From: Ignavibacteriaceae bacterium
Lineage (GTDB): Bacteria > Bacteroidota > Ignavibacteria > Ignavibacteriales > Ignavibacteriaceae
Reading direction: 5' to 3'
Length of the DNA: 64,000 bases
Assembly (NCBI GenBank): GCA_013360295.1
Contig: JABWCL010000002.1
Coordinates: 124,001-188,000, forward strand
The notes under the pieces are model-generated. The model ran no database searches. It was not told the DNA's origin and saw nothing but the letters and a program-made list of their open reading frames with translations. Positions 1 to 64,000 of this stretch are shown here, in pieces. The number at the start of each line of letters is the position of its first letter. Position 1 is the first letter of the stretch. Both the position numbers and the translations under genes were made by a program.

Positions 1-1
1 G

Positions 2-103
2 AAAGACGGGCATAATACGGGGATATATTCCTGGGACTATATCCAGACCCTTCTTGAAGGACAGGATGAAGGCAAAAAACAGGATTATGATAAATTAATA
101 TGA
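2..103 (+). CDS. C-terminal end of an unidentified protein (partial, starts before the window)
   Basis: The frame opens at the window edge and gives 33 residues before a TGA at 101-103. The stop overlaps the next start codon as ATGA (100-103), so the two genes are probably translationally coupled. The fragment contains a GHN followed by an aromatic-rich SWDY segment. This faintly resembles the catalytic-His end of esterase-type alpha/beta hydrolases, but it is too short to assign. The rest of the gene lies outside the window. Confidence 0.6.
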   Translation, partial: KDGHNTGIYSWDYIQTLLEGQDEGKKQDYDKLI

Positions 104-855
104 TCACCGCCGCAGAGCTGAAGAAGTATTCATCACTCCTCCGGAAAAAACTCCGGGAGGAAGAAAATCAATTTCTTATCGAGGGAGAGAAATTATTGTA
201 TGAAGCGCTCTCCGCGGGCACAGAGATAATAATCGTGATGAAACAGCTGAGTACTGACATATCCCCCGGACTCTTATCGTTACTTGCGAAAAAGAAAATT
301 CCCTTTGAAGACCTTCGCTCGGATCAGTTCAGGAAACTGACTGATACAGTCAATTCGCAGGGGATTGTCGCGGTTGTAAACTCCGCGGGAATAAAAAAGA
401 AAGATCTGAAAAAAATAGATACCCCTCTGGTGTTGTTACTGAATAATATCAGCGATCCCGGCAATATGGGCACTATTCTCCGCACTGCACTTTGGTTTGG
501 TGTTAAAGACATAATACTCAGCGGCGACTGCGTGGAGATATTCAATCCGAAAGTTGTCCGTTCTGCGATGGGAGCTCTCTTCAAACTTAATTTTTATGAG
601 CAGCACCCTGAAGAGATTGCAATAATGAAAGAAATGGGTTACAGGATCTGTGTCAGTGATATGAACGGAAAGGATGTTAATGAATTAAAAAAGCACGGGA
701 AAACCGTTCTTGTTATGAATAATGAATCGCGGGGGCCTGACCCGGTAATTCTCTGTGTGGCGGATGATATTGTATCCATCCCCGGGAAAGGCGATGCCGA
801 ATCTCTAAATGTTGCTGTATCTGCCGCGGTTTTACTTTTTGTACTGACAAATTAA
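100..855 (+). CDS. TrmH/SpoU-family RNA 2'-O-ribose methyltransferase
   Basis: This 251-residue protein has the size and layout of a SPOUT rRNA 2'-O-methyltransferase that uses S-adenosylmethionine. Residues about 5-75 match the small substrate-binding domain (FLIEGEKLLYEAL). The SpoU motifs follow: a Sx-DPGNMGTILRTA segment (about 118-130), NPKVVRSAMGALF (about 149-161), an NNESRGPDP segment (about 207-215) and SLNVAVSAAVLL near the end. The Arg in the first motif and the Asn in the last are the expected catalytic and binding residues. The target nucleotide cannot be read from sequence; 23S rRNA G2251-type or TsnR-like sites are possible. The start overlaps the preceding stop by 4 nt. Confidence 0.88.
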   Translation: MITAAELKKYSSLLRKKLREEENQFLIEGEKLLYEALSAGTEIIIVMKQLSTDISPGLLSLLAKKKIPFEDLRSDQFRKLTDTVNSQGIVAVVNSAGIKKKDLKKIDTPLVLLLNNISDPGNMGTILRTALWFGVKDIILSGDCVEIFNPKVVRSAMGALFKLNFYEQHPEEIAIMKEMGYRICVSDMNGKDVNELKKHGKTVLVMNNESRGPDPVILCVADDIVSIPGKGDAESLNVAVSAAVLLFVLTN

Positions 856-904
856 TAATTTTTCGCATATAGCGCCTTTGTTTACTGCTTCTCCGCTGCT
901 CTGA

Positions 905-2536
905 TCAGCGCAGTAAGAAAATACTATTGTTTACGTGAGCGGGATTTTTATAATAAATCTTAGCTATAGAGATAAATTCCCCTCTGCCCTTTTCTGCCGT
1001 ACTGACCATAATAGTCACAATTGAATCCTCATAATTCGCTGTCTCACTCTTTAGAACAGCGCTGGACCGCATACCGGGGAGCATAAATCTGCCTTCCTTC
1101 AACTTTAGTACTTCATAACCGTTCAATGATTGCCTTTCGATCTTTTGTCTGCTGTCAAATAGTTCACATCTCAGCATAACCCGGAGTGGCGGCGTGTCAG
1201 CACCGAGCGCAAATTCAGCTGTTTCATTTATGCCTAATTTCATCACTGCTACCCGTTCAGCCTTATCAGGAACTCCAAAAAGGTATAACGTATCCAAACG
1301 GGAAATATTCTCTGATTCAGATTTTAATAGGTTCACCTGTTCTGAATAAATCACTCCTGCCCTGTGCCAGCTATCAGAATTCAAATAACTGTACACACCT
1401 GATGAAATTATCAGTAGCGCCAGTATGACTGCGGGGAGTTTCTTTTCTGATACAGCTTTATCAATGAAATATGAAAGCGCTGTTATTAATCCGGCGGATG
1501 CAGTGAAAGGATACCATCTCATAAAAACAGGGAGTACCGGAAAGATAAAATTTATAAACCACACCGCCCCAAAGAATAAAACAAATCTCCCGCGTTTATC
1601 ATTGTGCCTTATCACGGAGTACCCCGCGTACCCTACCAGCGCTGCAGTAAGTAATATGAAAAACAAATTCAACGGTGAAAGAAATCCCTCAACCGAGATC
1701 TGCATCAGTTCCGGTGACAGGAATGAACCCGGTATATACAGCAGAAAATTAATTAACAAAGCTTTTACTGAAACACCCTGAATATGCGGAGCGGAAAAGA
1801 GATCGCTCCCGATAAAAGCGTACCGGTAAGCAAGAAGCAAAACCACCAAGATTGAGTGAAACGCGATTCCCATTACTGTCAACCGGACTTTTTTTATTTT
1901 CTCTCCGTCGTATGCAATCAAGGCTAAGAGAGGAATCAACACCCCTGCATATCCAAGTTCTTTTGATAATGCTGCCAGAAGAAATGAAAGCGCACCCCAA
2001 CCTGCGCTGAGGCTTGTTCCCTTTACCTTATCAAACGCTCCTCTCCAGCAGATAAAAGAAAGCATCAGAAAGATTGCTGCCAGAAGATCACCGTTCGCGG
2101 AAATCCACGCCGCGTTAAGTTCGTGTGACGGAACAAGGATAAAAAGTATTGCCGCGATCCCTGCTCCCCTCTCCCGTAAACCCGCCTTTAACGCTGTGAT
2201 GTATAAAAGGTATGAAGCTAACGAAAAAAGTATGAGTGTAGTAAGCCTGAAGAGATAGGGATTAAGTCCCCCAATCAGTAACTGAAATTTTAATAGTGAT
2301 TCCGTGACCGGGCGCCAGTATATTTCCCATACATTGATCGAAATAAAAGGATAAAATACTTCAGCAAGGCTCTCAGGTCGGGTTGTCCCGATGATCTGAA
2401 TATCATCGTTCATAAACCCGGTGAACAGCAACCATCCTTTTGAGATGAAAACCAAACCAAGGATTGTAAACGGAATGACTTTTCTGCCGGACAGAAAGTC
2501 CAGCCATCCGGACAAGCGGTGATTACCGGCTGACAT
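905..2536 (-). CDS. Polytopic membrane protein, GT-C-like (PMT/TMTC type)
   Basis: The 543-residue protein has about ten hydrophobic segments from residue 20 to about 400 and a soluble C-terminal part. Just after the first membrane helix it carries an acidic MNDDIQI motif. A WRPVTE segment follows in the first long loop, then repeated membrane helices with an HELNAAW loop. A DD or DE pair in the first periplasmic loop and a following WRP motif are typical of dolichol- or polyprenyl-phosphate-dependent GT-C glycosyltransferases such as TMTC-like proteins. No TPR repeats are visible. Substrate unknown. It ends 49 nt from the convergent methylase gene, and its own start lies downstream of the argF-operon terminator, so it is probably a separate transcription unit. 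Confidence 0.6.
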   Translation of the reverse strand: MSAGNHRLSGWLDFLSGRKVIPFTILGLVFISKGWLLFTGFMNDDIQIIGTTRPESLAEVFYPFISINVWEIYWRPVTESLLKFQLLIGGLNPYLFRLTTLILFSLASYLLYITALKAGLRERGAGIAAILFILVPSHELNAAWISANGDLLAAIFLMLSFICWRGAFDKVKGTSLSAGWGALSFLLAALSKELGYAGVLIPLLALIAYDGEKIKKVRLTVMGIAFHSILVVLLLAYRYAFIGSDLFSAPHIQGVSVKALLINFLLYIPGSFLSPELMQISVEGFLSPLNLFFILLTAALVGYAGYSVIRHNDKRGRFVLFFGAVWFINFIFPVLPVFMRWYPFTASAGLITALSYFIDKAVSEKKLPAVILALLIISSGVYSYLNSDSWHRAGVIYSEQVNLLKSESENISRLDTLYLFGVPDKAERVAVMKLGINETAEFALGADTPPLRVMLRCELFDSRQKIERQSLNGYEVLKLKEGRFMLPGMRSSAVLKSETANYEDSIVTIMVSTAEKGRGEFISIAKIYYKNPAHVNNSIFLLR

Positions 2537-2675
2537 ATAATCGGGTAATAAATATTTTCTTCACACTCAAATAAAAGTAATTTCCGGGAAATAATTGAAT
2601 TCTTTTTTTAATCACGCCATCTGCTTTCAGGGTTATTACGACGCGCAGAGATAACACTCGGACAGGGATCCATAA

Positions 2676-2714
2676 AAATAAAAAAGCCGCCGCGGAATTA
2701 ATTACCGCGGCGGC
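2676..2714 (-). terminator. Rho-independent terminator of the glmS-argF operon
   Basis: A perfect 10-bp GC stem (2686-2695 with 2705-2714, loop AATTAATTA) lies 19 nt after the argF stop. On the minus strand it is followed by a U-rich tract (plus-strand A run 2677-2685). Confidence 0.93.
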
Positions 2715-2733
2715 CTTCACAAATCAAAAAAGA

Positions 2734-3666
2734 TTACATTACCAATGCCATTATGGCTTTCTGTACGTGCAGCCTGTTCTCCGCTTCATCAAAAATGACG
2801 GAGTTTTCAGAGTCCGCGACTTCATTCACTACTTCATCCCCGCGATGTGCAGGTAGGCAGTGCATAAACAGGTAATCGGATTTAGCGTGTTTAACCAGTT
2901 CCGGATTCACCTGATATTTCATGAATTTCTTTTTTCTTTCCACGGCTTCCTGTTCCTGGCCCATACTAGCCCAGACGTCGGTATATACAACATCAGCGTC
3001 CCTGACAGCCTCTACCGGGTCTTCAAGTATACTGACGCTGCTGCCGAAATATTTCGCGCATTTTACCGCTTCATTAACAATTGCCGCATCCGGTTTATAA
3101 CCTGAAGGGGAAGCGATGGAAATGTGCATTCCGGTTTTGGAGCAGCCTTCAAGCAGGCTGTGAGCCATATTGTTGCCGTCGCCGATGTACGCAAGTTTCA
3201 ATCCGCGCAGTTCTCTTTTCTTCTCAAGTATGGTAAATAGGTCCGCGAGCACCTGGCACGGATGCATAAGGTCGGTCAGTCCGTTAATCACGGGGATGGA
3301 ACCAAACCTGGCGAGGTCAACAACATCCTGGTGGCTGAATGTACGGATCATAATACCGTGAAGGTAACGGGAAAGAACTTTAGCCGTATCCTCGATGGTT
3401 TCACCTCTGTTCAGTTGCAGGTCGTTAGGGCCGAAGTACATTCCTATTCCGCCGAGTTCGTAGATACCAACTTCGAATGAAACTCTCGTCCTCGTGGAAG
3501 GTTTCGCGAAGATCATTCCCAGGGTTTTTCCCTCGAGCAGGCGGTGAGGTTCGCCGGTAAGGCGCCTCTTCTTTAGTGTCTGGCTTAACTCAAAAATCTG
3601 CCATATCTCTTCGTGAGTTAAGTCGTTAATTGATATAAGGCTTTTGCCTTTCATATTTACTGCCAT
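2734..3666 (-). CDS. argF: Ornithine carbamoyltransferase
   Basis: This transferase interconverts carbamoyl phosphate plus ornithine with citrulline plus phosphate in the cytoplasm. At 310 residues it has the usual length. It shows the carbamoyl-phosphate loop STRTR (about 57-61, within FAKPSTRTRVSFE), the HPCQVLADL motif (about 135-143), DVWASMGQE (about 229-237) and the ornithine-type HCLPAHRG signature (about 268-275), which separates it from aspartate carbamoyltransferases. It is the last gene of an operon with carbamate kinase (13 nt upstream) and a COG2403 GTPase, and a strong terminator follows. With carbamate kinase as neighbour and no argininosuccinate genes in sight, a catabolic role (citrulline to carbamoyl phosphate) or a reversible one is possible. 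The direction cannot be decided from sequence. Confidence 0.95.
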   Translation of the reverse strand: MAVNMKGKSLISINDLTHEEIWQIFELSQTLKKRRLTGEPHRLLEGKTLGMIFAKPSTRTRVSFEVGIYELGGIGMYFGPNDLQLNRGETIEDTAKVLSRYLHGIMIRTFSHQDVVDLARFGSIPVINGLTDLMHPCQVLADLFTILEKKRELRGLKLAYIGDGNNMAHSLLEGCSKTGMHISIASPSGYKPDAAIVNEAVKCAKYFGSSVSILEDPVEAVRDADVVYTDVWASMGQEQEAVERKKKFMKYQVNPELVKHAKSDYLFMHCLPAHRGDEVVNEVADSENSVIFDEAENRLHVQKAIMALVM

Positions 3667-3679
3667 AAAAATTTTCCTG

Positions 3680-4621
3680 TTATTTTGTTATTCTTGTTCC
3701 GCTGTTAATATCGTTCAGTTTGTTCGATTCGGTAATTATCGAATCCTTCCCTGTGTGTTTCGTAAAATTAATTGCTGCCATCACCTTTGGTCCCATACTG
3801 CCTGATGCGAACTGGCCATCCTTATAGTGCTTCAGAGCCTGGCGGATGGACATTTTATCAATCGCCTTCTGCTCCGGTTTATGGAAGTTAATATATACCT
3901 TTGGAATATCGGTAAGTATATAAAACTCGCTTGCACCGGTTTCAATCGCGAGGAGTGCGCCGGCAAGGTCTTTATCAATAACCGCATCAATGCCATCATA
4001 AGAACCGTCTTTGTTTTTCATTACGGGTATTCCGCCGCCTCCGGAAGCGATTACGATATTGCCTTCCCGTGCCAGTTCTTTAATAATTTTTTTATTCATT
4101 ATATCCACCGGATGAGGAGAGGCAACAACTCTTCGCCAGCCGCGTTTCCTCGGATCTTCCCTGAAGACCCAGCTATTTGCGCGCGCCATGAGATCGGCCT
4201 CCTCCTTCAGGAAGAAACCGCCCACAGGTTTTGTCGGGTCCTTAAACGCGGGGTCATCAGGATCTACTTCCACCTGGGTAATAATTGTAATTACATTCTT
4301 TTTAATTTTGTTTTTCAAGAGAAGGTTTTTCAATTCCTTCTCAAGCATATAACCAATGCCCCCCTGAGAATCTGCAACGCAGATATCGAGTGGCATTTTG
4401 GGAATTTTGTAAGTACTGTAACCCGCCTCATTCCGCAGAAGAATATTTCCAACCTGCGGACCGTTGCCGTGTGTGATGATAAGATCATAGCCCTTTTTTA
4501 CAAGGGCTATTAATCCTTCACAAGTCTGGCGGGCGTTGTTCTCCTGTTCGGAAATCGTTCCCAACTGGCTGCCTCTGATTAACGCGTTCCCCCCGAGGGC
4601 AGCCACCGCGAGCTTTTTCAT
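3680..4621 (-). CDS. arcC: Carbamate kinase
   Basis: It transfers phosphate between carbamoyl phosphate and ADP, giving ATP and carbamate, or runs in reverse. The 313-residue protein belongs to the amino-acid kinase fold: the glycine-rich nucleotide loop ALGGNALIRG is at about residues 8-17, THGNGPQVGN at about 50-59, and a VIDKDLAGALLA segment at about 212-223 matches the family's ADP-binding region. The start codon overlaps the stop of the COG2403 gene by 4 nt (4618-4621), and the argF start lies 13 nt downstream, so the three are co-transcribed. An arginine deiminase gene, the usual partner in the ADI pathway, is not in the window. Confidence 0.95.
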   Translation of the reverse strand: MKKLAVAALGGNALIRGSQLGTISEQENNARQTCEGLIALVKKGYDLIITHGNGPQVGNILLRNEAGYSTYKIPKMPLDICVADSQGGIGYMLEKELKNLLLKNKIKKNVITIITQVEVDPDDPAFKDPTKPVGGFFLKEEADLMARANSWVFREDPRKRGWRRVVASPHPVDIMNKKIIKELAREGNIVIASGGGGIPVMKNKDGSYDGIDAVIDKDLAGALLAIETGASEFYILTDIPKVYINFHKPEQKAIDKMSIRQALKHYKDGQFASGSMGPKVMAAINFTKHTGKDSIITESNKLNDINSGTRITK

Positions 4622-5937
4622 ATAATTCCTTTGCGCTTCAGTACACTTTCAACCGTGTTATCGCCTATCTCCTGCAGGTCATACATAACCCTCGTTGAAG
4701 GCTTGTTGATCTTAAGGAGTTTACCTAAGTCAATCGGAGTTCCGATAAGCACCGAGTCACAATCGGTATTATTTATGGTTACTTCAAGATCCTTCATCTG
4801 TTCATCACCATAACCCATAGCAGGGAGAAGTTTACCGATACCGGGATACTTCTTATATGTTGCCGTGATGGAACTGACGGTGTAAGGACGCGGATCTATA
4901 ATTTCAGCGGCGCCGTAGTTCCAGGCTGCAATCATCGCGGCGCCGTACTCCATTTCACCGTGAGTCAACGTAGGGCCGTCTTCAACCACGAGCACGCGCT
5001 TTCCTTCGATCAGTTCAGGGTTCTCAACCTTAATCGGCGAGGCAGCTTCGATGATCTGAGCTTTAGGATTGATAGCGCGGGAATTATTTCTAACAAGCCT
5101 GATGCTGTCCGGATTAGCTGAATCAACTTTATTCAAAATGATCACATCAGCAAGGCGCATCGCGGTATTGCCCGGGTAGTAAGTCATTTCATTTCCCGGC
5201 CTGTGAGGATCAGCGACAGTAAAAATAAGATCTGATTTATAGAAAGGAATGTCGTTATTACCGCCATCCCAGATAATTACATCAGCCTCTTTTTCTGCTT
5301 CCCTGAGAATGGCTTCATAATCAACTCCTGCGTAGATTACGCCGCCGCTCACTACGTGCGGTTCGTACTCTTCACGCTCTTCGATCGTACATTTATGTTT
5401 ATCCATATCCTCAAGCGAACCAAAGCGCTGAACTTTCTGCGCGTTCAGATCGCCATAAGGCATAGGGTGACGGATAGCAACGACCTTTTTCCCGGCATCG
5501 CGAAGCACCTGGACAATCTTTCTTGAGGTCTGAGATTTACCCGACCCGGTCCTTACTGCTATAATAGAAACGACCGGTTTAGTGCTCTTTATCATTGTTT
5601 CTTCGGCACCAAGTAAACGGAAAGAGGCACCAGCAGCATTTACAATTGATGCTTTTGTCATCACATAATTGAAAGTAATATCCGAATAAGAGAAAACAAC
5701 CTCGTTAACATTGAGCTCTTTGATCAATTTAACGAGATCGCCTTCATCATATATTTTGATTCCTTTGGGATAAAACTTACCGGCGAGTTCCGGTGGATAG
5801 AGCCTGTCCTGGATGTTGGGGATTTGAGTTGCGGTGAAAGCTACTACATTATACTCTTCCTTATCACGGAAGAATACATTAAAATTATGGAAATCACGCC
5901 CTGCGGCGCCCATAATCAATACGTTTTTGCGAGTCAT
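4618..5937 (-). CDS. COG2403-type GTPase (annotated in the family as cyclic 2,3-diphosphoglycerate synthetase-like)
   Basis: The 439-residue protein has an N-terminal Rossmann-like segment starting VLIMGAAGRDFHNF (about 6-19). A P-loop follows in the middle of the chain (RTGSGKSQTSRK, about 148-159), then a Walker-B-like VIIWDGGNND (about 223-232) and an ILNKVDS motif resembling the GTPase NKxD specificity motif. These features match COG2403, a family annotated either as predicted GTPase or as cyclic 2,3-diphosphoglycerate synthetase. Its true role in bacteria is unclear. It is fused into one transcript with carbamate kinase (4-nt overlap) and sits 18 nt after glmS. The arcC-argF context suggests a link to carbamoyl phosphate or citrulline metabolism rather than thermophile osmolyte synthesis; that is inference. 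Confidence 0.8.
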   Translation of the reverse strand: MTRKNVLIMGAAGRDFHNFNVFFRDKEEYNVVAFTATQIPNIQDRLYPPELAGKFYPKGIKIYDEGDLVKLIKELNVNEVVFSYSDITFNYVMTKASIVNAAGASFRLLGAEETMIKSTKPVVSIIAVRTGSGKSQTSRKIVQVLRDAGKKVVAIRHPMPYGDLNAQKVQRFGSLEDMDKHKCTIEEREEYEPHVVSGGVIYAGVDYEAILREAEKEADVIIWDGGNNDIPFYKSDLIFTVADPHRPGNEMTYYPGNTAMRLADVIILNKVDSANPDSIRLVRNNSRAINPKAQIIEAASPIKVENPELIEGKRVLVVEDGPTLTHGEMEYGAAMIAAWNYGAAEIIDPRPYTVSSITATYKKYPGIGKLLPAMGYGDEQMKDLEVTINNTDCDSVLIGTPIDLGKLLKINKPSTRVMYDLQEIGDNTVESVLKRKGII

Positions 5938-5955
5938 AAAGATTCCTGTTAGTTG

Positions 5956-7788
5956 TTATTCGACTGTTACACTTTTAGCTAAATTCCTTGGTTGATCTAC
6001 GTTGAGCCCTTTCTTCATCGCGATGTGGTATGCGAGTAACTGCAATGGAATTACAGTAAGTATCGGCATAAGCATCCTGATGGTATCAGGGATTTTAATT
6101 ACATAATCGGCAAGATTTCCGATATGCTCATCCTGCTCACTTGCAATGGCAATAATCTTTCCTTTTCTTGCCTTTATTTCTTCTACATTCGAAATAATTT
6201 TTTCATAGGTTGAATCCTTGGGCGCGATAAAGACCACCGGCATATTCTCATCAACGAGTGCTATCGGGCCGTGCTTCATTTCCGCGGCGGGGTATCCCTC
6301 CGCGTGGATATATGAAATTTCTTTCAGTTTAAGCGCGCCTTCCAGCGCGACAGGGAAATTATATCCCCTTCCGAGGTAAAGGAAATTTTTTGAATCCTTA
6401 AAGTTTTCCGCGACTTTCTCGATATCCCTATTCAGTTCGAGGATCCGTTTTATTTTTTCCGGGATCTTCAGAAATTCATTTACTATGCTCCTGCCGTCCA
6501 CCAGGCTCATATCGCGTTTACGCGCCAGTACCAGGGTAATAAGGGCAAGCACAACAAGCTGGCTCGTAAAGGCTTTTGTGGAAGCAACGCCTATTTCCGG
6601 TCCAGCGTGGATATATACTCCGGCTTCGCTTTCGCGCGCGATAGAGCTGCCTACCACGTTACAAATACCAAGCACCAGCGCCCCTTTCCTCTTTGCCTCA
6701 CGCAGCGCGGCTAAAGAGTCGGCAGTTTCACCGCTTTGGGAAATAAATAATATGGTATCATCCGGCTGGATTATCGGATTCCTGTAACGGAATTCAGACG
6801 CGTACTCGACTTCAGTTGGAATGCGTAAAAATTGTTCAAACATATACTCACCCACTAAACCTGCGTGCCAGGAGGTGCCGCACGCGGTGATGATAAACCT
6901 TTTGGTTTTTGATATCCGGTCAAGAAGATGATCAATGCCGCCAAGTTTCGCAGTACCATCCTCATAGATAAGCCTTCCGCGCATTGAGTTCAGAACAGAT
7001 TCCGGCTGTTCCATAATCTCTTTCAGCATGAAGGTTTCATAACCTCCCCTGTCTATCTCTTCCAGGGTCATTGTAACCTGGTGAACTTCCTTCACGATAT
7101 CTTCGTCAAGTATCGTTTTTGCGACAAAACGGTCACTGTAAACTTCAGCTACTTCACCGTCCTCGATATAAACAACACGGCTTGTGTGGGCGATGAGTGC
7201 GGAAACGTCGGAAGCGACGTAATTTTCTCCTTCGCCTATCCCAATTACCAGTGGGGAACCTTTACGCGCTACTACCAGTTTTTCCGGCTCTTTATCATAC
7301 AGGATCGCGAGGCCGTATGTACCGTCAACTTCGGCTAAAGCAAGCCTGACGGATTTAAAGAGGTTAATTCCCTTTTTAAGAAAACTGTCAATCAGATGCG
7401 CGAGAACTTCAGTATCGGTCTGACTTACAAATTTATAACCCTGTTTCTGAAGGCTGATCTTAAGGGTCTGATAATTTTCTATAATTCCGTTATGGATGAG
7501 TACAAGTGATCTGTCGGTATTGTAATGAGGGTGTGCGTTAATTTCATTCGGTTCACCGTGGGTTGCCCAGCGTGTATGGCCCAGGCCTATTGTAGGGGAA
7601 TAGGAGGATTCATAGATCTTTTTTTCGAGCAGGGAGACTTTACCTTTGTTCTTGATAACATTACAGGATCCGTTCTGAATGAATCCGATTCCTGCAGAAT
7701 CATAGCCTCGGTACTCTAATCTTTTCAGCCCTTCAAGAATGACAGGAATACAGTTCTTAGAACCGATATACCCTACTATTCCGCACAT
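5956..7788 (-). CDS. glmS: Glutamine--fructose-6-phosphate aminotransferase (isomerizing)
   Basis: It makes glucosamine-6-phosphate from fructose-6-phosphate and glutamine, the first step to UDP-GlcNAc. The 610-residue protein begins MCGIVGYIG; Cys2 is the N-terminal nucleophile of the class II glutaminase domain (about 1-220, with HTRWATHG and HNGIIENY). Two SIS sugar-isomerase domains follow (SQSGETADSLAALREA and ESEAGVYIHAGPEIGVASTKAF regions). The C-terminus NLAKSVTVE matches the conserved lid ending. A GAGG-type ribosome site (GAGGTTTT before ATG) supports the start. I saw no glmS ribozyme in the 186 nt upstream. Leading an operon with carbamate kinase and ornithine carbamoyltransferase is unusual. 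UDP-GlcNAc made from its product would also feed cell-wall and exopolysaccharide synthesis. Confidence 0.97.
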   Translation of the reverse strand: MCGIVGYIGSKNCIPVILEGLKRLEYRGYDSAGIGFIQNGSCNVIKNKGKVSLLEKKIYESSYSPTIGLGHTRWATHGEPNEINAHPHYNTDRSLVLIHNGIIENYQTLKISLQKQGYKFVSQTDTEVLAHLIDSFLKKGINLFKSVRLALAEVDGTYGLAILYDKEPEKLVVARKGSPLVIGIGEGENYVASDVSALIAHTSRVVYIEDGEVAEVYSDRFVAKTILDEDIVKEVHQVTMTLEEIDRGGYETFMLKEIMEQPESVLNSMRGRLIYEDGTAKLGGIDHLLDRISKTKRFIITACGTSWHAGLVGEYMFEQFLRIPTEVEYASEFRYRNPIIQPDDTILFISQSGETADSLAALREAKRKGALVLGICNVVGSSIARESEAGVYIHAGPEIGVASTKAFTSQLVVLALITLVLARKRDMSLVDGRSIVNEFLKIPEKIKRILELNRDIEKVAENFKDSKNFLYLGRGYNFPVALEGALKLKEISYIHAEGYPAAEMKHGPIALVDENMPVVFIAPKDSTYEKIISNVEEIKARKGKIIAIASEQDEHIGNLADYVIKIPDTIRMLMPILTVIPLQLLAYHIAMKKGLNVDQPRNLAKSVTVE

Positions 7789-7974
7789 AAAACCTCAAAA
7801 ATTGATAAATTTAAATTTACGGAATTTGGCCAGATTAATAAAGAAATTTCGGCATACCGGATGGGGAAAATGAATTCTCCATAATTTTTAATTGGAAATA
7901 AACAGAGGTTTTGAGGCTGAACCATTAATTATAGAGCCTCAGATGGAGAGAGAACCTTCAGAAAATTCGTGCAA

Positions 7975-9768
7975 TTAAGCGCTTTTGATGGCATCAACCA
8001 GGGAGTAATGCACCTCCATTAATCTGGTAATTCCGTGAATGAAGACTATATTACCCATAGCCTGCTCCCTGTTTACGACTATCTTCAGTTTCCCTCCGTG
8101 CAACCTTACTTTTTTCTCGAATGCCACTATCACACCCAGGAATGTCGCGTCCATAAACTCGCTTGCTTTTAAGTCCACGATATACGCGGAAACCGGTTTT
8201 TTACTCACCATTCTAAGGAAGGCATTGAAGTTCGGTGTCTCCTTCTCTACACCACACGCGATATTCACTTTGATTAATAGCCCGCTACCGTATGAAAAAC
8301 AGAGGTATTCATCCGACGGTTTTTGCTTTTCCGAGAACGGTTTTAATACCCTGTAGACATCTTCGTCCTGTATTTCGGCTGGCTTTTTCTCCTGAGGCTG
8401 ATTCTGAATGACTGGCTTATCCGCGTCTTCACTGGTTTTCTTAAAGCGCGCAGCAAATTTTTTCTTCCCGCCGGCCTCCCGGATTTGTTTTTCCATTCTG
8501 GCCTCAAAACTTGACTCTAAGTTAGCGGAATCACTAATATTTTTTTGAGACGGATCAGCAGTCTCAGGACGATAACGCCGGATCGCCTTCATCAGTTCTT
8601 TCATGCTCACGGGTTTCACAATGTAATCATCTGCGCACAAATTCATACCCTTCCTTATGTCCTCGAAGTTGGTCTTGGCGCTGAGATAAATAAACGGAAT
8701 ATGCCGCGTAACGAATGAATTGTTAAGGAACTCCTTGACCTCGTATCCGGAGATCCCCGGAAGCATAATATCTGAAATGATTAAATCCGGAAGGTATTCT
8801 GAAGCCGCCTGAATACCCCGCTCACCGCTCTGGGAAATGACAACAGAAAAACTGTTCATCTCAAGGTGCAGGCGAAGTGTATCTGTCTGAGCGGAGTCGT
8901 CCTCAATTATTAAAATAACTTTTTGTTCTCTCCGGCTGACTTCTCTGAGAGTGTTAACTGATTTTACATATTCCTCAGGATCATCCTTTCGCGGAGTGAA
9001 GGATGGATTGCCTATCACGTTCCTGAAACGGGATCTCTCAATTACATTCCTAAAGCCCTTAGAGATTATAGCCTGGTCATCCTTCCCCGTGAAATAATCA
9101 ACTGCGCCGGAGCTAATCGCTTTCCGGAACGAAGCGTAATCCCGCACACCCCCGCTTAATACGACCGGTATATCCCCGGACCTGACCGCCTCCCCGGTTT
9201 TCGCGAGTATTTTTTCAAGTATTGCGGGATCATTTTTTTCATCGGCGATAATTAAATCAGGCTTACCATCCTGAAAGATCATACCTTTCCGTGAAACCTT
9301 ACTCAAGAATACCTCATAACCTTCCCGGAAAAGCAAGTCACGTAATTCATTATGCTCATTAGGATGCTCTGTATATATTATAATTCTGAGGTTGAGTTCC
9401 ACACTGATGCCAATCAGTTTATTGATTTCGGCCAGCAGTTTCTTTATGGTTACCGGTTTGGTCAGGAAAGCATTGGCGCCGTATTCCTCCGCCCTCTTTA
9501 AATCATAAAACTCGGAACTGCTTGTCAGAAATATGAAAGGAACCGGCACTGCGCGTCCGGTCTCCTGAAACTGCCTGCAAAGCGTTAAACCATCTCTTCC
9601 TGGCAGATTGATGGCGGAGATCACCAGGTTGGGGAGAAAGGATGCAGCCGAGTTGAATGCTTCATCTCCGTCTGAACAGATCTGTACTTGGTATTTTTTC
9701 TGCTCGAGATGGAAACCCAGATTTCTTGCCAGATCTGCGTCACTTTCGACTATAAGAATTTTTTTCAT
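7975..9768 (-). CDS. Triple-receiver regulator with a C-terminal STAS (anti-sigma-antagonist-like) domain
   Basis: Four domains can be read in 597 residues. REC1 (about 1-118) has the usual fold motifs and a conserved Lys104 (TKP), but Ala52 stands where the phospho-accepting Asp should be (LVISAINLPG). REC2 (about 127-240) keeps an Asp (D176) but loses the usual K-P motif. REC3 (about 283-397) looks complete, with E289/D290/D291, D333 and K385. A charged linker follows, then a STAS domain (about 485-597) where the phosphorylatable DSSGLG loop reads DATFLG (D540, T542). So only REC3 seems able to take phosphate normally, and output may be protein-protein switching rather than DNA binding. It lies 14 nt after the PAS kinase gene, its probable partner. 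Confidence 0.85.
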   Translation of the reverse strand: MKKILIVESDADLARNLGFHLEQKKYQVQICSDGDEAFNSAASFLPNLVISAINLPGRDGLTLCRQFQETGRAVPVPFIFLTSSSEFYDLKRAEEYGANAFLTKPVTIKKLLAEINKLIGISVELNLRIIIYTEHPNEHNELRDLLFREGYEVFLSKVSRKGMIFQDGKPDLIIADEKNDPAILEKILAKTGEAVRSGDIPVVLSGGVRDYASFRKAISSGAVDYFTGKDDQAIISKGFRNVIERSRFRNVIGNPSFTPRKDDPEEYVKSVNTLREVSRREQKVILIIEDDSAQTDTLRLHLEMNSFSVVISQSGERGIQAASEYLPDLIISDIMLPGISGYEVKEFLNNSFVTRHIPFIYLSAKTNFEDIRKGMNLCADDYIVKPVSMKELMKAIRRYRPETADPSQKNISDSANLESSFEARMEKQIREAGGKKKFAARFKKTSEDADKPVIQNQPQEKKPAEIQDEDVYRVLKPFSEKQKPSDEYLCFSYGSGLLIKVNIACGVEKETPNFNAFLRMVSKKPVSAYIVDLKASEFMDATFLGVIVAFEKKVRLHGGKLKIVVNREQAMGNIVFIHGITRLMEVHYSLVDAIKSA

Positions 9769-9782
9769 CCCCGTCCAATTCC

Positions 9783-12560
9783 TTATTCAATATATTCCAA
9801 AGGTAATTCAACTCTGAAAGTCGAACCGATGTTTAACACACTTATGAAACTCATTTTTCCCTTAAGAGCGTCAATAGATTTTTTTGCTATCGGCAAGCCA
9901 AGCCCTGAACCCGGTATACTACCGACATTTTTACCGCGGAAAAAGGAGTTGAACAGCATCTTTTGATCTTCAACGCTGATACCTATACCTTCATCCTGCA
10001 CTTCAATATAAAGATTAGGATTATGTACTGAGATGGAGACGTTTACGTTTTTTCCCACAGGTGTAAACTTAACGGCATTTGATATCAGGTTGCTGAATAT
10101 CTGTTTAAATAATACTGGCGATGATTTTACAGGTAACCTATTAATCATAGGATTGAAATTAATTGTGGGGGTATTCTCAAAAACATTGCATATCTCGTTA
10201 ATGATGCTCCTTGAGTATGAAATGAGGTCGAACTCAACAATAGTATGTCGTATGTTATCCGCGTCAGAACGATTCAAAACAATAACGCTCTCTATCAGAT
10301 TGCTCATATCCTCAACACATTTTTCGATTCTTTTTATCTGTTCGAGCCTGGTCTTGGAATTTAACTGATTGTCATACATTTCCAGAATTTCCGCGGAGGA
10401 TAAAATCGTCGCAAGCGGAGTCCTGTACTCGTGTGAAACAATAGAAATAAAGTGAGTTTTCAGATCCAGCAACTCCTGTTCGCTGTCCAGTGTTTTTTGC
10501 AGCTTCTCTTCAATTCTCCTTCTTCCCGTAACATCTTCAAACCTTCCGACAAATCTGGCGGGCGCGCCGACGGAATCCCTTTTAACAACCTTGCCTCTGA
10601 GTGAAATATATTTCGTAATTCCGTTTCCCGTCCCAATCCTGAATTCAGCATCAATCAAGTCTGAAACGCCAACCAGATGTTCATTGAATTTCTGATTAAA
10701 CGCGGCGGCATCATCCGGATGTATCATAGACTCAAACCGTTCGATATTAAAAGTTCTGACGGTATCAGCTGCTTCTCCGAATATTTCCATCAACCTGTCA
10801 TTACAAAAAATGTCATTGGTCTCAAAATCGATATCCCAGATACCATACGCAGATACTTCAAGCGCGAGCGTAAGCCTCTCATCCCTGGCAAGCAATTCCG
10901 CCTCGGCATTCAGACGCAGTCTGACCTGATCTTTCAGCCTCGCATTCGAATCAGCAAGAGAGTTTGTTCTCTCCTCAATAAGTTTCTCCAGATTATCCTT
11001 ATAATGCTCTAATTCGTCAAGTAATTTCTTTTGCTGATCTATATTTCGAAGAACAAGAAGGTATTTGAGAATGCCGTCGGCTTCATAAAACTTTCTTCCT
11101 ACCGCGTGATAGAACTGACATTCACCTTTGTTGTCGCATAATTCAACTTCAAAATCGAATGATACAATGTCAGGTTCAGAGATACTGAAAAGCATGCTTG
11201 TGATTTCATTTCTGCGGTTCTCAGGAATCAGAGATAAAAGTTCCCTGCCGGCAACCTCTTCAGGCAAGAAATGCAGATATTTCGTTACGGAAGGGCTGAT
11301 GTATTCAATGGATCCGTCCCCCTTTACAAGGAGTATAATATCAGAGATGTTATCCAGTATAAGGCCAAAGCGCTGTTCTCTTACCTGAAGTTCCTTCTCC
11401 TCACACATCCAGCCGGTAGCGTCCTCACCAACGATTATATATCCTGAAGAAAGCCTGCACGACTTTTTGATTTTTCCAAGGTTCAGGCTGAAATAAAAAA
11501 GTTCACCGCTTTTTTTCTTGCACAGCACTGATTCCGGATAATCCCCGTACTTTTCAAGTTTTTCAAGCATTTCGTTCCATTTTTCCTCAGACGATGCAGA
11601 AGAAAATATTGACCAGAATGGTTTGAGAAGGATCTCATCTTCGTGATATTCAAGGAAGTCTCTCAGAGAAGGATTTATATATTCGATTTCATTTTTATTG
11701 TTCAGCACCACGTAAAAGTCACCGATGTGGTGTATCATGGAACAGAACTGAAAACTTTTATTCCTCATTTCATCTCTGTGACTGAGATCGTGAAGAACAA
11801 AGAGCCTCATATCCTCCGGCAAAGAATGAAAAGTTCTGTTCTCAAGTGATACTGAAACCACGTTGTTATCATTCTTCCGGATAGTAAAATTAGTAGGTTG
11901 AACCATACCCGAAAGTAATTCGCCCTGCCCGGAAATAATGTGTGTCCTGAGGTCTTTACCCGTGAAATCAGAAATATTAGCATAACCAAACAATGCCGCC
12001 GCGCTCTGATTTGCATAAAGCACTAGTGTATGATTCATAATTATCGCGGGTTCGTGTATGGAAGTCAGTAACGACACAAGGAGCGCCTCTGACCCGGCGT
12101 AGGCATCACGGGACGCTGATTCAGGCGAAACATCAAAAGTAATTAAAGTGTTTCTTTGAGCGCCTGAAATAAAGTGATCAGTATCTCCGGAAATTACTTT
12201 CGATTCTCCCGCATCGTTCTTTATTTGAAAAGCGAAATGACCGGTGCCCGGTTTTTCAGAAATATTATCGAACCAGTTTTTACTTTCGGGGAGCAGTTTT
12301 GAGATAGGAAGGTTGATGAAATTAGACGCATCCCTTCCGATTACGGAATGTAATCTGCTGTTGGCGTATAAAATGCTGCCGTCACTCCCAAGAATGACTG
12401 CCGGAATATTCAGCCTTTCAAACACAGAACCTAAAGTATCCGCGGAAACAACAAATTGATTTTGCGGATAGAGGTCGACTACAGAAGACTCGCCGAAGTT
12501 TTCTTCAGCAAATTGATCCTGTGTTTTTTTCTTTTCCAGAGAACTGTTTTCCAACTCCAT
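9783..12560 (-). CDS. Multi-PAS sensor histidine kinase
   Basis: The 925-residue kinase has five PAS-like domains (about 45-150, 160-260, 275-385, 395-508 and 558-690), a coiled coil between the fourth and fifth (about 508-555), a HisKA domain with His710 in SHEYRTPL, and a complete HATPase_c domain: N-box NLISNAVKF (about 824-832), G1 DEGIG (about 856-860) and G2 GSGLGL (about 884-889). No transmembrane segment or signal peptide is visible, so it is probably a cytoplasmic sensor of redox state, a ligand or light; no cofactor can be assigned. It is the first gene of a two-gene operon with the triple-receiver STAS protein 14 nt downstream. A good promoter lies about 90 nt upstream. Confidence 0.92.
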   Translation of the reverse strand: MELENSSLEKKKTQDQFAEENFGESSVVDLYPQNQFVVSADTLGSVFERLNIPAVILGSDGSILYANSRLHSVIGRDASNFINLPISKLLPESKNWFDNISEKPGTGHFAFQIKNDAGESKVISGDTDHFISGAQRNTLITFDVSPESASRDAYAGSEALLVSLLTSIHEPAIIMNHTLVLYANQSAAALFGYANISDFTGKDLRTHIISGQGELLSGMVQPTNFTIRKNDNNVVSVSLENRTFHSLPEDMRLFVLHDLSHRDEMRNKSFQFCSMIHHIGDFYVVLNNKNEIEYINPSLRDFLEYHEDEILLKPFWSIFSSASSEEKWNEMLEKLEKYGDYPESVLCKKKSGELFYFSLNLGKIKKSCRLSSGYIIVGEDATGWMCEEKELQVREQRFGLILDNISDIILLVKGDGSIEYISPSVTKYLHFLPEEVAGRELLSLIPENRRNEITSMLFSISEPDIVSFDFEVELCDNKGECQFYHAVGRKFYEADGILKYLLVLRNIDQQKKLLDELEHYKDNLEKLIEERTNSLADSNARLKDQVRLRLNAEAELLARDERLTLALEVSAYGIWDIDFETNDIFCNDRLMEIFGEAADTVRTFNIERFESMIHPDDAAAFNQKFNEHLVGVSDLIDAEFRIGTGNGITKYISLRGKVVKRDSVGAPARFVGRFEDVTGRRRIEEKLQKTLDSEQELLDLKTHFISIVSHEYRTPLATILSSAEILEMYDNQLNSKTRLEQIKRIEKCVEDMSNLIESVIVLNRSDADNIRHTIVEFDLISYSRSIINEICNVFENTPTINFNPMINRLPVKSSPVLFKQIFSNLISNAVKFTPVGKNVNVSISVHNPNLYIEVQDEGIGISVEDQKMLFNSFFRGKNVGSIPGSGLGLPIAKKSIDALKGKMSFISVLNIGSTFRVELPLEYIE

Positions 12561-12650
12561 GATCCACTTTTATTGTTCAAATTCCCAAACAGAAAAACCT
12601 GCCCACATAAGAACCCGCCATATTAAGAGATTCTGCTCAGTTTGAAAGGT

Positions 12651-12679
12651 ATGATAGTAAAAATATCATTCAAAGTCAA
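12651..12679 (-). promoter_or_regulatory. Sigma-70-type promoter for the PAS kinase operon, with overlapping inverted repeat
   Basis: On the minus strand TTGACT (12674-12679) is separated by exactly 17 bp from TATCAT (12651-12656). An inverted repeat ATGATA/TATCAT (12651-12656 and 12664-12669) covers the -10 element and part of the spacer, and a further ATGATA copy lies just upstream near 12699. This arrangement would suit repressor binding. Confidence 0.6.
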
Positions 12680-12779
12680 ATAAGCCGTGTCATATAAAAT
12701 GATACTTTTTAGAAAAATAAATTCCTGAAGTTAAGCTGAAGTAAATTAATTCGAATGGATTAGATGAAAACTGACGGGA

Positions 12780-12810
12780 AAGAAAAAGAAAACCCCGGGT
12801 GAAACCGGGG
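12780..12810 (-). terminator. Terminator after tRNA-Leu
   Basis: A 6-bp GC stem (CCCCGG 12793-12798 with CCGGGG 12805-12810) is followed on the minus strand by a T-rich run (plus A-rich 12780-12792). It lies 12 nt beyond the tRNA 3' end. Confidence 0.8.
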
Positions 12811-12822
12811 CTTGCTTAAATG

Positions 12823-12908
12823 TACCGAAGGCCGGACTCGAACCGGCACGAGGTTTGAGCCTCACTGGATTTTGAGTCCAGCGCGTCTACCAATTCCGCC
12901 ACTCCGGC
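12823..12908 (-). tRNA. tRNA-Leu (anticodon CAA)
   Basis: The minus strand gives an 86-nt type II tRNA: acceptor stem GCCGGAG paired with CTTCGGT, an AATTGGTAGACGC D-loop region, the CTCAAAA anticodon loop with CAA at 12872-12874, a long variable arm (TGAGGCTCAAACCTCG) and the GGTTCGAGTCC T-arm. The large variable arm and A73 discriminator fit leucine. The 3' CCA is not encoded. It is followed by its own terminator. Confidence 0.95.
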
Positions 12909-12991
12909 ATTTTTAGTCAAGATTTTAAATATAATGTTTTTTGTTCTGATAGAAAATTCAAAAACAATCCTCCATAATTATTTTCTGATTA

Positions 12992-13028
12992 AATAAAAGA
13001 AAAAGGCTGCCCTTTTGAGACAGCCTTT
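12992..13028 (-). terminator. Terminator after the octaheme cytochrome gene
   Basis: An 8-bp stem AAAGGCTG/CAGCCTTT (13002-13009 with 13021-13028) lies 21 nt beyond the cytochrome stop codon. On the minus strand it leads into a T-rich tract. Confidence 0.85.
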
Positions 13029-13049
13029 CCTTAAACTAAAAGCTTAAAA

Positions 13050-14780
13050 TCACTTAAGCAGAACCATTTTTTTGGTCATTACCACGTTGTCACCGGCGGT
13101 TAATCTGTAAAGATAAATACCGCTGGGAACTGTTAATCCGGTAACCGACTTGGAATCCCAAACAGAAGTATAGGTACCCGGGGCAAGTTCTTTATTGATA
13201 AGGATATTAACTAATTGCCCGTCAACAGAATAAACTTCTAATCTGACGTTTGATTGTTTTGCTACGGCAAATCTGATTGTAGTTGTCGGATTAAAAGGAT
13301 TAGGATAATTCTGTTCCAAAGAAAATGAAGAAGGAATATTTGAGTTTTCCTGTTTAACATCCACAATACCGTACATTACCTGGTAGTATTTCCAAAGTGT
13401 GTCGGCAAGCGCAAGGTCAGTCGCTTCTGCCCAATTGGTAAGGGAAGCATCGGTGATTGAGAAATTAGGTCCAAAACCTCTGGTTCCCTGTCCGTTCCTG
13501 TGACAAGCAGCAGCGCAGGTATTGATCATACCGTTTGTAACTGTACTGAAATTATTGGTTGCGTTCGGACGAATTACAGTGAAGGAGTGGGAAGAAATAT
13601 CATAACTCTTTGCGGTTACCGCTGTCTGCTGCATATGGCAGTTCACGCACTGTGACATAGACTGTAAATGTTTGGAGTGGTTGTTGCGGCCATTGGTTTC
13701 AGCGGCTTTGTCACCGTGACACTTAATGCAGCCAACGCCTGCTGACATAGAATTGAAATCCTCTTTCAACTGATGAGGATAAGCAGTTTCCTGATGGGGA
13801 TCGTGGCAGGTCACACAGGTTATTCCAAAATTAGAATTAAAGTGTTTGGAATATTTATAGTCCTGATTCTGCTGATGATGCTGTTTTGAACTTTTGCCAT
13901 CAGGCCACAAGCCCGGGGCTTCGATGATGTAACCAGCAAGAACTTCACCGGCTTTATATGTCTTTCCGGTAGCTTCATCATACGGAAATTCGTGAGTACC
14001 GGCGCTGCTTTTACCACGGAAGTGGCACTGTCCGCAAACCTCAAGTTTTCTGTCATAACTAAGACTTGTCAGGTTATTTACGTGGCCTGCACCGGCAAAT
14101 GCCGAAGGATGTCCGTGGCACGACTCGCAGCCAACCACGATATTGGAAAGTGAGCTAGAATTTGCCCACGAATAAACCCACGCAGTATCATTTCCGTTAA
14201 CAACTTTGTTCACGGTATTGGTATGGTTTCCCGGAACTACGTGACAACCAGCGCAATTTTTATCCCAGGATTTGGTCCTGAAAGCATTATCCAGAGGTTT
14301 TAATGCGCCGGTTGATGTAAACCAATTCTGTGGATTGTAACTTACCCACGCACCGGAAGTGTTATCTTTATATTTATTCAGATTCCACTGGACCGGAGGC
14401 ATATAATAACTGTTCTCAATTTTAACAAGGTATCTTTGTTTCCATCCGCCGCCATATGTATATGCAATGGGGTATTCCACCTGGCTGGCGCCGACCGGAT
14501 TTAATTGTACAAAGTAGTTTGAACCATCAACTCTGAATGTCACCGTCGCATTACCGTATGAAGCGCCCATACTGACTGTTGAAGAATAATTTCCCTTCAT
14601 CGTTTCGGCTGATGGTGCAAGATGAATTTTTGAATGAAGCGTAGCCTGCCAGTTTGTGAATCCCGGATATGTGCGAAGCGCGCCGCTGTGGCACATCTGA
14701 CAGTTTTGAACGCCCTGGTAATTCTGTGCAAGTACCAGAGAAGTTAAAAGAGTGAAAAAAAGTAGTAGCTTTTTTATCAT
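13050..14780 (-). CDS. Secreted octaheme c-type cytochrome with a T9SS sorting domain
   Basis: The 576-residue precursor begins with a signal peptide (MIKKLLLFFTLLTSLVLAQ). It contains seven CXXCH heme motifs (CQMCH, CAGCH, CESCH, CGQCH, CVTCH, CIKCH, CVNCH) plus one CX3CH motif (CAAACH, near residue 425), so up to eight covalent hemes. The last about 95 residues form a type A T9SS sorting domain, starting with LEQNYPNPFNP and ending in GIYLYRLTAGDN...KKMVLLK. The protein is therefore expected to be released to or anchored at the cell surface, which suggests extracellular or interfacial electron transfer. The CX3CH site may need special heme attachment or stay empty. It resembles cytochrome c554/octaheme reductase-type proteins, but an enzymatic activity cannot be assigned. 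It has its own terminator and AT-rich upstream DNA (14781-15055), where I see no other gene. Confidence 0.88.
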   Translation of the reverse strand: MIKKLLLFFTLLTSLVLAQNYQGVQNCQMCHSGALRTYPGFTNWQATLHSKIHLAPSAETMKGNYSSTVSMGASYGNATVTFRVDGSNYFVQLNPVGASQVEYPIAYTYGGGWKQRYLVKIENSYYMPPVQWNLNKYKDNTSGAWVSYNPQNWFTSTGALKPLDNAFRTKSWDKNCAGCHVVPGNHTNTVNKVVNGNDTAWVYSWANSSSLSNIVVGCESCHGHPSAFAGAGHVNNLTSLSYDRKLEVCGQCHFRGKSSAGTHEFPYDEATGKTYKAGEVLAGYIIEAPGLWPDGKSSKQHHQQNQDYKYSKHFNSNFGITCVTCHDPHQETAYPHQLKEDFNSMSAGVGCIKCHGDKAAETNGRNNHSKHLQSMSQCVNCHMQQTAVTAKSYDISSHSFTVIRPNATNNFSTVTNGMINTCAAACHRNGQGTRGFGPNFSITDASLTNWAEATDLALADTLWKYYQVMYGIVDVKQENSNIPSSFSLEQNYPNPFNPTTTIRFAVAKQSNVRLEVYSVDGQLVNILINKELAPGTYTSVWDSKSVTGLTVPSGIYLYRLTAGDNVVMTKKMVLLK

Positions 14781-15055
14781 ACGATCCTCGTTAATGATAT
14801 TAGGAGTAAATGTGAACTTAAATTTAATATATTTTCTCCCCTTAGTAAAGCAATTAGCAATACCTTAAATAAAGAAAATATTTCTTTGATCTAATTTAAA
14901 TTAAAATATTTAATATTCCTCAATGTTTCATATCCGGCAATAAATATTTTTTTACAATTCTTTAAGTTTAAACTATAATCCCGGTTCACTAATAAATGAT
15001 ACGGCTTCATCCCCTCTTTTATTTTGTGCTCGAGACTGTACGGCTTTTCCGCCGA

Positions 15056-15943
15056 TCAATTATCCGCGATATCGAATAGCGCGTTCAGGCGCCTTATCGG
15101 AGTATCCGGGACACTAACTGTCTCTTTATCTTCCAGGAGGTGGATCAGCCTCAATGCATTCGCGGGCGCGTATCCTCCCGGATGATTATTCATAATTACG
15201 TAGATTTCCCGCGCCCTGCTCTCTGCCTTCTCTATCTGGAGCTGGATTTCTTTCAGTTCGCCCGGAGAGTACAAATACCTGTATCGTTCATTCTGCTGTT
15301 CATAGGTCTGTTTTTTATTGAAGTGCCTTATCGAATGAAGCCACGCCTCCTCATTCCTGCCGTGGAACCGGATATAAGCCCGCCCGTTATAGACTTTCGG
15401 TTCAAAGCGGATAGAACTTCCGATCTGGGGCTGGTCAATAGAACATAAAGTAACCCCCAATCCGGCTACCCTTTCCGGTATATCGTCCTTAAACCAGGAA
15501 TCGTGCCTGAACTCCACGTAACAGGGAAACTGCCCGAATGTATCCACGAGTTTTTTAAGGTGAATGCCCGAATTTTTATTGAGGATAAATGAGTACGGGA
15601 ATTGTATCAGCAACCCTCCCAGCCTGCCGTTGTAGTTCAGCACTTCGAGCTGGGAGCGTACCTTTTTAATCTTTTCATCATCGTAGTCTCTTTTATGCGT
15701 AAAGTCCTGGTGCAGCTTAAGGGTGAAAAGAAAATCATCCCGGCCTTCCACCCTGCTTACCCACAAGCCGATCAGCGTGGGTGAAACATAGGTATAGTAG
15801 GAAGTGTTGATCTCAACACAGTTAAAATATTTACTATAGTATTCAAGCCAGTTGTAATCCTGGCTCTGTTCGCCGGTGTAAAAGACATTTACCCAGTCCG
15901 CGTAGGACCAGCCGGCAGTCCCTATATAATACTTTGGCATCAA
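15056..15943 (-). CDS. DUF72 (YecE-like) TIM-barrel protein
   Basis: The 295-residue protein matches the DUF72 family: N-terminal YIGTAGWSYADW, a VEINTSYY segment, VEFRHDSW in the middle, YIRFHGRNEE and late YVIMNNHPGGYAPANAL. The fold is a TIM barrel of unknown biochemical function, related to sugar-phosphate isomerase or endonuclease IV-like barrels. It begins 3 nt after the lexA stop, so it is co-transcribed with lexA and probably under the same repressor. That hints at a DNA-damage-linked role; this is inference from context only. Confidence 0.88.
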   Translation of the reverse strand: MMPKYYIGTAGWSYADWVNVFYTGEQSQDYNWLEYYSKYFNCVEINTSYYTYVSPTLIGLWVSRVEGRDDFLFTLKLHQDFTHKRDYDDEKIKKVRSQLEVLNYNGRLGGLLIQFPYSFILNKNSGIHLKKLVDTFGQFPCYVEFRHDSWFKDDIPERVAGLGVTLCSIDQPQIGSSIRFEPKVYNGRAYIRFHGRNEEAWLHSIRHFNKKQTYEQQNERYRYLYSPGELKEIQLQIEKAESRAREIYVIMNNHPGGYAPANALRLIHLLEDKETVSVPDTPIRRLNALFDIADN

Positions 15944-15946
15944 TTC

Positions 15947-16591
15947 TTAACTGCTCCTGTGCAACCGCCTCTTGCGGCCCGCTTCCAAAGTTCTGTATAG
16001 TCCGAGGACTGAACCGATAACCCTGAAGTTTTTACTCTTTCTGTGAACTATTATGGGGGTAAATTCAGGATTTTCTGAAACCAGCCTGATATATTCGTCA
16101 TCCTCATATATCCGTTTAATGACCGCGGAATCATCAACTATCGCCACTACCAACTCCCCCTGTTTGTAAACGCCGTCAGGCTTAACAATAATAACATCGT
16201 TCTCCAGAATAAAGGCATCCTTCATACTGCTCCCCTTCACACGCAGCAGGAAGGAATTTTTTGGCAGGTTCGCCAGTGCGGGCAGATCAACGGAATCAAC
16301 AACATCCTGATATATCAGCAGGGGATTCCCCGCGGCTACTTCGCCGACCACGGGACGCGATACATACAGATTATTCCGGTCATTGACTTCGATTGAACGC
16401 GAAAGATTTCTCGTCCGGGTGATATAATTTTTCTTCTCCAGCGCTTTCAGATGCTGCTGAACCGTAGCCCGGTTGCGGTAATTAAAGTTGAGGGCGATAT
16501 CCGAAAGTGTCGGCGGATATCCTTTGGCGTTAATATGCTCCACTATGTAGAGCAAAATCTTTTTCTGAGTTTCAGTAAGCTCTTTAGACAT
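15947..16591 (-). CDS. lexA: LexA-type SOS repressor
   Basis: The 214-residue protein has the LexA layout. An N-terminal winged helix-turn-helix (about 1-70; GYPPTLSDIALNF then HLKALEKKNYI) is followed by a C-terminal S24 autoprotease domain. The self-cleavage bond is Ala87-Gly88 (EVAAGNP), with nucleophile Ser122 in GSSM and Lys159 in AVIKR. The recognition helix (RNRATVQQH) differs from the E. coli and Bacillus types, so a different box is expected. A 24-bp perfect palindrome sits 5 bp before the start codon, directly after a consensus promoter, as expected for autorepression. There is no Shine-Dalgarno sequence; the leader is very short. DUF72 follows 3 nt downstream. Confidence 0.93.
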   Translation of the reverse strand: MSKELTETQKKILLYIVEHINAKGYPPTLSDIALNFNYRNRATVQQHLKALEKKNYITRTRNLSRSIEVNDRNNLYVSRPVVGEVAAGNPLLIYQDVVDSVDLPALANLPKNSFLLRVKGSSMKDAFILENDVIIVKPDGVYKQGELVVAIVDDSAVIKRIYEDDEYIRLVSENPEFTPIIVHRKSKNFRVIGSVLGLYRTLEAGRKRRLHRSS

Positions 16592-16596
16592 AAAAA

Positions 16597-16620
16597 AATA
16601 CCATACATTTGTATGGTATT
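16597..16620 (-). promoter_or_regulatory. Candidate LexA operator (24-bp perfect inverted repeat)
   Basis: Arms AATACCATACA (16597-16607) and TGTATGGTATT (16610-16620) are perfect reverse complements with a 2-nt spacer. The site abuts the -10 element and ends 5 bp from the lexA start, so it would cover the transcription start. Confidence 0.75.
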
Positions 16621-16649
16621 AAAATATGCTAATTAATTTTAAATGTCAA
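16621..16649 (-). promoter_or_regulatory. lexA promoter
   Basis: On the minus strand TTGACA (16644-16649, full consensus) is followed by a 17-bp spacer and TATTTT (16621-16626). The -10 box directly abuts the palindromic operator. Confidence 0.8.
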
Positions 16650-16679
16650 GGTATTACTCAATAATCCCCTGACTTTTTA

Positions 16680-19600
16680 TTACGCGAAGATCTTATGCAG
16701 TGCGTCTATCATTTTTTCCCTGAAAATCGGTTTCGAGATAAAATCGTTGAAACCGGCGGCGATAAACTTTTCCCTGTCACCGGGGAGAACATAGGCGGTA
16801 ACGGCAACCACGGGTATCTTATGAAACTCGGGCATTGTACGGATAATCTTCAGAGCATCAAGACCGTTGTATTCACCCTGAAGGTTGATGTCCATTACAA
16901 TAAAGTCGAACTGGTACATAGACATCATCGGCAGCGCTTCTTCGAAACTTACCGCGAATTTAATCTCGCTCAATTCTTTCATCTGAACCTTAAAGAGGAT
17001 CTGGCTGTCAACCTGGTCCTCGATGTAGAGGCATCTGAGTGAACCGAGATCAAGTTCCTTCTTTGCAGGCGGCGCAACAGGGTCCGGAATTACGGGAACC
17101 GGAGGCCGAACCGGTTCAGGACGGCTCATCTGCGGAGGAGCAACAGGGGGTGCAGGCGGCATAAATGGTGCAGCGGCTGGTACCGGTTCCGGTGGCTCAA
17201 CTATCCTGGTAGTCCGCGGGCGGGTGGGTTCCGGTTTAGGCAATTCTTCGGTGATTGACTCACTTACCGGAGACGTAAATTCATCCGGCGTATTTAACCG
17301 TACCGGGAACCTGAATCCGATTTCAAATCCGTATCCGTCTTTGGTTACAGGTTCGGATTCGCCTTTCAGCACGGTCAGAAGCTTATGAAGGGACATGACC
17401 GCGAACTTGGATATGCCAAGCGCTTTCCCTATACCAAAATCTTTATTCAAGACTATACTTGTAAAATTATCGTTAAGCCGGTCAGTAATCTTAGTCGAAT
17501 GGTCTCTTATTGAAAGAATAAAATTATCATCATCCGATAACTGGGCGGAAAGATAAAGCTGGCTTTCAATGGTTAGTTTAGAACAAAGTTTGTATAAAAG
17601 GATAAGGAAAGAAGAAAACTTCTCGGCATCAGTATTAATGAAAAGCGATGAAGATACCCGTGAGATTACAAGTTCTTTTTTCCACTTTTCACGCGACTGA
17701 GAGACCTCTTTTTCAAGAGATTCGACTAAGTCAACAATTCCTGTATCCTGTGGATTTACGTCAGCCCCTATTTGTGAATACTCCGCGATGGAGTTCATAA
17801 TTTCAAGAAGATTATCTCTGTTCTGATTGATATACTCAAGCGCTTCGTTCTGTTCATCTGTTGGAGTATCAATACTCTCCTTAATTTCCTGAATAAAGCC
17901 CAATATGACATTTATCGGGGTCAAAAGGTCGTGGAACATGACCGATATCTGGGCAGTATCAAGGCCGGAACTGACAGCCGGTATTTTATCGCTGTAAATT
18001 CCCTTGTCCTTATATACCTCTTTAATGACTTCTTTAATAACAACCTTAGGTACTTCTTTGATAATCTCAACGGGTTCGATCTCCGGAATAGCAAGAATGT
18101 TAAAAGAATCAATTTCACCTGAAGTATTAAGTATCGGGGTAGCATAGATCTTACATTTAACCTCACCCTCAGGGGTCTTTTTCAGCGAAACATCTGATTC
18201 CGTTGGTTCTTTAAGGTTTGAATAAAAGATCATTGAGTTTAGCGTGCCGCGCTCGTCGTCATTAACCAGGGTCACGAATGACGCTTCAATTAGTTCGTGT
18301 TTATCCAGTCCCAATACGCTTTTTACGCTGCTGTTAACGTATTTAATAAAACCGACCGAGTCGGTAATAAATAGCATATCGCTAGTATGCTCGAACGCAG
18401 CCTTAAATAGCTGGAACTGCTTTTCCTTTTCAATTAATTCGGTAACGTCTTTAACAATGTTAAAATGCGCTTCTGTATGCTCATACTGGAAGGGGGTCTT
18501 GCTCAGTTCGACCATTACTATGGTACCGTCTTTTCTCTTATGTTTAAACGGGCCGGCATAACCGGAAGGAGTACCTTTCGAAGAAGTCGGATCCAGCAGG
18601 GTCTGTATATCTTCAGGGGAATACAGATCCGTCAGGTCCATTTGCAAAAATTCTTCGCGCCTGTAACCATAAAGACGGAGTGCGGCTTCATTGACTTCAA
18701 TGAACCTCAGGGTTTCAGCGTCGTAAATGAAAATCGCCTCGGGATTGTATCTTATTAATATATCAAACATTCTACCGCGGTTTTTAAGTAATTCTTCAAG
18801 ATTGTCGTAAGAGAGTATCTTTTCAAGAGAAAAGAAAACAACATAATCCTCTTCCGATAATTTAATTTTTTTTAGCCTCGCCTGAAAGATAACTTCATCT
18901 GAGGCGCCGGCTTTGATCGTGTAATTAAAAAGCAGATCATTCTGATTCGAATCTATAAAGGTTTCAATCCCCCTGGTGTAATCAGCTTCAACGAGATTGC
19001 TGAAATGAACCCCTAAATTATCATCCAAATCAACATTTTGCAATATACAAAATTCTTTATTCAATTGAGTAATTATTCCCCTGGAGTCAAATATCATAGC
19101 AGGAACGTGAAATTCCGAAAAAACCAGTTCAATGAAATTGGCCGCCTTGGAAAAGATTGCGTCTGTTAACTTTGACCTTTCAGGCTGACTGAATGAGATT
19201 GACGCGATTACTCTTCTCTCAGCGTCAATAATCGGGACCTGGATGTTTTTCACTCCGTGACTGATTGACCCGCCTTTCAACGGTATGCCGTCGGTGATAA
19301 TAACGTTCGCCGTGTCTTTGATAAACTGCTGAACAGAATTATACAGCGCTTTATAGAACTGAGGAATAAAATCAACTTCTGATTTCCCTTCAACCTGCAT
19401 CGGTCGCAAACCGAGTGACTGCGCGTACTTCGAATTTACCAGGATATACTTATCATTGATGTCTTTTATCCAGAAAGGCTCAGGAAGTTTATTAATCTCG
19501 TTCTGAATTTTAGTTTTCCCGAGAAAAGTAAACGGAAATGAGGACTGGATTTCAGAAATTATCGCAAGGATCTTTTTGTCGTCAATTAATTCATCGATCT

Positions 19601-19997
19601 CGACTGTAGGTACTTTTAATCCCAGCGGCAGATTACCCGCAAAACCGTTATTCTGCGCGTTTATCAGGAGCATCAGGAGCGCTTCGTCACCTTCGGCGAT
19701 CAGTCTAACGTTTACTTCACGGCTTGTCTCGCCGTTCACTGTCTGAAATTTAAGATCCGTCTTTTTGGTTTCACCAAGTTTTATCTCCTCAGTTAGTTTC
19801 ACCAGTTTGTTAATCTCCGGCTCTTTGAGGAGCAATGAAGTAGTAGAAATGGTATGGTCTTTATACCCAAAAAAACGTTTCGCTGCGGCGTTTACTGACT
19901 TCAATCCAAAATTGATATCCAGCAGCAGCGCGGGCTGGTCATTTCCGCCAATGAGGGGATCGGTTTTACCGGTTTTATTTTTTTCTTCAACTATCAT
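16680..19997 (-). CDS. Multi-PAS histidine-kinase-like protein with degenerate ATPase domain and a C-terminal receiver
   Basis: The 1105-residue protein starts with several PAS-like regions (about 15-110, 165-270, 290-395, 410-520 and 530-640). A short charged helical repeat rich in KEV follows (about 645-666). Next is a HisKA-like segment with His689 in FHDLLTPIN, then a HATPase-like region (about 785-900). In that region the N-box lacks its Asn (LILLYKLCSKL) and no DxGxG G1 box is visible. A 60-residue Pro-rich linker (about 918-979) leads to a complete REC domain (D1036, K1089). It may therefore be a pseudokinase hub or a receiver-output protein whose phosphate comes from another kinase. 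It is the last gene of the GT2 operon, 8 nt after the FN3 lipoprotein, so it may sense conditions for polymer production. Confidence 0.82.
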   Translation of the reverse strand: MIVEEKNKTGKTDPLIGGNDQPALLLDINFGLKSVNAAAKRFFGYKDHTISTTSLLLKEPEINKLVKLTEEIKLGETKKTDLKFQTVNGETSREVNVRLIAEGDEALLMLLINAQNNGFAGNLPLGLKVPTVEIDELIDDKKILAIISEIQSSFPFTFLGKTKIQNEINKLPEPFWIKDINDKYILVNSKYAQSLGLRPMQVEGKSEVDFIPQFYKALYNSVQQFIKDTANVIITDGIPLKGGSISHGVKNIQVPIIDAERRVIASISFSQPERSKLTDAIFSKAANFIELVFSEFHVPAMIFDSRGIITQLNKEFCILQNVDLDDNLGVHFSNLVEADYTRGIETFIDSNQNDLLFNYTIKAGASDEVIFQARLKKIKLSEEDYVVFFSLEKILSYDNLEELLKNRGRMFDILIRYNPEAIFIYDAETLRFIEVNEAALRLYGYRREEFLQMDLTDLYSPEDIQTLLDPTSSKGTPSGYAGPFKHKRKDGTIVMVELSKTPFQYEHTEAHFNIVKDVTELIEKEKQFQLFKAAFEHTSDMLFITDSVGFIKYVNSSVKSVLGLDKHELIEASFVTLVNDDERGTLNSMIFYSNLKEPTESDVSLKKTPEGEVKCKIYATPILNTSGEIDSFNILAIPEIEPVEIIKEVPKVVIKEVIKEVYKDKGIYSDKIPAVSSGLDTAQISVMFHDLLTPINVILGFIQEIKESIDTPTDEQNEALEYINQNRDNLLEIMNSIAEYSQIGADVNPQDTGIVDLVESLEKEVSQSREKWKKELVISRVSSSLFINTDAEKFSSFLILLYKLCSKLTIESQLYLSAQLSDDDNFILSIRDHSTKITDRLNDNFTSIVLNKDFGIGKALGISKFAVMSLHKLLTVLKGESEPVTKDGYGFEIGFRFPVRLNTPDEFTSPVSESITEELPKPEPTRPRTTRIVEPPEPVPAAAPFMPPAPPVAPPQMSRPEPVRPPVPVIPDPVAPPAKKELDLGSLRCLYIEDQVDSQILFKVQMKELSEIKFAVSFEEALPMMSMYQFDFIVMDINLQGEYNGLDALKIIRTMPEFHKIPVVAVTAYVLPGDREKFIAAGFNDFISKPIFREKMIDALHKIFA

Positions 19998-20005
19998 AAC
20001 GTTCC

Positions 20006-21838
20006 TCAGGGTGTCGGCGTAATTGAGACAACAAGTGAATACTGGGAATATCCCCTTCCGTTAGTCGTTCTCAAACGGTAATGATTATTAATACCGGGCT
20101 GAGGTGTAAGATGTATGTAACCGTTCAGGTTTGGCCCTGCCTGCGCGATCTCCGAGAAGTTCGGCGTTGTATCAATACGCCACTCAATCAGCGTGGCTGT
20201 CTCGCTTGTACTGTTATCATCCCAGGAAATCTGAACTCTCGTGGGGTTTGTCAGGTTCGTAAGGACTACATTTGTCGGAATCCCAAGACCGAAGTTACTC
20301 GAAGGTGTAATGACGAATTCATTTGAATAATTACTGAAGGATACACCGTCATATGCCCTGGCACGATAGAAGTTCTGAACATCAAAAGTAAAACCTTCGT
20401 GAATATATTGAACATCATTGGCGGGGACGTACTTAATTTCCGTATAAGCCGATTGCGCCGTTCTCCACTCGATCACTGTGAATGTCTCGGTAGTGCTGTT
20501 GTCAACCCAGGTTAGTCTTATCTTTCCCACATCAGTTTGCGAGGCGATAAGGTTAGTCGGTGTTGAGAGTCCTCCAAGCCTGGTCGGTATAATTGAGGCT
20601 TCTGCTGAATAATTAGAAAAGGAACCCTGCCCATCCGTAGATCTCACACGGTAAATATTTTTAACATTCGGTGTGTAGGTCTGATCGTCAAAACTTGTTA
20701 TATCGGTTCCAACCTGCCCGAGTGATATATAAGTACCGCCGTCACCAATTTTACGCTCAACAAAAGTAGCGATTTCAAACGGGCTGTTATCCTTCCACGT
20801 TAGCCGTACGGTTACCGAATCGAATTGTGCCGCGGCAAGATTAGTAGGAGTATTGAGCGATTGTGCAAAAGTTTTCACGGGAACATCCTGGGACCAGGAA
20901 GAATCAGTTTCCGAATAAACTTTTAACCTGTACTTATACTCGGTGTTTGCGGTAAGACCGTTTGCGCTGTCTTTGAAGGATGTGGTATTGGGGCCTACCC
21001 TTCCGGCTATTGAATATGGCTGATCCCCGGTCTTTCTTTCAATCTGAAAGATAGTTTCATTCGATGTATTATCCTGCCATGTCAGGTAAACTATGTTCAC
21101 CGCGAGTGCTGTTGCAACAATATTTGTTGGCGGAGGCAGATTAGGGGAACCGCCTGAACCGGCGCTTGTCACTTCGTATGTATATGGTGAGCTTCCAAAA
21201 TCATTAAATGCTCTGACTTTATAAAAATAAGTCTGCGTGGGGCTAACCGATGCATCATTAGTATTAAAAGTATTGGCTCCCAGGGTCTTCCATAGGAAAT
21301 ATGTTCCCGTAAGGCCCTCCTTCTTCCATACTTCAAAACCTTTTTCGTACCTGTTGGTATCTGACCAGAATATATTGATAAGATTGCTCGTAATTATCCT
21401 TATATCAAGTCCGAACGGTGCTAACGGAGGATTAACATTATCCAGAACAAGTATATTGCTTTTAACATCTGATTTTGTTCCGTTATTATTCAGGTCATAC
21501 ACCATTATATAATAACTGATTTTTTTACCGATGTAAGTGGAATCCAAGATAAGGTAGACCGCGGGTTTGTACTGGTTCTCAGGCGTATTAAATCTGCTGA
21601 TCATTATATCATTAACGTAAACGTCAACAAATTTTATCCCCTGATCGTCATCCATATCAGCTATTATTTCGTGCTGACCATAAAGGATCGTATCGTTTGA
21701 TACCGGGGAATAAAGGACAACGCTCGGTTTAAGCGTATCCGTTGGTCCGCTTAACTGATCTGAGCATCCTGATAAATACAGGAAAAGGAAAAATAAAACA
21801 GGAACTGCTCTGAAATATTTATATCGGGAGGAGATCAT
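20006..21838 (-). CDS. Lipoprotein with multiple fibronectin type III domains
   Basis: I chose the start at 21838 because it places a lipoprotein signal (hydrophobic FFLFLYLSGC) near the N-terminus; a longer reading frame to 21874 adds 12 residues. After the lipidated Cys there is an Ig-like domain (ASP-rich VVLYSPVSNDTI region). About five FN3 modules follow, each about 85-100 residues, recognisable by repeated L-x-W-x-DNS-x-E(T/I) and YRVR/YRARAYD patterns. FN3 repeats usually serve as spacers or carbohydrate-binding scaffolds, so an outer-membrane or periplasmic role in handling the polymer is plausible. The gene overlaps the preceding one by 20 nt and sits between the deacetylase-like protein and the PAS pseudo-kinase. 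Confidence 0.8.
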   Translation of the reverse strand: MISSRYKYFRAVPVLFFLFLYLSGCSDQLSGPTDTLKPSVVLYSPVSNDTILYGQHEIIADMDDDQGIKFVDVYVNDIMISRFNTPENQYKPAVYLILDSTYIGKKISYYIMVYDLNNNGTKSDVKSNILVLDNVNPPLAPFGLDIRIITSNLINIFWSDTNRYEKGFEVWKKEGLTGTYFLWKTLGANTFNTNDASVSPTQTYFYKVRAFNDFGSSPYTYEVTSAGSGGSPNLPPPTNIVATALAVNIVYLTWQDNTSNETIFQIERKTGDQPYSIAGRVGPNTTSFKDSANGLTANTEYKYRLKVYSETDSSWSQDVPVKTFAQSLNTPTNLAAAQFDSVTVRLTWKDNSPFEIATFVERKIGDGGTYISLGQVGTDITSFDDQTYTPNVKNIYRVRSTDGQGSFSNYSAEASIIPTRLGGLSTPTNLIASQTDVGKIRLTWVDNSTTETFTVIEWRTAQSAYTEIKYVPANDVQYIHEGFTFDVQNFYRARAYDGVSFSNYSNEFVITPSSNFGLGIPTNVVLTNLTNPTRVQISWDDNSTSETATLIEWRIDTTPNFSEIAQAGPNLNGYIHLTPQPGINNHYRLRTTNGRGYSQYSLVVSITPTP

Positions 21839-23717
21839 AGTCAATGTAATAAATACGGCTTTCCTTGGGTTCAAGATCTTTAACAGTTAAATAAATAATC
21901 TTTGATGCCGGATCATATTTATATGTCGGCAGCTTTGTTCCGATTATTTCTGAACTCACACGAATATTCTGCACCTTCCTCTGAAGGTCTACAGAAATAG
22001 TAAAATCTTTTATATCTTCTTCACCCGGATTCGAGATTGTAACCGATAGCCTGTTACTGCTGCGGACTTCCACACGCATTTCAAGACGGTTTCTTTTCGC
22101 CCACCACTCATATAACTGCTTAACATCCGTAATCCATATTTTCTGCTCTTTGGCAAAATCCAGAACCTCGCCAACTACTGAAGCATTTTCAGGCAGGCAC
22201 TGCAAATCTGAGTGGAACTTGAATACCATCAATCCTGATTCAAAGATTACCCGTTGAATATCCTCTTCGTAAGTGTAAACCTGGAACTCGGGATTCGTAA
22301 GATTATTATCCCTGATGATTTCATAGTCATCCCGCATAGTTCTTCCTACGGAAATGATGGACCCTTCTTTCATCAGAACTGTACGGGGAATGCTTCTGTT
22401 TGAAAGTGAATCACTGTAGAGATAGTAAAATCCGTTATCAACCATCGCTTTTACAGTCCGGTTGTCGTGGAAGCCGTATATCGTATTCAGCCCGATTACT
22501 TCAGCCTTTGTTATCGCCCTGAGTTTATCCTTCGCGCTCTTTATTTTCGCGAATTGAGTTTCGTATTCAAAAAGTTTATTGACGGTATCGTTGACCGAAC
22601 TGAGATAACCCACATCAACTAAAGCACCGAGATATCCAGCCGAGCCAATTTTTTTAACCAGATCAGGTTTTGTTTCCGCGAGGAGCGGATCCAGAAAAAT
22701 TAGAGGTTTAATACCCCTTGAAGTCAAAGCCGGAAGCACGTTTTCAATATTTTCCGGAGATTCGCCGAGGACAGGCGTGACAATTGCGGCTGCCTGGTAA
22801 TCACCCGGCCAATCTTTTACAAATGATATGGGACGATACAACAACCAGTTCAGTGAGTTGCTTATAAAACGGTCGTATAGTATATAATCTTCCTGCATAC
22901 CGATAAGAGCGTTCAGTTCAAATCCCCACCACACAAACCGTCCTTTTCCGTAAGTGCCATAACTTATGCCGGCACTTTTCTTCAGCCCTTCCAGCACAAG
23001 CCCCTGGTCAACTTTATAGTTGAACCAGAAACTCACCTGGTTTGTGCGCGGCTCCAGAACTTCCATTTGTATAGGCAAGTCCCATGTAGCTATCTTCATA
23101 GGGTAACCCGCGGGAATACCGGCCGTGATAGGGAATCCTCCGCGGAGCGTAAGTATTCTGTAAGGCGGATCTTTCGGAATTTCTTTTACGAACTTCATAC
23201 CAAAGACTTCAGAGAAAAACTCCCAGCCGCGCCATTTGGCGTTATTGGAGTAGGACGCAGTACCGCTCGTGGAAAGAACGGAACCACCTTTATCAATGTA
23301 AGTCTTAATGTTCGCGACCTCCCTGTCGCTCAGGGATTTAGACCCGGGGAGCAGCAGCAGTTTATATTTATAATGCCTGCCGCGTTCTATGTCGCTGTCA
23401 GCAAGCACATCATACGTAATCTTGTATTGATCAAGTACTTTCTTCCAGCTTGTTACGTTATCATTAAGCCACGTGCTTCCGTCCGCAAGAAGATTTTCCG
23501 TGTATCCGGAATAGAGAATTGCTACCTGGGTGCCTTCTTCCTGGAAATATTCCGAGAATCCCGGCAGCCCGGCTAAATCGCCAAAAAAGTTAAAGTTCCC
23601 GTATACACCTCTCAGTACGTAATAATAGGTAACTACCGAAAGGAATAACAATACAATTCCGGATACGATCAACCAGAACGTATTGATAGGAAGCCCTTTT
23701 TTGTTGATTACCTCCAC
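21819..23717 (-). CDS. Membrane-anchored protein with glutamine-amidotransferase-like and degenerate polysaccharide-deacetylase-like domains
   Basis: The 632-residue protein has one N-terminal transmembrane helix (about 14-36). A class I amidotransferase-like domain follows (about 65-300; LLLPGSKSLSDRE, GKGRFVWWGFELNA). Then comes a domain (about 305-545) with the succession of segments seen in NodB-type deacetylases (QAAAIVTPVLGE, GYLGALVDVGYL, GLNTIYGFHDNRT, VFKFHSD). The metal-binding motifs are changed: the first motif reads VTPVLG instead of TFDDG and no HxxxH is visible, so it is probably not an active metal-dependent deacetylase. A C-terminal beta domain ends the chain. It overlaps the small membrane protein gene by 10 nt and the lipoprotein gene by 20 nt. 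A role in polymer modification or transit is likely. Confidence 0.72.
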   Translation of the reverse strand: MEVINKKGLPINTFWLIVSGIVLLFLSVVTYYYVLRGVYGNFNFFGDLAGLPGFSEYFQEEGTQVAILYSGYTENLLADGSTWLNDNVTSWKKVLDQYKITYDVLADSDIERGRHYKYKLLLLPGSKSLSDREVANIKTYIDKGGSVLSTSGTASYSNNAKWRGWEFFSEVFGMKFVKEIPKDPPYRILTLRGGFPITAGIPAGYPMKIATWDLPIQMEVLEPRTNQVSFWFNYKVDQGLVLEGLKKSAGISYGTYGKGRFVWWGFELNALIGMQEDYILYDRFISNSLNWLLYRPISFVKDWPGDYQAAAIVTPVLGESPENIENVLPALTSRGIKPLIFLDPLLAETKPDLVKKIGSAGYLGALVDVGYLSSVNDTVNKLFEYETQFAKIKSAKDKLRAITKAEVIGLNTIYGFHDNRTVKAMVDNGFYYLYSDSLSNRSIPRTVLMKEGSIISVGRTMRDDYEIIRDNNLTNPEFQVYTYEEDIQRVIFESGLMVFKFHSDLQCLPENASVVGEVLDFAKEQKIWITDVKQLYEWWAKRNRLEMRVEVRSSNRLSVTISNPGEEDIKDFTISVDLQRKVQNIRVSSEIIGTKLPTYKYDPASKIIYLTVKDLEPKESRIYYIDYDLLPI

Positions 23718-24190
23718 TTAACGGCTCCCTGAACCTTTTTGTCTTCTTTAGTGGAAACATAACCTTCGGCGGTGTATTTCATAAACTTCTGCGGACCCGG
23801 TGCAGGGCCTGCTTTGGGCGCAGCCTGAGGTTGTGGCGCCGGACCAGCCTGTGCCTGAACCGGCTGCTGAGCAACAACAACACCGGGAGCAGTAGCTTGT
23901 TTTGCAACGAAAATCGGTTCTGCCGGCCCCCTGTATGCGGGTGCAACAGGACGTTCGAAAGCAGGGGCAACTCTCTGTGCAGGGGCACGGTGTGCAACCT
24001 GAGCCTGTATTTCTGCGGCAATGGATTCCGGGGTAACCAGTTCAGCCTTAATAGTTTCAGGTACCTCGGCAGCAGCCTGAACTCCACGACGTTCACGTAT
24101 CTTATATAAAATATACGCGCCGATCGCAAGGAAAAAAGTGCTTATGGTTGCCATCAATATAATTGTGGCAAGGATCGGAATTAATTCCAT
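23708..24190 (-). CDS. Small single-span membrane protein with an Ala/Pro/Gln-rich tail
   Basis: The 160-residue protein has one N-terminal transmembrane segment (about 5-30) and then a low-complexity Ala/Pro/Gln-rich stretch (about 60-135). It ends in a short basic segment, KKVQGAVKWR. I do not recognise a family. In position it corresponds to the small accessory membrane subunit that often follows the synthase gene in exopolysaccharide operons, such as PgaD, but it has only one membrane span and no sequence link to PgaD that I can see. It starts 19 nt after the GT2 stop and overlaps the next gene by 10 nt. Confidence 0.7.
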   Translation of the reverse strand: MELIPILATIILMATISTFFLAIGAYILYKIRERRGVQAAAEVPETIKAELVTPESIAAEIQAQVAHRAPAQRVAPAFERPVAPAYRGPAEPIFVAKQATAPGVVVAQQPVQAQAGPAPQPQAAPKAGPAPGPQKFMKYTAEGYVSTKEDKKVQGAVKWR

Positions 24191-24209
24191 GTGTCTACCT
24201 TTCTATAAA

Positions 24210-25613
24210 TCATGCTGAAGGTGCTCCAATTCGTTCAAGTTTTCCCCATGTCATCTCTAATCCAAGAAACTCTTCTACGGTTGACATGGCTTTACAAATA
24301 TCAATTGTTAATATAAAAAACATTCTGTATACAATAGCGTAAGGTACAAGCCTGAATTCCTCTTTCTCTACGGCGACACAATACACCGCGGACGACAGGT
24401 CAAGCAAAGCAAGGCCTGCCCACCAGAAAAAGATAAGGCTTGAGAATCCGTAAATCAACGCGACGGCTATAAAAAATATGTTCGCGAAAATATTCATCGC
24501 AGGCCAGATCAAAGCTTCGTAGAACATTGACCAGAGAACAAACGTATCACCGAAATTGATTGTAGGATTAAACAACAGGGCTTTATGTTTTCTGATCGCC
24601 TGTAAAATCCCTCTTGTCCATCTGTATCTCTGCTTGAGAAGCTGATATAATTTTTCAGGTGCTTCGGTGTAAGAGATAGCCCTCGGTTCATAATATATTT
24701 TCCATCCGTGGGCAAGGAGTTTAAGCGTAACATCCGCGTCCTCCGCGAAAGTATCACTTGAATAGTAACCGGCATCCTCAATCGCTTTCTTCCGGAAAAG
24801 CCCTATCGGCCCAGGGATAATATTAACCAGTTTTAAGTAGCCTTGCGCGGCACGGGGCATATTCAATCCCTCAATATATTCAAGCGCCTGAAGATCCGTG
24901 AAGAGCTTGCGCCTGTTTAATACTTTTACGTTTCCGGCAACAGCTCCGATTTCCGGATCGCTGAAGTGCCTTACAGCCATTCTTATCGAATCTTCAGAGA
25001 GCTGTGAGTCACCGTCCATACACAATACTATTTCAGCTTTTGAATAGCTGATGCCGGCGTTTAGAGCGCGTGCCTTCCCGCCGTTTGGTTTATTTATCAA
25101 AGATACCTTGACGTCAGAGTAACGGCCTCGCTGAATACCAACGAGTGTCTTGGCAACTTCAGCGGTATCATCTTTTGAACCGTCGTTCACGATGATTATT
25201 TCATAGTTTGAATAGTCAAGCCTGAGTAATGACTCAATAGACTGCCTTATTACCTTCTCCTCATTATACACGGGTACAATAACAGATACGAAAGGATAAA
25301 ATCCATTTGTATTGTTAAATGTGTATTTGGTAATATAAAGATAAGCCATCAGGAGCACGGCAAAATATCTGAAGAGAAGTATCGTTAAGAAAAGAAATAA
25401 TGATACTAAGGTGGAGTATTCAATCAGAGAACTTATCGACAATACCGTCAAAGGCAGCGTAAGCGCGATAATCCCGATCATAATACCGGATAAAATACCC
25501 GACCAGGTGATCCGGCGAACGATTTTCTTCTTCGGATCCTCGTAGTGGGATTTACTCGATCTAGTATTTTGAACGGTTATCGAGGTTTGTCTTATCTTCT
25601 GTTGTGAACTCAT
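24210..25613 (-). CDS. Processive family 2 glycosyltransferase (exopolysaccharide synthase)
   Basis: The 467-residue protein has two N-terminal membrane helices (about 36-95), a GT-A catalytic domain (about 105-340) and about three C-terminal membrane helices. Catalytic features are all present: VSVIVPVYNEE, D144 in VNDGS, the DxD pair D200/D202 in MDGDS, the acidic E291-D292 pair, and the QxxRW motif as QRYRW (328-332) that marks processive synthases such as PgaC, NodC, HasA and BcsA. There is no PilZ domain, unlike BcsA. It would polymerise a nucleotide sugar and extrude the chain through the inner membrane. A sigma-54-type promoter lies just upstream, and a terminator separates it from the SGNH gene. 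It therefore heads a five-gene operon ending with the PAS pseudo-kinase. Confidence 0.92.
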   Translation of the reverse strand: MSSQQKIRQTSITVQNTRSSKSHYEDPKKKIVRRITWSGILSGIMIGIIALTLPLTVLSISSLIEYSTLVSLFLFLTILLFRYFAVLLMAYLYITKYTFNNTNGFYPFVSVIVPVYNEEKVIRQSIESLLRLDYSNYEIIIVNDGSKDDTAEVAKTLVGIQRGRYSDVKVSLINKPNGGKARALNAGISYSKAEIVLCMDGDSQLSEDSIRMAVRHFSDPEIGAVAGNVKVLNRRKLFTDLQALEYIEGLNMPRAAQGYLKLVNIIPGPIGLFRKKAIEDAGYYSSDTFAEDADVTLKLLAHGWKIYYEPRAISYTEAPEKLYQLLKQRYRWTRGILQAIRKHKALLFNPTINFGDTFVLWSMFYEALIWPAMNIFANIFFIAVALIYGFSSLIFFWWAGLALLDLSSAVYCVAVEKEEFRLVPYAIVYRMFFILTIDICKAMSTVEEFLGLEMTWGKLERIGAPSA

Positions 25614-25643
25614 TTCCTTAAAACATTAAACTATAATTAGTTA

Positions 25644-25658
25644 GCAACAATCGTGCCA
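25644..25658 (-). promoter_or_regulatory. Sigma-54-type (-24/-12) promoter before the GT2 synthase gene
   Basis: The minus strand reads TGGCACGATTGTTGC, followed by T. The GG and GC dinucleotides (25656-25657 and 25644-25645) are exactly 10 bp apart, and all positions of TGGCACGRNNNTTGCW match. The expected transcription start is about 20 nt before the GT2 start codon. Confidence 0.75.
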
Positions 25659-25696
25659 TACTAAACCGTTATTTGTGCGCTATTTTACACGGTACT

Positions 25697-25732
25697 AAAA
25701 AAAATCCGTCTCATTATGAGAAGGATTTTTTT
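25697..25732 (-). terminator. Bidirectional terminator between the SGNH and GT2 genes
   Basis: A stem AAAAAAATCC/GGATTTTTTT (25698-25707 with 25723-25732) has an inner TCTCA/TGAGA helix, and U-rich ends on both strands. It lies 22 nt after the SGNH stop and ends that transcript. Confidence 0.85.
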
Positions 25733-25754
25733 AAAAGGGTCTTAAATTGAGACA

Positions 25755-26990
25755 TTATTTGGATTTTGCGTACAGGTCCATCAGTGCTTTAACAAACAAA
25801 TCCGCGACAACTTTACCTCCCTCAGGAGTAAAATGCGTGTAGTCTTTGGAACTGAGCGGGACTTTTGCGTTCACCCATTCCACTACGGAATTCTCACCTC
25901 CCATAGCTTCGTAGAGGTTCCAGAAAGCAATGCCTGTCTTGTCAGCAAGCCTGCGCTGCACGCTGATAAGTTTATCAATGTTTGGTTCAGAAACGAAACG
26001 TGAACCTTTTTTTGCGGCTTTGTCGCTAACGCTGATGATAATAATACTGGTATTCGGAAGCGCGCTTTTAAGATGATTAATCGTTCTTTCCATCCTGTTT
26101 TCATACCAGCTGTAGTCGGTATGTTCAGGAGAAAGTATGTTGACGCCAAAATTTAGCAATACAAGTTTGAGATTCTGATGGTCATCAAATTCCTTAAGGA
26201 TATCGGGCTGAATTTCAGAAATCCCAACTCCGGAATTTCCGCGAAGCGGAAGATTATCCACATAAACTCCGCTCTCATTTTCAAGGCTTACTCCATAAAA
26301 ATCCACATTTTTGCAAGCTGAGAATTCAAATTTAATGGATGATATCGGGATGTTCGATGGGATCATCGTACACTGAACACCTTTTCCGGAAGTTAATTTC
26401 AGGTAATCGGATTTGCCGTTATTAATTGTATATTTTACGCGGCAGTTAGCGTTGCCATTAGAATAATAAAGGAAAACCTTGGATACATTTTTCACACCAC
26501 GGGAGTATTTTGTTATCTCGTACTGCACCCAGCTCCCTTCAGCAGGACGGTATACCGCCCCTCCGATTCCGTATCTCAATTTATTCGGATTTCTTTTAAA
26601 TACCGAGGCATCTTCCCAATCCTCGGAAAAAGTGACTCTGGTGGAAAATCTCATCCCAAAGTCATCAACGTTCATAGTGACAAAACCGGAACCGCTTCCG
26701 CCAAAACGCTGCTGTAAATTAAGCCTGATGTCCTCTGTAACAATGTCACCCAAAATTATAGAATCCCCCCAGTGAGCGACGCGAAGCTTTTTCTGCTTTG
26801 CTTCTTTCAAAGCATTAAAAAAGTGTTTTAACTGGGCAGTGTTTCCTTCTATTGGAACCTGTTTCCCCTGAACCATTGCGTTGTAAACCGCGATTGTGGT
26901 ATTATAATTGTGTGAAAATCCAAATGATAAAAACACCAGTACAACCAAGAAAATAATTCTCAGATTAATCTTCATAACTTTGCTGATCAT
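25755..26990 (-). CDS. SGNH-fold hydrolase/acyltransferase-like protein, paralogue of 44843-46207
   Basis: The 411-residue protein has an N-terminal hydrophobic signal or anchor (about 5-27). The SGNH blocks are visible: block I AHWGDSIILGD (about 71-81, Ser nucleophile), block III LNFGVNIL and block V DYTHFTPEG (Asp-His pair). Between blocks I and III lies a beta-rich insertion of about 150 residues. It is clearly paralogous to the protein at 44843-46207: both share the FFxALK start region, KGSRFVSEP/KGSKFVTDP, TGIAFWNLxEAMGG and the THxxxEG ending. Such periplasmic SGNH proteins often transfer acetyl or other acyl groups onto polysaccharides (AlgX, PatB, DltD) or remove them. It sits 83 nt after the second TPR-barrel gene and ends at a strong terminator. 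Confidence 0.82.
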   Translation of the reverse strand: MISKVMKINLRIIFLVVLVFLSFGFSHNYNTTIAVYNAMVQGKQVPIEGNTAQLKHFFNALKEAKQKKLRVAHWGDSIILGDIVTEDIRLNLQQRFGGSGSGFVTMNVDDFGMRFSTRVTFSEDWEDASVFKRNPNKLRYGIGGAVYRPAEGSWVQYEITKYSRGVKNVSKVFLYYSNGNANCRVKYTINNGKSDYLKLTSGKGVQCTMIPSNIPISSIKFEFSACKNVDFYGVSLENESGVYVDNLPLRGNSGVGISEIQPDILKEFDDHQNLKLVLLNFGVNILSPEHTDYSWYENRMERTINHLKSALPNTSIIIISVSDKAAKKGSRFVSEPNIDKLISVQRRLADKTGIAFWNLYEAMGGENSVVEWVNAKVPLSSKDYTHFTPEGGKVVADLFVKALMDLYAKSK

Positions 26991-27073
26991 GTCTCACTAT
27001 AATAAATGTGGAAAAGAAAAATGAAATTCAAAACAACTTAACTGAATATTTAAGTTAATAAATAAAATCCGGC

Positions 27074-29947
27074 TTATAAAATTGTCCAGTAGGCAAGAAT
27101 ATATCCCGAAAAGAACTCGTAACTGCCGTCATAACGGTAAGTTCCGCTGTAACCTAATCTGCCGGAAAGAAAAAAGTTCTTCAACGGTTCATACATAGCG
27201 GAAACACTGAACTCCCTAATAAATGAATCTAGATAAGGGATATAACCTGCCTTAACACCCAGTGTATAGGTTAGCTCCGTATTATAAGCTCTCTCCCACT
27301 CAGCCCAAATCGAATGTCCCGCAAAATTCTGAGGGGAGTAATATAAAGTTGATGTTCGCTGATAATTCGCGTACAGATACTCATAACCGCCGAGGATATC
27401 ATGCTGAAATTTTCTTCCAAACCTGAAGATAATATCTGAACCTCTATTTCCGTCGCTCAGCGCCAGAAAACGGTAATACCCGGAGATATGGCTGCCGGAA
27501 CTAAAATTGTACCTTCCTGATAAACGATAAACGTCCGCGTCAATATCAACCAATCCGAGCCTGGCCGAGAGCAAAACAGTCGCGGCATCAGTGTTATCAT
27601 AAGTCAGGCTGATATTATCAAGCTTGTTGAAGAAGTATTTGACCGCGAAATCTTTGACTTTTCTTGTACGCACGAACCTGTATGTCTGGTTGCCAAAACC
27701 GGCGCTGACATAAAACCGTTTGATATTAGCGATCAGGTTCCATTTCAGTGTTGTGTAATACCTGATAAATCCGATTGTCTCTATTATGGTTCTGTTCAGA
27801 TTTGCGCCGACTGAAAAATTTTCTGTAATTCCTGCTTCCACCATCCCGCCTGTATTGTAATAAAGCAGATTTTGTGAATCGGAATAATAGTCCGCTGTTG
27901 GCCCGAGTTTAAAGTATAACGGAACATTAATATTAAAAGTAAACGGCATACTTACGTCCCTCGGAAGCCAGCCCATTCTCAGATTGATCAGATTTATCTG
28001 TTCCGGATCTACAGTCTCCGTAAGAAGTCTTTCATATACCGCCTGTGCGCTGTCGTATTCCTGCAATGACTCATAGCTCTGAGCGAGGTACAGTTTAGCA
28101 TCGAAGCTTGTGCTGTCAAGGCTTATGATATTATTAAATTCATCTCTTGCGCGAACGCTGTCCCCCGACCAGAGATAACTCTTCGCTCTCATAATCGCTA
28201 TATCCCGGTCGTATTCCTGCTCTAAAAGCTGATCGCAAACCTCAATTGCCCTTGTATAATTCTTTGCGCACATATTGACATCTATATACTGAATCAGTTC
28301 ATTCCGCGGAGGGCTTTTCCTTTTCTCAAAATACTCATCATATTTTAAGACAGCGTCACTGCAGTTCTGGTCCATCGCGAGCTGCTGTCCTTCAACAAGG
28401 ATATCATTTATTTTCCGTTCATCTTCCAGTTCAAGGAGGGCGTCGTAATAGTTTTGTATTGTTTCTATTTCGCGGGAATCCGGTGCAACCGCACGGGCAC
28501 GTTCGATGTAACCCGCTGCCGATGTAAAATCCCGCCCCTTGAGAAGCACATTCGCATAGGATATCAGGGCATCCAATTTATTCGGATCTTTAGCAAGGTA
28601 TTCCTCAAGATAAGCCTTTGCCAGATCAATATCGCTTGACATCCACACCGCCACCATCGCACGTAACAATTTATAGTCAAGATTTTCGGGCTCAGACTTA
28701 ATAAGAAATGTGAGGTAGTCTATCGATGTTTCATAGTCCTTATTGTAGGCAGTATACCTTGCAAGGAGGTAGCGGACATCATTATTACCATTCCTGTTAT
28801 TATTAAGAAATGTGGTCAGAATGCTTATGGAATTTTCGTAGTCGAAATCCTTAGCGTAGGTTTCTGCCATCCAAATGACTGCTTCTTTATCATTTTTATC
28901 ATTTTGATATCTGGCTCTCAGAATTTCAATTTCAGCGTTCCTGATGCTGTCTCTGATTCCGGTAACATATTGCCATAACGGGTCAAAACGCTCAGTGCCT
29001 GTCTGGCTGGATGACAATACCTGTAGGTTTTCATAAGCCTCCTGAATACGGTTCACGCCAAGTAAAGCATCTATGAGGCTGTATCGCCTATCAACATCAT
29101 CAGGAGAATTCCTGACTTCCCGGATTAATCTGTCGATATAATATTCCTGCTGTACGATTCCCCTTTTATATTTTTCAAGGTCAAGGAAAGTATCGACATT
29201 TGTATAAATATACGGGCGTTCCTCTGCCTGCTCAAGCCCCTCCTGAGCTTCCCTGAAGAACGGTCTGAAGCCGAGCGCCGTCTTAAAAGCCTCCTGAGCT
29301 ATCTTTCTCTTCCCGAGCCACATAGTAAAGTAACCATAACGGCTCCATAAGCGGTGATCTTTAGGAAACAGTTCGACATATTTCTTTAATATCTTCTCCC
29401 CTTTTTCAATATGCTTGTTCTTGAGCAGGATCTCACAGTATCTTATTACTTCATCCGGTGAAGGATCTTCTCTTTTAATATACTCATCATACCACCATTC
29501 AGCGTCGAGCCACTCACCCAGGTGTTTATGCGACTTACCTATCTCCAGATAATTCAACGGGATGGACGGATCAATTTTTATTTCTCTCTTATGCCCTGCG
29601 ATCTTCTTGCGCAGCAATTTATGCCAGGTTGCTTCTACACGCGCGAGATCTTTTGCAATCACAGGATTTTTCGGATCAATTTTTCTCGCCTGCCGCAAAT
29701 CAAAAACAGAATATTCATACTGTTCCCGCTTCTCATAAGAAAGTCCCCTGAGATGAAGCCCGTCAGATTGCTTTGGCCTTGCCGCGATGTATTTGTTAAG
29801 CAGATCTATAGCTTCGCCATACCTGCCATTGCCCATATGGCGGGTTGCCTCAACTTTTAAAATATCTACACGTGTCTGTGCCTGCGCTTCTATACTTATA
29901 AAAGTAAAAATCGAAAATAAAATTAAAATAAAAGTTCTGTTGAACAT
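27074..29947 (-). CDS. TPR outer-membrane beta-barrel protein (PgaA/BcsC-like), copy 2
   Basis: The 957-residue precursor starts with a signal peptide ending in EAQAQ. From about residue 28 to 670 it is built of TPR-like helical hairpins (GRYGEAIDLLNKYI, LGEWLDAEWWYDEYI and others). From about 680 to 957 it is rich in alternating aromatic beta strands (YaiO-like barrel). The last strand, ILAYWTIL, is a plausible barrel C-terminus. This layout is that of exopolysaccharide secretins such as PgaA and BcsC: periplasmic TPRs guide the chain and the barrel exports it. It is a close paralogue of the adjacent copy 1 and lies 147 nt downstream of it. It might be specialised for a second polymer or form mixed complexes. 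Confidence 0.82.
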   Translation of the reverse strand: MFNRTFILILFSIFTFISIEAQAQTRVDILKVEATRHMGNGRYGEAIDLLNKYIAARPKQSDGLHLRGLSYEKREQYEYSVFDLRQARKIDPKNPVIAKDLARVEATWHKLLRKKIAGHKREIKIDPSIPLNYLEIGKSHKHLGEWLDAEWWYDEYIKREDPSPDEVIRYCEILLKNKHIEKGEKILKKYVELFPKDHRLWSRYGYFTMWLGKRKIAQEAFKTALGFRPFFREAQEGLEQAEERPYIYTNVDTFLDLEKYKRGIVQQEYYIDRLIREVRNSPDDVDRRYSLIDALLGVNRIQEAYENLQVLSSSQTGTERFDPLWQYVTGIRDSIRNAEIEILRARYQNDKNDKEAVIWMAETYAKDFDYENSISILTTFLNNNRNGNNDVRYLLARYTAYNKDYETSIDYLTFLIKSEPENLDYKLLRAMVAVWMSSDIDLAKAYLEEYLAKDPNKLDALISYANVLLKGRDFTSAAGYIERARAVAPDSREIETIQNYYDALLELEDERKINDILVEGQQLAMDQNCSDAVLKYDEYFEKRKSPPRNELIQYIDVNMCAKNYTRAIEVCDQLLEQEYDRDIAIMRAKSYLWSGDSVRARDEFNNIISLDSTSFDAKLYLAQSYESLQEYDSAQAVYERLLTETVDPEQINLINLRMGWLPRDVSMPFTFNINVPLYFKLGPTADYYSDSQNLLYYNTGGMVEAGITENFSVGANLNRTIIETIGFIRYYTTLKWNLIANIKRFYVSAGFGNQTYRFVRTRKVKDFAVKYFFNKLDNISLTYDNTDAATVLLSARLGLVDIDADVYRLSGRYNFSSGSHISGYYRFLALSDGNRGSDIIFRFGRKFQHDILGGYEYLYANYQRTSTLYYSPQNFAGHSIWAEWERAYNTELTYTLGVKAGYIPYLDSFIREFSVSAMYEPLKNFFLSGRLGYSGTYRYDGSYEFFSGYILAYWTIL

Positions 29948-30094
29948 AGAAAGAGTAAGCTTCCTCAGTTTCTCTTAATAGTAAATAAAAAAGTTATCTG
30001 ATAAACAATAATGCTTCTGATGATCCGGGGCGGAGAGCAGTCCCGCATATAAGAACTGCGTTCCGGTATTATTTAATGATTTATAAAAGTATCG

Positions 30095-32956
30095 TTAAAA
30101 AACATTCCAGTATGCCAACACATAGGCTGAGAGGAATTCGTAACTTCCGTCATACCTGTATGTACCTCCGTAGGAGATTCGGGCAGAAATAAAAAGTACT
30201 TTGAACGGCTGATATATAGCCGCCGCGCTGACTTCCCTGATAAAAAAATCGCTCGCGGGAATGTATCCGGCTTTGGCGCCTAAAGTGTAAGTAAGCGTTG
30301 AGTCATATTTCTGTTCCCACTCTGCCCAGATTGAGTGCGCTGAAAAATCCTGCGGCGAATAATAATAGGCGGAGTATCTGGCGTAATCAGTTGATAAATA
30401 CTCATACCCGCCAAGAATATCATAATCAAACTTGCGGCCTATCCGTAGCTGCATATCTTTACCGGAATTTCCGTCATTAAGCTGCAAAAAGTTGTAAAAT
30501 CCGGTTATGTAAAGCATATTCTTTGTCCGGAAATTCCAAAAGAAGCGGTGAAAGTTAGCGTTAATATTCTGGAAGCCGAGCCGTGCGGAATATAATACTA
30601 TCGCCGCATCAGTGTTTTCAAAAGTATAGCTCAGATTGTTGTGTTTGTCAAAGAAGTACCTTATACCAAAGTCACTTACTTTCCTGATCCTCACGTTCCT
30701 GTAATTCAGGTTTCCGTATCCCGCGTTCAGATACAGCTTGTTATCGAAGTTTGCCAGAAGATTCCATTTCATCGACGTATAAAACCTGATTAAACCGGGG
30801 GTTTCAATTGTTGTCCGGTTGAATGACACGCCTGCCGAAAGAAAACTTAAAAGGCCAAACTCGATCTGTCCGCCGGTGTTGTTATATTTCAGATTCTGGT
30901 TATCCGAGTAAAAATTATATACCGGAGCAATCCTGACAAAAGTTGGAATATCAAGAGAGAAAATATCTCCTCCGCCTTTTGGAAGCCACCCAAGCCGGAG
31001 ATTGATAATTCTGATTTTATTGCTGTCGACTGTTTCTGTGAGGAGTTGGTTGTAAATTCCGCGAGCAGCACTAAAATCCTTTAATACCTCGTAGGTCTCA
31101 GCCAGATAAAACTTCGCGTCAAAACTTGTGCTGTCTTCCGCTACAAGCCGGGTGAATTCATTCAGCGCTTTAATGCTGTCTCCGGACCATAAATAATTCT
31201 TTGAGCGCAAAATGGCAATATCAATATCATATTCCTGTTCGAGAAGCCTGTCATAAACTTCGATGGACTTATTAAAATTCCGCGCGCAGGAGTTAACATC
31301 CGCGTATTCAATCCATTCAAAGCGCGACGGGCTTTTTAGTTTGCTGAAGTATTCATCATATTTCACAACCGCGTCAGGGCAATTTTGCGCAACCGCGAGT
31401 TCCCTTGCTTCCTCAAGGATCTTAAAAACCTTCCGGTCCTCTTCAAGTTCAAGTATTGCATCGTAGTAATTCTGAACTGATTCAATTTCCCTTGCGTTGG
31501 GATTGATGCCTCTCGCCTTCTCAATAAGCGATTTCGCCTCCGTGAACTTCCTCTCCTTAACCATCAGGTTTGCATAGGCAACAATCGCCTCCACGCTCTC
31601 CGGAAACTTTACCAGGTATTCCTCAAGCAGGCTTTTTGCCAGGTCAAGGTCAGTGGTAGTCCAGACCGCCACGAGCGCGCGCAGCAGTTTATACTCATAA
31701 TTTTCCGGTTCAGACTTAAGGAGTATATTGAGCTGTTCAATAGAGGGTTCAAACTGCTGGTTAAAAGCCGTGTACTTGGCAAGCATGAACCTGACGTCAT
31801 TATTACCCTCCATTTTATTCGTGCTTATAAAGAGGGTCAGGATTTCAATCGCCGAATCGAAATCCATAGTAGCGGCGTACAACTCAGCAAGACGCATTAC
31901 GTTGGCTTTGTTGTTTTTATCCGCATCATACAACGCTTTGTATTTGTCTATATTGAACCGGGCGAGGCTGTCCTTTTTACTTGTTACAAATTCCCACAAA
32001 GTATCAAACTTTTCCGTACCGGAATGCTCGACGGATAAAATCTGAAGCTGCTGGTATGCTTCTTCGAACCTGTTGACACCGATAAGAGCGTCAATGAGGG
32101 CATATCTCTTTTCAATGTCACCGGGAGTTTGTCTGATTTCCCTGTAAAGCCTGTCTATATAATACTCTTTTTCAGTCTGCTGTTCCTGCAGTTTTTTCAG
32201 GTCTACGACTGTATCAACAACCGTATATATATAAGGCCGGTTTTCTGCCTGTTCAAGGCCCTCCTGTGCTTCACGGAAGAACGGACGGAAACTCAGTGCT
32301 GTGGTAAACGCGTCTATTGCAATTTTCTTTTTACCAAGCCACATCGTAAAGTATCCGTACCTGCTCCAGAGGCGGTGATCCTTCGGGAATTTTTCAACAT
32401 ATTTTTTTAGGATCCTCTCCCCTTTTTCAATATGGTTGTTGTGAGCGAGTATTTCAGTATAACGTATCACTTCATCCGAAGACGGGTCTTCCCGTTTGAT
32501 GTACTCATCATACCACCATTCAGCATCCTCCCACTCGCCAAGATGCTTATGTGATTTTCCAATTTCAAGGTAATTCAGAGGAATGGCAGGATTTATCGCG
32601 ATTTCTCTTTTATGACCGGAGATTTTTTTCCGTAACAGCTGGTGCCACGTTGAGGTAACACGCCCGAGATCTTTATTTATTTCCGAGTTTTTAGGTTCAA
32701 GTTTTCTGGCGTTGCGCAGGTCAAATACGGAATACTCATATTGTCCGCGCTTTTCATAACACAAGCCCCTGAGATGCAGTCCGTCAGCCTTGCTCGGGCG
32801 TGAAGCAATATATTTATTCAGAAGGTCTATTGCCTCACCATACCTGCCGATAGACATCTGTCTCTGGGCTTCCGCTTTAAGAGCATCCACATTGCTTTGA
32901 GGGTTAGTCCAGCCGGCCAAAAAGAATATCAGGATTAAAACTCTCATAAGCAGCAA
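30095..32956 (-). CDS. TPR outer-membrane beta-barrel protein (PgaA/BcsC-like), copy 1
   Basis: The 953-residue protein has the same plan as its neighbour: signal peptide, about 650 residues of TPR hairpins and a C-terminal barrel of about 270 residues ending VLAYWNVF, with the terminal Phe typical of barrel-assembly signals. Long stretches of the N-terminal half are nearly identical in the two copies (GRYGEAIDLLNKYIA, LNYLEIGKSHKHLGEW, KDHRLWSRYGYFTMWLGK). The barrels are more divergent, which fits a tandem duplication followed by divergence. Its start lies 4 nt after the KaiC/BcsE-like gene, so the two are coupled. Likely role: export of the polymer made by the GT2 synthase. Confidence 0.82.
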   Translation of the reverse strand: MLLMRVLILIFFLAGWTNPQSNVDALKAEAQRQMSIGRYGEAIDLLNKYIASRPSKADGLHLRGLCYEKRGQYEYSVFDLRNARKLEPKNSEINKDLGRVTSTWHQLLRKKISGHKREIAINPAIPLNYLEIGKSHKHLGEWEDAEWWYDEYIKREDPSSDEVIRYTEILAHNNHIEKGERILKKYVEKFPKDHRLWSRYGYFTMWLGKKKIAIDAFTTALSFRPFFREAQEGLEQAENRPYIYTVVDTVVDLKKLQEQQTEKEYYIDRLYREIRQTPGDIEKRYALIDALIGVNRFEEAYQQLQILSVEHSGTEKFDTLWEFVTSKKDSLARFNIDKYKALYDADKNNKANVMRLAELYAATMDFDSAIEILTLFISTNKMEGNNDVRFMLAKYTAFNQQFEPSIEQLNILLKSEPENYEYKLLRALVAVWTTTDLDLAKSLLEEYLVKFPESVEAIVAYANLMVKERKFTEAKSLIEKARGINPNAREIESVQNYYDAILELEEDRKVFKILEEARELAVAQNCPDAVVKYDEYFSKLKSPSRFEWIEYADVNSCARNFNKSIEVYDRLLEQEYDIDIAILRSKNYLWSGDSIKALNEFTRLVAEDSTSFDAKFYLAETYEVLKDFSAARGIYNQLLTETVDSNKIRIINLRLGWLPKGGGDIFSLDIPTFVRIAPVYNFYSDNQNLKYNNTGGQIEFGLLSFLSAGVSFNRTTIETPGLIRFYTSMKWNLLANFDNKLYLNAGYGNLNYRNVRIRKVSDFGIRYFFDKHNNLSYTFENTDAAIVLYSARLGFQNINANFHRFFWNFRTKNMLYITGFYNFLQLNDGNSGKDMQLRIGRKFDYDILGGYEYLSTDYARYSAYYYSPQDFSAHSIWAEWEQKYDSTLTYTLGAKAGYIPASDFFIREVSAAAIYQPFKVLFISARISYGGTYRYDGSYEFLSAYVLAYWNVF

Positions 32957-32960
32957 TGGG

Positions 32961-34235
32961 TTACCCTATGTGTTCATCTTCTAAGATCTCGCTTAAGATT
33001 GTCTCAGCGTTCTCGGTGTTATCGCTTACTTCATAAGTAAACGCGTATAAGTACTGCATCACCCTGGTAACATAAACAGGATCAGAATTTGGTAGATTAG
33101 ATTTCATTTTTGAGACTAGTATCCCGAGTGACTTCTCGTCGCCTTTTCCCATTAACACCAGTATCTTATCATTTACAACGCAGATCTTGTCCTTCTTATC
33201 AGTTGAGAGTCTAACAGCGTTCTGTAGCTGTGGTATATTAATAATATTCTGACTTACAGCGATAGGATCAAGTTTCATCGAGATTAGGGCAAAACCCTGA
33301 CCAGTACTTTTGAACAGCGCGATCTGGTTATTAAGTATAAGTGTAAACTCATTAAGATCATACACGTTCGGAAACGACATCTGCGGAGCTGTACTGTCCA
33401 CATTTGTAAGAGGTTTATATTTGGATGAGGATTTTGACGACATTGAAGGCGGAGCATAGATCTGCTGCTGAGGCGGAGCCGCGGGCTGCTGGGCTGTCTG
33501 CGCTTGTTCGGTCTCAGCCGCTTTATCGTTTTCAAACATGAATTTTACGCCGTGATAAGGCTCGATAAAATAGTCTGAGAAGTATTGCCCTTCGGTATGG
33601 CCAATGTTCGGAGTAATCGTTGCTCTTCCCCCCTGCTGCGGATTATCTTCACTTTTCTTCTGCAGGTAAATAATAGCGGTTGAATACTGTGCCATGCTGT
33701 CAACGATTGTCTGTGCAAACGAAGTCGCGGGCTCGGAAAGAACAAGAAGGCTTGTTACATTCTTTTCTTCAATTGCCTCAAGTGTGGAAAGAAATGTCTG
33801 CTGAAGTAAACCTAAGTTTTCAAAGCTTACAAACGGGGTAAGTTCATCAAATACCAGACGGTCAGGATGATACTGATCAACAACGGTTACGATGTCATTC
33901 AGATATTCAACCAGGAATTCATCCGGATTATCCGCATCATACATTTCAACAGGCGGTGCAACCCGGACTACAATAACCAGGTTCTGATTCATAGCCGCCT
34001 GCAGATCGAATTCAATCGAAGAAGCATGAATCATTAAATCCTTTGGGCGCATAGCCGTAAAAAAGAGAGTGACCTCTTTCTTTTTAACACCTTCCATTGC
34101 ATACTGAAGGCTTATAAGTGTGCGGCCGGACTTACGGGGACCTATCAAAATGTAGGTGCCGCCTTTATAAAATCCCCCCCACGCTTTATCCACGAGGGAG
34201 AGTCCAGTACTAACTAAATTAGGTTTTTTTCTCAT
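32961..34235 (-). CDS. KaiC/RecA-like ATPase with degenerate P-loop and a C-terminal GGDEF-like domain (BcsE-like plan)
   Basis: Residues about 1-235 match the KaiC/GvpD RecA fold: STGLSLVDKAWGG at the start, a P-loop that reads GPRKSGRT (32-39, Arg38 in place of the catalytic Lys) and a Walker B strand RLVFDEL (D130). A Gln/Pro-rich linker (about 240-285) follows. The last 135 residues (about 290-424) have the strand-helix order of a GGDEF domain but no GGDEF motif (VVNDKILVLMGKGD in that place). A degenerate NTPase plus a degenerate GGDEF is the plan of BcsE, the c-di-GMP-binding accessory protein of cellulose synthesis; whether it binds c-di-GMP is unknown. It heads the TPR-barrel operon (4-nt spacing). 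Confidence 0.72.
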   Translation of the reverse strand: MRKKPNLVSTGLSLVDKAWGGFYKGGTYILIGPRKSGRTLISLQYAMEGVKKKEVTLFFTAMRPKDLMIHASSIEFDLQAAMNQNLVIVVRVAPPVEMYDADNPDEFLVEYLNDIVTVVDQYHPDRLVFDELTPFVSFENLGLLQQTFLSTLEAIEEKNVTSLLVLSEPATSFAQTIVDSMAQYSTAIIYLQKKSEDNPQQGGRATITPNIGHTEGQYFSDYFIEPYHGVKFMFENDKAAETEQAQTAQQPAAPPQQQIYAPPSMSSKSSSKYKPLTNVDSTAPQMSFPNVYDLNEFTLILNNQIALFKSTGQGFALISMKLDPIAVSQNIINIPQLQNAVRLSTDKKDKICVVNDKILVLMGKGDEKSLGILVSKMKSNLPNSDPVYVTRVMQYLYAFTYEVSDNTENAETILSEILEDEHIG

Positions 34236-34472
34236 AATACTACCAAACTATAAACTTCTATATAATTATACAATAATCGTTCCAAGTATAAGAAACATGT
34301 GTTTTGAGTCAAAATGACTGTTTTTATGTGATTTATACAACACGACTTTTCTCAAATTGAGACATCTAAAAAAAACAATGTATCAAAAAAAGACACGAGA
34401 ATATGTAAGATACCCGGTTCGCTTAAGGTTTTAATCTAATGGACTCCGGTACATATAATAGATAACAATGAT
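34236..34472. other. Intergenic region between GH9 and the KaiC-like gene
   Basis: This AT-rich stretch of 237 bp holds a 13-bp palindrome TCTCAAATTGAGA (34350-34362) and a smaller AGTCA-AAA-TGACT repeat near 34308-34320. They could be operator sites for the exopolysaccharide export operon. I see no gene, no clear terminator for GH9 and no -24/-12 element. Confidence 0.4.
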
Positions 34473-36158
34473 TTATTTACGGTTGAGCATACCAAAAACA
34501 AAAACTGCCGTCGCGTTCGTGACAATGGTTGGCTCATTGGTTATATAATCGTTCCTGTCATCAAAATATTTTACGTTATCCGAGTTAAAAAGGTCCAGTC
34601 CTGAAGGTTTCCTTTCAATTTGATAATTCTTCAGAACATCCTGGGAAGTAGGTCCCGCGGCAATCCCCCCCGGAAGTCCGATCCCCTTCAGATATGTAAT
34701 CTGCAAATGGAAATGTTTTGTATATGTTTTTCCAACGCCCGAAACGAAGGAGATGCCCCAGGGATTTTTACCGAGGATATAATCCATCTGCTTCTGAGCA
34801 AGCGATTCAAATTGTGAATTACCAGTAACTTTTGTATAAAGTATGTTATTAAGTATAACACCAAACAAGAGATGTGTGGTTCCCCAGGGGTAAACACCTA
34901 TGTCACCGTATACAGTGCTGTCAGATAGATGATTCCAGTGTGTAAGGTTATTCTCAATATATCCGAGATACTTTGGATCTTCCGTTGCCAGTCTGTAGTG
35001 GGCCAGCGAATTAACATCTCCCCAGCTCCACCAGTAATCGGGACCGGCGGTTGCAGCATAATCTTTCGAATCTTTAAGGTATGAACCTTTGGAAGTCGCG
35101 CTGAAGAGTTCAAACGCGCCCAGAGCCAGCTTTCCTTCAAACTTTTGATCCTGGTACATTCCGGAAGGAGCAGTGTCAAGATCCGGCGCGCTTCCTTTCA
35201 GCCTGTAGATATTCTCTGCCGATTCAAGTAAACGCCTCGAGTAATCATCATCATAAAACTTGGCTTTCCATATCCTGGAACCAAGCGCTAAAGCAGCGGA
35301 GTAAATACCGATAATGTTTTTACCGATTCCTTTGAACGCCGGCCTTTCATATCGAAGCGGATCATCTTCCGGCAGGCGCCAGCCGACTTCGTGGTCGCGA
35401 AGGTCCTGCACCTGTGTGATCAGGCCCCCCGGTTTGTAGTTACATCTTAAGAGCCAGTCCAGCCCGATACGCGCTTCCTCAAGCACATCCGGCGCACCGC
35501 TGTTATCGCGGTCAAAGCCAAAACGAACCGGATCAAAATCGTAAGCAAAGAGAAGCATATATGTTGTAAACGCCGCGGTGTTTACAAATTTAATGTAATC
35601 TCCTGCATCGTGCCATCCTCCTGTAACATCAACTTTTCCGAACAGGCTGTCACCGGCAATATATGGAGAATCAAAATTATGACACAAACCGTGGAGCATC
35701 GGATTTGTCGGGCCGCATCTCTGTACCCGGAAAAAATCAATCAGGTTCTCGGTCACCCCTGAGTAGATATCGTTACTTATTCTGAAATCGTGTGACTTGT
35801 TATTCCGTATCTGAATCTGATAAGTTCCGGGATCTTTAAGTGCAGAAAAATCAATCTCATAGTTGTGTTTAAAACGTCCCCAGGTTCCGAGGCTTTGCCC
35901 GAGATTACCGCTTATTATCTTCTTGTTGTTTTGAGTATTGATCACGACATAATTTACCCCATCAAGTACCTTTTCAGAAAAAACGATACCTGTTTTAACA
36001 TCATCCTGGCGGTAGCCGTTCTGATTTATCCTGATAAATACATTCACAGCCTCCGAAGGGGTACATCCTTCAGTAATTCCGGCTCCGATCATTAATAACA
36101 CAGCAATTATTAATCTCACTAAAATCTTTCTGTATCTGAATAATACCCGGTTATTCAT
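34473..36158 (-). CDS. Glycoside hydrolase family 9 (endoglucanase-like) lipoprotein
   Basis: The 561-residue protein starts with a hydrophobic signal ending in a candidate lipidation Cys32 (GITEGC). An Ig-like CelD_N domain (about 37-128; INQNGYRQDDVKTGIVF) comes next, then the (alpha/alpha)6 barrel of GH9. The catalytic Asp pair is in GGWHDAGDYIKF (D184 and D187) and the acid Glu is in ITNEPT (E542) close to the C-terminus. GH9 enzymes cut beta-1,4-glucans with inversion. In an exopolysaccharide locus it may trim nascent chains during secretion, as the GH8 enzyme BcsZ does in cellulose operons. It lies upstream of the KaiC-like gene with a 237-nt gap, so it may have its own promoter or be transcribed with the M16 genes before it. 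Confidence 0.9.
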   Translation of the reverse strand: MNNRVLFRYRKILVRLIIAVLLMIGAGITEGCTPSEAVNVFIRINQNGYRQDDVKTGIVFSEKVLDGVNYVVINTQNNKKIISGNLGQSLGTWGRFKHNYEIDFSALKDPGTYQIQIRNNKSHDFRISNDIYSGVTENLIDFFRVQRCGPTNPMLHGLCHNFDSPYIAGDSLFGKVDVTGGWHDAGDYIKFVNTAAFTTYMLLFAYDFDPVRFGFDRDNSGAPDVLEEARIGLDWLLRCNYKPGGLITQVQDLRDHEVGWRLPEDDPLRYERPAFKGIGKNIIGIYSAALALGSRIWKAKFYDDDYSRRLLESAENIYRLKGSAPDLDTAPSGMYQDQKFEGKLALGAFELFSATSKGSYLKDSKDYAATAGPDYWWSWGDVNSLAHYRLATEDPKYLGYIENNLTHWNHLSDSTVYGDIGVYPWGTTHLLFGVILNNILYTKVTGNSQFESLAQKQMDYILGKNPWGISFVSGVGKTYTKHFHLQITYLKGIGLPGGIAAGPTSQDVLKNYQIERKPSGLDLFNSDNVKYFDDRNDYITNEPTIVTNATAVFVFGMLNRK

Positions 36159-36184
36159 AACTTTGCAAGTTTATACCGGTTTAA

Positions 36185-37678
36185 TTATTTAAATAGGTCT
36201 TCAACTTTAACGGTCTTAATGGAATTTTTATCGATCTTAACCGGGAAGTTGATGATCTCTTTGTCTTCTTCAAGTATATCCTGCGATTTAGGAGTCGCGT
36301 ACGATATCGGCGACGGTTTGTCTGAAGCGAGCGCGTCAGTAAGTTCCTGAGCGTTATCGGTAATGAATACTATCTCCATATTGCCGTACTGCCAGTGTTT
36401 TTTAATCGCGGAATTCACTTCTTCAAGGGTTATCTCATCCATCATTTTCCTGTAAGTCAGGAGATGCCCTCCGCTGATTCCGTAGAACTTATCGTCAAGC
36501 CTGTAACCAAGCCGTTCATTAGTGGTGGTTGCAAAATTGAGCACGTAATTTTTAAGGAATTTTCTGGTCAGTTCAAAATCCTCTTTAGCCATTCCGTCTT
36601 CAACCAGTTTTTTAAACTCCCTCATTGCCGCGCGGAAAGCAAAATGCTTAGTCTCGTTAGGTACCGGCCTTATCCATATCTCGAATATCTGTTTATTCCT
36701 TGCAACATTCACGGGTGGTAACTGGTATCTTCCGCCGTTGGGGAAGTTTTCGATGTAGCTGTAATCACCGTAGTTCAGCCCACGCTGTTCACGGATGACC
36801 TGATACAGATGGGATGATGAATTACGATGCTCGCCAAGCCACGAATTTGCAATCGCAAGCGCGTACCATTCGCGGCTTCCTCTTAACAGGTTCATAGGGA
36901 AACCCATTGAAATGGCGGTTGCCGAAGCATTCTTCTCAACGATAGTGACTTTTTTGCCTTTAATTTCCTTAACAGCAAAATCCTTAAATGTATTTTCCTT
37001 CCCTTCCGGTAGTTTCATAAGGTTATCCCAAACCTGCTTCACAAGATTCTCACTGACATCGCCGCCAATACCAAGTACGAAATTGTTTCTGTTGAAATAC
37101 TTCGCGTAAAAATCCTTCACATCCTGGAGAGTAATACTTTCAAGTCCTGATATCGTTCCTGAGGTAATATGCCCGTAAGGAGTTGCGGCAAAAATGTTAT
37201 TGTATAGGACCGCTTTTCCTAACTCCTCATCATTCGAATATTTCAGAGTCGTCTTCAGATAATTAAGCGAGTTTTGTTTGATGCGGCTGAAGTCTTCTTC
37301 CCCGAATGCAGGCGTGAGAAGCTGTTCGTAGAACAGTTTCAGATAATCGTCGAGATTGTCTTTATGTACTCTGCCCGCGAATATCGTCATTTCCATTGAT
37401 GCCGAGGCATAATAGGAAGAAGCCATCGGGAACATTTTTTCCAGGATCTGTTCGTATGTGTTCCGGGCAGTTCCTCCCTCAGAAAGCATCTGGGCTGTTA
37501 ACATTGCAAGTCCTTCTTTTCCCGCGGGATCATCTTTGGCTCCGGCTTTGAACCAGATCCTGAGCGATACCGAAGGATCGGTCTTATCAATTTCTTTTAC
37601 AATCCTCTTTTCATCCATACTGTATAAAGAGCCGGTCATCATCACTCCGAAAATCAAAAACATTATTAACTTTTTCAT
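36185..37678 (-). CDS. M16-family peptidase-like protein, non-catalytic partner
   Basis: The 497-residue protein has a signal peptide and the two-domain M16 fold (GKEGLAMLTAQMLSEGG in place of the active-site region; late REQRGLNYGDYSY). The zinc motif HxxEH is absent: the corresponding segment reads LAMLTAQML. It is therefore probably the non-catalytic half of a periplasmic M16 heterodimer, with the catalytic half encoded directly before it (37678-39021, 1-nt overlap TAATG). Such pairs degrade peptides in the periplasm; the substrate is unknown. GH9 follows 26 nt downstream, which may mean read-through into the polysaccharide locus. Confidence 0.85.
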   Translation of the reverse strand: MKKLIMFLIFGVMMTGSLYSMDEKRIVKEIDKTDPSVSLRIWFKAGAKDDPAGKEGLAMLTAQMLSEGGTARNTYEQILEKMFPMASSYYASASMEMTIFAGRVHKDNLDDYLKLFYEQLLTPAFGEEDFSRIKQNSLNYLKTTLKYSNDEELGKAVLYNNIFAATPYGHITSGTISGLESITLQDVKDFYAKYFNRNNFVLGIGGDVSENLVKQVWDNLMKLPEGKENTFKDFAVKEIKGKKVTIVEKNASATAISMGFPMNLLRGSREWYALAIANSWLGEHRNSSSHLYQVIREQRGLNYGDYSYIENFPNGGRYQLPPVNVARNKQIFEIWIRPVPNETKHFAFRAAMREFKKLVEDGMAKEDFELTRKFLKNYVLNFATTTNERLGYRLDDKFYGISGGHLLTYRKMMDEITLEEVNSAIKKHWQYGNMEIVFITDNAQELTDALASDKPSPISYATPKSQDILEEDKEIINFPVKIDKNSIKTVKVEDLFK

Positions 37679-39021
37679 TACTTTGTCCCTTTCAGCACGA
37701 TGGTGTTCCGGTTATTTTCCGTAAAATATAAATTAACTGATTTGACTATGTCATCCGGAGTCAGGTTCATCATCGTTTCACTCATCTGGTCAATTACTTC
37801 AATGCTATTGGCCAGTGTAATATACTGAGGAAGAATAGAAGCAACAGCGTCGGGACTATCAAGCGCCATCAGGAATGAATACTTTTTATTCTTCTTTAGC
37901 CGGTCAAGTTTTTCGACGGTGACTTTTTCCTTCTTGAATTGCTCAATTGTGTTGTTAATCTCACCAATTACGTAGTCAATATCTTTTTCATCCTTGATCA
38001 TCGTATATATTTCAAACATATAAGGATCACGGTTCATCCCCGGACTCGCGGATATGAACTGCACTTTCTGTTCTTTCAGTACCAGTTTTTTGTATATCTC
38101 GCTGGTTTCTCCGAACGCCAGGTCAGCAAATGATACGGTTGAAATAAAATTTTTATCCGTTGCCCTGAATTCGTCCGTCTTGAATCCCATAATCACAAGC
38201 GGCAGAGTTTTACCGTCATACTGAACTTCCTTAAATCTTGGCGCCTTCTGCGCGGGTTCCTTTTCGATCTTCGGCATTACATATCCCGGTTTCCAGGGCT
38301 TGTAATACTCGCCGATGATCTTTTTGGTCTTTTCAATATCGAAATCACCAACTATCACCAGTGTAACATTTTCCGGCCTGTAGTAACGGTTGTAAAATGA
38401 TATGCTGTATTCATAAAGGTTTGGCATATCCTTTATGTCACGCTCAAAACCAATTGTCGTGTGCTTATACGTATGCTTGTCAAAAGCCATATCCCTCAGT
38501 TCTTCAAAAGCCACAGACCACGGGCTGGTCCTTCCTTTTCTGTACTCTCCGTAAACCGCGCCCGATTCAGTTTGGAACTGCTCCTTTGAGTATTTCAGGT
38601 TACGGAATCTGTCTGATTCAAGATCCATAACCAGTGCAAGGTCTTCTGAAGCAAAGTTAAGGTGATAAACAGTGAGGTCGTCGCTGGTGTATGCATTGGC
38701 ATTGGCTCCGATACTGGTAATTATACTGTCATATACATTGCCCGGGAAGCGGTCCGTGCCCCTGAACATCATATGCTCAAAGAAATGCGCGAACCCGGAT
38801 TTTCCTTCTTCCCACTCGTCGCGGCTCCCTGTCCGTACAACGGAATAATATGATACCAGTCCTGAATTTCCTACGGGGATAAGTATCGCTTTAAACCCGT
38901 TTTCGAGCACAACCTCGTGTGTTTTGAAAGGAAAGAACTTAGATTCTTTAGAAAATGATTCATTCATAAATATAATTAGTAATAGAGTTATTATATATTT
39001 TAACATAGTTTTCCTCAACAT
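37678..39021 (-). CDS. M16-family zinc metallopeptidase (catalytic subunit)
   Basis: The 447-residue exported protein carries the inverted zinc motif HFFEH (79-83, in GFAHFFEHMMFRGT) and a downstream ESGAVYGEYRKG segment with the third ligand Glu. Two M16 domains can be followed (the second contains YGKPWKPG- and FGETSEIYKK-like segments). The first Met may be residue 1 or 6; both precede a hydrophobic signal. It is a periplasmic peptidase paired with the non-catalytic paralogue that overlaps its stop by 1 nt. In the window it sits between a murein-peptide module and the polysaccharide locus, so it could act on peptides released from murein or on secreted proteins. Confidence 0.9.
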   Translation of the reverse strand: MLRKTMLKYIITLLLIIFMNESFSKESKFFPFKTHEVVLENGFKAILIPVGNSGLVSYYSVVRTGSRDEWEEGKSGFAHFFEHMMFRGTDRFPGNVYDSIITSIGANANAYTSDDLTVYHLNFASEDLALVMDLESDRFRNLKYSKEQFQTESGAVYGEYRKGRTSPWSVAFEELRDMAFDKHTYKHTTIGFERDIKDMPNLYEYSISFYNRYYRPENVTLVIVGDFDIEKTKKIIGEYYKPWKPGYVMPKIEKEPAQKAPRFKEVQYDGKTLPLVIMGFKTDEFRATDKNFISTVSFADLAFGETSEIYKKLVLKEQKVQFISASPGMNRDPYMFEIYTMIKDEKDIDYVIGEINNTIEQFKKEKVTVEKLDRLKKNKKYSFLMALDSPDAVASILPQYITLANSIEVIDQMSETMMNLTPDDIVKSVNLYFTENNRNTIVLKGTK

Positions 39022-39040
39022 TATCTTTTTTTAATAAAAT

Positions 39041-40177
39041 TTATTTTATTTTTTTCACGCCGATCCCGGGGCCATCGGCGAGGACCACTTTACCGTCCAC
39101 AACCGTTGTACCCTCAAATATATCGTTTGAGATCAGGAGAGCGCCGTCAAGATCGGCAAAGTCTACCATTGGGCTTAACTGAGCGGCGGCTGATATAGCG
39201 CAGGAAGTCTCAGTCATACAACCCAGCATTACTTTCATACCCAGTGCTCTTGCAAGGGTCAGCATCTTATGCGCCTCCCGCATACCGGTTGACTTCATAA
39301 GTTTAATGTTAATGCCAGTGTAATAACCTTTTGCCTTGATCACATCGGGTAACCTCTGGCAAGCTTCATCCGCTATAACGGGAACAGGGCTTCTTTCACT
39401 TATCCATCCGTTTGATTCAGGATCTTCCTTTGACATAGGCTGCTCAACCATCACCATTCCCCTTTCGTGGAGCCAGTGGATCATATCAAGCGCCTGCTGC
39501 TTGTCTTTCCAACCCTGGTTCGCGTCGCCGGTAAGCGGTTTATCCGTTACACTCCTTATCGCTTCAACCATTTCGCGGTCGGTGTCTCTTCCAAGTTTGA
39601 TCTTTAACACCTTATATTCTTCCGCCTCCTTTACTTTCTGGCGGACTACTTCCGGTGTGTCTATACCGATAGTGAAAGTTGTAACCGGAGTTTTCTCCTT
39701 TTCAAAACCCCATATCTTATACCACGGCTGCCCGATAATTTTGCCGGTGAGATCGTGAAGAGCGATATCCACACTCGCTTTCGCGGCAGGATTTCCCGGC
39801 GCGACTGAATCAACATAAGCAAGTATCTTCTCAAGTTCAAAAGGATTGTCGAACTGTTCAAGGTTTACCCTTGAAAGGAAAGCTGCCGCAGTCTCCTGCG
39901 ATTCGCCCAGATATGGAGGCATTGAGGCTTCTCCGTACCCTTTTATACCGTTAAATTCAATCTCAGTTAACATTACTGGCGTGGTTGATCGCGAACTCGC
40001 GGCAATCGTAAAAACGTGCCGGAGTTCGAGAGTATAAGGCTTAAAAGTCAGTTTTAATTTTGATGATGGCATTGTCGTACCGGATCTCCTGAAAATATTT
40101 AAATCTAATGATGGTAATACTAACGCACCGCCCATCATAAGCGATGTATTCTTTATAAAATCTCTTCTGTTGTGCAT
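39041..40177 (-). CDS. Dipeptide (L-Ala-D/L-Glu-type) epimerase with a Tat signal
   Basis: The 378-residue enolase-superfamily enzyme has the KxK base motif (K192 and K194 in VLKIKLGRD), metal ligands at D218 (TGDANQGW), E245 (VEQPM) and D270 (IADEA), and the opposite-face Lys292 (INIKLMKS). This matches the muconate-lactonising/dipeptide-epimerase subgroup. It carries a twin-arginine signal (NRRDFIKN followed by a hydrophobic stretch), so it should act in the periplasm, unlike cytoplasmic YcjG or YkfB. The stop is 1 nt from the start of the NlpC/P60 protein before it, so murein-peptide cleavage and epimerisation are probably linked. Substrate preference other than L-Ala-Glu is possible. Confidence 0.88.
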   Translation of the reverse strand: MHNRRDFIKNTSLMMGGALVLPSLDLNIFRRSGTTMPSSKLKLTFKPYTLELRHVFTIAASSRSTTPVMLTEIEFNGIKGYGEASMPPYLGESQETAAAFLSRVNLEQFDNPFELEKILAYVDSVAPGNPAAKASVDIALHDLTGKIIGQPWYKIWGFEKEKTPVTTFTIGIDTPEVVRQKVKEAEEYKVLKIKLGRDTDREMVEAIRSVTDKPLTGDANQGWKDKQQALDMIHWLHERGMVMVEQPMSKEDPESNGWISERSPVPVIADEACQRLPDVIKAKGYYTGINIKLMKSTGMREAHKMLTLARALGMKVMLGCMTETSCAISAAAQLSPMVDFADLDGALLISNDIFEGTTVVDGKVVLADGPGIGVKKIK

Positions 40178-40178
40178 A

Positions 40179-41372
40179 TCAATCCTGGTTGAGTATTGTG
40201 GTTTTTACGGGGATTATTCCCGGGAGGATTGGGTTTGGTAATAATCTTTTTGCCCGGATAAAGGTTCTAAGTCTGTAAGCGCTGAAGATCTTACTGTTCC
40301 TGTCGAAACTGTTAATCTTCACTCTTCCGGCAGCGTGGATAAATTCCTTCCCCCCCAGGTAGATCGCGACGTGGGTAATGCGTTCCCTGGTGCTGTCGGT
40401 TGCCTTTTCTCCAAAGAAGAGAAGGTCGCCGGGGAACACATTCTCAAAATCACTTCCCGTCTCCACCGGCATACCAACGTGAACCTGCTGTGAAGCGTCA
40501 CGCGGCAGCACTGCACCGTTCAGAAAGAATACAGTTTTTGTAAAACCGCTGCAGTCTAATCCTTTTGCAGAAGTTCCGCCCCATAAATAAGGGACACCCA
40601 TAAAAAGCTTCGCCGTACTTATTATCTCGCCTGCTTTAATATTATTTTCATCAATGCCTTCCGCCCATTTTGTAAAAGGAATATGATCCTCGTTCTTCAC
40701 ATAGCACAAACGGCCGTCAGGAAGCTTTGCTTCCGCAAATTCACCGCTTGTGCCGGTTTTGGAGAGGATATTCCCTATCACCAGATCGGTTACAATGGCG
40801 CTCTTCAGATCAGCCTTCTCATAACCAAGGCACGCATTTGAGGTAATAATAATTTTTTCGGTATCGTTCCACTGATTGAATGAGGATTCATCCATAGGCA
40901 TTAGCCCGTCGTCATCCATCCATCCAAGGTAATTATCAGGAGTCTGGACGAGATACCAGTCACGAACTTTTTTATAAACTTTGAGCGGAGTGCCAAGTAT
41001 TGCCTGTGTGGCCATTTCCGCAGAGTGTTCCGGCTTTGTCCTCATATTTGCAACGGATATCGTCACCACACCGAATGGTTTCAGAGCCGCTTCACCCGAG
41101 GGAAGAACAATAATACTGTCGCTGAAAGTCAGACCTGCATCGGTGAGCCTTTTCAATAAGGCATCTTTAGCTTTACCGGAGGTTGTCTCTCCGTTTAATT
41201 TAACCTTTGAATCCTCGGAAGAAAAACTGATACTGAACAACACAGTTCTTTTATCCGGCGAAAACTCCTTCTGAACGGAGCTTATCAGATTTTCTATCAG
41301 CTCCGTTTGCTGGGCATTGATCATAGAAGCAAACAAAAAAATAAAAATGTAAATAAAATTTTTAAACATCAT
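40179..41372 (-). CDS. NlpC/P60 cysteine peptidase with SH3-like domains
   Basis: The 397-residue exported protein has a signal peptide (about 1-20), two SH3b-like domains (about 100-160 and 175-235) and a C-terminal NlpC/P60 domain. The catalytic Cys274 is in GLDCSGF and the His is in RITHVAIYLGG, followed by HAAGRV. The plan matches YkfC-type gamma-D-Glu-diamino-acid endopeptidases that cut murein peptides. The epimerase that would process the L-Ala-gamma-D-Glu product starts 1 nt downstream. Its start overlaps the MBOAT stop by 1 nt, so it continues the acyl-transfer operon. Confidence 0.9.
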   Translation of the reverse strand: MMFKNFIYIFIFLFASMINAQQTELIENLISSVQKEFSPDKRTVLFSISFSSEDSKVKLNGETTSGKAKDALLKRLTDAGLTFSDSIIVLPSGEAALKPFGVVTISVANMRTKPEHSAEMATQAILGTPLKVYKKVRDWYLVQTPDNYLGWMDDDGLMPMDESSFNQWNDTEKIIITSNACLGYEKADLKSAIVTDLVIGNILSKTGTSGEFAEAKLPDGRLCYVKNEDHIPFTKWAEGIDENNIKAGEIISTAKLFMGVPYLWGGTSAKGLDCSGFTKTVFFLNGAVLPRDASQQVHVGMPVETGSDFENVFPGDLLFFGEKATDSTRERITHVAIYLGGKEFIHAAGRVKINSFDRNSKIFSAYRLRTFIRAKRLLPNPILPGIIPVKTTILNQD

Positions 41373-42865
41373 TAAAACTGGAAGTAAATAAAGGGTTGAA
41401 TATCAGCAGCCATAAACTGCCAGCTGAACCATATTGCAAAAGCTAATAAAAATGCCTGCACGATAAGCGGCGCTTTACCAACAACTTTATACGCGGCAGC
41501 GCTTAACTTTTCGGGCATAAAATGAAGCAGGTACCCTATCCCTATCAGCACCGAGATCATCTGGTAACTCTGTAAAAACTGCGGGAATACCCCGGGCTTA
41601 AAGAAGTTCACCATCTGGCTGTACATATCGGCAATTATCTTAAGATCGTGTGCCCTGAAAAAGACCCACGCAAACGCAACAAGATGAAAGGTGAACAAGA
41701 TCCTGAAAAACCCGAGAAATTTGCTATTTGTAAGGTTTAACTTCTTAATAATAGCGGTTCGCGGTTTATTCGTTACGATACCTACAACCATAAATAATCC
41801 GTGCAAGCCTCCCCAGATAACAAAGTTCCAGCTTGGGCCGTGCCATAATCCGCAAAGGATAAAAGTTATTAAGAGTGCAAGGGCATTACCGAGCATACGC
41901 ATATTGCGCATACCCATCTGCAGCGGTGTAAACAGATACTCCAGCAGCCACGCGGAAAGAGACATATGCCAGCGGCGCCAGAATTCCGCGACGCTCTTTG
42001 CCTTGTAAGGATAATTAAAGTTCTCCATCAGCTTGAAGCCAAGCAGCAGGGAAACACCAAGCGCCATATCGGTATAACCCGAAAAATCGCAGTAGATCTG
42101 AAGCGCGTATCCGTATATCCCTATCAGGTTCTCAACGCCCGTGTACCTCAAAGGATCATCAAAGATCCTGTCCACGTAATTCAAACCGATATAATCCGCG
42201 ATCACATTTTTCTTTATCAGACCTAAGATGATAAGAAAGACTCCGCGGGATATATCTTCACGCGTTACGGAGTAATTTCTCGCCTGTTCAATGAACGCGG
42301 GCGCCCGGTCAATCGGGCCGGCTGATATATTGCCGAAGTAAGCCATATACAAAAGGAAATCGGCAAAGTTCCGGGTCGGGGTGTATGTTTCGTAATAAAT
42401 ATCAAAAAGATAACTCAGCGCCTTGAAGGTGAAAAATGAGATACCAAGCGGCACGAGTATATCCAGAGCTTCAAATTCCTTTCCCTGGAAATCAGCAACT
42501 GTCCTCAGAAAGAAGTTAGTGTATTTATAGTATCCGAGCGCGGCAAGATTAAGAATTATTCCAATCCAGAGGTACAGTTTCCGCATCCCTTCCGCTTTCG
42601 CGTTATGGAGAACATAACCGACTCCGAAATTCAGAAGCGAGGAAAGAACAAGGACATAAAGCGCCGTTCCGCTGTTCTTATAAAAAAAGAAAGCGGAAAA
42701 GAGGAGCAGAATATAAACTCTTGCCCTGCTGTTGCTGAAGACTGTTATGGCGAAAAGGAGCCCGAGAAAAAGAAAGAGGAAGAGCGAAGATGAAAAATAT
42801 AACGGGTTAAATTTATCATATTCTAATAAAGACCAGACTTTAGTCAGTTCTATATAGTGAAACAA
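41372..42865 (-). CDS. MBOAT membrane-bound O-acyltransferase
   Basis: The 497-residue protein has about ten to twelve membrane segments and the features of the AlgI/DltB family. These are the conserved WRRWHMSLSAWL motif (H300), the second His342 in LWHGPSWNFVIWGGLHG, and AGPIDR in an early loop. Such proteins pass an acyl group from a cytoplasmic donor across the membrane to a periplasmic acceptor. A carrier protein and an acyl-AMP ligase are encoded directly before it (21-nt gap to the carrier), and SGNH proteins lie further upstream. So a cytoplasmic acyl-carrier donor is likely instead of acetyl-CoA. The next gene overlaps by 1 nt. Target polymer unknown; the exopolysaccharide of the neighbouring locus is the obvious candidate. 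Confidence 0.93.
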   Translation of the reverse strand: MFHYIELTKVWSLLEYDKFNPLYFSSSLFLFLFLGLLFAITVFSNSRARVYILLLFSAFFFYKNSGTALYVLVLSSLLNFGVGYVLHNAKAEGMRKLYLWIGIILNLAALGYYKYTNFFLRTVADFQGKEFEALDILVPLGISFFTFKALSYLFDIYYETYTPTRNFADFLLYMAYFGNISAGPIDRAPAFIEQARNYSVTREDISRGVFLIILGLIKKNVIADYIGLNYVDRIFDDPLRYTGVENLIGIYGYALQIYCDFSGYTDMALGVSLLLGFKLMENFNYPYKAKSVAEFWRRWHMSLSAWLLEYLFTPLQMGMRNMRMLGNALALLITFILCGLWHGPSWNFVIWGGLHGLFMVVGIVTNKPRTAIIKKLNLTNSKFLGFFRILFTFHLVAFAWVFFRAHDLKIIADMYSQMVNFFKPGVFPQFLQSYQMISVLIGIGYLLHFMPEKLSAAAYKVVGKAPLIVQAFLLAFAIWFSWQFMAADIQPFIYFQF

Positions 42866-42886
42866 TAGTATTCCTTGTTTATGTGA

Positions 42887-43120
42887 TTACTTGTTCTGCT
42901 TGGAATCGATTAATTTCTGAAGGTCCCCGATATTTTTGCATTTCAGCACTTCTATCGCCTTGAAGCGCAGGCCGTAATCTTTTTCAATCGCCGTTATGAC
43001 GTTGATATGATTGAGGGAATCCCAGCCCGGTATCTGGTTTGCCATTGTGGCATCTTCAATAGTGAAGTCATCGAGTTTGAGTTCGGTTAAGATTGCTTTT
43101 TTCAGTTTGTCAGATATCAT
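42887..43120 (-). CDS. Acyl carrier protein (DltC-like position)
   Basis: The 77-residue four-helix carrier has the phosphopantetheine attachment Ser35 in GWDSLNHIN. Unusually few acidic residues follow the Ser when compared with fatty-acid ACPs, as is common for dedicated carriers. It starts 1 nt after the stop of the FAAL-like ligase gene and 21 nt before MBOAT. It should receive an acyl group from the ligase and present it to MBOAT. Confidence 0.93.
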   Translation of the reverse strand: MISDKLKKAILTELKLDDFTIEDATMANQIPGWDSLNHINVITAIEKDYGLRFKAIEVLKCKNIGDLQKLIDSKQNK

Positions 43121-43121
43121 T

Positions 43122-44819
43122 TTATACCACTAAATATTCTTTATGTTCGTCAATTCTTTCTCTGTTTGCTTTCCTGCTCGGTTTGCCGGCGGAGCTCTTA
43201 ATTAACCAGCGGGACGGGACAATATATACCCTTCCCACCGTTTCGTCATTCGCTAATGTTGCCTGAAGAATACGCATCCTTAGTTCCTTTTTTTCCTTTT
43301 CGTCGGTAATATTCGACTCGGCGATCACGCAGACCACCTCGGTGCCAAGCGCTTCGTCATCGGTTCCAAAGGCGATAACCCTGCCCGGAAGGACTCCCTC
43401 AACCTGGGAAACGGTATCTTCCACGTCTTCGGGATAAATGTTTTTACCTGCAACAATAATTATATCTTTCTTCCTGCCGATCACGTAGCACTCGCCGTCA
43501 AGCACAAACCCGTAATCACCGCTGTAGTACCAGCCGTCTTCCAGCACCTCGGCAGTCTTTTCAGGGTAGTTCCGGTAACCGTCAAACATTGAGACGGATT
43601 TTATCGCGATCTCTCCGAATGTATCAGAAGGAAGCGTCTCGCGTTTGTCCCCGACAATTCTAACGTCACACCCCTTAATCACCTTACCGGATGAAACACA
43701 AACTCTCGCGTTTGTCGGATCATCTACCAGTTTAAGTTTCCCCTGCTTCAGCATCTCACGGTCCGCGTAAACCTGTTTTGGCACTTCACCGGGAGCGGAT
43801 TGTGTAACGCCGAATGTCGTTTCCGCCATCGCGTAGCAGGTTGCAAGCGATAATGGATTCAGTTTATACTGCGTGAACCGCTCAATAAAGCGCCTGTGGC
43901 TTTCAGCCCTCACAGGCTCACTGCAGTTGATGATCATCCGCATTGATGCAAGTGATACTCCCTCAAGTTCATCATCAAAAACTTTATCTGCTAACATATT
44001 ATATGCAAAATTCGGCAGCCAGCAGAGTGTGGCTTTCTCCGCGGAGATCGCTTCCAGTTGCAGAACCGGGGCAATCACCCACTCAAACGGATCTATCTGC
44101 ACTGTCGGAATACCGTATGCGAGCGGAAGATGGTAAGCCGCAATCAGTCCCATATCGTGATAGAGCGGAAGCCAGCTTACAATTTTATCCTCAGCGGTAA
44201 GATTGATGCTCTCTGAATAATACTCGACGTGCCTGATGACCGCGCTGTGCGAAAGAAGAACGGGCTTTTGTAAACCTGTTGTTCCCGATGAGTGCTGAAG
44301 CAATATCGGGTCTGAGGGCTTGATTTCTCTCCTGGCAAGCTCGATCTCTTCTAAATCGGCCTGCGGTATTTCTGCTGACTGATCCCATTCAAGCGGAAAG
44401 TGCAACCCTTTAATTGTGCTGCTCTGTATAAGCGGCGAAATTATCGGTTCGAGTTCCTTCTCCGTAAAAATATAATCGAGGCCGGAGCGCTGGGACATTC
44501 CGATAATTCCCTGCCGGAATTTATCCGGGTGCAGCCTCGGATTAGGATAGGCAAGCACAGCCGGTATCGCTCCGAGTCCCACGATTCCCATATAGAGAGG
44601 ATAAAACATAGGATTGTGCCTGATGATGATTGCACACACCTGATCCCGCTTTATTCCGTTCTGTTTAAGAAGATAGGAAAACTTTAATGCTGTCGCGAGC
44701 AGGCTCTTCTTCGTCCATCTGAACGGGTCCTCCCCGGCTTTCCAGTGAATTATTGCATCTGATTCGGGATTTCGCTCCGCGTTTTCTGTCCAGACCTGCC
44801 AAATTGTTTTTTCTGTCAT
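43122..44819 (-). CDS. Fatty-acyl-AMP ligase-like (FAAL-type) adenylating enzyme
   Basis: The 565-residue ANL-superfamily enzyme has the AMP-binding P-loop LLQHSSGTTGLQKP (about 193-206), the FAAL-typical SWLPLYHDMGLI segment, and CSEPVR where acyl-AMP ligases of this group have GAEPV. The later SGDYGFV motif binds the ribose and a Lys-rich C-terminal subdomain ends in SSAGKPSRKANR, with the catalytic Lys. It should activate a carboxylic acid as acyl-AMP and load the adjacent carrier protein (stop and start 1 nt apart). This is the same role DltA plays for D-alanine; here the FAAL-like motifs suggest a fatty or small aliphatic acid. The acid cannot be read from sequence. Confidence 0.88.
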   Translation of the reverse strand: MTEKTIWQVWTENAERNPESDAIIHWKAGEDPFRWTKKSLLATALKFSYLLKQNGIKRDQVCAIIIRHNPMFYPLYMGIVGLGAIPAVLAYPNPRLHPDKFRQGIIGMSQRSGLDYIFTEKELEPIISPLIQSSTIKGLHFPLEWDQSAEIPQADLEEIELARREIKPSDPILLQHSSGTTGLQKPVLLSHSAVIRHVEYYSESINLTAEDKIVSWLPLYHDMGLIAAYHLPLAYGIPTVQIDPFEWVIAPVLQLEAISAEKATLCWLPNFAYNMLADKVFDDELEGVSLASMRMIINCSEPVRAESHRRFIERFTQYKLNPLSLATCYAMAETTFGVTQSAPGEVPKQVYADREMLKQGKLKLVDDPTNARVCVSSGKVIKGCDVRIVGDKRETLPSDTFGEIAIKSVSMFDGYRNYPEKTAEVLEDGWYYSGDYGFVLDGECYVIGRKKDIIIVAGKNIYPEDVEDTVSQVEGVLPGRVIAFGTDDEALGTEVVCVIAESNITDEKEKKELRMRILQATLANDETVGRVYIVPSRWLIKSSAGKPSRKANRERIDEHKEYLVV

Positions 44820-44842
44820 TATATTAATTCTTCTTTTAATAA

Positions 44843-46207
44843 TTATTTAGCTGAAGAAAGTAACGCGTCGCTGATTAATTCAGCTACCTTGCGCGCGCCC
44901 TCTGTATTCAGATGAGTATAGTCCTTCGCCGCAAGGCCGTCCGCAACCCACTGGCTCATTGATTCCTGCCCCCCCATCGCTTCGAACAGGTTCCAGAAGG
45001 CGATGCCTGTCTGTTCCGCGATACCTTTCTGTGCTTCAATTAATTTCAGCACTTTCGGATCAGTAACAAATTTTGAGCCTTTCTTCAGCCCCTTATCCTG
45101 AACTCCGATCAGCAGGATACTCGTATTCGGGAAATTGGCTTTTAGTGTATTCACAACTTTTACCATTGCTGTTTCATACCAGCTGAAATCACGGGCTTCA
45201 CCGCCGGCGCTTACCATATTAAGCCCGAACTGAAGCACGATCAGTTTGTAATCGAGAATTTTGTTAAACTGCTTCAGGAGCGCCTCGTCCATATCTCTCA
45301 TCCCGGTGCCTGAGTTCCCTCTCAGCGGGAAATTATCAATATAAACTCCGTTACCATCCTCAAGGCTGACACCGAAATAAACAGTGCCGGCTGAAGCCGG
45401 GATATCAAGCTTTAATGACTTTGCCCTGTTCGGATAAGTCAGCACATTTTCCTGCACTTCTGATGCAGGCTTGAGTGATACGCTTTTAGCGCCTTCATCA
45501 TTAAACGAATAATTTACATTAACGGATTTATCGCTTGTGTAGAAGATCCTTGCGGAAGAAAAATTCTTAACGCCGTACCTTCCGGTAGCGACGTATTTTA
45601 CCCAGGAAGCCTCTCCTGCCTTTGCCGCAGTGCCGTTGATCCCAAGTTTCAGTTTATCCGGGTTAGTGCCGAATAACGAGCCGAATGTCCATTTGGGGGA
45701 AAAGGAGTGCTCGGTAGTGACACGAAAAGCAATATCCTGTGCATTTATAGCGAGCATCCCAACGCCGTTACCGCCATATTTGGACTGAATATTTTTCCTG
45801 AGGTCCGCTGAAATAAGGTCGCCTTCAATAACAGAGTCGCCAAAGTGGGCGATACGGACCTTCCTGCTTTTGGATGATTTCAACGCTTCGTAAAAATATT
45901 TCATCTGTTCTGTATTTCCCGTTATGGGAACCTTGGATTGCACGGGGACGGAAGGCTGAGAGAACGAACCGTTATTGTTATAATTATTTACCGGACGGCC
46001 CACAGTGAATAGCGACGCAAAAACGGGACTAACCGGATGCGTTTTAGCGCTGATAAGTGAATCAGGTTTAACATCAATGAGCAGGTCCATCTCCTTAACC
46101 TTGTAAAAACCAAGGTCGAAGTCAACAGGTATGCTGCTGAATATAAACGTAAACACGACTGCAAAAAGTATCAAAAGAAAAGGTTTATAGCGTTCCTGAA
46201 TATTCAT
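44843..46207 (-). CDS. SGNH-fold acyltransferase/esterase-like protein, paralogue of 25755-26990
   Basis: The 454-residue protein has an N-terminal membrane anchor (about 10-28), a short linker and an SGNH core. Block I is AHFGDSVIEGD (about 123-133), block III LQFGLNM, and block V DYTHLNTEG gives the Asp-His pair. Between blocks I and III is a beta-rich insertion, like that of the 25755-26990 paralogue. A SWYE motif and the EAMGG segment are shared. It is encoded directly before the ligase-carrier-MBOAT genes (23-nt spacing), the place where DltD or the AlgJ/X-type transferase occurs in related systems. So it probably moves the acyl group from MBOAT to the polymer in the periplasm; hydrolysis is the alternative. 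Confidence 0.82.
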   Translation of the reverse strand: MNIQERYKPFLLILFAVVFTFIFSSIPVDFDLGFYKVKEMDLLIDVKPDSLISAKTHPVSPVFASLFTVGRPVNNYNNNGSFSQPSVPVQSKVPITGNTEQMKYFYEALKSSKSRKVRIAHFGDSVIEGDLISADLRKNIQSKYGGNGVGMLAINAQDIAFRVTTEHSFSPKWTFGSLFGTNPDKLKLGINGTAAKAGEASWVKYVATGRYGVKNFSSARIFYTSDKSVNVNYSFNDEGAKSVSLKPASEVQENVLTYPNRAKSLKLDIPASAGTVYFGVSLEDGNGVYIDNFPLRGNSGTGMRDMDEALLKQFNKILDYKLIVLQFGLNMVSAGGEARDFSWYETAMVKVVNTLKANFPNTSILLIGVQDKGLKKGSKFVTDPKVLKLIEAQKGIAEQTGIAFWNLFEAMGGQESMSQWVADGLAAKDYTHLNTEGARKVAELISDALLSSAK

Positions 46208-46231
46208 TTTTATAACACACTCCTCGAATTA

Positions 46232-46900
46232 TTAATATCCGTACTTAAGTAAAATTTTATTAACTTCTTCACCCCATAATTTATAACCGCCTGCATTGAG
46301 ATGCACGCCGTCGTGAGTCAGTTCATCTTTGAGGGCAAATGAACGGGAAAGTTTCGCGTTCAGATCAATAAAATCAAGCCCATTCTGCCTGCAGTAATCT
46401 TCCAATAAAACATTTAGTTTTTTAACTTCATTATTCCTGTCAGAGGCTGCCGTATACTTTTGAGATACATAAAGCGTTGACTGTACGATCACTCTGATAT
46501 TATTCTTTTTCAGTTCCTCCATCACCTTTTTATAATTGGCAAAAACCGTCTCAACCGGTATCCAGGAATAGATATCATTGATCCCGGCCTTTATCAGGCA
46601 AAGCTTAGGCTTAAGGCTGACCACAAATTCCAGCCTGTTGAGTATTCCCTCAAGGTTGTCGCTGGGAATGCCTCTCTCGACAACATTATCCCTGCCGAGC
46701 AGCTCATTCCAGTTAACCCCGTGAGTTATCGAATTTCCCAGAAGGACAACATCTGCCCTCTTTTTTTTGTAGATCTTGTAGAACTCAAGCTCATACTTGT
46801 AATTTGGGTTTTTCAGGTAGGCGGCGGTATCGCTCTGGGGCAATATCTCACTGCACCCAAAAGCTAATAAAACTATAAAAAATAAAGACTTAGCAATCAT
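46232..46900 (-). CDS. GDSL/SGNH lipoprotein
   Basis: The ATG start at 46900 gives 222 residues and a lipoprotein signal (SLFFIVLLAFGC). A longer frame to 46942 would begin with TTG and adds 14 residues that displace the signal, so I prefer the shorter one. The SGNH motifs are block I LLGNSITHG (Ser nucleophile), block III KAGINDI and block V DGVHLNAGG (Asp-His). It is compact, without the beta insertion of the two other SGNH proteins here, and resembles simple GDSL acyl or sialate-type esterases. It lies 24 nt upstream of the larger SGNH gene and begins the acyl-transfer operon, so it may remove acyl groups or take part in transfer. Confidence 0.82.
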   Translation of the reverse strand: MIAKSLFFIVLLAFGCSEILPQSDTAAYLKNPNYKYELEFYKIYKKKRADVVLLGNSITHGVNWNELLGRDNVVERGIPSDNLEGILNRLEFVVSLKPKLCLIKAGINDIYSWIPVETVFANYKKVMEELKKNNIRVIVQSTLYVSQKYTAASDRNNEVKKLNVLLEDYCRQNGLDFIDLNAKLSRSFALKDELTHDGVHLNAGGYKLWGEEVNKILLKYGY

Positions 46901-46942
46901 AACAGTAATACACCGGAATCCTTGGTTTTGTTCCATAATCAA

Positions 46943-47252
46943 TGAACTAACCTGTAAAATTATTCAGAATTTTGCTCAATTCAAAGGATATATAAGGGAT
47001 AGAAAGAAAATAATTCTAAGTTTTTCCTGGCAATTCTGACGGTTGAAAATCACTTCCGGCGAAAAGAAAATACTCAGACGATTTTCCCAACGAAGCAGCG
47101 ATTACTCAAGAATATTTTCATCCAATTTCGTGCAGGCTCCAACAGCAGTGACAGGTGTTTCTCTGTGTGCTAAAACTGATACTCGCTTTTTATTTAATTT
47201 TATATTAACTTTGACTAATTAATTAACAGATAAGATTATTATTGGAGATTTT
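46943..47252. other. Intergenic region upstream of the acyl-transfer operon and of the small plus-strand gene
   Basis: About 310 bp of AT-rich DNA between two divergently transcribed units. A possible plus-strand promoter TTGACT-17 bp-GATTAT (47211-47239) lies close to the small gene. I found no -24/-12 element for the minus-strand operon and no convincing longer gene. Confidence 0.4.
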
Positions 47253-47369
47253 ATGGGACTCACAACCGGCGGAACGGTTTTTCTGATACTCGCAGTAGGA
47301 ATAATTATTGTCCTTATGATTTATACTTTTTCAAAAGTGCTTCGTTCTGAACAGAACAATAAGAAGTAA
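47253..47369 (+). CDS. 38-residue single-span membrane protein
   Basis: The frame begins with ATG 6 nt after a TTGGAG ribosome site and ends at TAA 47367-47369. The peptide has a Gly/Thr-rich start (MGLTTGG), one hydrophobic segment (TVFLILAVGIIIVLMIYTF, about 8-26) and a polar tail ending KVLRSEQNNKK. It resembles in size and layout the small accessory subunits of secondary transporters (MetS-like) and CcoQ/CcoS-type peptides, but no transporter gene is adjacent. It is the only plus-strand gene in a long run of minus-strand genes (857-55699), and it has a plausible promoter (47211-47239, -10 weak) just upstream. Confidence 0.55.
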   Translation: MGLTTGGTVFLILAVGIIIVLMIYTFSKVLRSEQNNKK

Positions 47370-47380
47370 CTCTCCGGGTT

Positions 47381-47412
47381 TCAAAAAAAATCCCTCCTTT
47401 GAGAGGGAGGGA
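47381..47412 (-). terminator. Terminator after the phosphofructokinase gene
   Basis: A 7-bp GC-rich stem (TCCCTCC 47391-47397 with GGAGGGA 47406-47412) is followed on the minus strand by eight T residues (plus A run 47383-47390). It is 30 nt after the pfk stop, and converges on the small plus-strand gene. Confidence 0.9.
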
Positions 47413-47441
47413 TTCTGAATAAACTGAATATCCTTTACGGT

Positions 47442-48806
47442 TTAATTATCATCATCAGCGGGTGAGATATCGCCCGGCACGCCTTTTATGTGCGCTAGAT
47501 TGCTTTCAGCCCCGCCTAACTTTATCTTACCTTCTTTAATGCTTTTATACATCATATCGTGTTCCATAAGGTAGTAGAACTGCTTCCTGAACTCATCCAA
47601 TGAAACGCCCGCCGTAGCCGCGTATTTTGCCAGTTCGTGCGGATCTTCAAAGTCAGCCTGATTTAACCTGAGCATATACCTGCGTGCAATGTAGAATGAC
47701 TCGGAAGTCGGATCTACCATCCTCACCCGGGTCTTTTTCGTGACCGGATCGAGTATATCGTTAAAGTAGAGCGGCACAAAGTGAGCGTTCTGGATTGAAA
47801 CCATCGCGCCGTTTCCGCCGTCAAGTATGAACTGAGCGGCTGAGAAACCAAGATCGCGCGTATACTCCATATCAAACGGGATCGGGTCGGCACAGCGCAG
47901 TTCGTACCCGATGTTCTTCGCAACAATCGTCACTTTTATGTTAAAGTCTTTCAGCCTCTGCTGAACTTTAGCTTTTAATATTTCGCCGAAGTTGATCTCA
48001 GCTATCCTGATATTGTCGTGCGCGTCGCGCTCTACATCAACCAGTTCCTGCAGATCTTTCTCGTCAAGATGCTCAACTAACCCCTCGGCAAGTATGGCGA
48101 CTCCGTCGGTTTTACCGTAACTCATCCTCTTGATTATCGCGCCGACGAGAATATCCACGATATGCTTCAGCCCGAGTTTCGAACTTGAAAACTCTTCCGG
48201 AATAACCGTCATAGTGGCCCCGGTGGCTTTACCAATTCCCATCGCGAGATGCCCGGCTTTTCTTCCCATTGTAACCACAAAATACCAGCGCGAGGTCGTC
48301 TGCGCGTCAACCATCAGCGATTTTACGATTTCAACCCCGATATGCCTCGCGGTCTGAAAACCGAATGTGGGTATGCCGTGGGGAAGATCAAGGTCATTAT
48401 CAATTGTTTTAGGAACGTGTACAACGCGGATCCTTCCTGCCGCCATCTCCTCAACTTTCATAGCGCTGAACGCCGTATCGTCGCCGCCGATCGTGATGAG
48501 TTTATCTACATTTAATCGCAAAAGAGAGGTAACGGTGTTTTCAAGATGTTTTTTGTCTTTTGTAGGATTGGCGCGTGAAATGCCGATATAGGATCCTCCG
48601 CGGAAGTGAATCCTGCTTACGTTTTGTATCGTCAGCTCTTTTACGTGCGTAATATCGCCGGTCATTATCCACTGAAATCCGTCCTTTATCCCAAGGACTT
48701 CAATGCCTTCCACTGCCGCCCTGATTGTGGCTGCGCCGATAACGCTGTTTATACCCGGGGCTGGTCCGCCGCCGACGAGAATTGCTAATTTTTTAGGGGC
48801 TATCAT
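47442..48806 (-). CDS. 6-phosphofructokinase, probably PPi-dependent
   Basis: The 454-residue enzyme catalyses phosphorylation of fructose-6-phosphate. The phosphoryl-donor loop reads GGGPAPG (12-18). The donor-selecting residues read GGDDT (about residue 99-103) and PKTIDND (about 130-136). Asp in place of Gly in GGDGS, and Lys in place of Gly in PGTIDND, are the known marks of pyrophosphate-dependent enzymes, so PPi is the likely donor and the reaction would be reversible. Length, well above the about 320 residues of bacterial ATP-PFK, also fits the longer PPi/clade-II types. It is 26 nt after the GHL10-like gene and is closed by its own terminator. Confidence 0.9.
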   Translation of the reverse strand: MIAPKKLAILVGGGPAPGINSVIGAATIRAAVEGIEVLGIKDGFQWIMTGDITHVKELTIQNVSRIHFRGGSYIGISRANPTKDKKHLENTVTSLLRLNVDKLITIGGDDTAFSAMKVEEMAAGRIRVVHVPKTIDNDLDLPHGIPTFGFQTARHIGVEIVKSLMVDAQTTSRWYFVVTMGRKAGHLAMGIGKATGATMTVIPEEFSSSKLGLKHIVDILVGAIIKRMSYGKTDGVAILAEGLVEHLDEKDLQELVDVERDAHDNIRIAEINFGEILKAKVQQRLKDFNIKVTIVAKNIGYELRCADPIPFDMEYTRDLGFSAAQFILDGGNGAMVSIQNAHFVPLYFNDILDPVTKKTRVRMVDPTSESFYIARRYMLRLNQADFEDPHELAKYAATAGVSLDEFRKQFYYLMEHDMMYKSIKEGKIKLGGAESNLAHIKGVPGDISPADDDN

Positions 48807-48832
48807 TTATGTTTCTCCGATTCACTATAAGT

Positions 48833-50704
48833 TTATTTTTGAATAAGTAATTTTGCCAGTCCTACCTTGTCACCCTGATTTACGGTAACAAAATAAACGC
48901 CACTGGCAAAATCACTTATATCAACACGGCCTGTTGCCGTTTTCAGTCCCTCCGGAATCAGCGCCTGCCATATCTTCTGCCCGAGCAGATCGGAAATGCT
49001 TACCACGGCCGGCGGCTCGTTTTTCAGAAAAACCGAATATTTAAAATAATCTTTTGCGGGATTCGGGAAAAGACCTATTTCAATCTGTTTTTCCGGACTT
49101 TTTTTTTCACCCCTGCTTTCAGACTCAAGACCGGAAACTACATCGGGACTTAATCGCCTGTTCAGTTTTATATAAACCGCGTCAGCGCTTAATACTTTCC
49201 CTTCATCAAGGAACCGGCTTGTGAGTTCAACTACCTTACTCCTCCCCTTTTGCAGCTGTACATCCCCAAGTTTAAGCCACCTGCGATTCTCAGAACGGGA
49301 CTGATCCACAAAGGCTTCCTTCACCTGTCCGTTTTTGTCATAAATACGGTAATTTGCAGAATCGCTCCTGTTAACCGCGATAACATTATATACATTCACT
49401 TCATACCAGCCGTCCTCCGGAACATTAACATAATACTCGATTGAAGCGGAGTCGCGCATTGAAGTTGAGAGCGAAGTTCCCGTAAGGCCGGGCAACGTAC
49501 TCACCGTCCAGGTACCGTTCAATCTTATATTCGCGGTATCAGTTAGTGGAACGGTTTTTACTATCTCTCTCCAGTCCGCGGGAGAAAACGGAGGGTGTGT
49601 CTTGGCCTGATAAAAATTTGCTTTGAGATACGGGAAAACGCCCGGGAGGTCGGAATAAAACCAGATTGCGTTCCCGCCGTAACCTTTCTGCCTGGTTAAC
49701 GTGATCATATTTCCTATCTCAGTGAGCGGTAAAGTTGTACTCCCCGGTTTTATCGCTATCGCGGGAAAGACTTTCGATTTACGGGGTGTAAGGTTATTAT
49801 TAAGATAATCAAGAATGTTTGACATTGTTGCCGCTGATCCGACATACATTTGTACCTGCACATTATCAACCTTGTCATTATTAACCCACCACGCCCAGTC
49901 CTGGCAGAAGCTATTAAATGAAGTATAGGATGATGAACTGTAAAGGCTCGGCGCGTTGGAAACATTAATCTTGGGATTAATCGTTTTTATGCTATCATAA
50001 GCGCGCGCCATAAAATCATTAAGTTTATCCGCCCGCCACCTTAACCACACCGGGTCGTTGACATTTACCGGCGGGGGATTCCCGTTATTTCCCGCGCGGT
50101 AGAGGCTGTCGGTGTAACTGTCGTAACCATATTCAAGGCTTGAATACCTTATCCTGTCAAGTTCGATTCCGTCAAGGTCATATTTTCTCACGACTTCAGT
50201 ACAGAGGGCGATAAGAAAATCCTGAACATCGCGGCGGGTGTGCACCATCCAGTAAAAATTACTCCCGTCAATCTCCGTTCCGTCTTTCTTCTTAGCGACC
50301 CAGTCCGGGTGCGCCTGAAAAATCGGGCCCTTCACCCCTGCCGGCTGATTGCCCGTCCAGCCACCGACGAAGCCGTACTCAAACCAGGCCTCGACATGTA
50401 TCCCGTGCCTGTGAGCCTCTGCAATGGTTTCTGCCAGGATATCCCTCGTCTGGTATGTTGGGTCTATATACAAACCCGTCTCATTATAAAATACATCGCT
50501 CTGCCACAGAGGATAGCCCCTGCTCCAGAGATTTATATAAATCACATTGAAGTTATTTTTCGCGAGGCTGTCAACCGCCGCCGCAAGCGCATCCTTTGAT
50601 GAAAGCGAATTACGCGCTATCCACGTACCTCGCAGTTCCTGCGCGGCCAGTTCAGCGCCGGCAATAAAGCAAAGCAAAACGAGAACGAGCTTCATACTTC
50701 TCAT
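48833..50704 (-). CDS. Secreted glycosyl-hydrolase-like family 10 protein with T9SS sorting domain
   Basis: The 623-residue protein has a signal peptide (an ATG three codons downstream is an equally good start). Residues about 25-330 form a GHL10/DUF187 TIM barrel (RGTWIARNSL, FNVIYINLWSRG, GIHVEAWFEYG, DGIELDRIRY). A golvesin/Xly-like beta-sandwich follows (about 400-520; STLPGLTG, YYVNVPEDGWYEVNVY). A C-terminal T9SS sorting domain (about 545-623; LFPNPAKDYF to LAKLLIQK) ends the chain. It is therefore expected at the cell surface, cutting or binding extracellular glycans. The start overlaps the stop of the upstream helicase gene by 4 nt. Confidence 0.85.
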   Translation of the reverse strand: MRSMKLVLVLLCFIAGAELAAQELRGTWIARNSLSSKDALAAAVDSLAKNNFNVIYINLWSRGYPLWQSDVFYNETGLYIDPTYQTRDILAETIAEAHRHGIHVEAWFEYGFVGGWTGNQPAGVKGPIFQAHPDWVAKKKDGTEIDGSNFYWMVHTRRDVQDFLIALCTEVVRKYDLDGIELDRIRYSSLEYGYDSYTDSLYRAGNNGNPPPVNVNDPVWLRWRADKLNDFMARAYDSIKTINPKINVSNAPSLYSSSSYTSFNSFCQDWAWWVNNDKVDNVQVQMYVGSAATMSNILDYLNNNLTPRKSKVFPAIAIKPGSTTLPLTEIGNMITLTRQKGYGGNAIWFYSDLPGVFPYLKANFYQAKTHPPFSPADWREIVKTVPLTDTANIRLNGTWTVSTLPGLTGTSLSTSMRDSASIEYYVNVPEDGWYEVNVYNVIAVNRSDSANYRIYDKNGQVKEAFVDQSRSENRRWLKLGDVQLQKGRSKVVELTSRFLDEGKVLSADAVYIKLNRRLSPDVVSGLESESRGEKKSPEKQIEIGLFPNPAKDYFKYSVFLKNEPPAVVSISDLLGQKIWQALIPEGLKTATGRVDISDFASGVYFVTVNQGDKVGLAKLLIQK

Positions 50705-52881
50705 TCGGAGACCTTCAGTTTTGCGAACTTAAGCATCAGGTTTTTAGGATTATTCCCCTCAAACATAACAGTCGCTTTCAGGTTGTCTCCGGAACCGACC
50801 ACATTAAGCACTTTGCCTAATCCGAACATATCGTGGTATACCTTCATTCCCGGCCGCAGATTCGAGTCCGACTTGCTGAAATCCTTGTAATCAATGGAAC
50901 CGAACATTTCCATATACAATTCCTTTTTTGACTTCCGGTTCGTCTTCTTTCCCGCGTTGGGGTCGTTCGGCGAGAAGAATTCCGGCGGTACTTCTTCAAT
51001 AAACCTGGAACGGTTCTGGTATGCCACTTCGCCGAAACGGTAACGCGACCTTGCGTGCGAGAGGTATAGTTTCTTCATCGCGCGCGTCATCGAAACATAG
51101 AAGAGCCTTCTCTCTTCAGGCACGTTAGCTTCGAAGCTGAACTTGTTTGAAAGAGGAAAGATATCTTCTTCAAGGCCGGTGACGAATACCACCGGGAATT
51201 CAAGCCCCTTAACGCTGTGGCAGGTCATAAGGTTAACCGCGTTTGTGCTGCCGTCCATCTTTTCCAGGTCGGTCATCAGCGAAACCTGCTGCAGGTAGTC
51301 TTCCAGCCTGGCATTCGGGTTTTCCTTCGTGTATTGCGAGATTGCCGATACAAGTTCTTCGATATTCTGAAGCCTCTGCAGCGATTCAACAGTATTATCC
51401 TCCTTGAACATCGCTACAAGCCCGAGCTCTTCAATGAGCGCCCTTGTCATCTCTCCGGCCGGTAACTTGTCTTTGAGCGCGATATACTTATCAAGCAGTA
51501 TCCTGAAATGTTTAACGTTCTTCTGGATACGCTCCTTAATATCTATAACCTCAAATACGCGAGCCATCGTCTCGAACAGTGTCACGTTGTGCCTGCGGGA
51601 AAAGGCGATCATTCTTGTGATGGTGGTTAGTCCTATCCCCCTCTGCGGGAAATTCATTATACGGAGCAGGCTCTCCTCATCGCGCTTGTTAACAATTACC
51701 TTAAGATAGGCAAGCAGGTCTTTTATCTCTTTACGCTTATAAAATTCAATGCCTCCCACGATAAGGTAAGGTATCTTCTCAACCCTGAACACATCCTCAA
51801 GCACCCTCGACTGAGCGTTGGTACGGTATAGCACCGCGATATCCTTCAGGTGGTACTTGTGATGATGTATCTCTTCCTTGATCAGCCTGCAGATACTGTA
51901 TGCTTCATCCTTTTCATCAGAACATTTCAGCAGGGATATATAATCCCCTTTTGGGTTCTCAGTCCAGAGCTTCTTTTCGATCTGCTCGGGATTGTTCTTT
52001 ATAACTCCCCCGGCGGCTTCAATTATAGTCCTGGTTGACCGGTAGTTCTGCTCTAGTTTAAAGGTTTTCGCTTTCGGAAAATCTTCCGAGAAGTTTAGCA
52101 TATTGGAGATCTCAGCGCCGCGCCAGCTGTATATACTCTGCGCGTCATCCCCAACAACACTTATAAGTCCGTTTGCCGGGCAAAGTATCTTAAGCAGTTC
52201 ATACTGCGCCTTATTGGTATCCTGGAATTCATCAACCAGGAAAGCGGAAAAATGCTTCCTGTATTTTTTAAGGATTTTTTCATTCTTAAAAAGCTCAAGC
52301 GGGCGAAGGATAAGGTCTTCAAAATCCATCGAATTATTCTCAGCCAGCCTTAACTGATACTGCGAATAAACCTTATAGAATTTTTCATCCATTGAATTTT
52401 TAATCATCTTCTTTTTGAACTTATCCGGAAAGACCATCTGGTTTTTCAGGTAACTGATACGCCTCCGGAAACTTGATGAGTTTACAATATCAGCATCGTA
52501 ATTCAGTTCGGTGATGATGTTGCCAACGAGCGACTGCGAATCTTCAGTATCATAAATCGAAAAATTGTTGGTAAAGTTGATATGCTGCGCCTCAGTCCTG
52601 AGGATGCGGGCAAAAATCGAATGAAAGGTACCCATCCAGAGATAATCGGCTTTGGAACCGATCAGTTCCCTTATCCTGGATTTCATCTCATTCGCGGCTT
52701 TGTTGGTAAAAGTAAGCGCGAGGACGGAAAACGGATCGTGCCCCTGGTCCAATATATACGCTATTTTATAAGTGAGAACGCGGGTTTTTCCGGAACCGGC
52801 GCCGGCAACAATAAGGCTCGGCCCGTCAACATACTCCACCGCCTTTTTCTGTTCAGAATTGAGGGATTTTAAACTTAGCAT
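50701..52881 (-). CDS. UvrD/PcrA-family superfamily 1 DNA helicase
   Basis: The 3'-5' helicase unwinds DNA in repair and removes stalled replication intermediates. I chose the start at 52881 (726 residues) because it gives the family-typical MLSLKSLNSEQ beginning; a frame to 52917 adds 12 unlikely residues. Motifs are complete: Q motif LNSEQKKAV, Walker A AGAGSGKTR, VDEFQDTNKAQY (motif II, DExQ), GDDAQSIYSWRGA (III), LEQNYRST (IV), TCHSVKGLEFPVVF (V) and EERRLFYVSMTRA (VI). The C-terminal Tudor-like region (GMKVYHDMFGLGKVLNVVG) is typical of PcrA. It overlaps the T9SS glycosidase-like gene by 4 nt, an odd operon partner. Confidence 0.95.
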   Translation of the reverse strand: MLSLKSLNSEQKKAVEYVDGPSLIVAGAGSGKTRVLTYKIAYILDQGHDPFSVLALTFTNKAANEMKSRIRELIGSKADYLWMGTFHSIFARILRTEAQHINFTNNFSIYDTEDSQSLVGNIITELNYDADIVNSSSFRRRISYLKNQMVFPDKFKKKMIKNSMDEKFYKVYSQYQLRLAENNSMDFEDLILRPLELFKNEKILKKYRKHFSAFLVDEFQDTNKAQYELLKILCPANGLISVVGDDAQSIYSWRGAEISNMLNFSEDFPKAKTFKLEQNYRSTRTIIEAAGGVIKNNPEQIEKKLWTENPKGDYISLLKCSDEKDEAYSICRLIKEEIHHHKYHLKDIAVLYRTNAQSRVLEDVFRVEKIPYLIVGGIEFYKRKEIKDLLAYLKVIVNKRDEESLLRIMNFPQRGIGLTTITRMIAFSRRHNVTLFETMARVFEVIDIKERIQKNVKHFRILLDKYIALKDKLPAGEMTRALIEELGLVAMFKEDNTVESLQRLQNIEELVSAISQYTKENPNARLEDYLQQVSLMTDLEKMDGSTNAVNLMTCHSVKGLEFPVVFVTGLEEDIFPLSNKFSFEANVPEERRLFYVSMTRAMKKLYLSHARSRYRFGEVAYQNRSRFIEEVPPEFFSPNDPNAGKKTNRKSKKELYMEMFGSIDYKDFSKSDSNLRPGMKVYHDMFGLGKVLNVVGSGDNLKATVMFEGNNPKNLMLKFAKLKVSE

Positions 52882-53377
52882 TATACTCAAATTTTTTTGA
52901 AGCGCAAATTTAAGCAAAAAATCGCTAAAATTAAATGCCTTTTTGAATCAATTGGGGGTAAAAAACTATGACGTGATATAAATCAGAAGTACCGGAGTAA
53001 TCTATATATTAAAATGATATGAGTCAAGAAAAAAAATAATAGCAAAGCAAAAAAATTACCCCCAAAACCGATGAATTTGAGAGTAAACTTTTTATTGGGG
53101 TGTCATCCGGCAGTAATCTGCACGCAAGTAAATGACCCGCGGTCAGTAGTATGCACCCGTAACACGGGATATTTTCCCGTGAACGGTTTAAATTGCCCAT
53201 ATCCGTACTAAAAGTCAGGTCAGATAAGAGGAATGCGAACTTTATAGAACTGTTCACGGGCGGATAATCCGTGATACGAATTTCCCTGTCGCCGCAGGAT
53301 AACATTTATCTATCAGCAAAAGAATAATCATCCTTCATCATTGCATTTACAAATTACCATTTACCATCAGCCATTAA
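52882..53377. other. Non-coding region with several inverted repeats between uvrD and dnaK
   Basis: About 500 bp without a convincing gene. It holds a 10-bp inverted repeat TTGGGGGTAA/TTACCCCCAA (52952-52961 and 53056-53065). It also holds a hairpin CACGGG/CCCGTG (53163-53168 and 53176-53181), a CCCGTGAAC/GTTCACGGG pair (53176-53184 and 53252-53260) and CACGG/CCGTG (53255-53259 and 53269-53273). This may be a structured RNA or a decayed gene. A 93-residue frame at 53024-53305 looks accidental. Confidence 0.4.
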
Positions 53378-53401
53378 CAAAAAACCCGCCGTGCGGCGGG
53401 T
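53378..53401 (-). terminator. Terminator after dnaK
   Basis: A 7-bp stem ACCCGCC/GGCGGGT (53384-53390 with 53395-53401, loop GTGC) lies 27 nt after the dnaK stop. On the minus strand it runs into seven T residues. Confidence 0.9.
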
Positions 53402-53428
53402 CTTTTGTTCTTAACATCGTGTCAGGGA

Positions 53429-55345
53429 TTATTTATCATCTACTACTTCGTAAGACGCATCCTGTACTTCTTTATCATCTTTTCCTTTAGACTTTGGCTC
53501 CTGCCCCATATCCGGAGGAGGGGTAGGTCCGCCCTGCGGCGGCGCCTGCTGTGAATAAAGATCCTGAGCTATTGAATGGAACGCCTTATTGAAGTTCTCA
53601 ATCGCTGCCTTTATCGTATCAGCGTTGTTCGTCTTCAGCGCTTCTTCAAGGTTCTTTATCTGTTCCTCGACTTTTGCCTGCTGCTCGGGAGTTATCTTAT
53701 CCTTCAGTTCTTCAATCTGTTTCTTCGCGCTGAAGATCAGGGTATCAGCCTGATTCTTCGCGTCAGCGAGTTCACGCTTCTGCTTGTCTTCGGCAGCGTG
53801 TTCTTTCGCGGCGTTTTTCATTTTTTCAACTTCATCAGAACTGAGTCCGCTCGAAGAAGTGATACGGATACTCTGCTCTTTTCCTGTCGCCTTATCTTTC
53901 GCGGAGACGTGCATAATTCCGTTCGCGTCAATATCAAACGCTACTTCGATCTGAGGAATACCTCTCGGCGCGGGTGGTATTCCATCTAAATGGAATCTTC
54001 CCAGCGTCCTGTTATCCTGGGCCATCGGACGTTCACCCTGGAGGATATGTATCTCAACGGATGGCTGGTTGTCACTTGCCGTTGAGAAGACTTCACTCTT
54101 CTTCGTCGGAATGGTTGTATTTGCCGGGATCATAACCGTCATAACTCCGCCGAGTGTCTCAATTCCAAGCGTAAGCGGGGTAACATCCAGAAGCAATACA
54201 TCTTTAACTTCACCGGTAAGCACTGCGCCCTGAATAGCAGCGCCAACTGCCACTACCTCATCCGGATTTACGCCTTTGTTCGGCTCTTTTCCGAATAATT
54301 TTTTCACGAGTTCCTGCACTTTCGGGATCCTGGTTGAACCTCCGACAAGAAGTACTTCGGAAATTTCGTTTGTCGTTACGCCGGCATCTTTAATCGCCTT
54401 TTCGCAAGGTATTCTCGAACGCTCAACGAGGTCGTCAATAAGCTGTTCAAATTTAGCGCGGGTAATGTTAATGTTCATATGGCGCGGGCCTTCGGCAGTC
54501 GCGGTAATGAACGGAAGATTCACGTCAGTTGAAGATGATGATGATAATTCAATCTTCGCTTTTTCAGCCGCTTCTTTCAGCCTCTGCAATGCCATCGGGT
54601 CTTTTTTCAGATCAATACCGTCGCTCTTAAGGAACTCTTCCGCGAGATAATCAATCACCCTCTGATCAAAGTCATCGCCGCCAAGGTGTGTATCGCCGTT
54701 AGTTGATTTTACTTCGAATACTCCGTCGCCGATCTCAAGGATCGATATATCAAAAGTACCACCGCCGAGGTCATACACTGCAACGATCTGATTTTTATTC
54801 TTTTTATCCAGGCCGTAAGCAAGCGCAGCAGCAGTCGGCTCGTTGATGATTCTGCGGACTTTCAATCCGGCAATTTCACCTGCGTCTTTTGTTGCCTGGC
54901 GCTGAGCGTCGTTAAAATAAGCGGGAACGGTGATAACCGCTTCTGTAACTTCCTGTCCGAGATAATCTTCCGCGGTCTTTTTCATCTTCTGAAGAACCAT
55001 CGCGCTTATTTCCGGAGGTGAATATAACCTTCCGTCTATATCCACTCTGGCTGAACTGTTTTCGCCGGAAACTACCGCGTAAGGCACTTTTCCTTTTTCA
55101 TCGGTAACTTCGTGGATGAGCCTTCCCATAAATCTTTTTATGGAAGATACTGTGTTTTTCGGATTTGTGATCGCCTGCCTTTTCGCCGGCTGGCCAACAA
55201 GCCTCTCACCTGTTTTGGTGAAAGCAACTACTGAAGGCGTAGTCCTTCCGCCTTCCGAGTTTGGTATTACAACCGGGTCATTGTTCTCAAGAACCGACAC
55301 ACAAGAGTTTGTGGTTCCTAAGTCTATTCCAATAATTTTTCCCAT
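53429..55345 (-). CDS. dnaK: Chaperone protein DnaK (Hsp70)
   Basis: The 638-residue Hsp70 binds unfolded proteins in an ATP-driven cycle. Present are the N-terminal [11 protein letters not shown], the [13 protein letters not shown] and [14 protein letters not shown] ATPase signatures, the interdomain linker and the substrate-binding beta domain ([17 protein letters not shown]), an alpha lid and a Gly/Pro-rich tail ending YEVVDDK. A clear AGGAGA ribosome site precedes the start. It stands alone, without grpE or dnaJ. I see no CIRCE element upstream, but a sigma-54-type -24/-12 element about 75 nt before the start codon. A terminator ends the transcript. Confidence 0.98.
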
Positions 55346-55417
55346 TTCTGGTTCTCCTATAACTTAATTTTATTTATCTTTTAAAACTTAATTCTCGTAA
55401 TTATCTAAAGTTAATTA

Positions 55418-55433
55418 GCAATCCGTATGCCAA
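55418..55433 (-). promoter_or_regulatory. Candidate sigma-54-type promoter before dnaK
   Basis: The minus strand reads TTGGCATACGGATTGC followed by T. GG and GC (55430-55431 and 55418-55419) are 10 bp apart. The only departures from YTGGCACGRNNNTTGCW are at the C-G-R part after TGGCA. The start of transcription would be about 60 nt before dnaK. Confidence 0.6.
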
Positions 55434-55631
55434 AAATTTTAATCTTAAAATATTTCCCGGCAATAACGGTATTTATTAATCGGTGTCCGGTCACAACATA
55501 ACTCCTTTTTATTTAATGAGTTATGAGATATGCTCAGTTACATTTGCCGGATATTATCGGCACTTTATTTACTAATGCAAATTACTTAATATCCGGGCTC
55601 AGGACAAAGGACTTGGCAAACTTTGCGAGTA

Positions 55632-55659
55632 ATTATGTCGGACAATAAGACATATTGTC
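55632..55659 (+). promoter_or_regulatory. Nested inverted repeats upstream of birA
   Basis: Two overlapping palindromes occur 41-67 bp before the birA start: GACAATA-5 bp-TATTGTC (55641-55647 and 55653-55659) and TATGTC-9 bp-GACATA. They probably mark a repressor site. The rest of the 354-bp dnaK-birA interval (55346-55699) is AT-rich with no further gene. Confidence 0.45.
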
Positions 55660-55699
55660 ACGGCACTATCTGAATTTTTGACATAATATTTAGCTTACT

Positions 55700-56485
55700 A
55701 TGGACGAACAATTTGACATTTCGAAATTCTACCTGCGCCTCGATACCGAATGGCTAGGCAGAAACCTTATTTATACAGAGGAAACTTCCTCCACTAATTC
55801 CTACCTGATGGATAAAGAAAATAAAGTTAATAAGCACGGAACAGTTGTTCTGGCTGAAAAACAAACATCAGGAAAGGGGAGGCTTGACCGCGTCTGGTAC
55901 AGCAACGAGGGAGAAAACCTGACCTTCTCTATGCTTTTCCTGAAGAAGGATATACTTTCACTCAACCCGAACATCCTGAACCTGGCTTCCTCTCTGGCCG
56001 TCGCGAATGTTCTTGAGTCCCTTCACTTCCTGAAACCGAATGTTAAGTGGCCGAATGATGTGCTCGTCAACGGTAAGAAGATATGCGGCATTCTTCTGGA
56101 AGCAGGATATGCCGGCTCCACAATCAACCGTCTGGTGGTGGGGATAGGTTTGAATGTTAATCAGGCTTACTTCCAGGGGAATTTTATGATGGAACCAACT
56201 TCGGTCAGGATGGAAACTGACACTGTAATTGACAGGGAGAAACTGCTTGCTGAAATACTGAAGCGTTACGAAGAACTTCTGGAGAAAGTTAAATATGCTC
56301 CCGAGGTTGTTCTGAAGGAATGGTCGAAGAAATGCAGAATGATCGGGGATAGAATTGAAGTGAAGCGTGGGGAGGAATCCCTTGACGGAATTTTTGACGA
56401 AATAGACGGCGACGGGTATCTTATTTTACGGACTAAACAAGGAACAGAACGCATAAGCTACGGCGATGTTTCGGTGTCAGGATGA
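55700..56485 (+). CDS. birA: Biotin--[acetyl-CoA-carboxylase] ligase
   Basis: The 261-residue enzyme makes biotinyl-AMP and transfers biotin to the carboxylase carrier protein. Its catalytic core is intact: STNSYLMD near residue 30, the biotin-binding GKGRLDRVWYS loop (GxGRxxRxW type), KWPNDVLVNGKKICGILLE (catalytic Lys in KWPND) and a C-terminal SH3-like domain. It lacks the N-terminal winged-helix of E. coli BirA, so it is a monofunctional ligase and not a repressor. It is followed by coaX with a 4-nt overlap (ATGA). This is a CoA- and biotin-cofactor unit close to accD and panC. Confidence 0.95.
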   Translation: MDEQFDISKFYLRLDTEWLGRNLIYTEETSSTNSYLMDKENKVNKHGTVVLAEKQTSGKGRLDRVWYSNEGENLTFSMLFLKKDILSLNPNILNLASSLAVANVLESLHFLKPNVKWPNDVLVNGKKICGILLEAGYAGSTINRLVVGIGLNVNQAYFQGNFMMEPTSVRMETDTVIDREKLLAEILKRYEELLEKVKYAPEVVLKEWSKKCRMIGDRIEVKRGEESLDGIFDEIDGDGYLILRTKQGTERISYGDVSVSG

Positions 56486-57225
56486 GGCTCGCTCTCGATA
56501 TAGGTAATACCAATACAAAATTCGGGCTGTTTGATAATCGCGCGCTAAGCATCGCGGGCATCATCAGGGAGCCGGATGAACTTTTACCTGTACTTGGTAA
56601 TAACAAAATAGAGATAGTCGTAATTAGTTCGGTTCAGCCGGAAATCGAGGCAAGCATCCGCTCTGTTATTTCAGCCGCGGGAGTTCCTGTTACCACGCTC
56701 ACATCTGCTAACGATTACGGTTTCACAAATGAATATAAAACCAGGGAAACACTTGGTATAGACCGGCTCTGCGGAATAGCAGGTGCTCTCGAACTGACTG
56801 AATCCTCAGGAAGCCTCAATCTCAAAAGAGAAAGATTTGTCATCACAATCGACTGCGGAACCGCGACAACCATAAATGTACTCGACGGTAAACGGTTCAT
56901 CGGCGGCATCATAATGCCGGGTATGATGACAATGGCTAAATCACTGAATCTGAATACCGCACAGCTGCCCGAGGTTGTCCCGGCAGGGGATGTACCGCTC
57001 ATCGGCGCGAGCACCATAGAGTGCATAAAAAGCGGAATAGTTAATTCCACAGTCGGACTGATTGACAGGATAGTGAACGAACTGAGGCTGGATTTTAACG
57101 GCTATAATATGTTTCTCACCGGCGGGAACACACAGTATCTGCGGAAATCGCTTAAGTACAATTTTATCGAAAATGAAAATCTTGTGCTGTACGGCGTGAA
57201 CCGGATGGCGGAGAAATTTTTATAA
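56482..57225 (+). CDS. coaX: Type III pantothenate kinase
   Basis: It phosphorylates pantothenate, the first step of CoA synthesis. The 247-residue ASKHA-fold enzyme shows LALDIGNTNTKFGLF (phosphate loop), the TRETLGIDRLCGIAGA motif (about 84-99, catalytic Asp in GIDR), and TIDCGTATTINVLDG with FIGGIIMPGM in the substrate pocket. Its start overlaps the birA stop by 4 nt. It ends 12 nt from the convergent panC gene, which makes the preceding precursor, so both pantothenate steps are together here but on opposite strands. I see no terminator in the short gap. Confidence 0.96.
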   Translation: MRLALDIGNTNTKFGLFDNRALSIAGIIREPDELLPVLGNNKIEIVVISSVQPEIEASIRSVISAAGVPVTTLTSANDYGFTNEYKTRETLGIDRLCGIAGALELTESSGSLNLKRERFVITIDCGTATTINVLDGKRFIGGIIMPGMMTMAKSLNLNTAQLPEVVPAGDVPLIGASTIECIKSGIVNSTVGLIDRIVNELRLDFNGYNMFLTGGNTQYLRKSLKYNFIENENLVLYGVNRMAEKFL

Positions 57226-57237
57226 TAGGATTTTTAT

Positions 57238-58089
57238 TCAGACTCTGATTAGGAGGTTATCAATCAGCCGTGTAGCACCGATACGGCAGGCGATGAGAAT
57301 AAAATATTCACTTCCCCACTTTAATATTTCCGCTTCTTCAAACGTTCTGCTATTAACAATTCTCACGTAATCAGGCGAAGCGGTCTTAACTTTTTTCAAT
57401 TGGCTCATTATCACTTCTTCGAGCAGTTTCGCGTCCCTCTCCCCCTGCTTAATGAGCGTCTCAGCCAGCGCAAGTGAACGAAATAAAACAAGCGCGTCTG
57501 ATCGTTCTGAGGCGCCGAGGTATTTATTCCTTGAACTCATCGCGAGCCCGTCTTCTTCTCTTACGATCGGCATCACAATAATTCTCACCGGGATTTTCAG
57601 ATCATCGGCCATTGCTTTTATAACAGCGCACTGCTGCGCGTCCTTCTGCCCGAAATAGGCAGAGTCCGGTTGCACAAGATTGAAAAGAATGTTGACGATG
57701 GTTGTCACTCCCCTGAAATGTCCGGGGCGGAATTCACCTTCCAGAGTTTTTGTTATCTGTTCGGCGTTCACGTAAGTCTGGTAACCGGAGGGATATATTG
57801 AACGGTCTTCGGGAGTAAAAAGCACATCACAGCCGGCAGCTATGAGCAGTTCTTTATCCCTTCCAAGATCGCGTGGATACTTGCCAAAATCCTCATTGGC
57901 TCCGAACTGGGCGGGATTTACATATATTGAAGCCACAGTATAGTCATTATCATTTTTACTGCGTTCCACCAAAGAGAGGTGCCCACGGTGGAGGTAGCCC
58001 ATTGTAGGTACAAATCCGATCCTCTTGCCGCTTCTTTTAATCCCGGATGACCAGGACTGCATTTCCCTCAGATCACTGATGACTTTAAT
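57238..58089 (-). CDS. panC: Pantothenate synthetase, probable ATT start codon
   Basis: It condenses pantoate and beta-alanine using ATP. The first ATG (58062) gives only 274 residues and misses the first beta strand. Nine codons further upstream, directly after an in-frame stop, ATT (58087-58089) preceded by a GAGG ribosome site at 5-nt spacing yields the family-like beginning (I/M)KVISDLREM and 283 residues, the typical length. ATG at 58062 remains the conservative alternative. Active-site motifs: FVPTMGYLHRGHLSLV (nucleotide HIGH-like), YFGQKDAQQ, and SSRNKYL near residue 185. Its start lies 7 nt after the accD stop, so it is probably coupled to that gene. Confidence 0.93.
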   Translation of the reverse strand: MKVISDLREMQSWSSGIKRSGKRIGFVPTMGYLHRGHLSLVERSKNDNDYTVASIYVNPAQFGANEDFGKYPRDLGRDKELLIAAGCDVLFTPEDRSIYPSGYQTYVNAEQITKTLEGEFRPGHFRGVTTIVNILFNLVQPDSAYFGQKDAQQCAVIKAMADDLKIPVRIIVMPIVREEDGLAMSSRNKYLGASERSDALVLFRSLALAETLIKQGERDAKLLEEVIMSQLKKVKTASPDYVRIVNSRTFEEAEILKWGSEYFILIACRIGATRLIDNLLIRV

Positions 58090-58096
58090 AGCCGCC

Positions 58097-58936
58097 TCAG
58101 GTCATTAATTCGAGTAACTGCGAAATAGTATGTTTCATATCCTTGCGGTGCACAACCTTATCCACAAAGCCGTGATCAAGCAGGAACTCGGATTTCTGAA
58201 AACCTTCCGGAAGATCCCTTCCGATAGTCTGCTTAATTACACGCGGTCCCGCAAATCCTATCAGCGCTTTTGGTTCGGCAATGTTTATATCGCCGAGCAT
58301 CGCGTAACTCGCGGTCGTGCCACCGGTAGTGGGGTCGGTCATTATTGAAATGTAAGGAATCCCTTCCCTGTCAAGAACGCTGAGCCTCGCGCTGGTTTTT
58401 GCCATCTGCATCAGGGAAAGAGCGCCCTCCATCATTCTCGCTCCGCCTGAGGCAGAAACAATGATAAGGGGTATTCTGCTTTTGGCTGCTTTATCAGCGA
58501 GCCTCGCGAGTTTCTCGCCGACAACAGATCCCATACTTCCGCCGATGAACTTAAAGTCCATACACCCGAAAGCGACCTCAGTTTTATTAATGGTACCTGT
58601 TCCCGTCTTCACCGCGTCAAACAGCCCGGTGTTTTTGATAGTCTGCTCAATCCTGTCTGAATATCTTTTTGTATCCACAAACCCAAGCGGATCCGCTGAC
58701 TTCATCTTCTTATTCATTTCCTTGAATGAGCCTTCATCAAGAATAAGCCTGATATACTCATCTGCTCCAATTCTGAAATGATAAGAGCATTTGGTACAAG
58801 TCCAGAAATTGGACTCTATCTGCTTCTTATGAAGTATTTCACCGCACTCAGGGCACTTCTCCCATAAGCCGTCAGGGAGGTCCTTTTTCTGAGTTTCGGG
58901 AGAAATGTTTTCTTTTGTTCTTCTAAACCAGGCCAT
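58097..58936 (-). CDS. accD: Acetyl-CoA carboxylase carboxyltransferase subunit beta
   Basis: The 279-residue subunit transfers the carboxyl group from biotin to acetyl-CoA to form malonyl-CoA. The N-terminal zinc ribbon is present with two CPEC/CTKC-type pairs (CPECG about 28-32, CTKCS about 47-51). The carboxyltransferase fold carries GGSMGSVVGEK and SASGGARMMEGALSL (oxyanion and acyl-CoA sites). Its start overlaps the DUF1573 stop by 1 nt (TAATG), and panC follows 7 nt downstream. accA and the biotin carrier genes are not in the window; the biotin ligase gene is just beyond the pantothenate genes. Confidence 0.97.
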   Translation of the reverse strand: MAWFRRTKENISPETQKKDLPDGLWEKCPECGEILHKKQIESNFWTCTKCSYHFRIGADEYIRLILDEGSFKEMNKKMKSADPLGFVDTKRYSDRIEQTIKNTGLFDAVKTGTGTINKTEVAFGCMDFKFIGGSMGSVVGEKLARLADKAAKSRIPLIIVSASGGARMMEGALSLMQMAKTSARLSVLDREGIPYISIMTDPTTGGTTASYAMLGDINIAEPKALIGFAGPRVIKQTIGRDLPEGFQKSEFLLDHGFVDKVVHRKDMKHTISQLLELMT

Positions 58937-59661
58937 TATTTCTTTTCGTTTTTAGTTACGTCTGCATAAATTGTCAGCACCTTCATCGGGCTGCTTTTTT
59001 CATTCGTCGTGACCGTTATGTTCCGGCTCATTCTTCCTGACCTGTTTGAGGTGTCGAGTTCAATCTGCAGTCTGCCGCTTTCGCCCGGCTTCAGGTTTTT
59101 CCCTTCAACTACTGCAGCAGTACATCCGCAGGAAGTTCTTACATCCGAGATAACAAGGTCTTCATCACCGGTGTTTTTATATGTAAATGTATATGGGACT
59201 TTCTTCCCTTCAGCTACTATTCCAAAATCGTACTGAAGTGAATTGAAAGTGATCTTAGGTCCTGCGGGTCCGCCCTGCGAGGCACCGCTCAGTATGTTTC
59301 CTTTAATTGTAAGCCTGACCTGCGGGGAGGTCTTGTCATTAGTCATCACTGAAATATATTTGACCTGAGGGCCTGACCTTCCGGTGGAGTTGAATTCCAC
59401 ACCCAGGGGAACGGACTCTCCCGGTTTAAGTTCACGCTTTGATAATTCTGTCGCGGTACATCCGCAGGATGTAATAACATTCTCAATTTTCAGTACATCA
59501 CCGCCATTATTGGCTATCGTGAAATTATGCTTTACGATCTCACCCGGTTTTATATCACCAAAATCATGCGTGTCCGAACTGACGGCGATCTTCGGCCCCT
59601 GCAACTGGGCGAATACGAGTGATGCGCCGATGAATAAAAGATAAAATAGCTTGCTTCTCAT
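58936..59661 (-). CDS. Secreted protein with two DUF1573 domains
   Basis: I chose the start at 59661 because it puts a clean signal peptide first (MRSKLFYLLFIGASLVFAQ); an ATG at 59673 overlapping the tsaB stop is also possible. Two DUF1573 (Ig-like, ASPM/hydin-type) repeats of about 100 residues each follow. Each contains DFGDI or DFGIV, a TSCGCTA motif with two Cys, and a LKPGES turn. The family is common in secreted proteins of this phylum; function is unknown. The Cys pair in each repeat may bind a metal or form a disulfide. It lies between tsaB and accD within a tightly overlapping operon. Confidence 0.88.
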   Translation of the reverse strand: MRSKLFYLLFIGASLVFAQLQGPKIAVSSDTHDFGDIKPGEIVKHNFTIANNGGDVLKIENVITSCGCTATELSKRELKPGESVPLGVEFNSTGRSGPQVKYISVMTNDKTSPQVRLTIKGNILSGASQGGPAGPKITFNSLQYDFGIVAEGKKVPYTFTYKNTGDEDLVISDVRTSCGCTAAVVEGKNLKPGESGRLQIELDTSNRSGRMSRNITVTTNEKSSPMKVLTIYADVTKNEKK

Positions 59662-59669
59662 ACAGTCAA

Positions 59670-60323
59670 TCATTTAATGTTAATGTTAAAGTCTTTAATA
59701 TATACAGGCTCCAGCAGATCGGGATCAACGTATTCAGCCTCCGGATCTTCTGTGTTACTCAGTGCCGCAATTGTCACCGCTGAAGGAGAAAACACGATCT
59801 TCTCCACCTGCGCGCCCGGCAGTTCCAGGTTCCCAAAAACCCTCTCACCGGCGGGTGCCGGGAATTCACTCTGTTTAACAACGGTCACCTGAGATACAAA
59901 TTTAACACTATTTTTAGTTTTTTGAAATCTGGCGTAATAAACTTCAAAGGTGTTTACTTTATTTACCAGTCCGAAACTCTCCCCTTCGGGTATGAACGGC
60001 GCAATTTGGTTCGCCATCGCCTCAAAGGTGGAAACGGGCACTATGGGGCAGTCTGCTCCGTAGGATAGCGCTTTTGCGGCGGCAAGACCGATCCTCAGGC
60101 CGGTAAAGGAGCCCGGTCCGATTGACAGAGCGATATGCTTGACATCAGAAATTTTTGTGCCGGTCAGATTATGAAGCTGTTTGATGATGCTTAGTATCAG
60201 TTTTGAATGGCTTCTTCCGATTTTTACCGATGTCTGCACGTATTTATTTTCATTATAATATACGGCGACATTGCAGAAATCACCCGAAGTCTCGATCGCC
60301 AGCACAGGTTTTTCATTTTTCAT
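59670..60323 (-). CDS. tsaB: tRNA threonylcarbamoyladenosine biosynthesis protein TsaB
   Basis: It is a scaffold and partner of TsaD in making t6A37 on ANN-decoding tRNAs. The 217-residue protein has the ASKHA-like N-terminal LAIETSGDFCNVAVY, the GxSxSK-type GRSHSKLIL, and the hallmark IALSIGPGSFTGLRIGLAAAKAL (about 66-88). It overlaps the tsaE gene by 11 nt, as is frequent for this pair. tsaD, tsaC and the rest of the pathway are not in the window. Confidence 0.95.
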   Translation of the reverse strand: MKNEKPVLAIETSGDFCNVAVYYNENKYVQTSVKIGRSHSKLILSIIKQLHNLTGTKISDVKHIALSIGPGSFTGLRIGLAAAKALSYGADCPIVPVSTFEAMANQIAPFIPEGESFGLVNKVNTFEVYYARFQKTKNSVKFVSQVTVVKQSEFPAPAGERVFGNLELPGAQVEKIVFSPSAVTIAALSNTEDPEAEYVDPDLLEPVYIKDFNINIK

Positions 60324-60747
60324 GTTTATACAGCCTGAATATCCTGGTTTCGTTAGAATGTTCTATCTCAATAATATAGTATTGTTCCGGCAGAACGGCG
60401 GGAAATAGCACTCCCCATTCAATAAAAGTGATTGCGTAATCGGCTGCCATTATCTCATTTATTCCGATATCCGTAAGTTCTTTTTCATAATTGATACGGT
60501 AAAAGTCCAGATGCTGGATTACAGTATCGCCCGTGTGGATATTGACGAGAGTAAAAGTAGGACTCTTAATATCATCGATCCCGTGAAGGTGCCCGATACA
60601 TTTTACGAAAAATGTTTTTCCCGCCCCAAGGTTACCGTTGACGGAGACCACGTCGCCCTGACGGAAATATGAATTAAACTCTTCAGCGATTTTCGCGGTA
60701 TCCCCTTCCGAGTGGCTCTTCTTTTCCGCCAATAAAGACGATGTCAT
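60313..60747 (-). CDS. tsaE: tRNA threonylcarbamoyladenosine biosynthesis ATPase TsaE
   Basis: This 144-residue P-loop ATPase supports the TsaB-TsaD complex in t6A formation. Walker A is GNLGAGKTFF (about 39-48), followed by KSPTFTLVNIH and HLDFYRI (switch-like). The TFIEWG motif (about 109-114) is typical of the family. It overlaps tsaB by 11 nt and the porX stop by 4 nt, so translation is coupled on both sides. Confidence 0.96.
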   Translation of the reverse strand: MTSSLLAEKKSHSEGDTAKIAEEFNSYFRQGDVVSVNGNLGAGKTFFVKCIGHLHGIDDIKSPTFTLVNIHTGDTVIQHLDFYRINYEKELTDIGINEIMAADYAITFIEWGVLFPAVLPEQYYIIEIEHSNETRIFRLYKHEK

Positions 60748-62312
60748 CTGGCTTCCATTATTATCGCGGGAAGTATCATCTCTTCCATCGAGATTCCGCC
60801 GTGCTGGAAGGTATCTTTATAATAACTCAGATACTTATGGTAGTCCGTCGGGTAGACAAAATAATAATCTTCTTTCGCGATTATATAATTAATAGTCACC
60901 CCCCTGCGCGGCAGTTTATACTCAAGGGGATCCTTAATGAATATCGCGTGTTTTTCATCCGCTTTCAGATTCCTGCCGTATTTGAATCTGAGGTTCGTCG
61001 ATGTTTCTTTATCGCCAAGCACTTTAGCGCCTCGCATACAGCGCACACTTCCGTGGTCTGTAGTTATGATTATTTTGGCGTTTTTAATTTTTGAAATTGC
61101 CTTGAAAACTGAAAGCAGATAAGAATGTGAAAACCAGCTGTTCGTCAATGACCTGTAAGCCGATTCCTCCGGAGCTATCTCTTTCAGCAGATCTGAATCC
61201 GACCTTCCGTGAGCGACCATATCCAGGAAGTTCACGACAATCGCCGCGAAATGATTGGAATTATAGGAATGGACGTTCTGCTCAAAATTCCTACCGACAT
61301 CAGGATCAATTATTTTCAGATACTTTAATTCATTCCTCAGCCTTACTTTTTTCCGCTCAAGCAGCAGCTGAAGCAGTTCCTTTTCATATTTATTCATACT
61401 CCGTTCATCTTCATCCGAACCTTTCCAGAGGTCAGGATAAAAACGCTCAATCTCGGAAGGGAACATCCCGGCAAACAAAGCGTTCCTCGCGTATGAAGTC
61501 GCGGTGGGAAGTATGGAAAGGTAAAATTCTTTGTTGATCCTGAAGTAATCAACAAGATGTTTTTCCATCACGAGCCATTGGTCAAGCCTTAAGCAGTCCA
61601 GAACAAAGAAAAAAACATTTGACTCCTCCGGTTTTAACGTGGGTAAAATATAGTCACCGATGAAATCAACTGTCATGGGGGGGCGTTCAGCCCTGTCATT
61701 ACTGTTAACCCATTTACTGTAATGCTTTTCGATGTATTTGGAGAACTCCTGGTTGCACTGTTTTTTCAGTTCAAGAAGCGATTGCTTTAACCCGATCTCA
61801 GAGTATGAATCAAGTTCGATATCCCACGCAACAAGTTTATTATAAATATCTATCCATTCATCATAATCAAGGCGTTCCTGAATAAGAAAAGAAATCTGGT
61901 TAAAATCCTGCAGGTAATCTTTCGCCACGAACTGGCTTGAGATTTTCTTGGAATCAAGCAGTTTTTTACAAACCATAAAAACCTGGCTTGGATTAACCGG
62001 TTTGGTGAGGTAGTCGGAGATCTTGCTCCCGATAGCCTCATTCATAAGGCTCTCTTCCTCGTTCTTTGTGATCATTACCACCGGCACATTGGGTATGCGG
62101 TCTTTGATTTTGGATAACAGTTCGAGCCCGCCCATTCCGGGCATCATTTCATCAAGAAATATCAGATCTGGTTCGTTGTCATTAAGGAAGTGTAAAGCAT
62201 CGGTACCGTTTGTTACTGTGCTTATGTTATAACCTTTATCACTTAAAAGTATTATATGGGCGCGGAAAAGTTCAATCTCATCATCAACCCAGAGTATCTT
62301 TTTCTGTTCCAT
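60744..62312 (-). CDS. porX: PorX-type response regulator with PglZ phosphatase/phosphodiesterase domain
   Basis: The 522-residue protein begins with a complete receiver domain (D10/D11, phospho-acceptor D54, K104 in TKP). After a helical linker (about 120-215), a PglZ domain of the alkaline phosphatase superfamily follows. Its metal-site residues are D239 (VLDCLR), T272 (PTATSYARN), D364 and H368 (FLDMVAHG), D419-H420 (TTDHGS) and H504 (FQHGGIS). This is the plan of PorX, which regulates type IX secretion and acts on oligonucleotides. It fits the two T9SS-tailed proteins in the window. The gene is first in an overlapping operon with tsaE, tsaB, a DUF1573 protein, accD and panC. The kinase PorY is not here. 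Confidence 0.92.
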   Translation of the reverse strand: MEQKKILWVDDEIELFRAHIILLSDKGYNISTVTNGTDALHFLNDNEPDLIFLDEMMPGMGGLELLSKIKDRIPNVPVVMITKNEEESLMNEAIGSKISDYLTKPVNPSQVFMVCKKLLDSKKISSQFVAKDYLQDFNQISFLIQERLDYDEWIDIYNKLVAWDIELDSYSEIGLKQSLLELKKQCNQEFSKYIEKHYSKWVNSNDRAERPPMTVDFIGDYILPTLKPEESNVFFFVLDCLRLDQWLVMEKHLVDYFRINKEFYLSILPTATSYARNALFAGMFPSEIERFYPDLWKGSDEDERSMNKYEKELLQLLLERKKVRLRNELKYLKIIDPDVGRNFEQNVHSYNSNHFAAIVVNFLDMVAHGRSDSDLLKEIAPEESAYRSLTNSWFSHSYLLSVFKAISKIKNAKIIITTDHGSVRCMRGAKVLGDKETSTNLRFKYGRNLKADEKHAIFIKDPLEYKLPRRGVTINYIIAKEDYYFVYPTDYHKYLSYYKDTFQHGGISMEEMILPAIIMEAR

Positions 62313-62360
62313 TTGGTTCTAAATAATTGTCAAATTGAGGGATAAATATAAACAGAATTA

Positions 62361-62380
62361 TTTCACACTATAAGTGTAAA
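62361..62380 (-). promoter_or_regulatory. Imperfect palindrome upstream of porX
   Basis: The 20-bp sequence TTTCACACTATAAGTGTAAA reads almost identically on both strands. It lies 49-68 bp before the porX start, between it and the TauE-type gene, and may be a regulator-binding site. Confidence 0.4.
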
Positions 62381-62420
62381 TTGAGGGTACTGTAAGGATG
62401 CAACCGGTTTCTCCGCCCGG

Positions 62421-63197
62421 TCAGGAGCAGCAGTCTTCTGCTTCGGTGGCAGGCTTTTGCCCGCTATTTGGTTCAGGTACCGGATTGTCTTTCTTCTGAT
62501 CCATTTTCATATGCATCTGTGGCTTTGTAACTTTTTCAAGTTTCGGACTGATAAAAGGGATTCCGAGATCAAGCCCGCGGAGTATAAAAAGAATTGCGAG
62601 TATAACAGAAAAAACAGGGACAAGTTTGCGGTAATTAAATCTGTTCTTTAGTAACTGCGGCAGGCTGGAAACCAACAACATTGAAGGGATAGTACCTATA
62701 CCAAAGAAACCCATAAAGAGCATAGCATCGGTAACTGATCCGAGCGCAACAGCCCCGGCAATCGCGAGATAAACAAAGCCGCACGGAATAAAACCGTTCA
62801 CGATTCCGATTACAAACATACCGGTGTTACCGCTGTAACGAAGAACTCTGCCGAAGAAATTTGTATAGTAATTTTTAATACGAGCGATTGGCGGAAAAGA
62901 GGAAATCGCCTGTTTATATTTTGCGGGAGTAATAAAAAAGAGCAGCAATATAACCCCAAATGCGATCGAAATGAACTGCTGGGAGGAAATGATACGCAGC
63001 CCCTGCCCAAGGTAACCAAAAATAACGCCGAAGATCATATAAGTTACTACGCGTCCAAGATTATATAATAACCTTCCGGTGAAAAAACTAAGTTTACTCT
63101 CTTCTTTCATAGGAAGGGCAAGAGCAATCGGTCCGCACATACCAATGCAGTGCATACTCCCTAATAACCCCATCACCAGTCCGCTTATCAGATGCAA
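62421..63197 (-). CDS. TauE/SafE-type (COG2836) membrane protein, cbb3 oxidase-assembly associated
   Basis: The 258-residue protein has about six membrane helices. The first helix carries the family motif SMHCIGMCGP (H and two Cys), and the third region has GFIPCGFVYLA, as in the CcoS/COG2836 group. The C-terminal tail holds MHMKM and a Cys-Cys end (EDCCS), which could bind copper. In many bacteria this protein accompanies fixH and ccoG, as here (14-nt gap after fixH), suggesting copper supply or redox assembly of the cbb3 oxidase. A sulfite-export role is the alternative implied by the family name, but context argues against it. Confidence 0.8.
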   Translation of the reverse strand: MHLISGLVMGLLGSMHCIGMCGPIALALPMKEESKLSFFTGRLLYNLGRVVTYMIFGVIFGYLGQGLRIISSQQFISIAFGVILLLFFITPAKYKQAISSFPPIARIKNYYTNFFGRVLRYSGNTGMFVIGIVNGFIPCGFVYLAIAGAVALGSVTDAMLFMGFFGIGTIPSMLLVSSLPQLLKNRFNYRKLVPVFSVILAILFILRGLDLGIPFISPKLEKVTKPQMHMKMDQKKDNPVPEPNSGQKPATEAEDCCS

Positions 63198-63211
63198 TTT
63201 AACTCCGGTTA

Positions 63212-63658
63212 TTAATTAAGAAAAATGTCTTTTTTCTCAAGATAGTCTTTCCCCTCATAACTCCAGTTTATAACGACACGCCATAACCCGTTCCGGAATC
63301 CTTCCAGTGACAGATACTGTTTCCCTGATGAATCGGGAGAAACTTTATAATACTTATCCATTTCCGAGTCTGACGGGCGGTAGAAGTGAATCTTTCCGGT
63401 CACGGATTCATACAATATGCTTTCCGGAAAAGTGATATCAAATACTCTGTCAGCCTGAACAAGTTTAAGCGGCATCTGAAGCGCATTTTTTTCTTTCTCG
63501 ATCTCTTCCTGATAGACTAGTGATTTTTCATAATAGTTCGTTGTTTCAAGATCAACTTTATTACTGAATGCAATATATAATACAATTCCGTTCAGAATAA
63601 AAAAGATGATAATCGCTATTACAATGCCTGTTCCCCAGCTTATTTTTTTTGCCATCAC
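63212..63658 (-). CDS. fixH: FixH/CcoH-family protein
   Basis: The 148-residue protein has one N-terminal membrane helix (about 10-31) and a periplasmic domain with the FixH hallmark VDLETTNYYEKSLVYQEEIEK (about 35-55). FixH is needed for assembly or stability of cbb3-type cytochrome oxidase. It overlaps the ccoG stop by 4 nt and precedes the TauE/SafE-type gene by 14 nt. Confidence 0.9.
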   Translation of the reverse strand: MMAKKISWGTGIVIAIIIFFILNGIVLYIAFSNKVDLETTNYYEKSLVYQEEIEKEKNALQMPLKLVQADRVFDITFPESILYESVTGKIHFYRPSDSEMDKYYKVSPDSSGKQYLSLEGFRNGLWRVVINWSYEGKDYLEKKDIFLN

Positions 63659-64000
63659 TTCACTCCTGTCTGCGCGAGGAAGGTGGATTTAACCGAGGCT
63701 ATCTCCTTACCCTTACTAAGCACGTTCATTTCAATCGGTGTATTCATTCGTGTTAACTTATCCTTATCAAGTATTACCATGAACTTCCCTTCATAGATAC
63801 CGTGAGGCCCTAACTTGTAATCGTTACCGAGTACCTTGATCTCTGCGGGAAGGTTTTTAACTTTTACTTCAAATGTAACATCATCAAATGTTTTGTTTAC
63901 CACATTCAGGTTATAAAGATTACTTACCTTATTACCCGGCTGTTCCTGGTAGAGCATTCCCGGGGTGCGAAGAATGTTAACCGAAAAATCAGCCCTGGTG
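63655..64000 (-). CDS. ccoG: CcoG/FixG C-terminal part (gene runs past the window end)
   Basis: The frame is open to the window edge. The 114 visible residues are the C-terminal Ig-like domain of CcoG/FixG, a cytochrome oxidase assembly ferredoxin-like cupric reductase (RTPGMLYQEQ, then NLYNLNVVNKT and a final TFLAQ). An internal Met at 63957 is not the true start. The N-terminal iron-sulfur and membrane parts lie outside the window. Confidence 0.88.
   Translation of the reverse strand, partial: TRADFSVNILRTPGMLYQEQPGNKVSNLYNLNVVNKTFDDVTFEVKVKNLPAEIKVLGNDYKLGPHGIYEGKFMVILDKDKLTRMNTPIEMNVLSKGKEIASVKSTFLAQTGVK

Follow-up and report, generated by a model that had tools for sequence, protein, structure and literature searches.

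What does a gene set resembling the Dlt machinery of D-alanylation do in a Gram-negative genome, and which group does it transfer to which acceptor? The question is raised by an Ignavibacteriaceae bacterium (Ignavibacteria; GCA_013360295.1, contig JABWCL010000002.1), of which we analysed a window of 64,000 nt corresponding to forward-strand positions 124,001-188,000. On the minus strand, running from 46942 to 41372, five intact open reading frames lie within that span in the order SGNH1, SGNH2, fatty acyl-AMP ligase (FAAL), carrier protein (ACP) and MBOAT, separated by gaps of 24, 23, 1 and 21 bases. SGNH1 (46232-46942; 236 aa) matches Lipase_GDSL_2 (PF13472) with 82 bits, and SGNH2 (44843-46207; 454 aa), the ligase (43122-44819; 565 aa), the carrier (42887-43120; 77 aa) and the MBOAT (41372-42865; 497 aa) pass the Pfam cut-offs for Lipase_GDSL_2, AMP-binding, PP-binding (PF00550) and MBOAT respectively, the carrier by a small margin (22.4 bits, cut-off 20.8). 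Because the complete set recurs in identical order in relatives (MBOAT identities 48-76%), its arrangement is not due to chance; reading frames, Pfam matches and recurrence together bear out an earlier note's proposal of a real acyl-transfer gene set in a Gram-negative genome. The further claim that its order mirrors the Dlt operon does not hold, as it differs from the operon compared, dltX-A-B-C-D, and both DltX and the DltD family are absent. In Pfam, SGNH1 and SGNH2 match Lipase_GDSL families only, with no match to the DltD family, and gaps of 1-24 bases leave no room in the set for a separate DltX microprotein. The module is instead a hybrid. Its inner half resembles Dlt in having a ligase, a carrier and an MBOAT nearest DltB in fold; its outer half is Pat/Alg-like, the MBOAT being fused to an FXYXXF shuttle motif that takes the place of DltX. 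The module thus appears to mix two known machines previously regarded as separate.

The ligase, which we propose loads the carrier, has FAALs as its first PDB matches in sequence searches and likewise in Foldseek searches with its structural model, where NRPS adenylation domains rank next and CoA ligases appear from rank 40. The aligned segment containing the FAAL-specific insertion of the N-terminal domain is 63 aa long, as in an annotated Streptomyces FAAL (63 aa), against 42 aa in DltA and 45 aa in two amino-acid ligases. Judged from sequence and model the window ligase is thus predicted to be a FAAL rather than a DltA, which agrees with the suggestion that it is of FAAL type and not specific for D-Ala, its nearest PDB and Foldseek relatives being FAALs and the insertion being absent from DltA. 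Its top NCBIfam models are named long-chain-fatty-acid--CoA ligase (289 bits) and fatty acyl-AMP ligase (281 bits, below the PRK09192 cut-off of 600), and among the best 25 of 101 matches there is no model whose cut-off it reaches. A DltA-type D-Ala ligase was rejected as a candidate, with the FAAL insertion present and the DltA model TIGR01734 (cut-off 560) absent from the best 25 of 101 matches, the 25th of which scores 99.7 bits.

The carrier has its Ppant site at Ser35 within GWDSLNH, a serine kept in 28/28 of the relatives' carriers listed, and an ACP adjoins the MBOAT in the window and for 55/158 MBOAT ORFs; the carrier is an ACP dedicated to the module. FAALs mostly initiate polyketide or peptide pathways, and of 80 FAAL loci that our scan retained, 51 are without an MBOAT within 5 kb, as might be expected if the FAAL-ACP were a secondary-metabolite pair placed by chance next to an ordinary acetyl-CoA-using MBOAT-SGNH system. 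We consider this very improbable, since FAAL-ACP-MBOAT occurs in 24 of 31 main-clade loci, distant MBOATs accompany FAAL-ACP in five more (L067, L072, L075, L077 and L107), Pfam gave no PKS or NRPS matches among the 29 window proteins scanned, and the window MBOAT is without the GG[NS] motif of its ACP-less sisters. The module has in common with lipopeptide and olefin FAAL-ACP pairs the FAAL fold, the insertion and an adjoining ACP, but it has no PKS/NRPS partner and its proposed acyl-ACP would feed an MBOAT. Among 41 genomes an MBOAT is present in all 23 that have the FAAL, so the carrier and ligase do not group with an unrelated pathway, an outcome that the earlier note had named as telling against its reading.

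Does the MBOAT look like an enzyme that takes its acyl group from a carrier? The best fold match of its structural model (pLDDT 87) is DltB (E 5e-14), with PORCN and HHAT ranking lower and LPCAT3 also listed. It is related to DltB without being a member of the DltB equivalog, membership being rejected at 184 bits against the TIGR04091 cut-off of 375. The predicted catalytic His342 aligns with DltB His336 and is invariant in set A3. DltB contacts DltC through Met302, Val305, Ile306 and Met309 of helix HC (PMC11035591), and in the window MBOAT the RWH..GLWHG segment with helix HC (residues 298-343; 41837..41974, minus strand) is without GG[NS]. Across MBOATs, [LM]GG[NS] in helix HC is found in 0/43 that are ACP-linked and in 79/88 that have no nearby ACP, with nine ACP-less MBOATs likewise without it. 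A test corrected for relatedness comprised 7 independent pairs; the motif differs in 2-5 of them, each time as expected, with a median p of 0.0625. Once relatedness is considered, the apparent tracking of ACP linkage by loss of this sequence motif is only suggestive. At the C-terminus FIYFQF (41375..41392, minus strand), recognised from the sequence and its relatives, is an FXYXXF acyl-shuttle motif with Tyr494; the strict motif occurs in 127/158 MBOATs, and the shuttle Tyr is kept in 42/42 of those listed. FXYXXF is an acyl-Tyr site, as shown in PatA (PMC12148441).

The module thus shares with Dlt an AMP-forming ligase, a small Ppant carrier, a DltB-fold MBOAT and an SGNH partner, and two plasmid DltBs likewise have a docking helix without GG[NS]; it differs in having a FAAL for DltA, an MBOAT below the DltB cut-off and a Gram-negative host, a lineage in which a teichoic acid acceptor is unlikely. 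FAAL substrates are usually fatty acids, and the eukaryotic fold relatives PORCN, HHAT and LPCAT3 act on lipids and proteins, so that MBOAT, ACP and FAAL might acylate a lipid or a protein, the SGNH genes being esterases of unrelated role. Conservation of FXYXXF, the DltB fold match, and the presence of the SGNH2/3 family in 31/31 genomes with a main-clade MBOAT against 0/10 without (41 genomes) make this a rather improbable reading. The earlier note had named a lipid acyltransferase as a finding that would go against it, and the nearest folds, DltB the best of them, are not lipid acyltransferases.

The two SGNH proteins differ in their association with the MBOAT. SGNH1, in which GNSIT (block I) and DGVH (block V) were read by eye, is on its sequence probably an esterase or accessory protein; it is absent beside the MBOAT in several relatives and is not universal in the module. 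SGNH2 has an N-terminal membrane segment, a linker and an SGNH domain interrupted by an inserted region, with Ser125, Asp429 and His432 as candidate catalytic residues. Its profile matches in the PDB 4k3u (E 3e-32), which we take to be Ape1, an esterase, and a second SGNH protein, 8gkd/8gld (E 1e-18), with no further match at E 0.01; the alignment with 4k3u extends over both flanks of an insert. Ape1 itself is marked by an inserted carbohydrate-binding domain. SGNH2 RGNSG aligns with 4k3u GINGA, both Gly being invariant in set A2, and a Gly is kept at the SGNH2 position aligning with block II. Ser or Asn in block II is associated with transferases (PMC12148441), and the PatB-type change from Gly is not seen in SGNH2. 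The retained Gly, and the naming of Ape1 as an esterase in a passage of one report (PMC9487903), would fit SGNH2 as a de-acylating esterase with another protein as the final transferase, whatever the acceptor. We think this possible but unlikely, for in the 41 genomes a main-clade MBOAT never occurs without SGNH2/3, which cannot be said of the other SGNH family, and SGNH2/3 is in our view probably the transferase.

The SGNH2 anchor (residues 1-50; 46058..46207, minus strand), a hydrophobic helix with a VKEMDLLIDVKPD motif, occurs as a separate microprotein of 51-87 aa in relatives whose SGNH is located elsewhere. An anchor-matching microprotein is found at the MBOAT in 6/6 fetched loci without a full SGNH2 there (five by BLAST, E 2e-10 to 8e-4, and one by eye), and FXYXXF is absent from the relatives' microprotein. 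In the window a second family member, SGNH3 (25755..26990, minus strand), adjoins a polysaccharide synthase; it is 40% identical to SGNH2 and without its N-terminal segment. Since the anchor remains where the full SGNH sits elsewhere, the MBOAT and synthase loci are linked.

The synthase is a processive GT2 enzyme (24210..25613, minus strand), PgaC/IcaA-like although its 212 bits are below the equivalog cut-off of 422, and is proposed to make the acceptor polymer. Two proteins with TPR and a C-terminal beta-barrel, 61% identical to each other, are encoded on the same strand: b (27074..29947), export-porin-like with the barrel read by eye, and a (30095..32956), with weak BcsC/PgaA matches, a relative of which directly follows the MBOAT in several family f2 genomes. 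The polymer locus also includes a GH9 glycoside hydrolase (34473..36158, minus strand) that adjoins a KaiC/TPR block in several relatives. Among the 41 genomes the PgaC-like synthase is present in 31/31 with a main-clade MBOAT, and the five with GT2 but no MBOAT are all without SGNH2/3. SGNH3 adjoins GT2 in 13/31 MBOAT genomes, 6 of which have none beside the MBOAT; MBOAT and GT2 lie on the same contig in 5/31, the assemblies being fragmented. One genome (G014) has FAAL-ACP and a distant MBOAT without SGNH2/3 and without GT2, and the donor pair is therefore not tied to the GT2 polymer.

Because SGNH2 is Ape1-like, peptidoglycan remains a rival acceptor for the proposed carrier-fed transfer, in a system akin to PatAB/Ape1 in which the group is not acetyl. 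PatAB/Ape1 and the module have in common an MBOAT with C-terminal FXYXXF and an SGNH protein with an N-terminal hydrophobic helix, and SGNH2 is closest by sequence to 4k3u (presumably Ape1); the module differs in having a carrier and ligase in place of acetyl-CoA, in an SGNH2 of the GDSL_2 family with the block II Gly kept, and in co-occurring with a GT2 polymer locus. A murein-type NlpC/P60 protein with an SH3 domain (40179..41372, minus strand) and an L-Ala-D/L-Glu-epimerase-like gene follow the window MBOAT, NlpC lies <6 kb from the MBOAT and off the synthase contig in five genomes (G001, G003, G028, G030 and G032), and locus L058 has an M23 peptidase after its TPR gene. Linkage of NlpC to MBOAT or synthase nevertheless varies by genome: in 8 genomes it is 7-11 kb from GT2 and the MBOAT is on a different contig, in 4 all three genes are on a single contig, and in 8/31 MBOAT genomes NlpC was not found at E 1e-30, so that it does not track the MBOAT. 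With SGNH3 beside GT2 and the split anchor joining the two loci, this leaves a peptidoglycan acceptor unlikely. Co-occurrence and the anchor link favour an exopolysaccharide over peptidoglycan, and we modestly favour the GT2 polymer as the acceptor. AlgIJX alginate and Wss cellulose O-acetylation likewise pair an MBOAT with SGNH proteins on a synthase-made exopolysaccharide, and have a TPR export protein. They are described without a carrier (PMC12148441), whereas an ACP gene adjoins the window MBOAT, the donor itself being predicted; the module therefore does not share the lack of a carrier gene that marks PatAB and AlgIJX.

Taken as a whole, a carrier-protein-dependent MBOAT-SGNH system O-acylating a secreted polysaccharide seems to us just the better bet, while carrier-fed acyl transfer as such is highly probable. 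The earlier note had likewise proposed that a non-D-Ala acyl group, and not acetyl from CoA, is delivered by a carrier to an exopolysaccharide, and this is supported short of proof: for delivery by the FAAL, the 28/28 carrier serines, the DltB-like fold and an MBOAT without GG[NS], and for the acceptor by the co-occurrence of MBOAT, SGNH2/3 and PgaC-like synthase. From gene content, families, conserved motifs and association we infer the chemical steps, acyl chain and acceptor as follows. The FAAL would activate a free carboxylic acid, fatty or otherwise, to acyl-AMP and load the Ppant arm of the ACP; acyl-ACP would dock at helix HC on the cytoplasmic face of the MBOAT, and His342 would hand the acyl group over to Tyr494, which lies in the C-terminal FXYXXF of the same protein at the periplasmic face. 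SGNH2, held by its N-terminal segment, or its polymer-locus paralogue SGNH3 would then accept it on its serine and esterify the GT2-made polymer, exported via the TPR-barrel proteins, and SGNH1 may edit or strip acyl groups. We note that the block II Gly, the kinship to the 4k3u esterase, the p of 0.0625, the nine ACP-less MBOATs without GG[NS], G014, the contig separation and the NlpC placement count against this explanation.

Loaders vary in the 31 related loci (window excluded), with FAAL in 24, FkbH in 3, an amino-acid-type ligase in 1 and none seen in 3, although the SGNH-ACP-MBOAT core is constant. FkbH, which lies next to the same ACP-MBOAT core in relatives where the window has a FAAL, is above the NCBIfam cut-off in L051, L053 and L054 and was identified by an in-house profile in L207; FkbH-ACP loading yields glyceryl-ACP. 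A broader reading, to which we give an even chance, is that of a third, widespread Gram-negative MBOAT-SGNH branch with an ACP, FXYXXF-MBOAT and SGNH core, swappable loaders and a repeatedly remodelled helix HC. FAAL, FkbH and amino-acid ligase would then give fatty, glyceryl-like and aminoacyl decoration of related polymers; each of several origins would have replaced the GG[NS] site of helix HC with an ACP-docking helix, and a membrane segment, separable as a microprotein, would couple the SGNH transferase and the MBOAT. Non-Dlt MBOAT-SGNH pathways are said in a 2025 mechanistic paper to have no carrier, evidently because acyl-CoA is used (PMC12148441), and the module is a candidate exception. 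Should FXYXXF-MBOATs be supplied by carriers, groups that are long, hydroxylated or aminoacylated, and that CoA-based reasoning would overlook, may occur on polymers, and a short helix-HC signature could distinguish carrier-dependent from CoA-dependent enzymes. Loci without ACP, or with ACP and FAAL, FkbH or amino-acid ligase, form a natural series that offers a test bed for how donor specificity is rewired and an enzyme set for producing acylated polysaccharides. The earlier note had not foreseen the fused shuttle motif, the loader exchange, the splitting-off of the SGNH anchor or the likeness of an SGNH protein to Ape1.

The five genes on the minus strand of the window (46942-41372), which encode SGNH1, SGNH2, a ligase, a carrier protein (ACP) and an MBOAT, were called automatically by script as intact open reading frames on a single strand, with intergenic gaps of 24, 23, 1 and 21 bases, and all five family assignments are upheld by Pfam, such that the acyl-transfer gene module proposed in the earlier note is confirmed. 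An NlpC/P60 gene follows next after the MBOAT gene and overlaps it by one base. The full set is present in identical order in all three sampled families of the order (f1, f2 and f3), and a single locus is seen among relatives in three states: SGNH1-SGNH2-MBOAT without a carrier, SGNH-ACP-MBOAT without the fatty acyl-AMP ligase (FAAL), and the full set. The closest named record for the ligase, at 69% identity, is locus L071 of an Ignavibacteria assembly, which places the host among the Gram-negative bacteria of this lineage. In the host assembly (4.46 Mb, 92 contigs, with the window on contig C38) one MBOAT gene (PF03062) and one AcpS-type PPTase (PF01648) were found. The gene set is a real, conserved hybrid, best filed as a new variant under MBOAT-SGNH polymer acylation, with the acyl group and the acceptor standing as predictions.

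Several neighboring arrangements are also apparent. Upstream of the module, and in some relatives (loci L032, L033, L039 and L043), lies a GHL10 glycosidase-like gene with a Golvesin_C domain and a T9SS sorting tail (48833-50704 in the window); an MtrC/MtrF-like multihaem cytochrome at 13050-14780 also carries a T9SS sorting tail. FAAL genes are duplicated in tandem in locus L047 (4326-7838), and MBOATs stand in tandem in L058 (8251-11216).

The window ligase is a FAAL by three lines of comparison. FAALs are its first PDB matches; its AlphaFold model (mean pLDDT 90) places FAAL structures at the top, followed by some NRPS adenylation domains, with CoA ligases appearing from rank 40; and the FAAL insertion is present, the compared segment spanning 63 residues, equal to that of an annotated Streptomyces FAAL, whereas DltA has 42 and two amino-acid ligases have 45. 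The earlier assignment as a FAAL and not a D-Ala ligase is thus borne out. None of the best 25 NCBIfam models listed reaches its cut-off; fatty acyl-AMP ligase models are prominent among them, and the top model is named a CoA ligase.

Among the sequences listed, the WDS serine is present in 28/28 carriers, and the tyrosine of the C-terminal acyl-shuttle motif FXYXXF is kept in 42/42 MBOATs, the window MBOAT ending in FIYFQF. PMC12148441 demonstrates acylation of this tyrosine in PatA and describes every MBOAT-SGNH pathway except Dlt as carrier-free. The best structural fit of the MBOAT model (pLDDT 87, pTM 0.87) is DltB, with His342 aligned with DltB His336. Because the MBOAT fits DltB best yet ends in FXYXXF, a Dlt-like inner half and a Pat/Alg-like outer half are combined in one set. 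The likeness to Dlt noted earlier therefore holds for the ligase, the carrier and the DltB-like MBOAT, whereas the outer half resembles Pat/Alg and a DltX gene was not found in the set.

A possible signature of carrier use lies at helix HC (within residues 298-343 of the window MBOAT), on which DltC rests in DltB through contacts to Met302, Val305, Ile306 and Met309, as described in PMC11035591. The motif [LM]GG[NS] occurs at this site in 79 of 88 ACP-less MBOATs but in 0 of 43 ACP-linked ones (Fisher p 5e-26, kinship ignored), ACP-linked being defined by a carrier-profile match no more than 3 kb away on either strand; the motif is thus also absent from nine ACP-less MBOATs. These 131 rows comprise only ORFs of at least 350 aa with a recognisable RWH..WHG segment; the 28 rows out of 159 without that segment include 13 ACP-linked (mostly Chloroflexi and Acidobacteria) and 15 not ACP-linked. 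A GG match in locus L127 (RSGGD) was judged spurious and drops out under the stricter [LM]GG[NS]. Locus L220, a duplicate of L071, is counted within the 43 and was removed from the tree, where the window stands instead, and from the loader count. In a quick tree that omitted the HC columns and had SH-aLRT support only, in which L127, L231, L155, L077, L098, L061 and L107 are flagged as long branches, the lineage's 33 ACP-linked MBOATs, counting that of the window, fall into a single clade (SH-aLRT 100) that joins 9 ACP-less MBOATs at SH-aLRT 93. Seven independent pairs were available for a tree-based test; the motif differs in 2-5 of these (mean 4.5), always against the carrier, and the median p of 0.0625 is suggestive of GG[NS] loss going with carrier use. 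The idea that HC is hydrophobic, as in DltB, at all of the DltC contacts was rejected, with position +13 being mostly K/R (28/39) and +16 mostly Q (34/39). His+17 (DltB Ile306) is hydrophobic in 37 of 39 ACP-linked FXYXXF-type MBOATs.

The enzyme predicted to charge the ACP – the loader – varies among loci. At 31 other main-clade ACP loci, leaving out the window and ACP-less sisters and counting FAAL first and then FkbH where several loaders are nearby, the loader is a FAAL in 24, FkbH in three and two amino-acid/DltA-like ligases in one, with none in view in three (one at a contig end). A contig end truncates locus L025; the FAAL belonging to it is probably the one at the end of another contig. 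FkbH, whose product is glyceryl-ACP, scores above its cut-off in three loci (316, 311 and 288 bits vs 147); genome G004 has FkbH beside the SGNH-ACP-MBOAT core and a FAAL on a different contig, and at E 1e-60 no FAAL of the window kind was found in genomes G008, G016, G017, G021 and G023. In locus L050 (10492-15039) two genes judged GNAT-like by eye and the two amino-acid/DltA-like ligases replace FAAL beside an SGNH2-ACP-MBOAT core; the ligases score 293 and 310 bits against an amino-acid adenylation model, below its cut-off of 317, and together these genes suggest an aminoacyl or N-acyl-aminoacyl donor. In L054 (11411-17887) FkbH, extra ACPs and, as judged by eye, KAS III-like, SDR and VOC genes adjoin the core, possibly a short route that assembles the acyl group on a carrier.

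More distant sets were also recovered. An MBOAT lies no more than 5 kb away in 29 of the best 80 FAAL loci retained from the collection scan, the hosts including Ignavibacteria, Lindowbacteria, Nannocystis, Anaerolineae, Acidobacteria and Planctomycetes, and FAAL with ACP also accompanies distant MBOATs (L067, L072, L075, L077 and L107). FXYXXF is absent from all MBOATs of the Anaerolineae loci listed except L098; examples are L081 (5961-11671) and L091 (6154-11665), both Anaerolineales, in which an MBOAT lacking the C-terminal motif is accompanied by further ORFs, ACP and FAAL. These may be a further type of carrier-fed system, or a type whose shuttle peptide is separate from the MBOAT. On Sinorhizobium meliloti pSymB, locus L155 (1949-7224) contains a VOC protein, an MBOAT with FLYQGF at its C-terminus, a gene annotated as a TonB-dependent receptor but with no Pfam match, an ACP and an FkbH-like gene (92 bits, below cut-off) that is cut off where the retrieved sequence ends; it is possibly a carrier-fed MBOAT set in a rhizobium. 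On a Ligilactobacillus murinus plasmid (L152, 4435-5843), a bactofencin-type bacteriocin gene is immediately followed by an orphan dltB. Among the papers listed by literature searches, judged by title and abstract opening, none describes an MBOAT that acts on a polymer together with a carrier and either FAAL or FkbH; no paper was returned for MBOATs combined with fatty acyl-AMP ligases, nor for MBOATs combined with carrier proteins and exopolysaccharide.

The polymer locus downstream of the set encodes a GT2 synthase (PgaC/IcaA-like at 212 bits, under the cut-off of 422), two TPR-barrel proteins, the SGNH2 paralogue SGNH3 and a GH9 protein. Alginate export has a TPR protein, and a TPR-barrel relative lies directly after MBOAT in several f2 genomes. 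The adjacent TPR-barrel paralogues (27074-32956) share 61% identity, and a KaiC-like ATPase (32961-34235) lies between the GH9 and TPR-barrel genes, an arrangement kept in several genomes; assignment of 21819-23717 as a polysaccharide deacetylase was rejected. Main-clade MBOAT (at least 44% identity to the window, plus a 43% fragment in G010, with 31-41% paralogues excluded), the joint SGNH2/3 family and GT2 occur together in 31 of 41 genomes; in the ten without this MBOAT, SGNH2/3 is found in 0/10 and GT2 in 5/10. Taking adjacency as under 6 kb on one contig, SGNH3 adjoins GT2 in 13/31, and in 6 of those no SGNH2/3 adjoins MBOAT.

The N-terminal part of SGNH2 holds a hydrophobic helix and a VKEMDLLIDVKPD-type motif, a part that is absent from SGNH3. 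Where full SGNH2 is absent at the MBOAT, microproteins of 51-87 aa adjoin FAAL or ACP: ORFs of 55-87 aa in L035 (12510-12773), L040 (1568-1738), L046 (5496-5666), L047 (7904-8104) and L053 (7872-8039) match only the SGNH2 N-terminal segment (BLAST E 2e-10 to 8e-4), and a 51-aa ORF in L033 (12304-12459) shows this helix and motif when inspected by eye. L073 also has such an ORF. In a stricter search, with the segment alone run against all 8132 short ORFs, only L047, L073 and L040 of these were recovered at E ≤1, and no unrelated ORFs. SGNH2 resembles a membrane microprotein fused to an SGNH3-type enzyme, the homology of the short pieces resting on weak scores. A separate microprotein at the MBOAT matches the anchor that SGNH3 is without, and such a fusion would tie the synthase-side enzyme to the MBOAT.

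This split anchor works against peptidoglycan as the acceptor instead of exopolysaccharide, a reading that draws on the Ape1-like character of SGNH2 and on the NlpC/P60 and epimerase genes adjoining the set. NlpC lies close to GT2 alone in 8 genomes and to MBOAT alone in 5, shares a contig with both in 4, and was not found in 8/31 MBOAT genomes; with linkage so mixed, membership of NlpC in the synthase locus is withdrawn as an argument. More weight therefore falls to peptidoglycan, which we still regard as rather unlikely, and less to carrier-dependent acylation of a secreted polysaccharide, which we place just on the probable side. Genome G014, with FAAL-ACP, a distant MBOAT and no GT2, also counts against polysaccharide acylation.

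The role of SGNH2 can be argued in two directions. It is closest to PDB 4k3u (listed as GDSL-like Lipase/Acylhydrolase), which we take to be Ape1. The block II glycine is kept in SGNH2, unlike PatB, and by the rule given in PMC12148441 would fit an esterase better than a transferase; the strict co-occurrence of SGNH2/3 with MBOAT argues for SGNH2 as a putative transferase.
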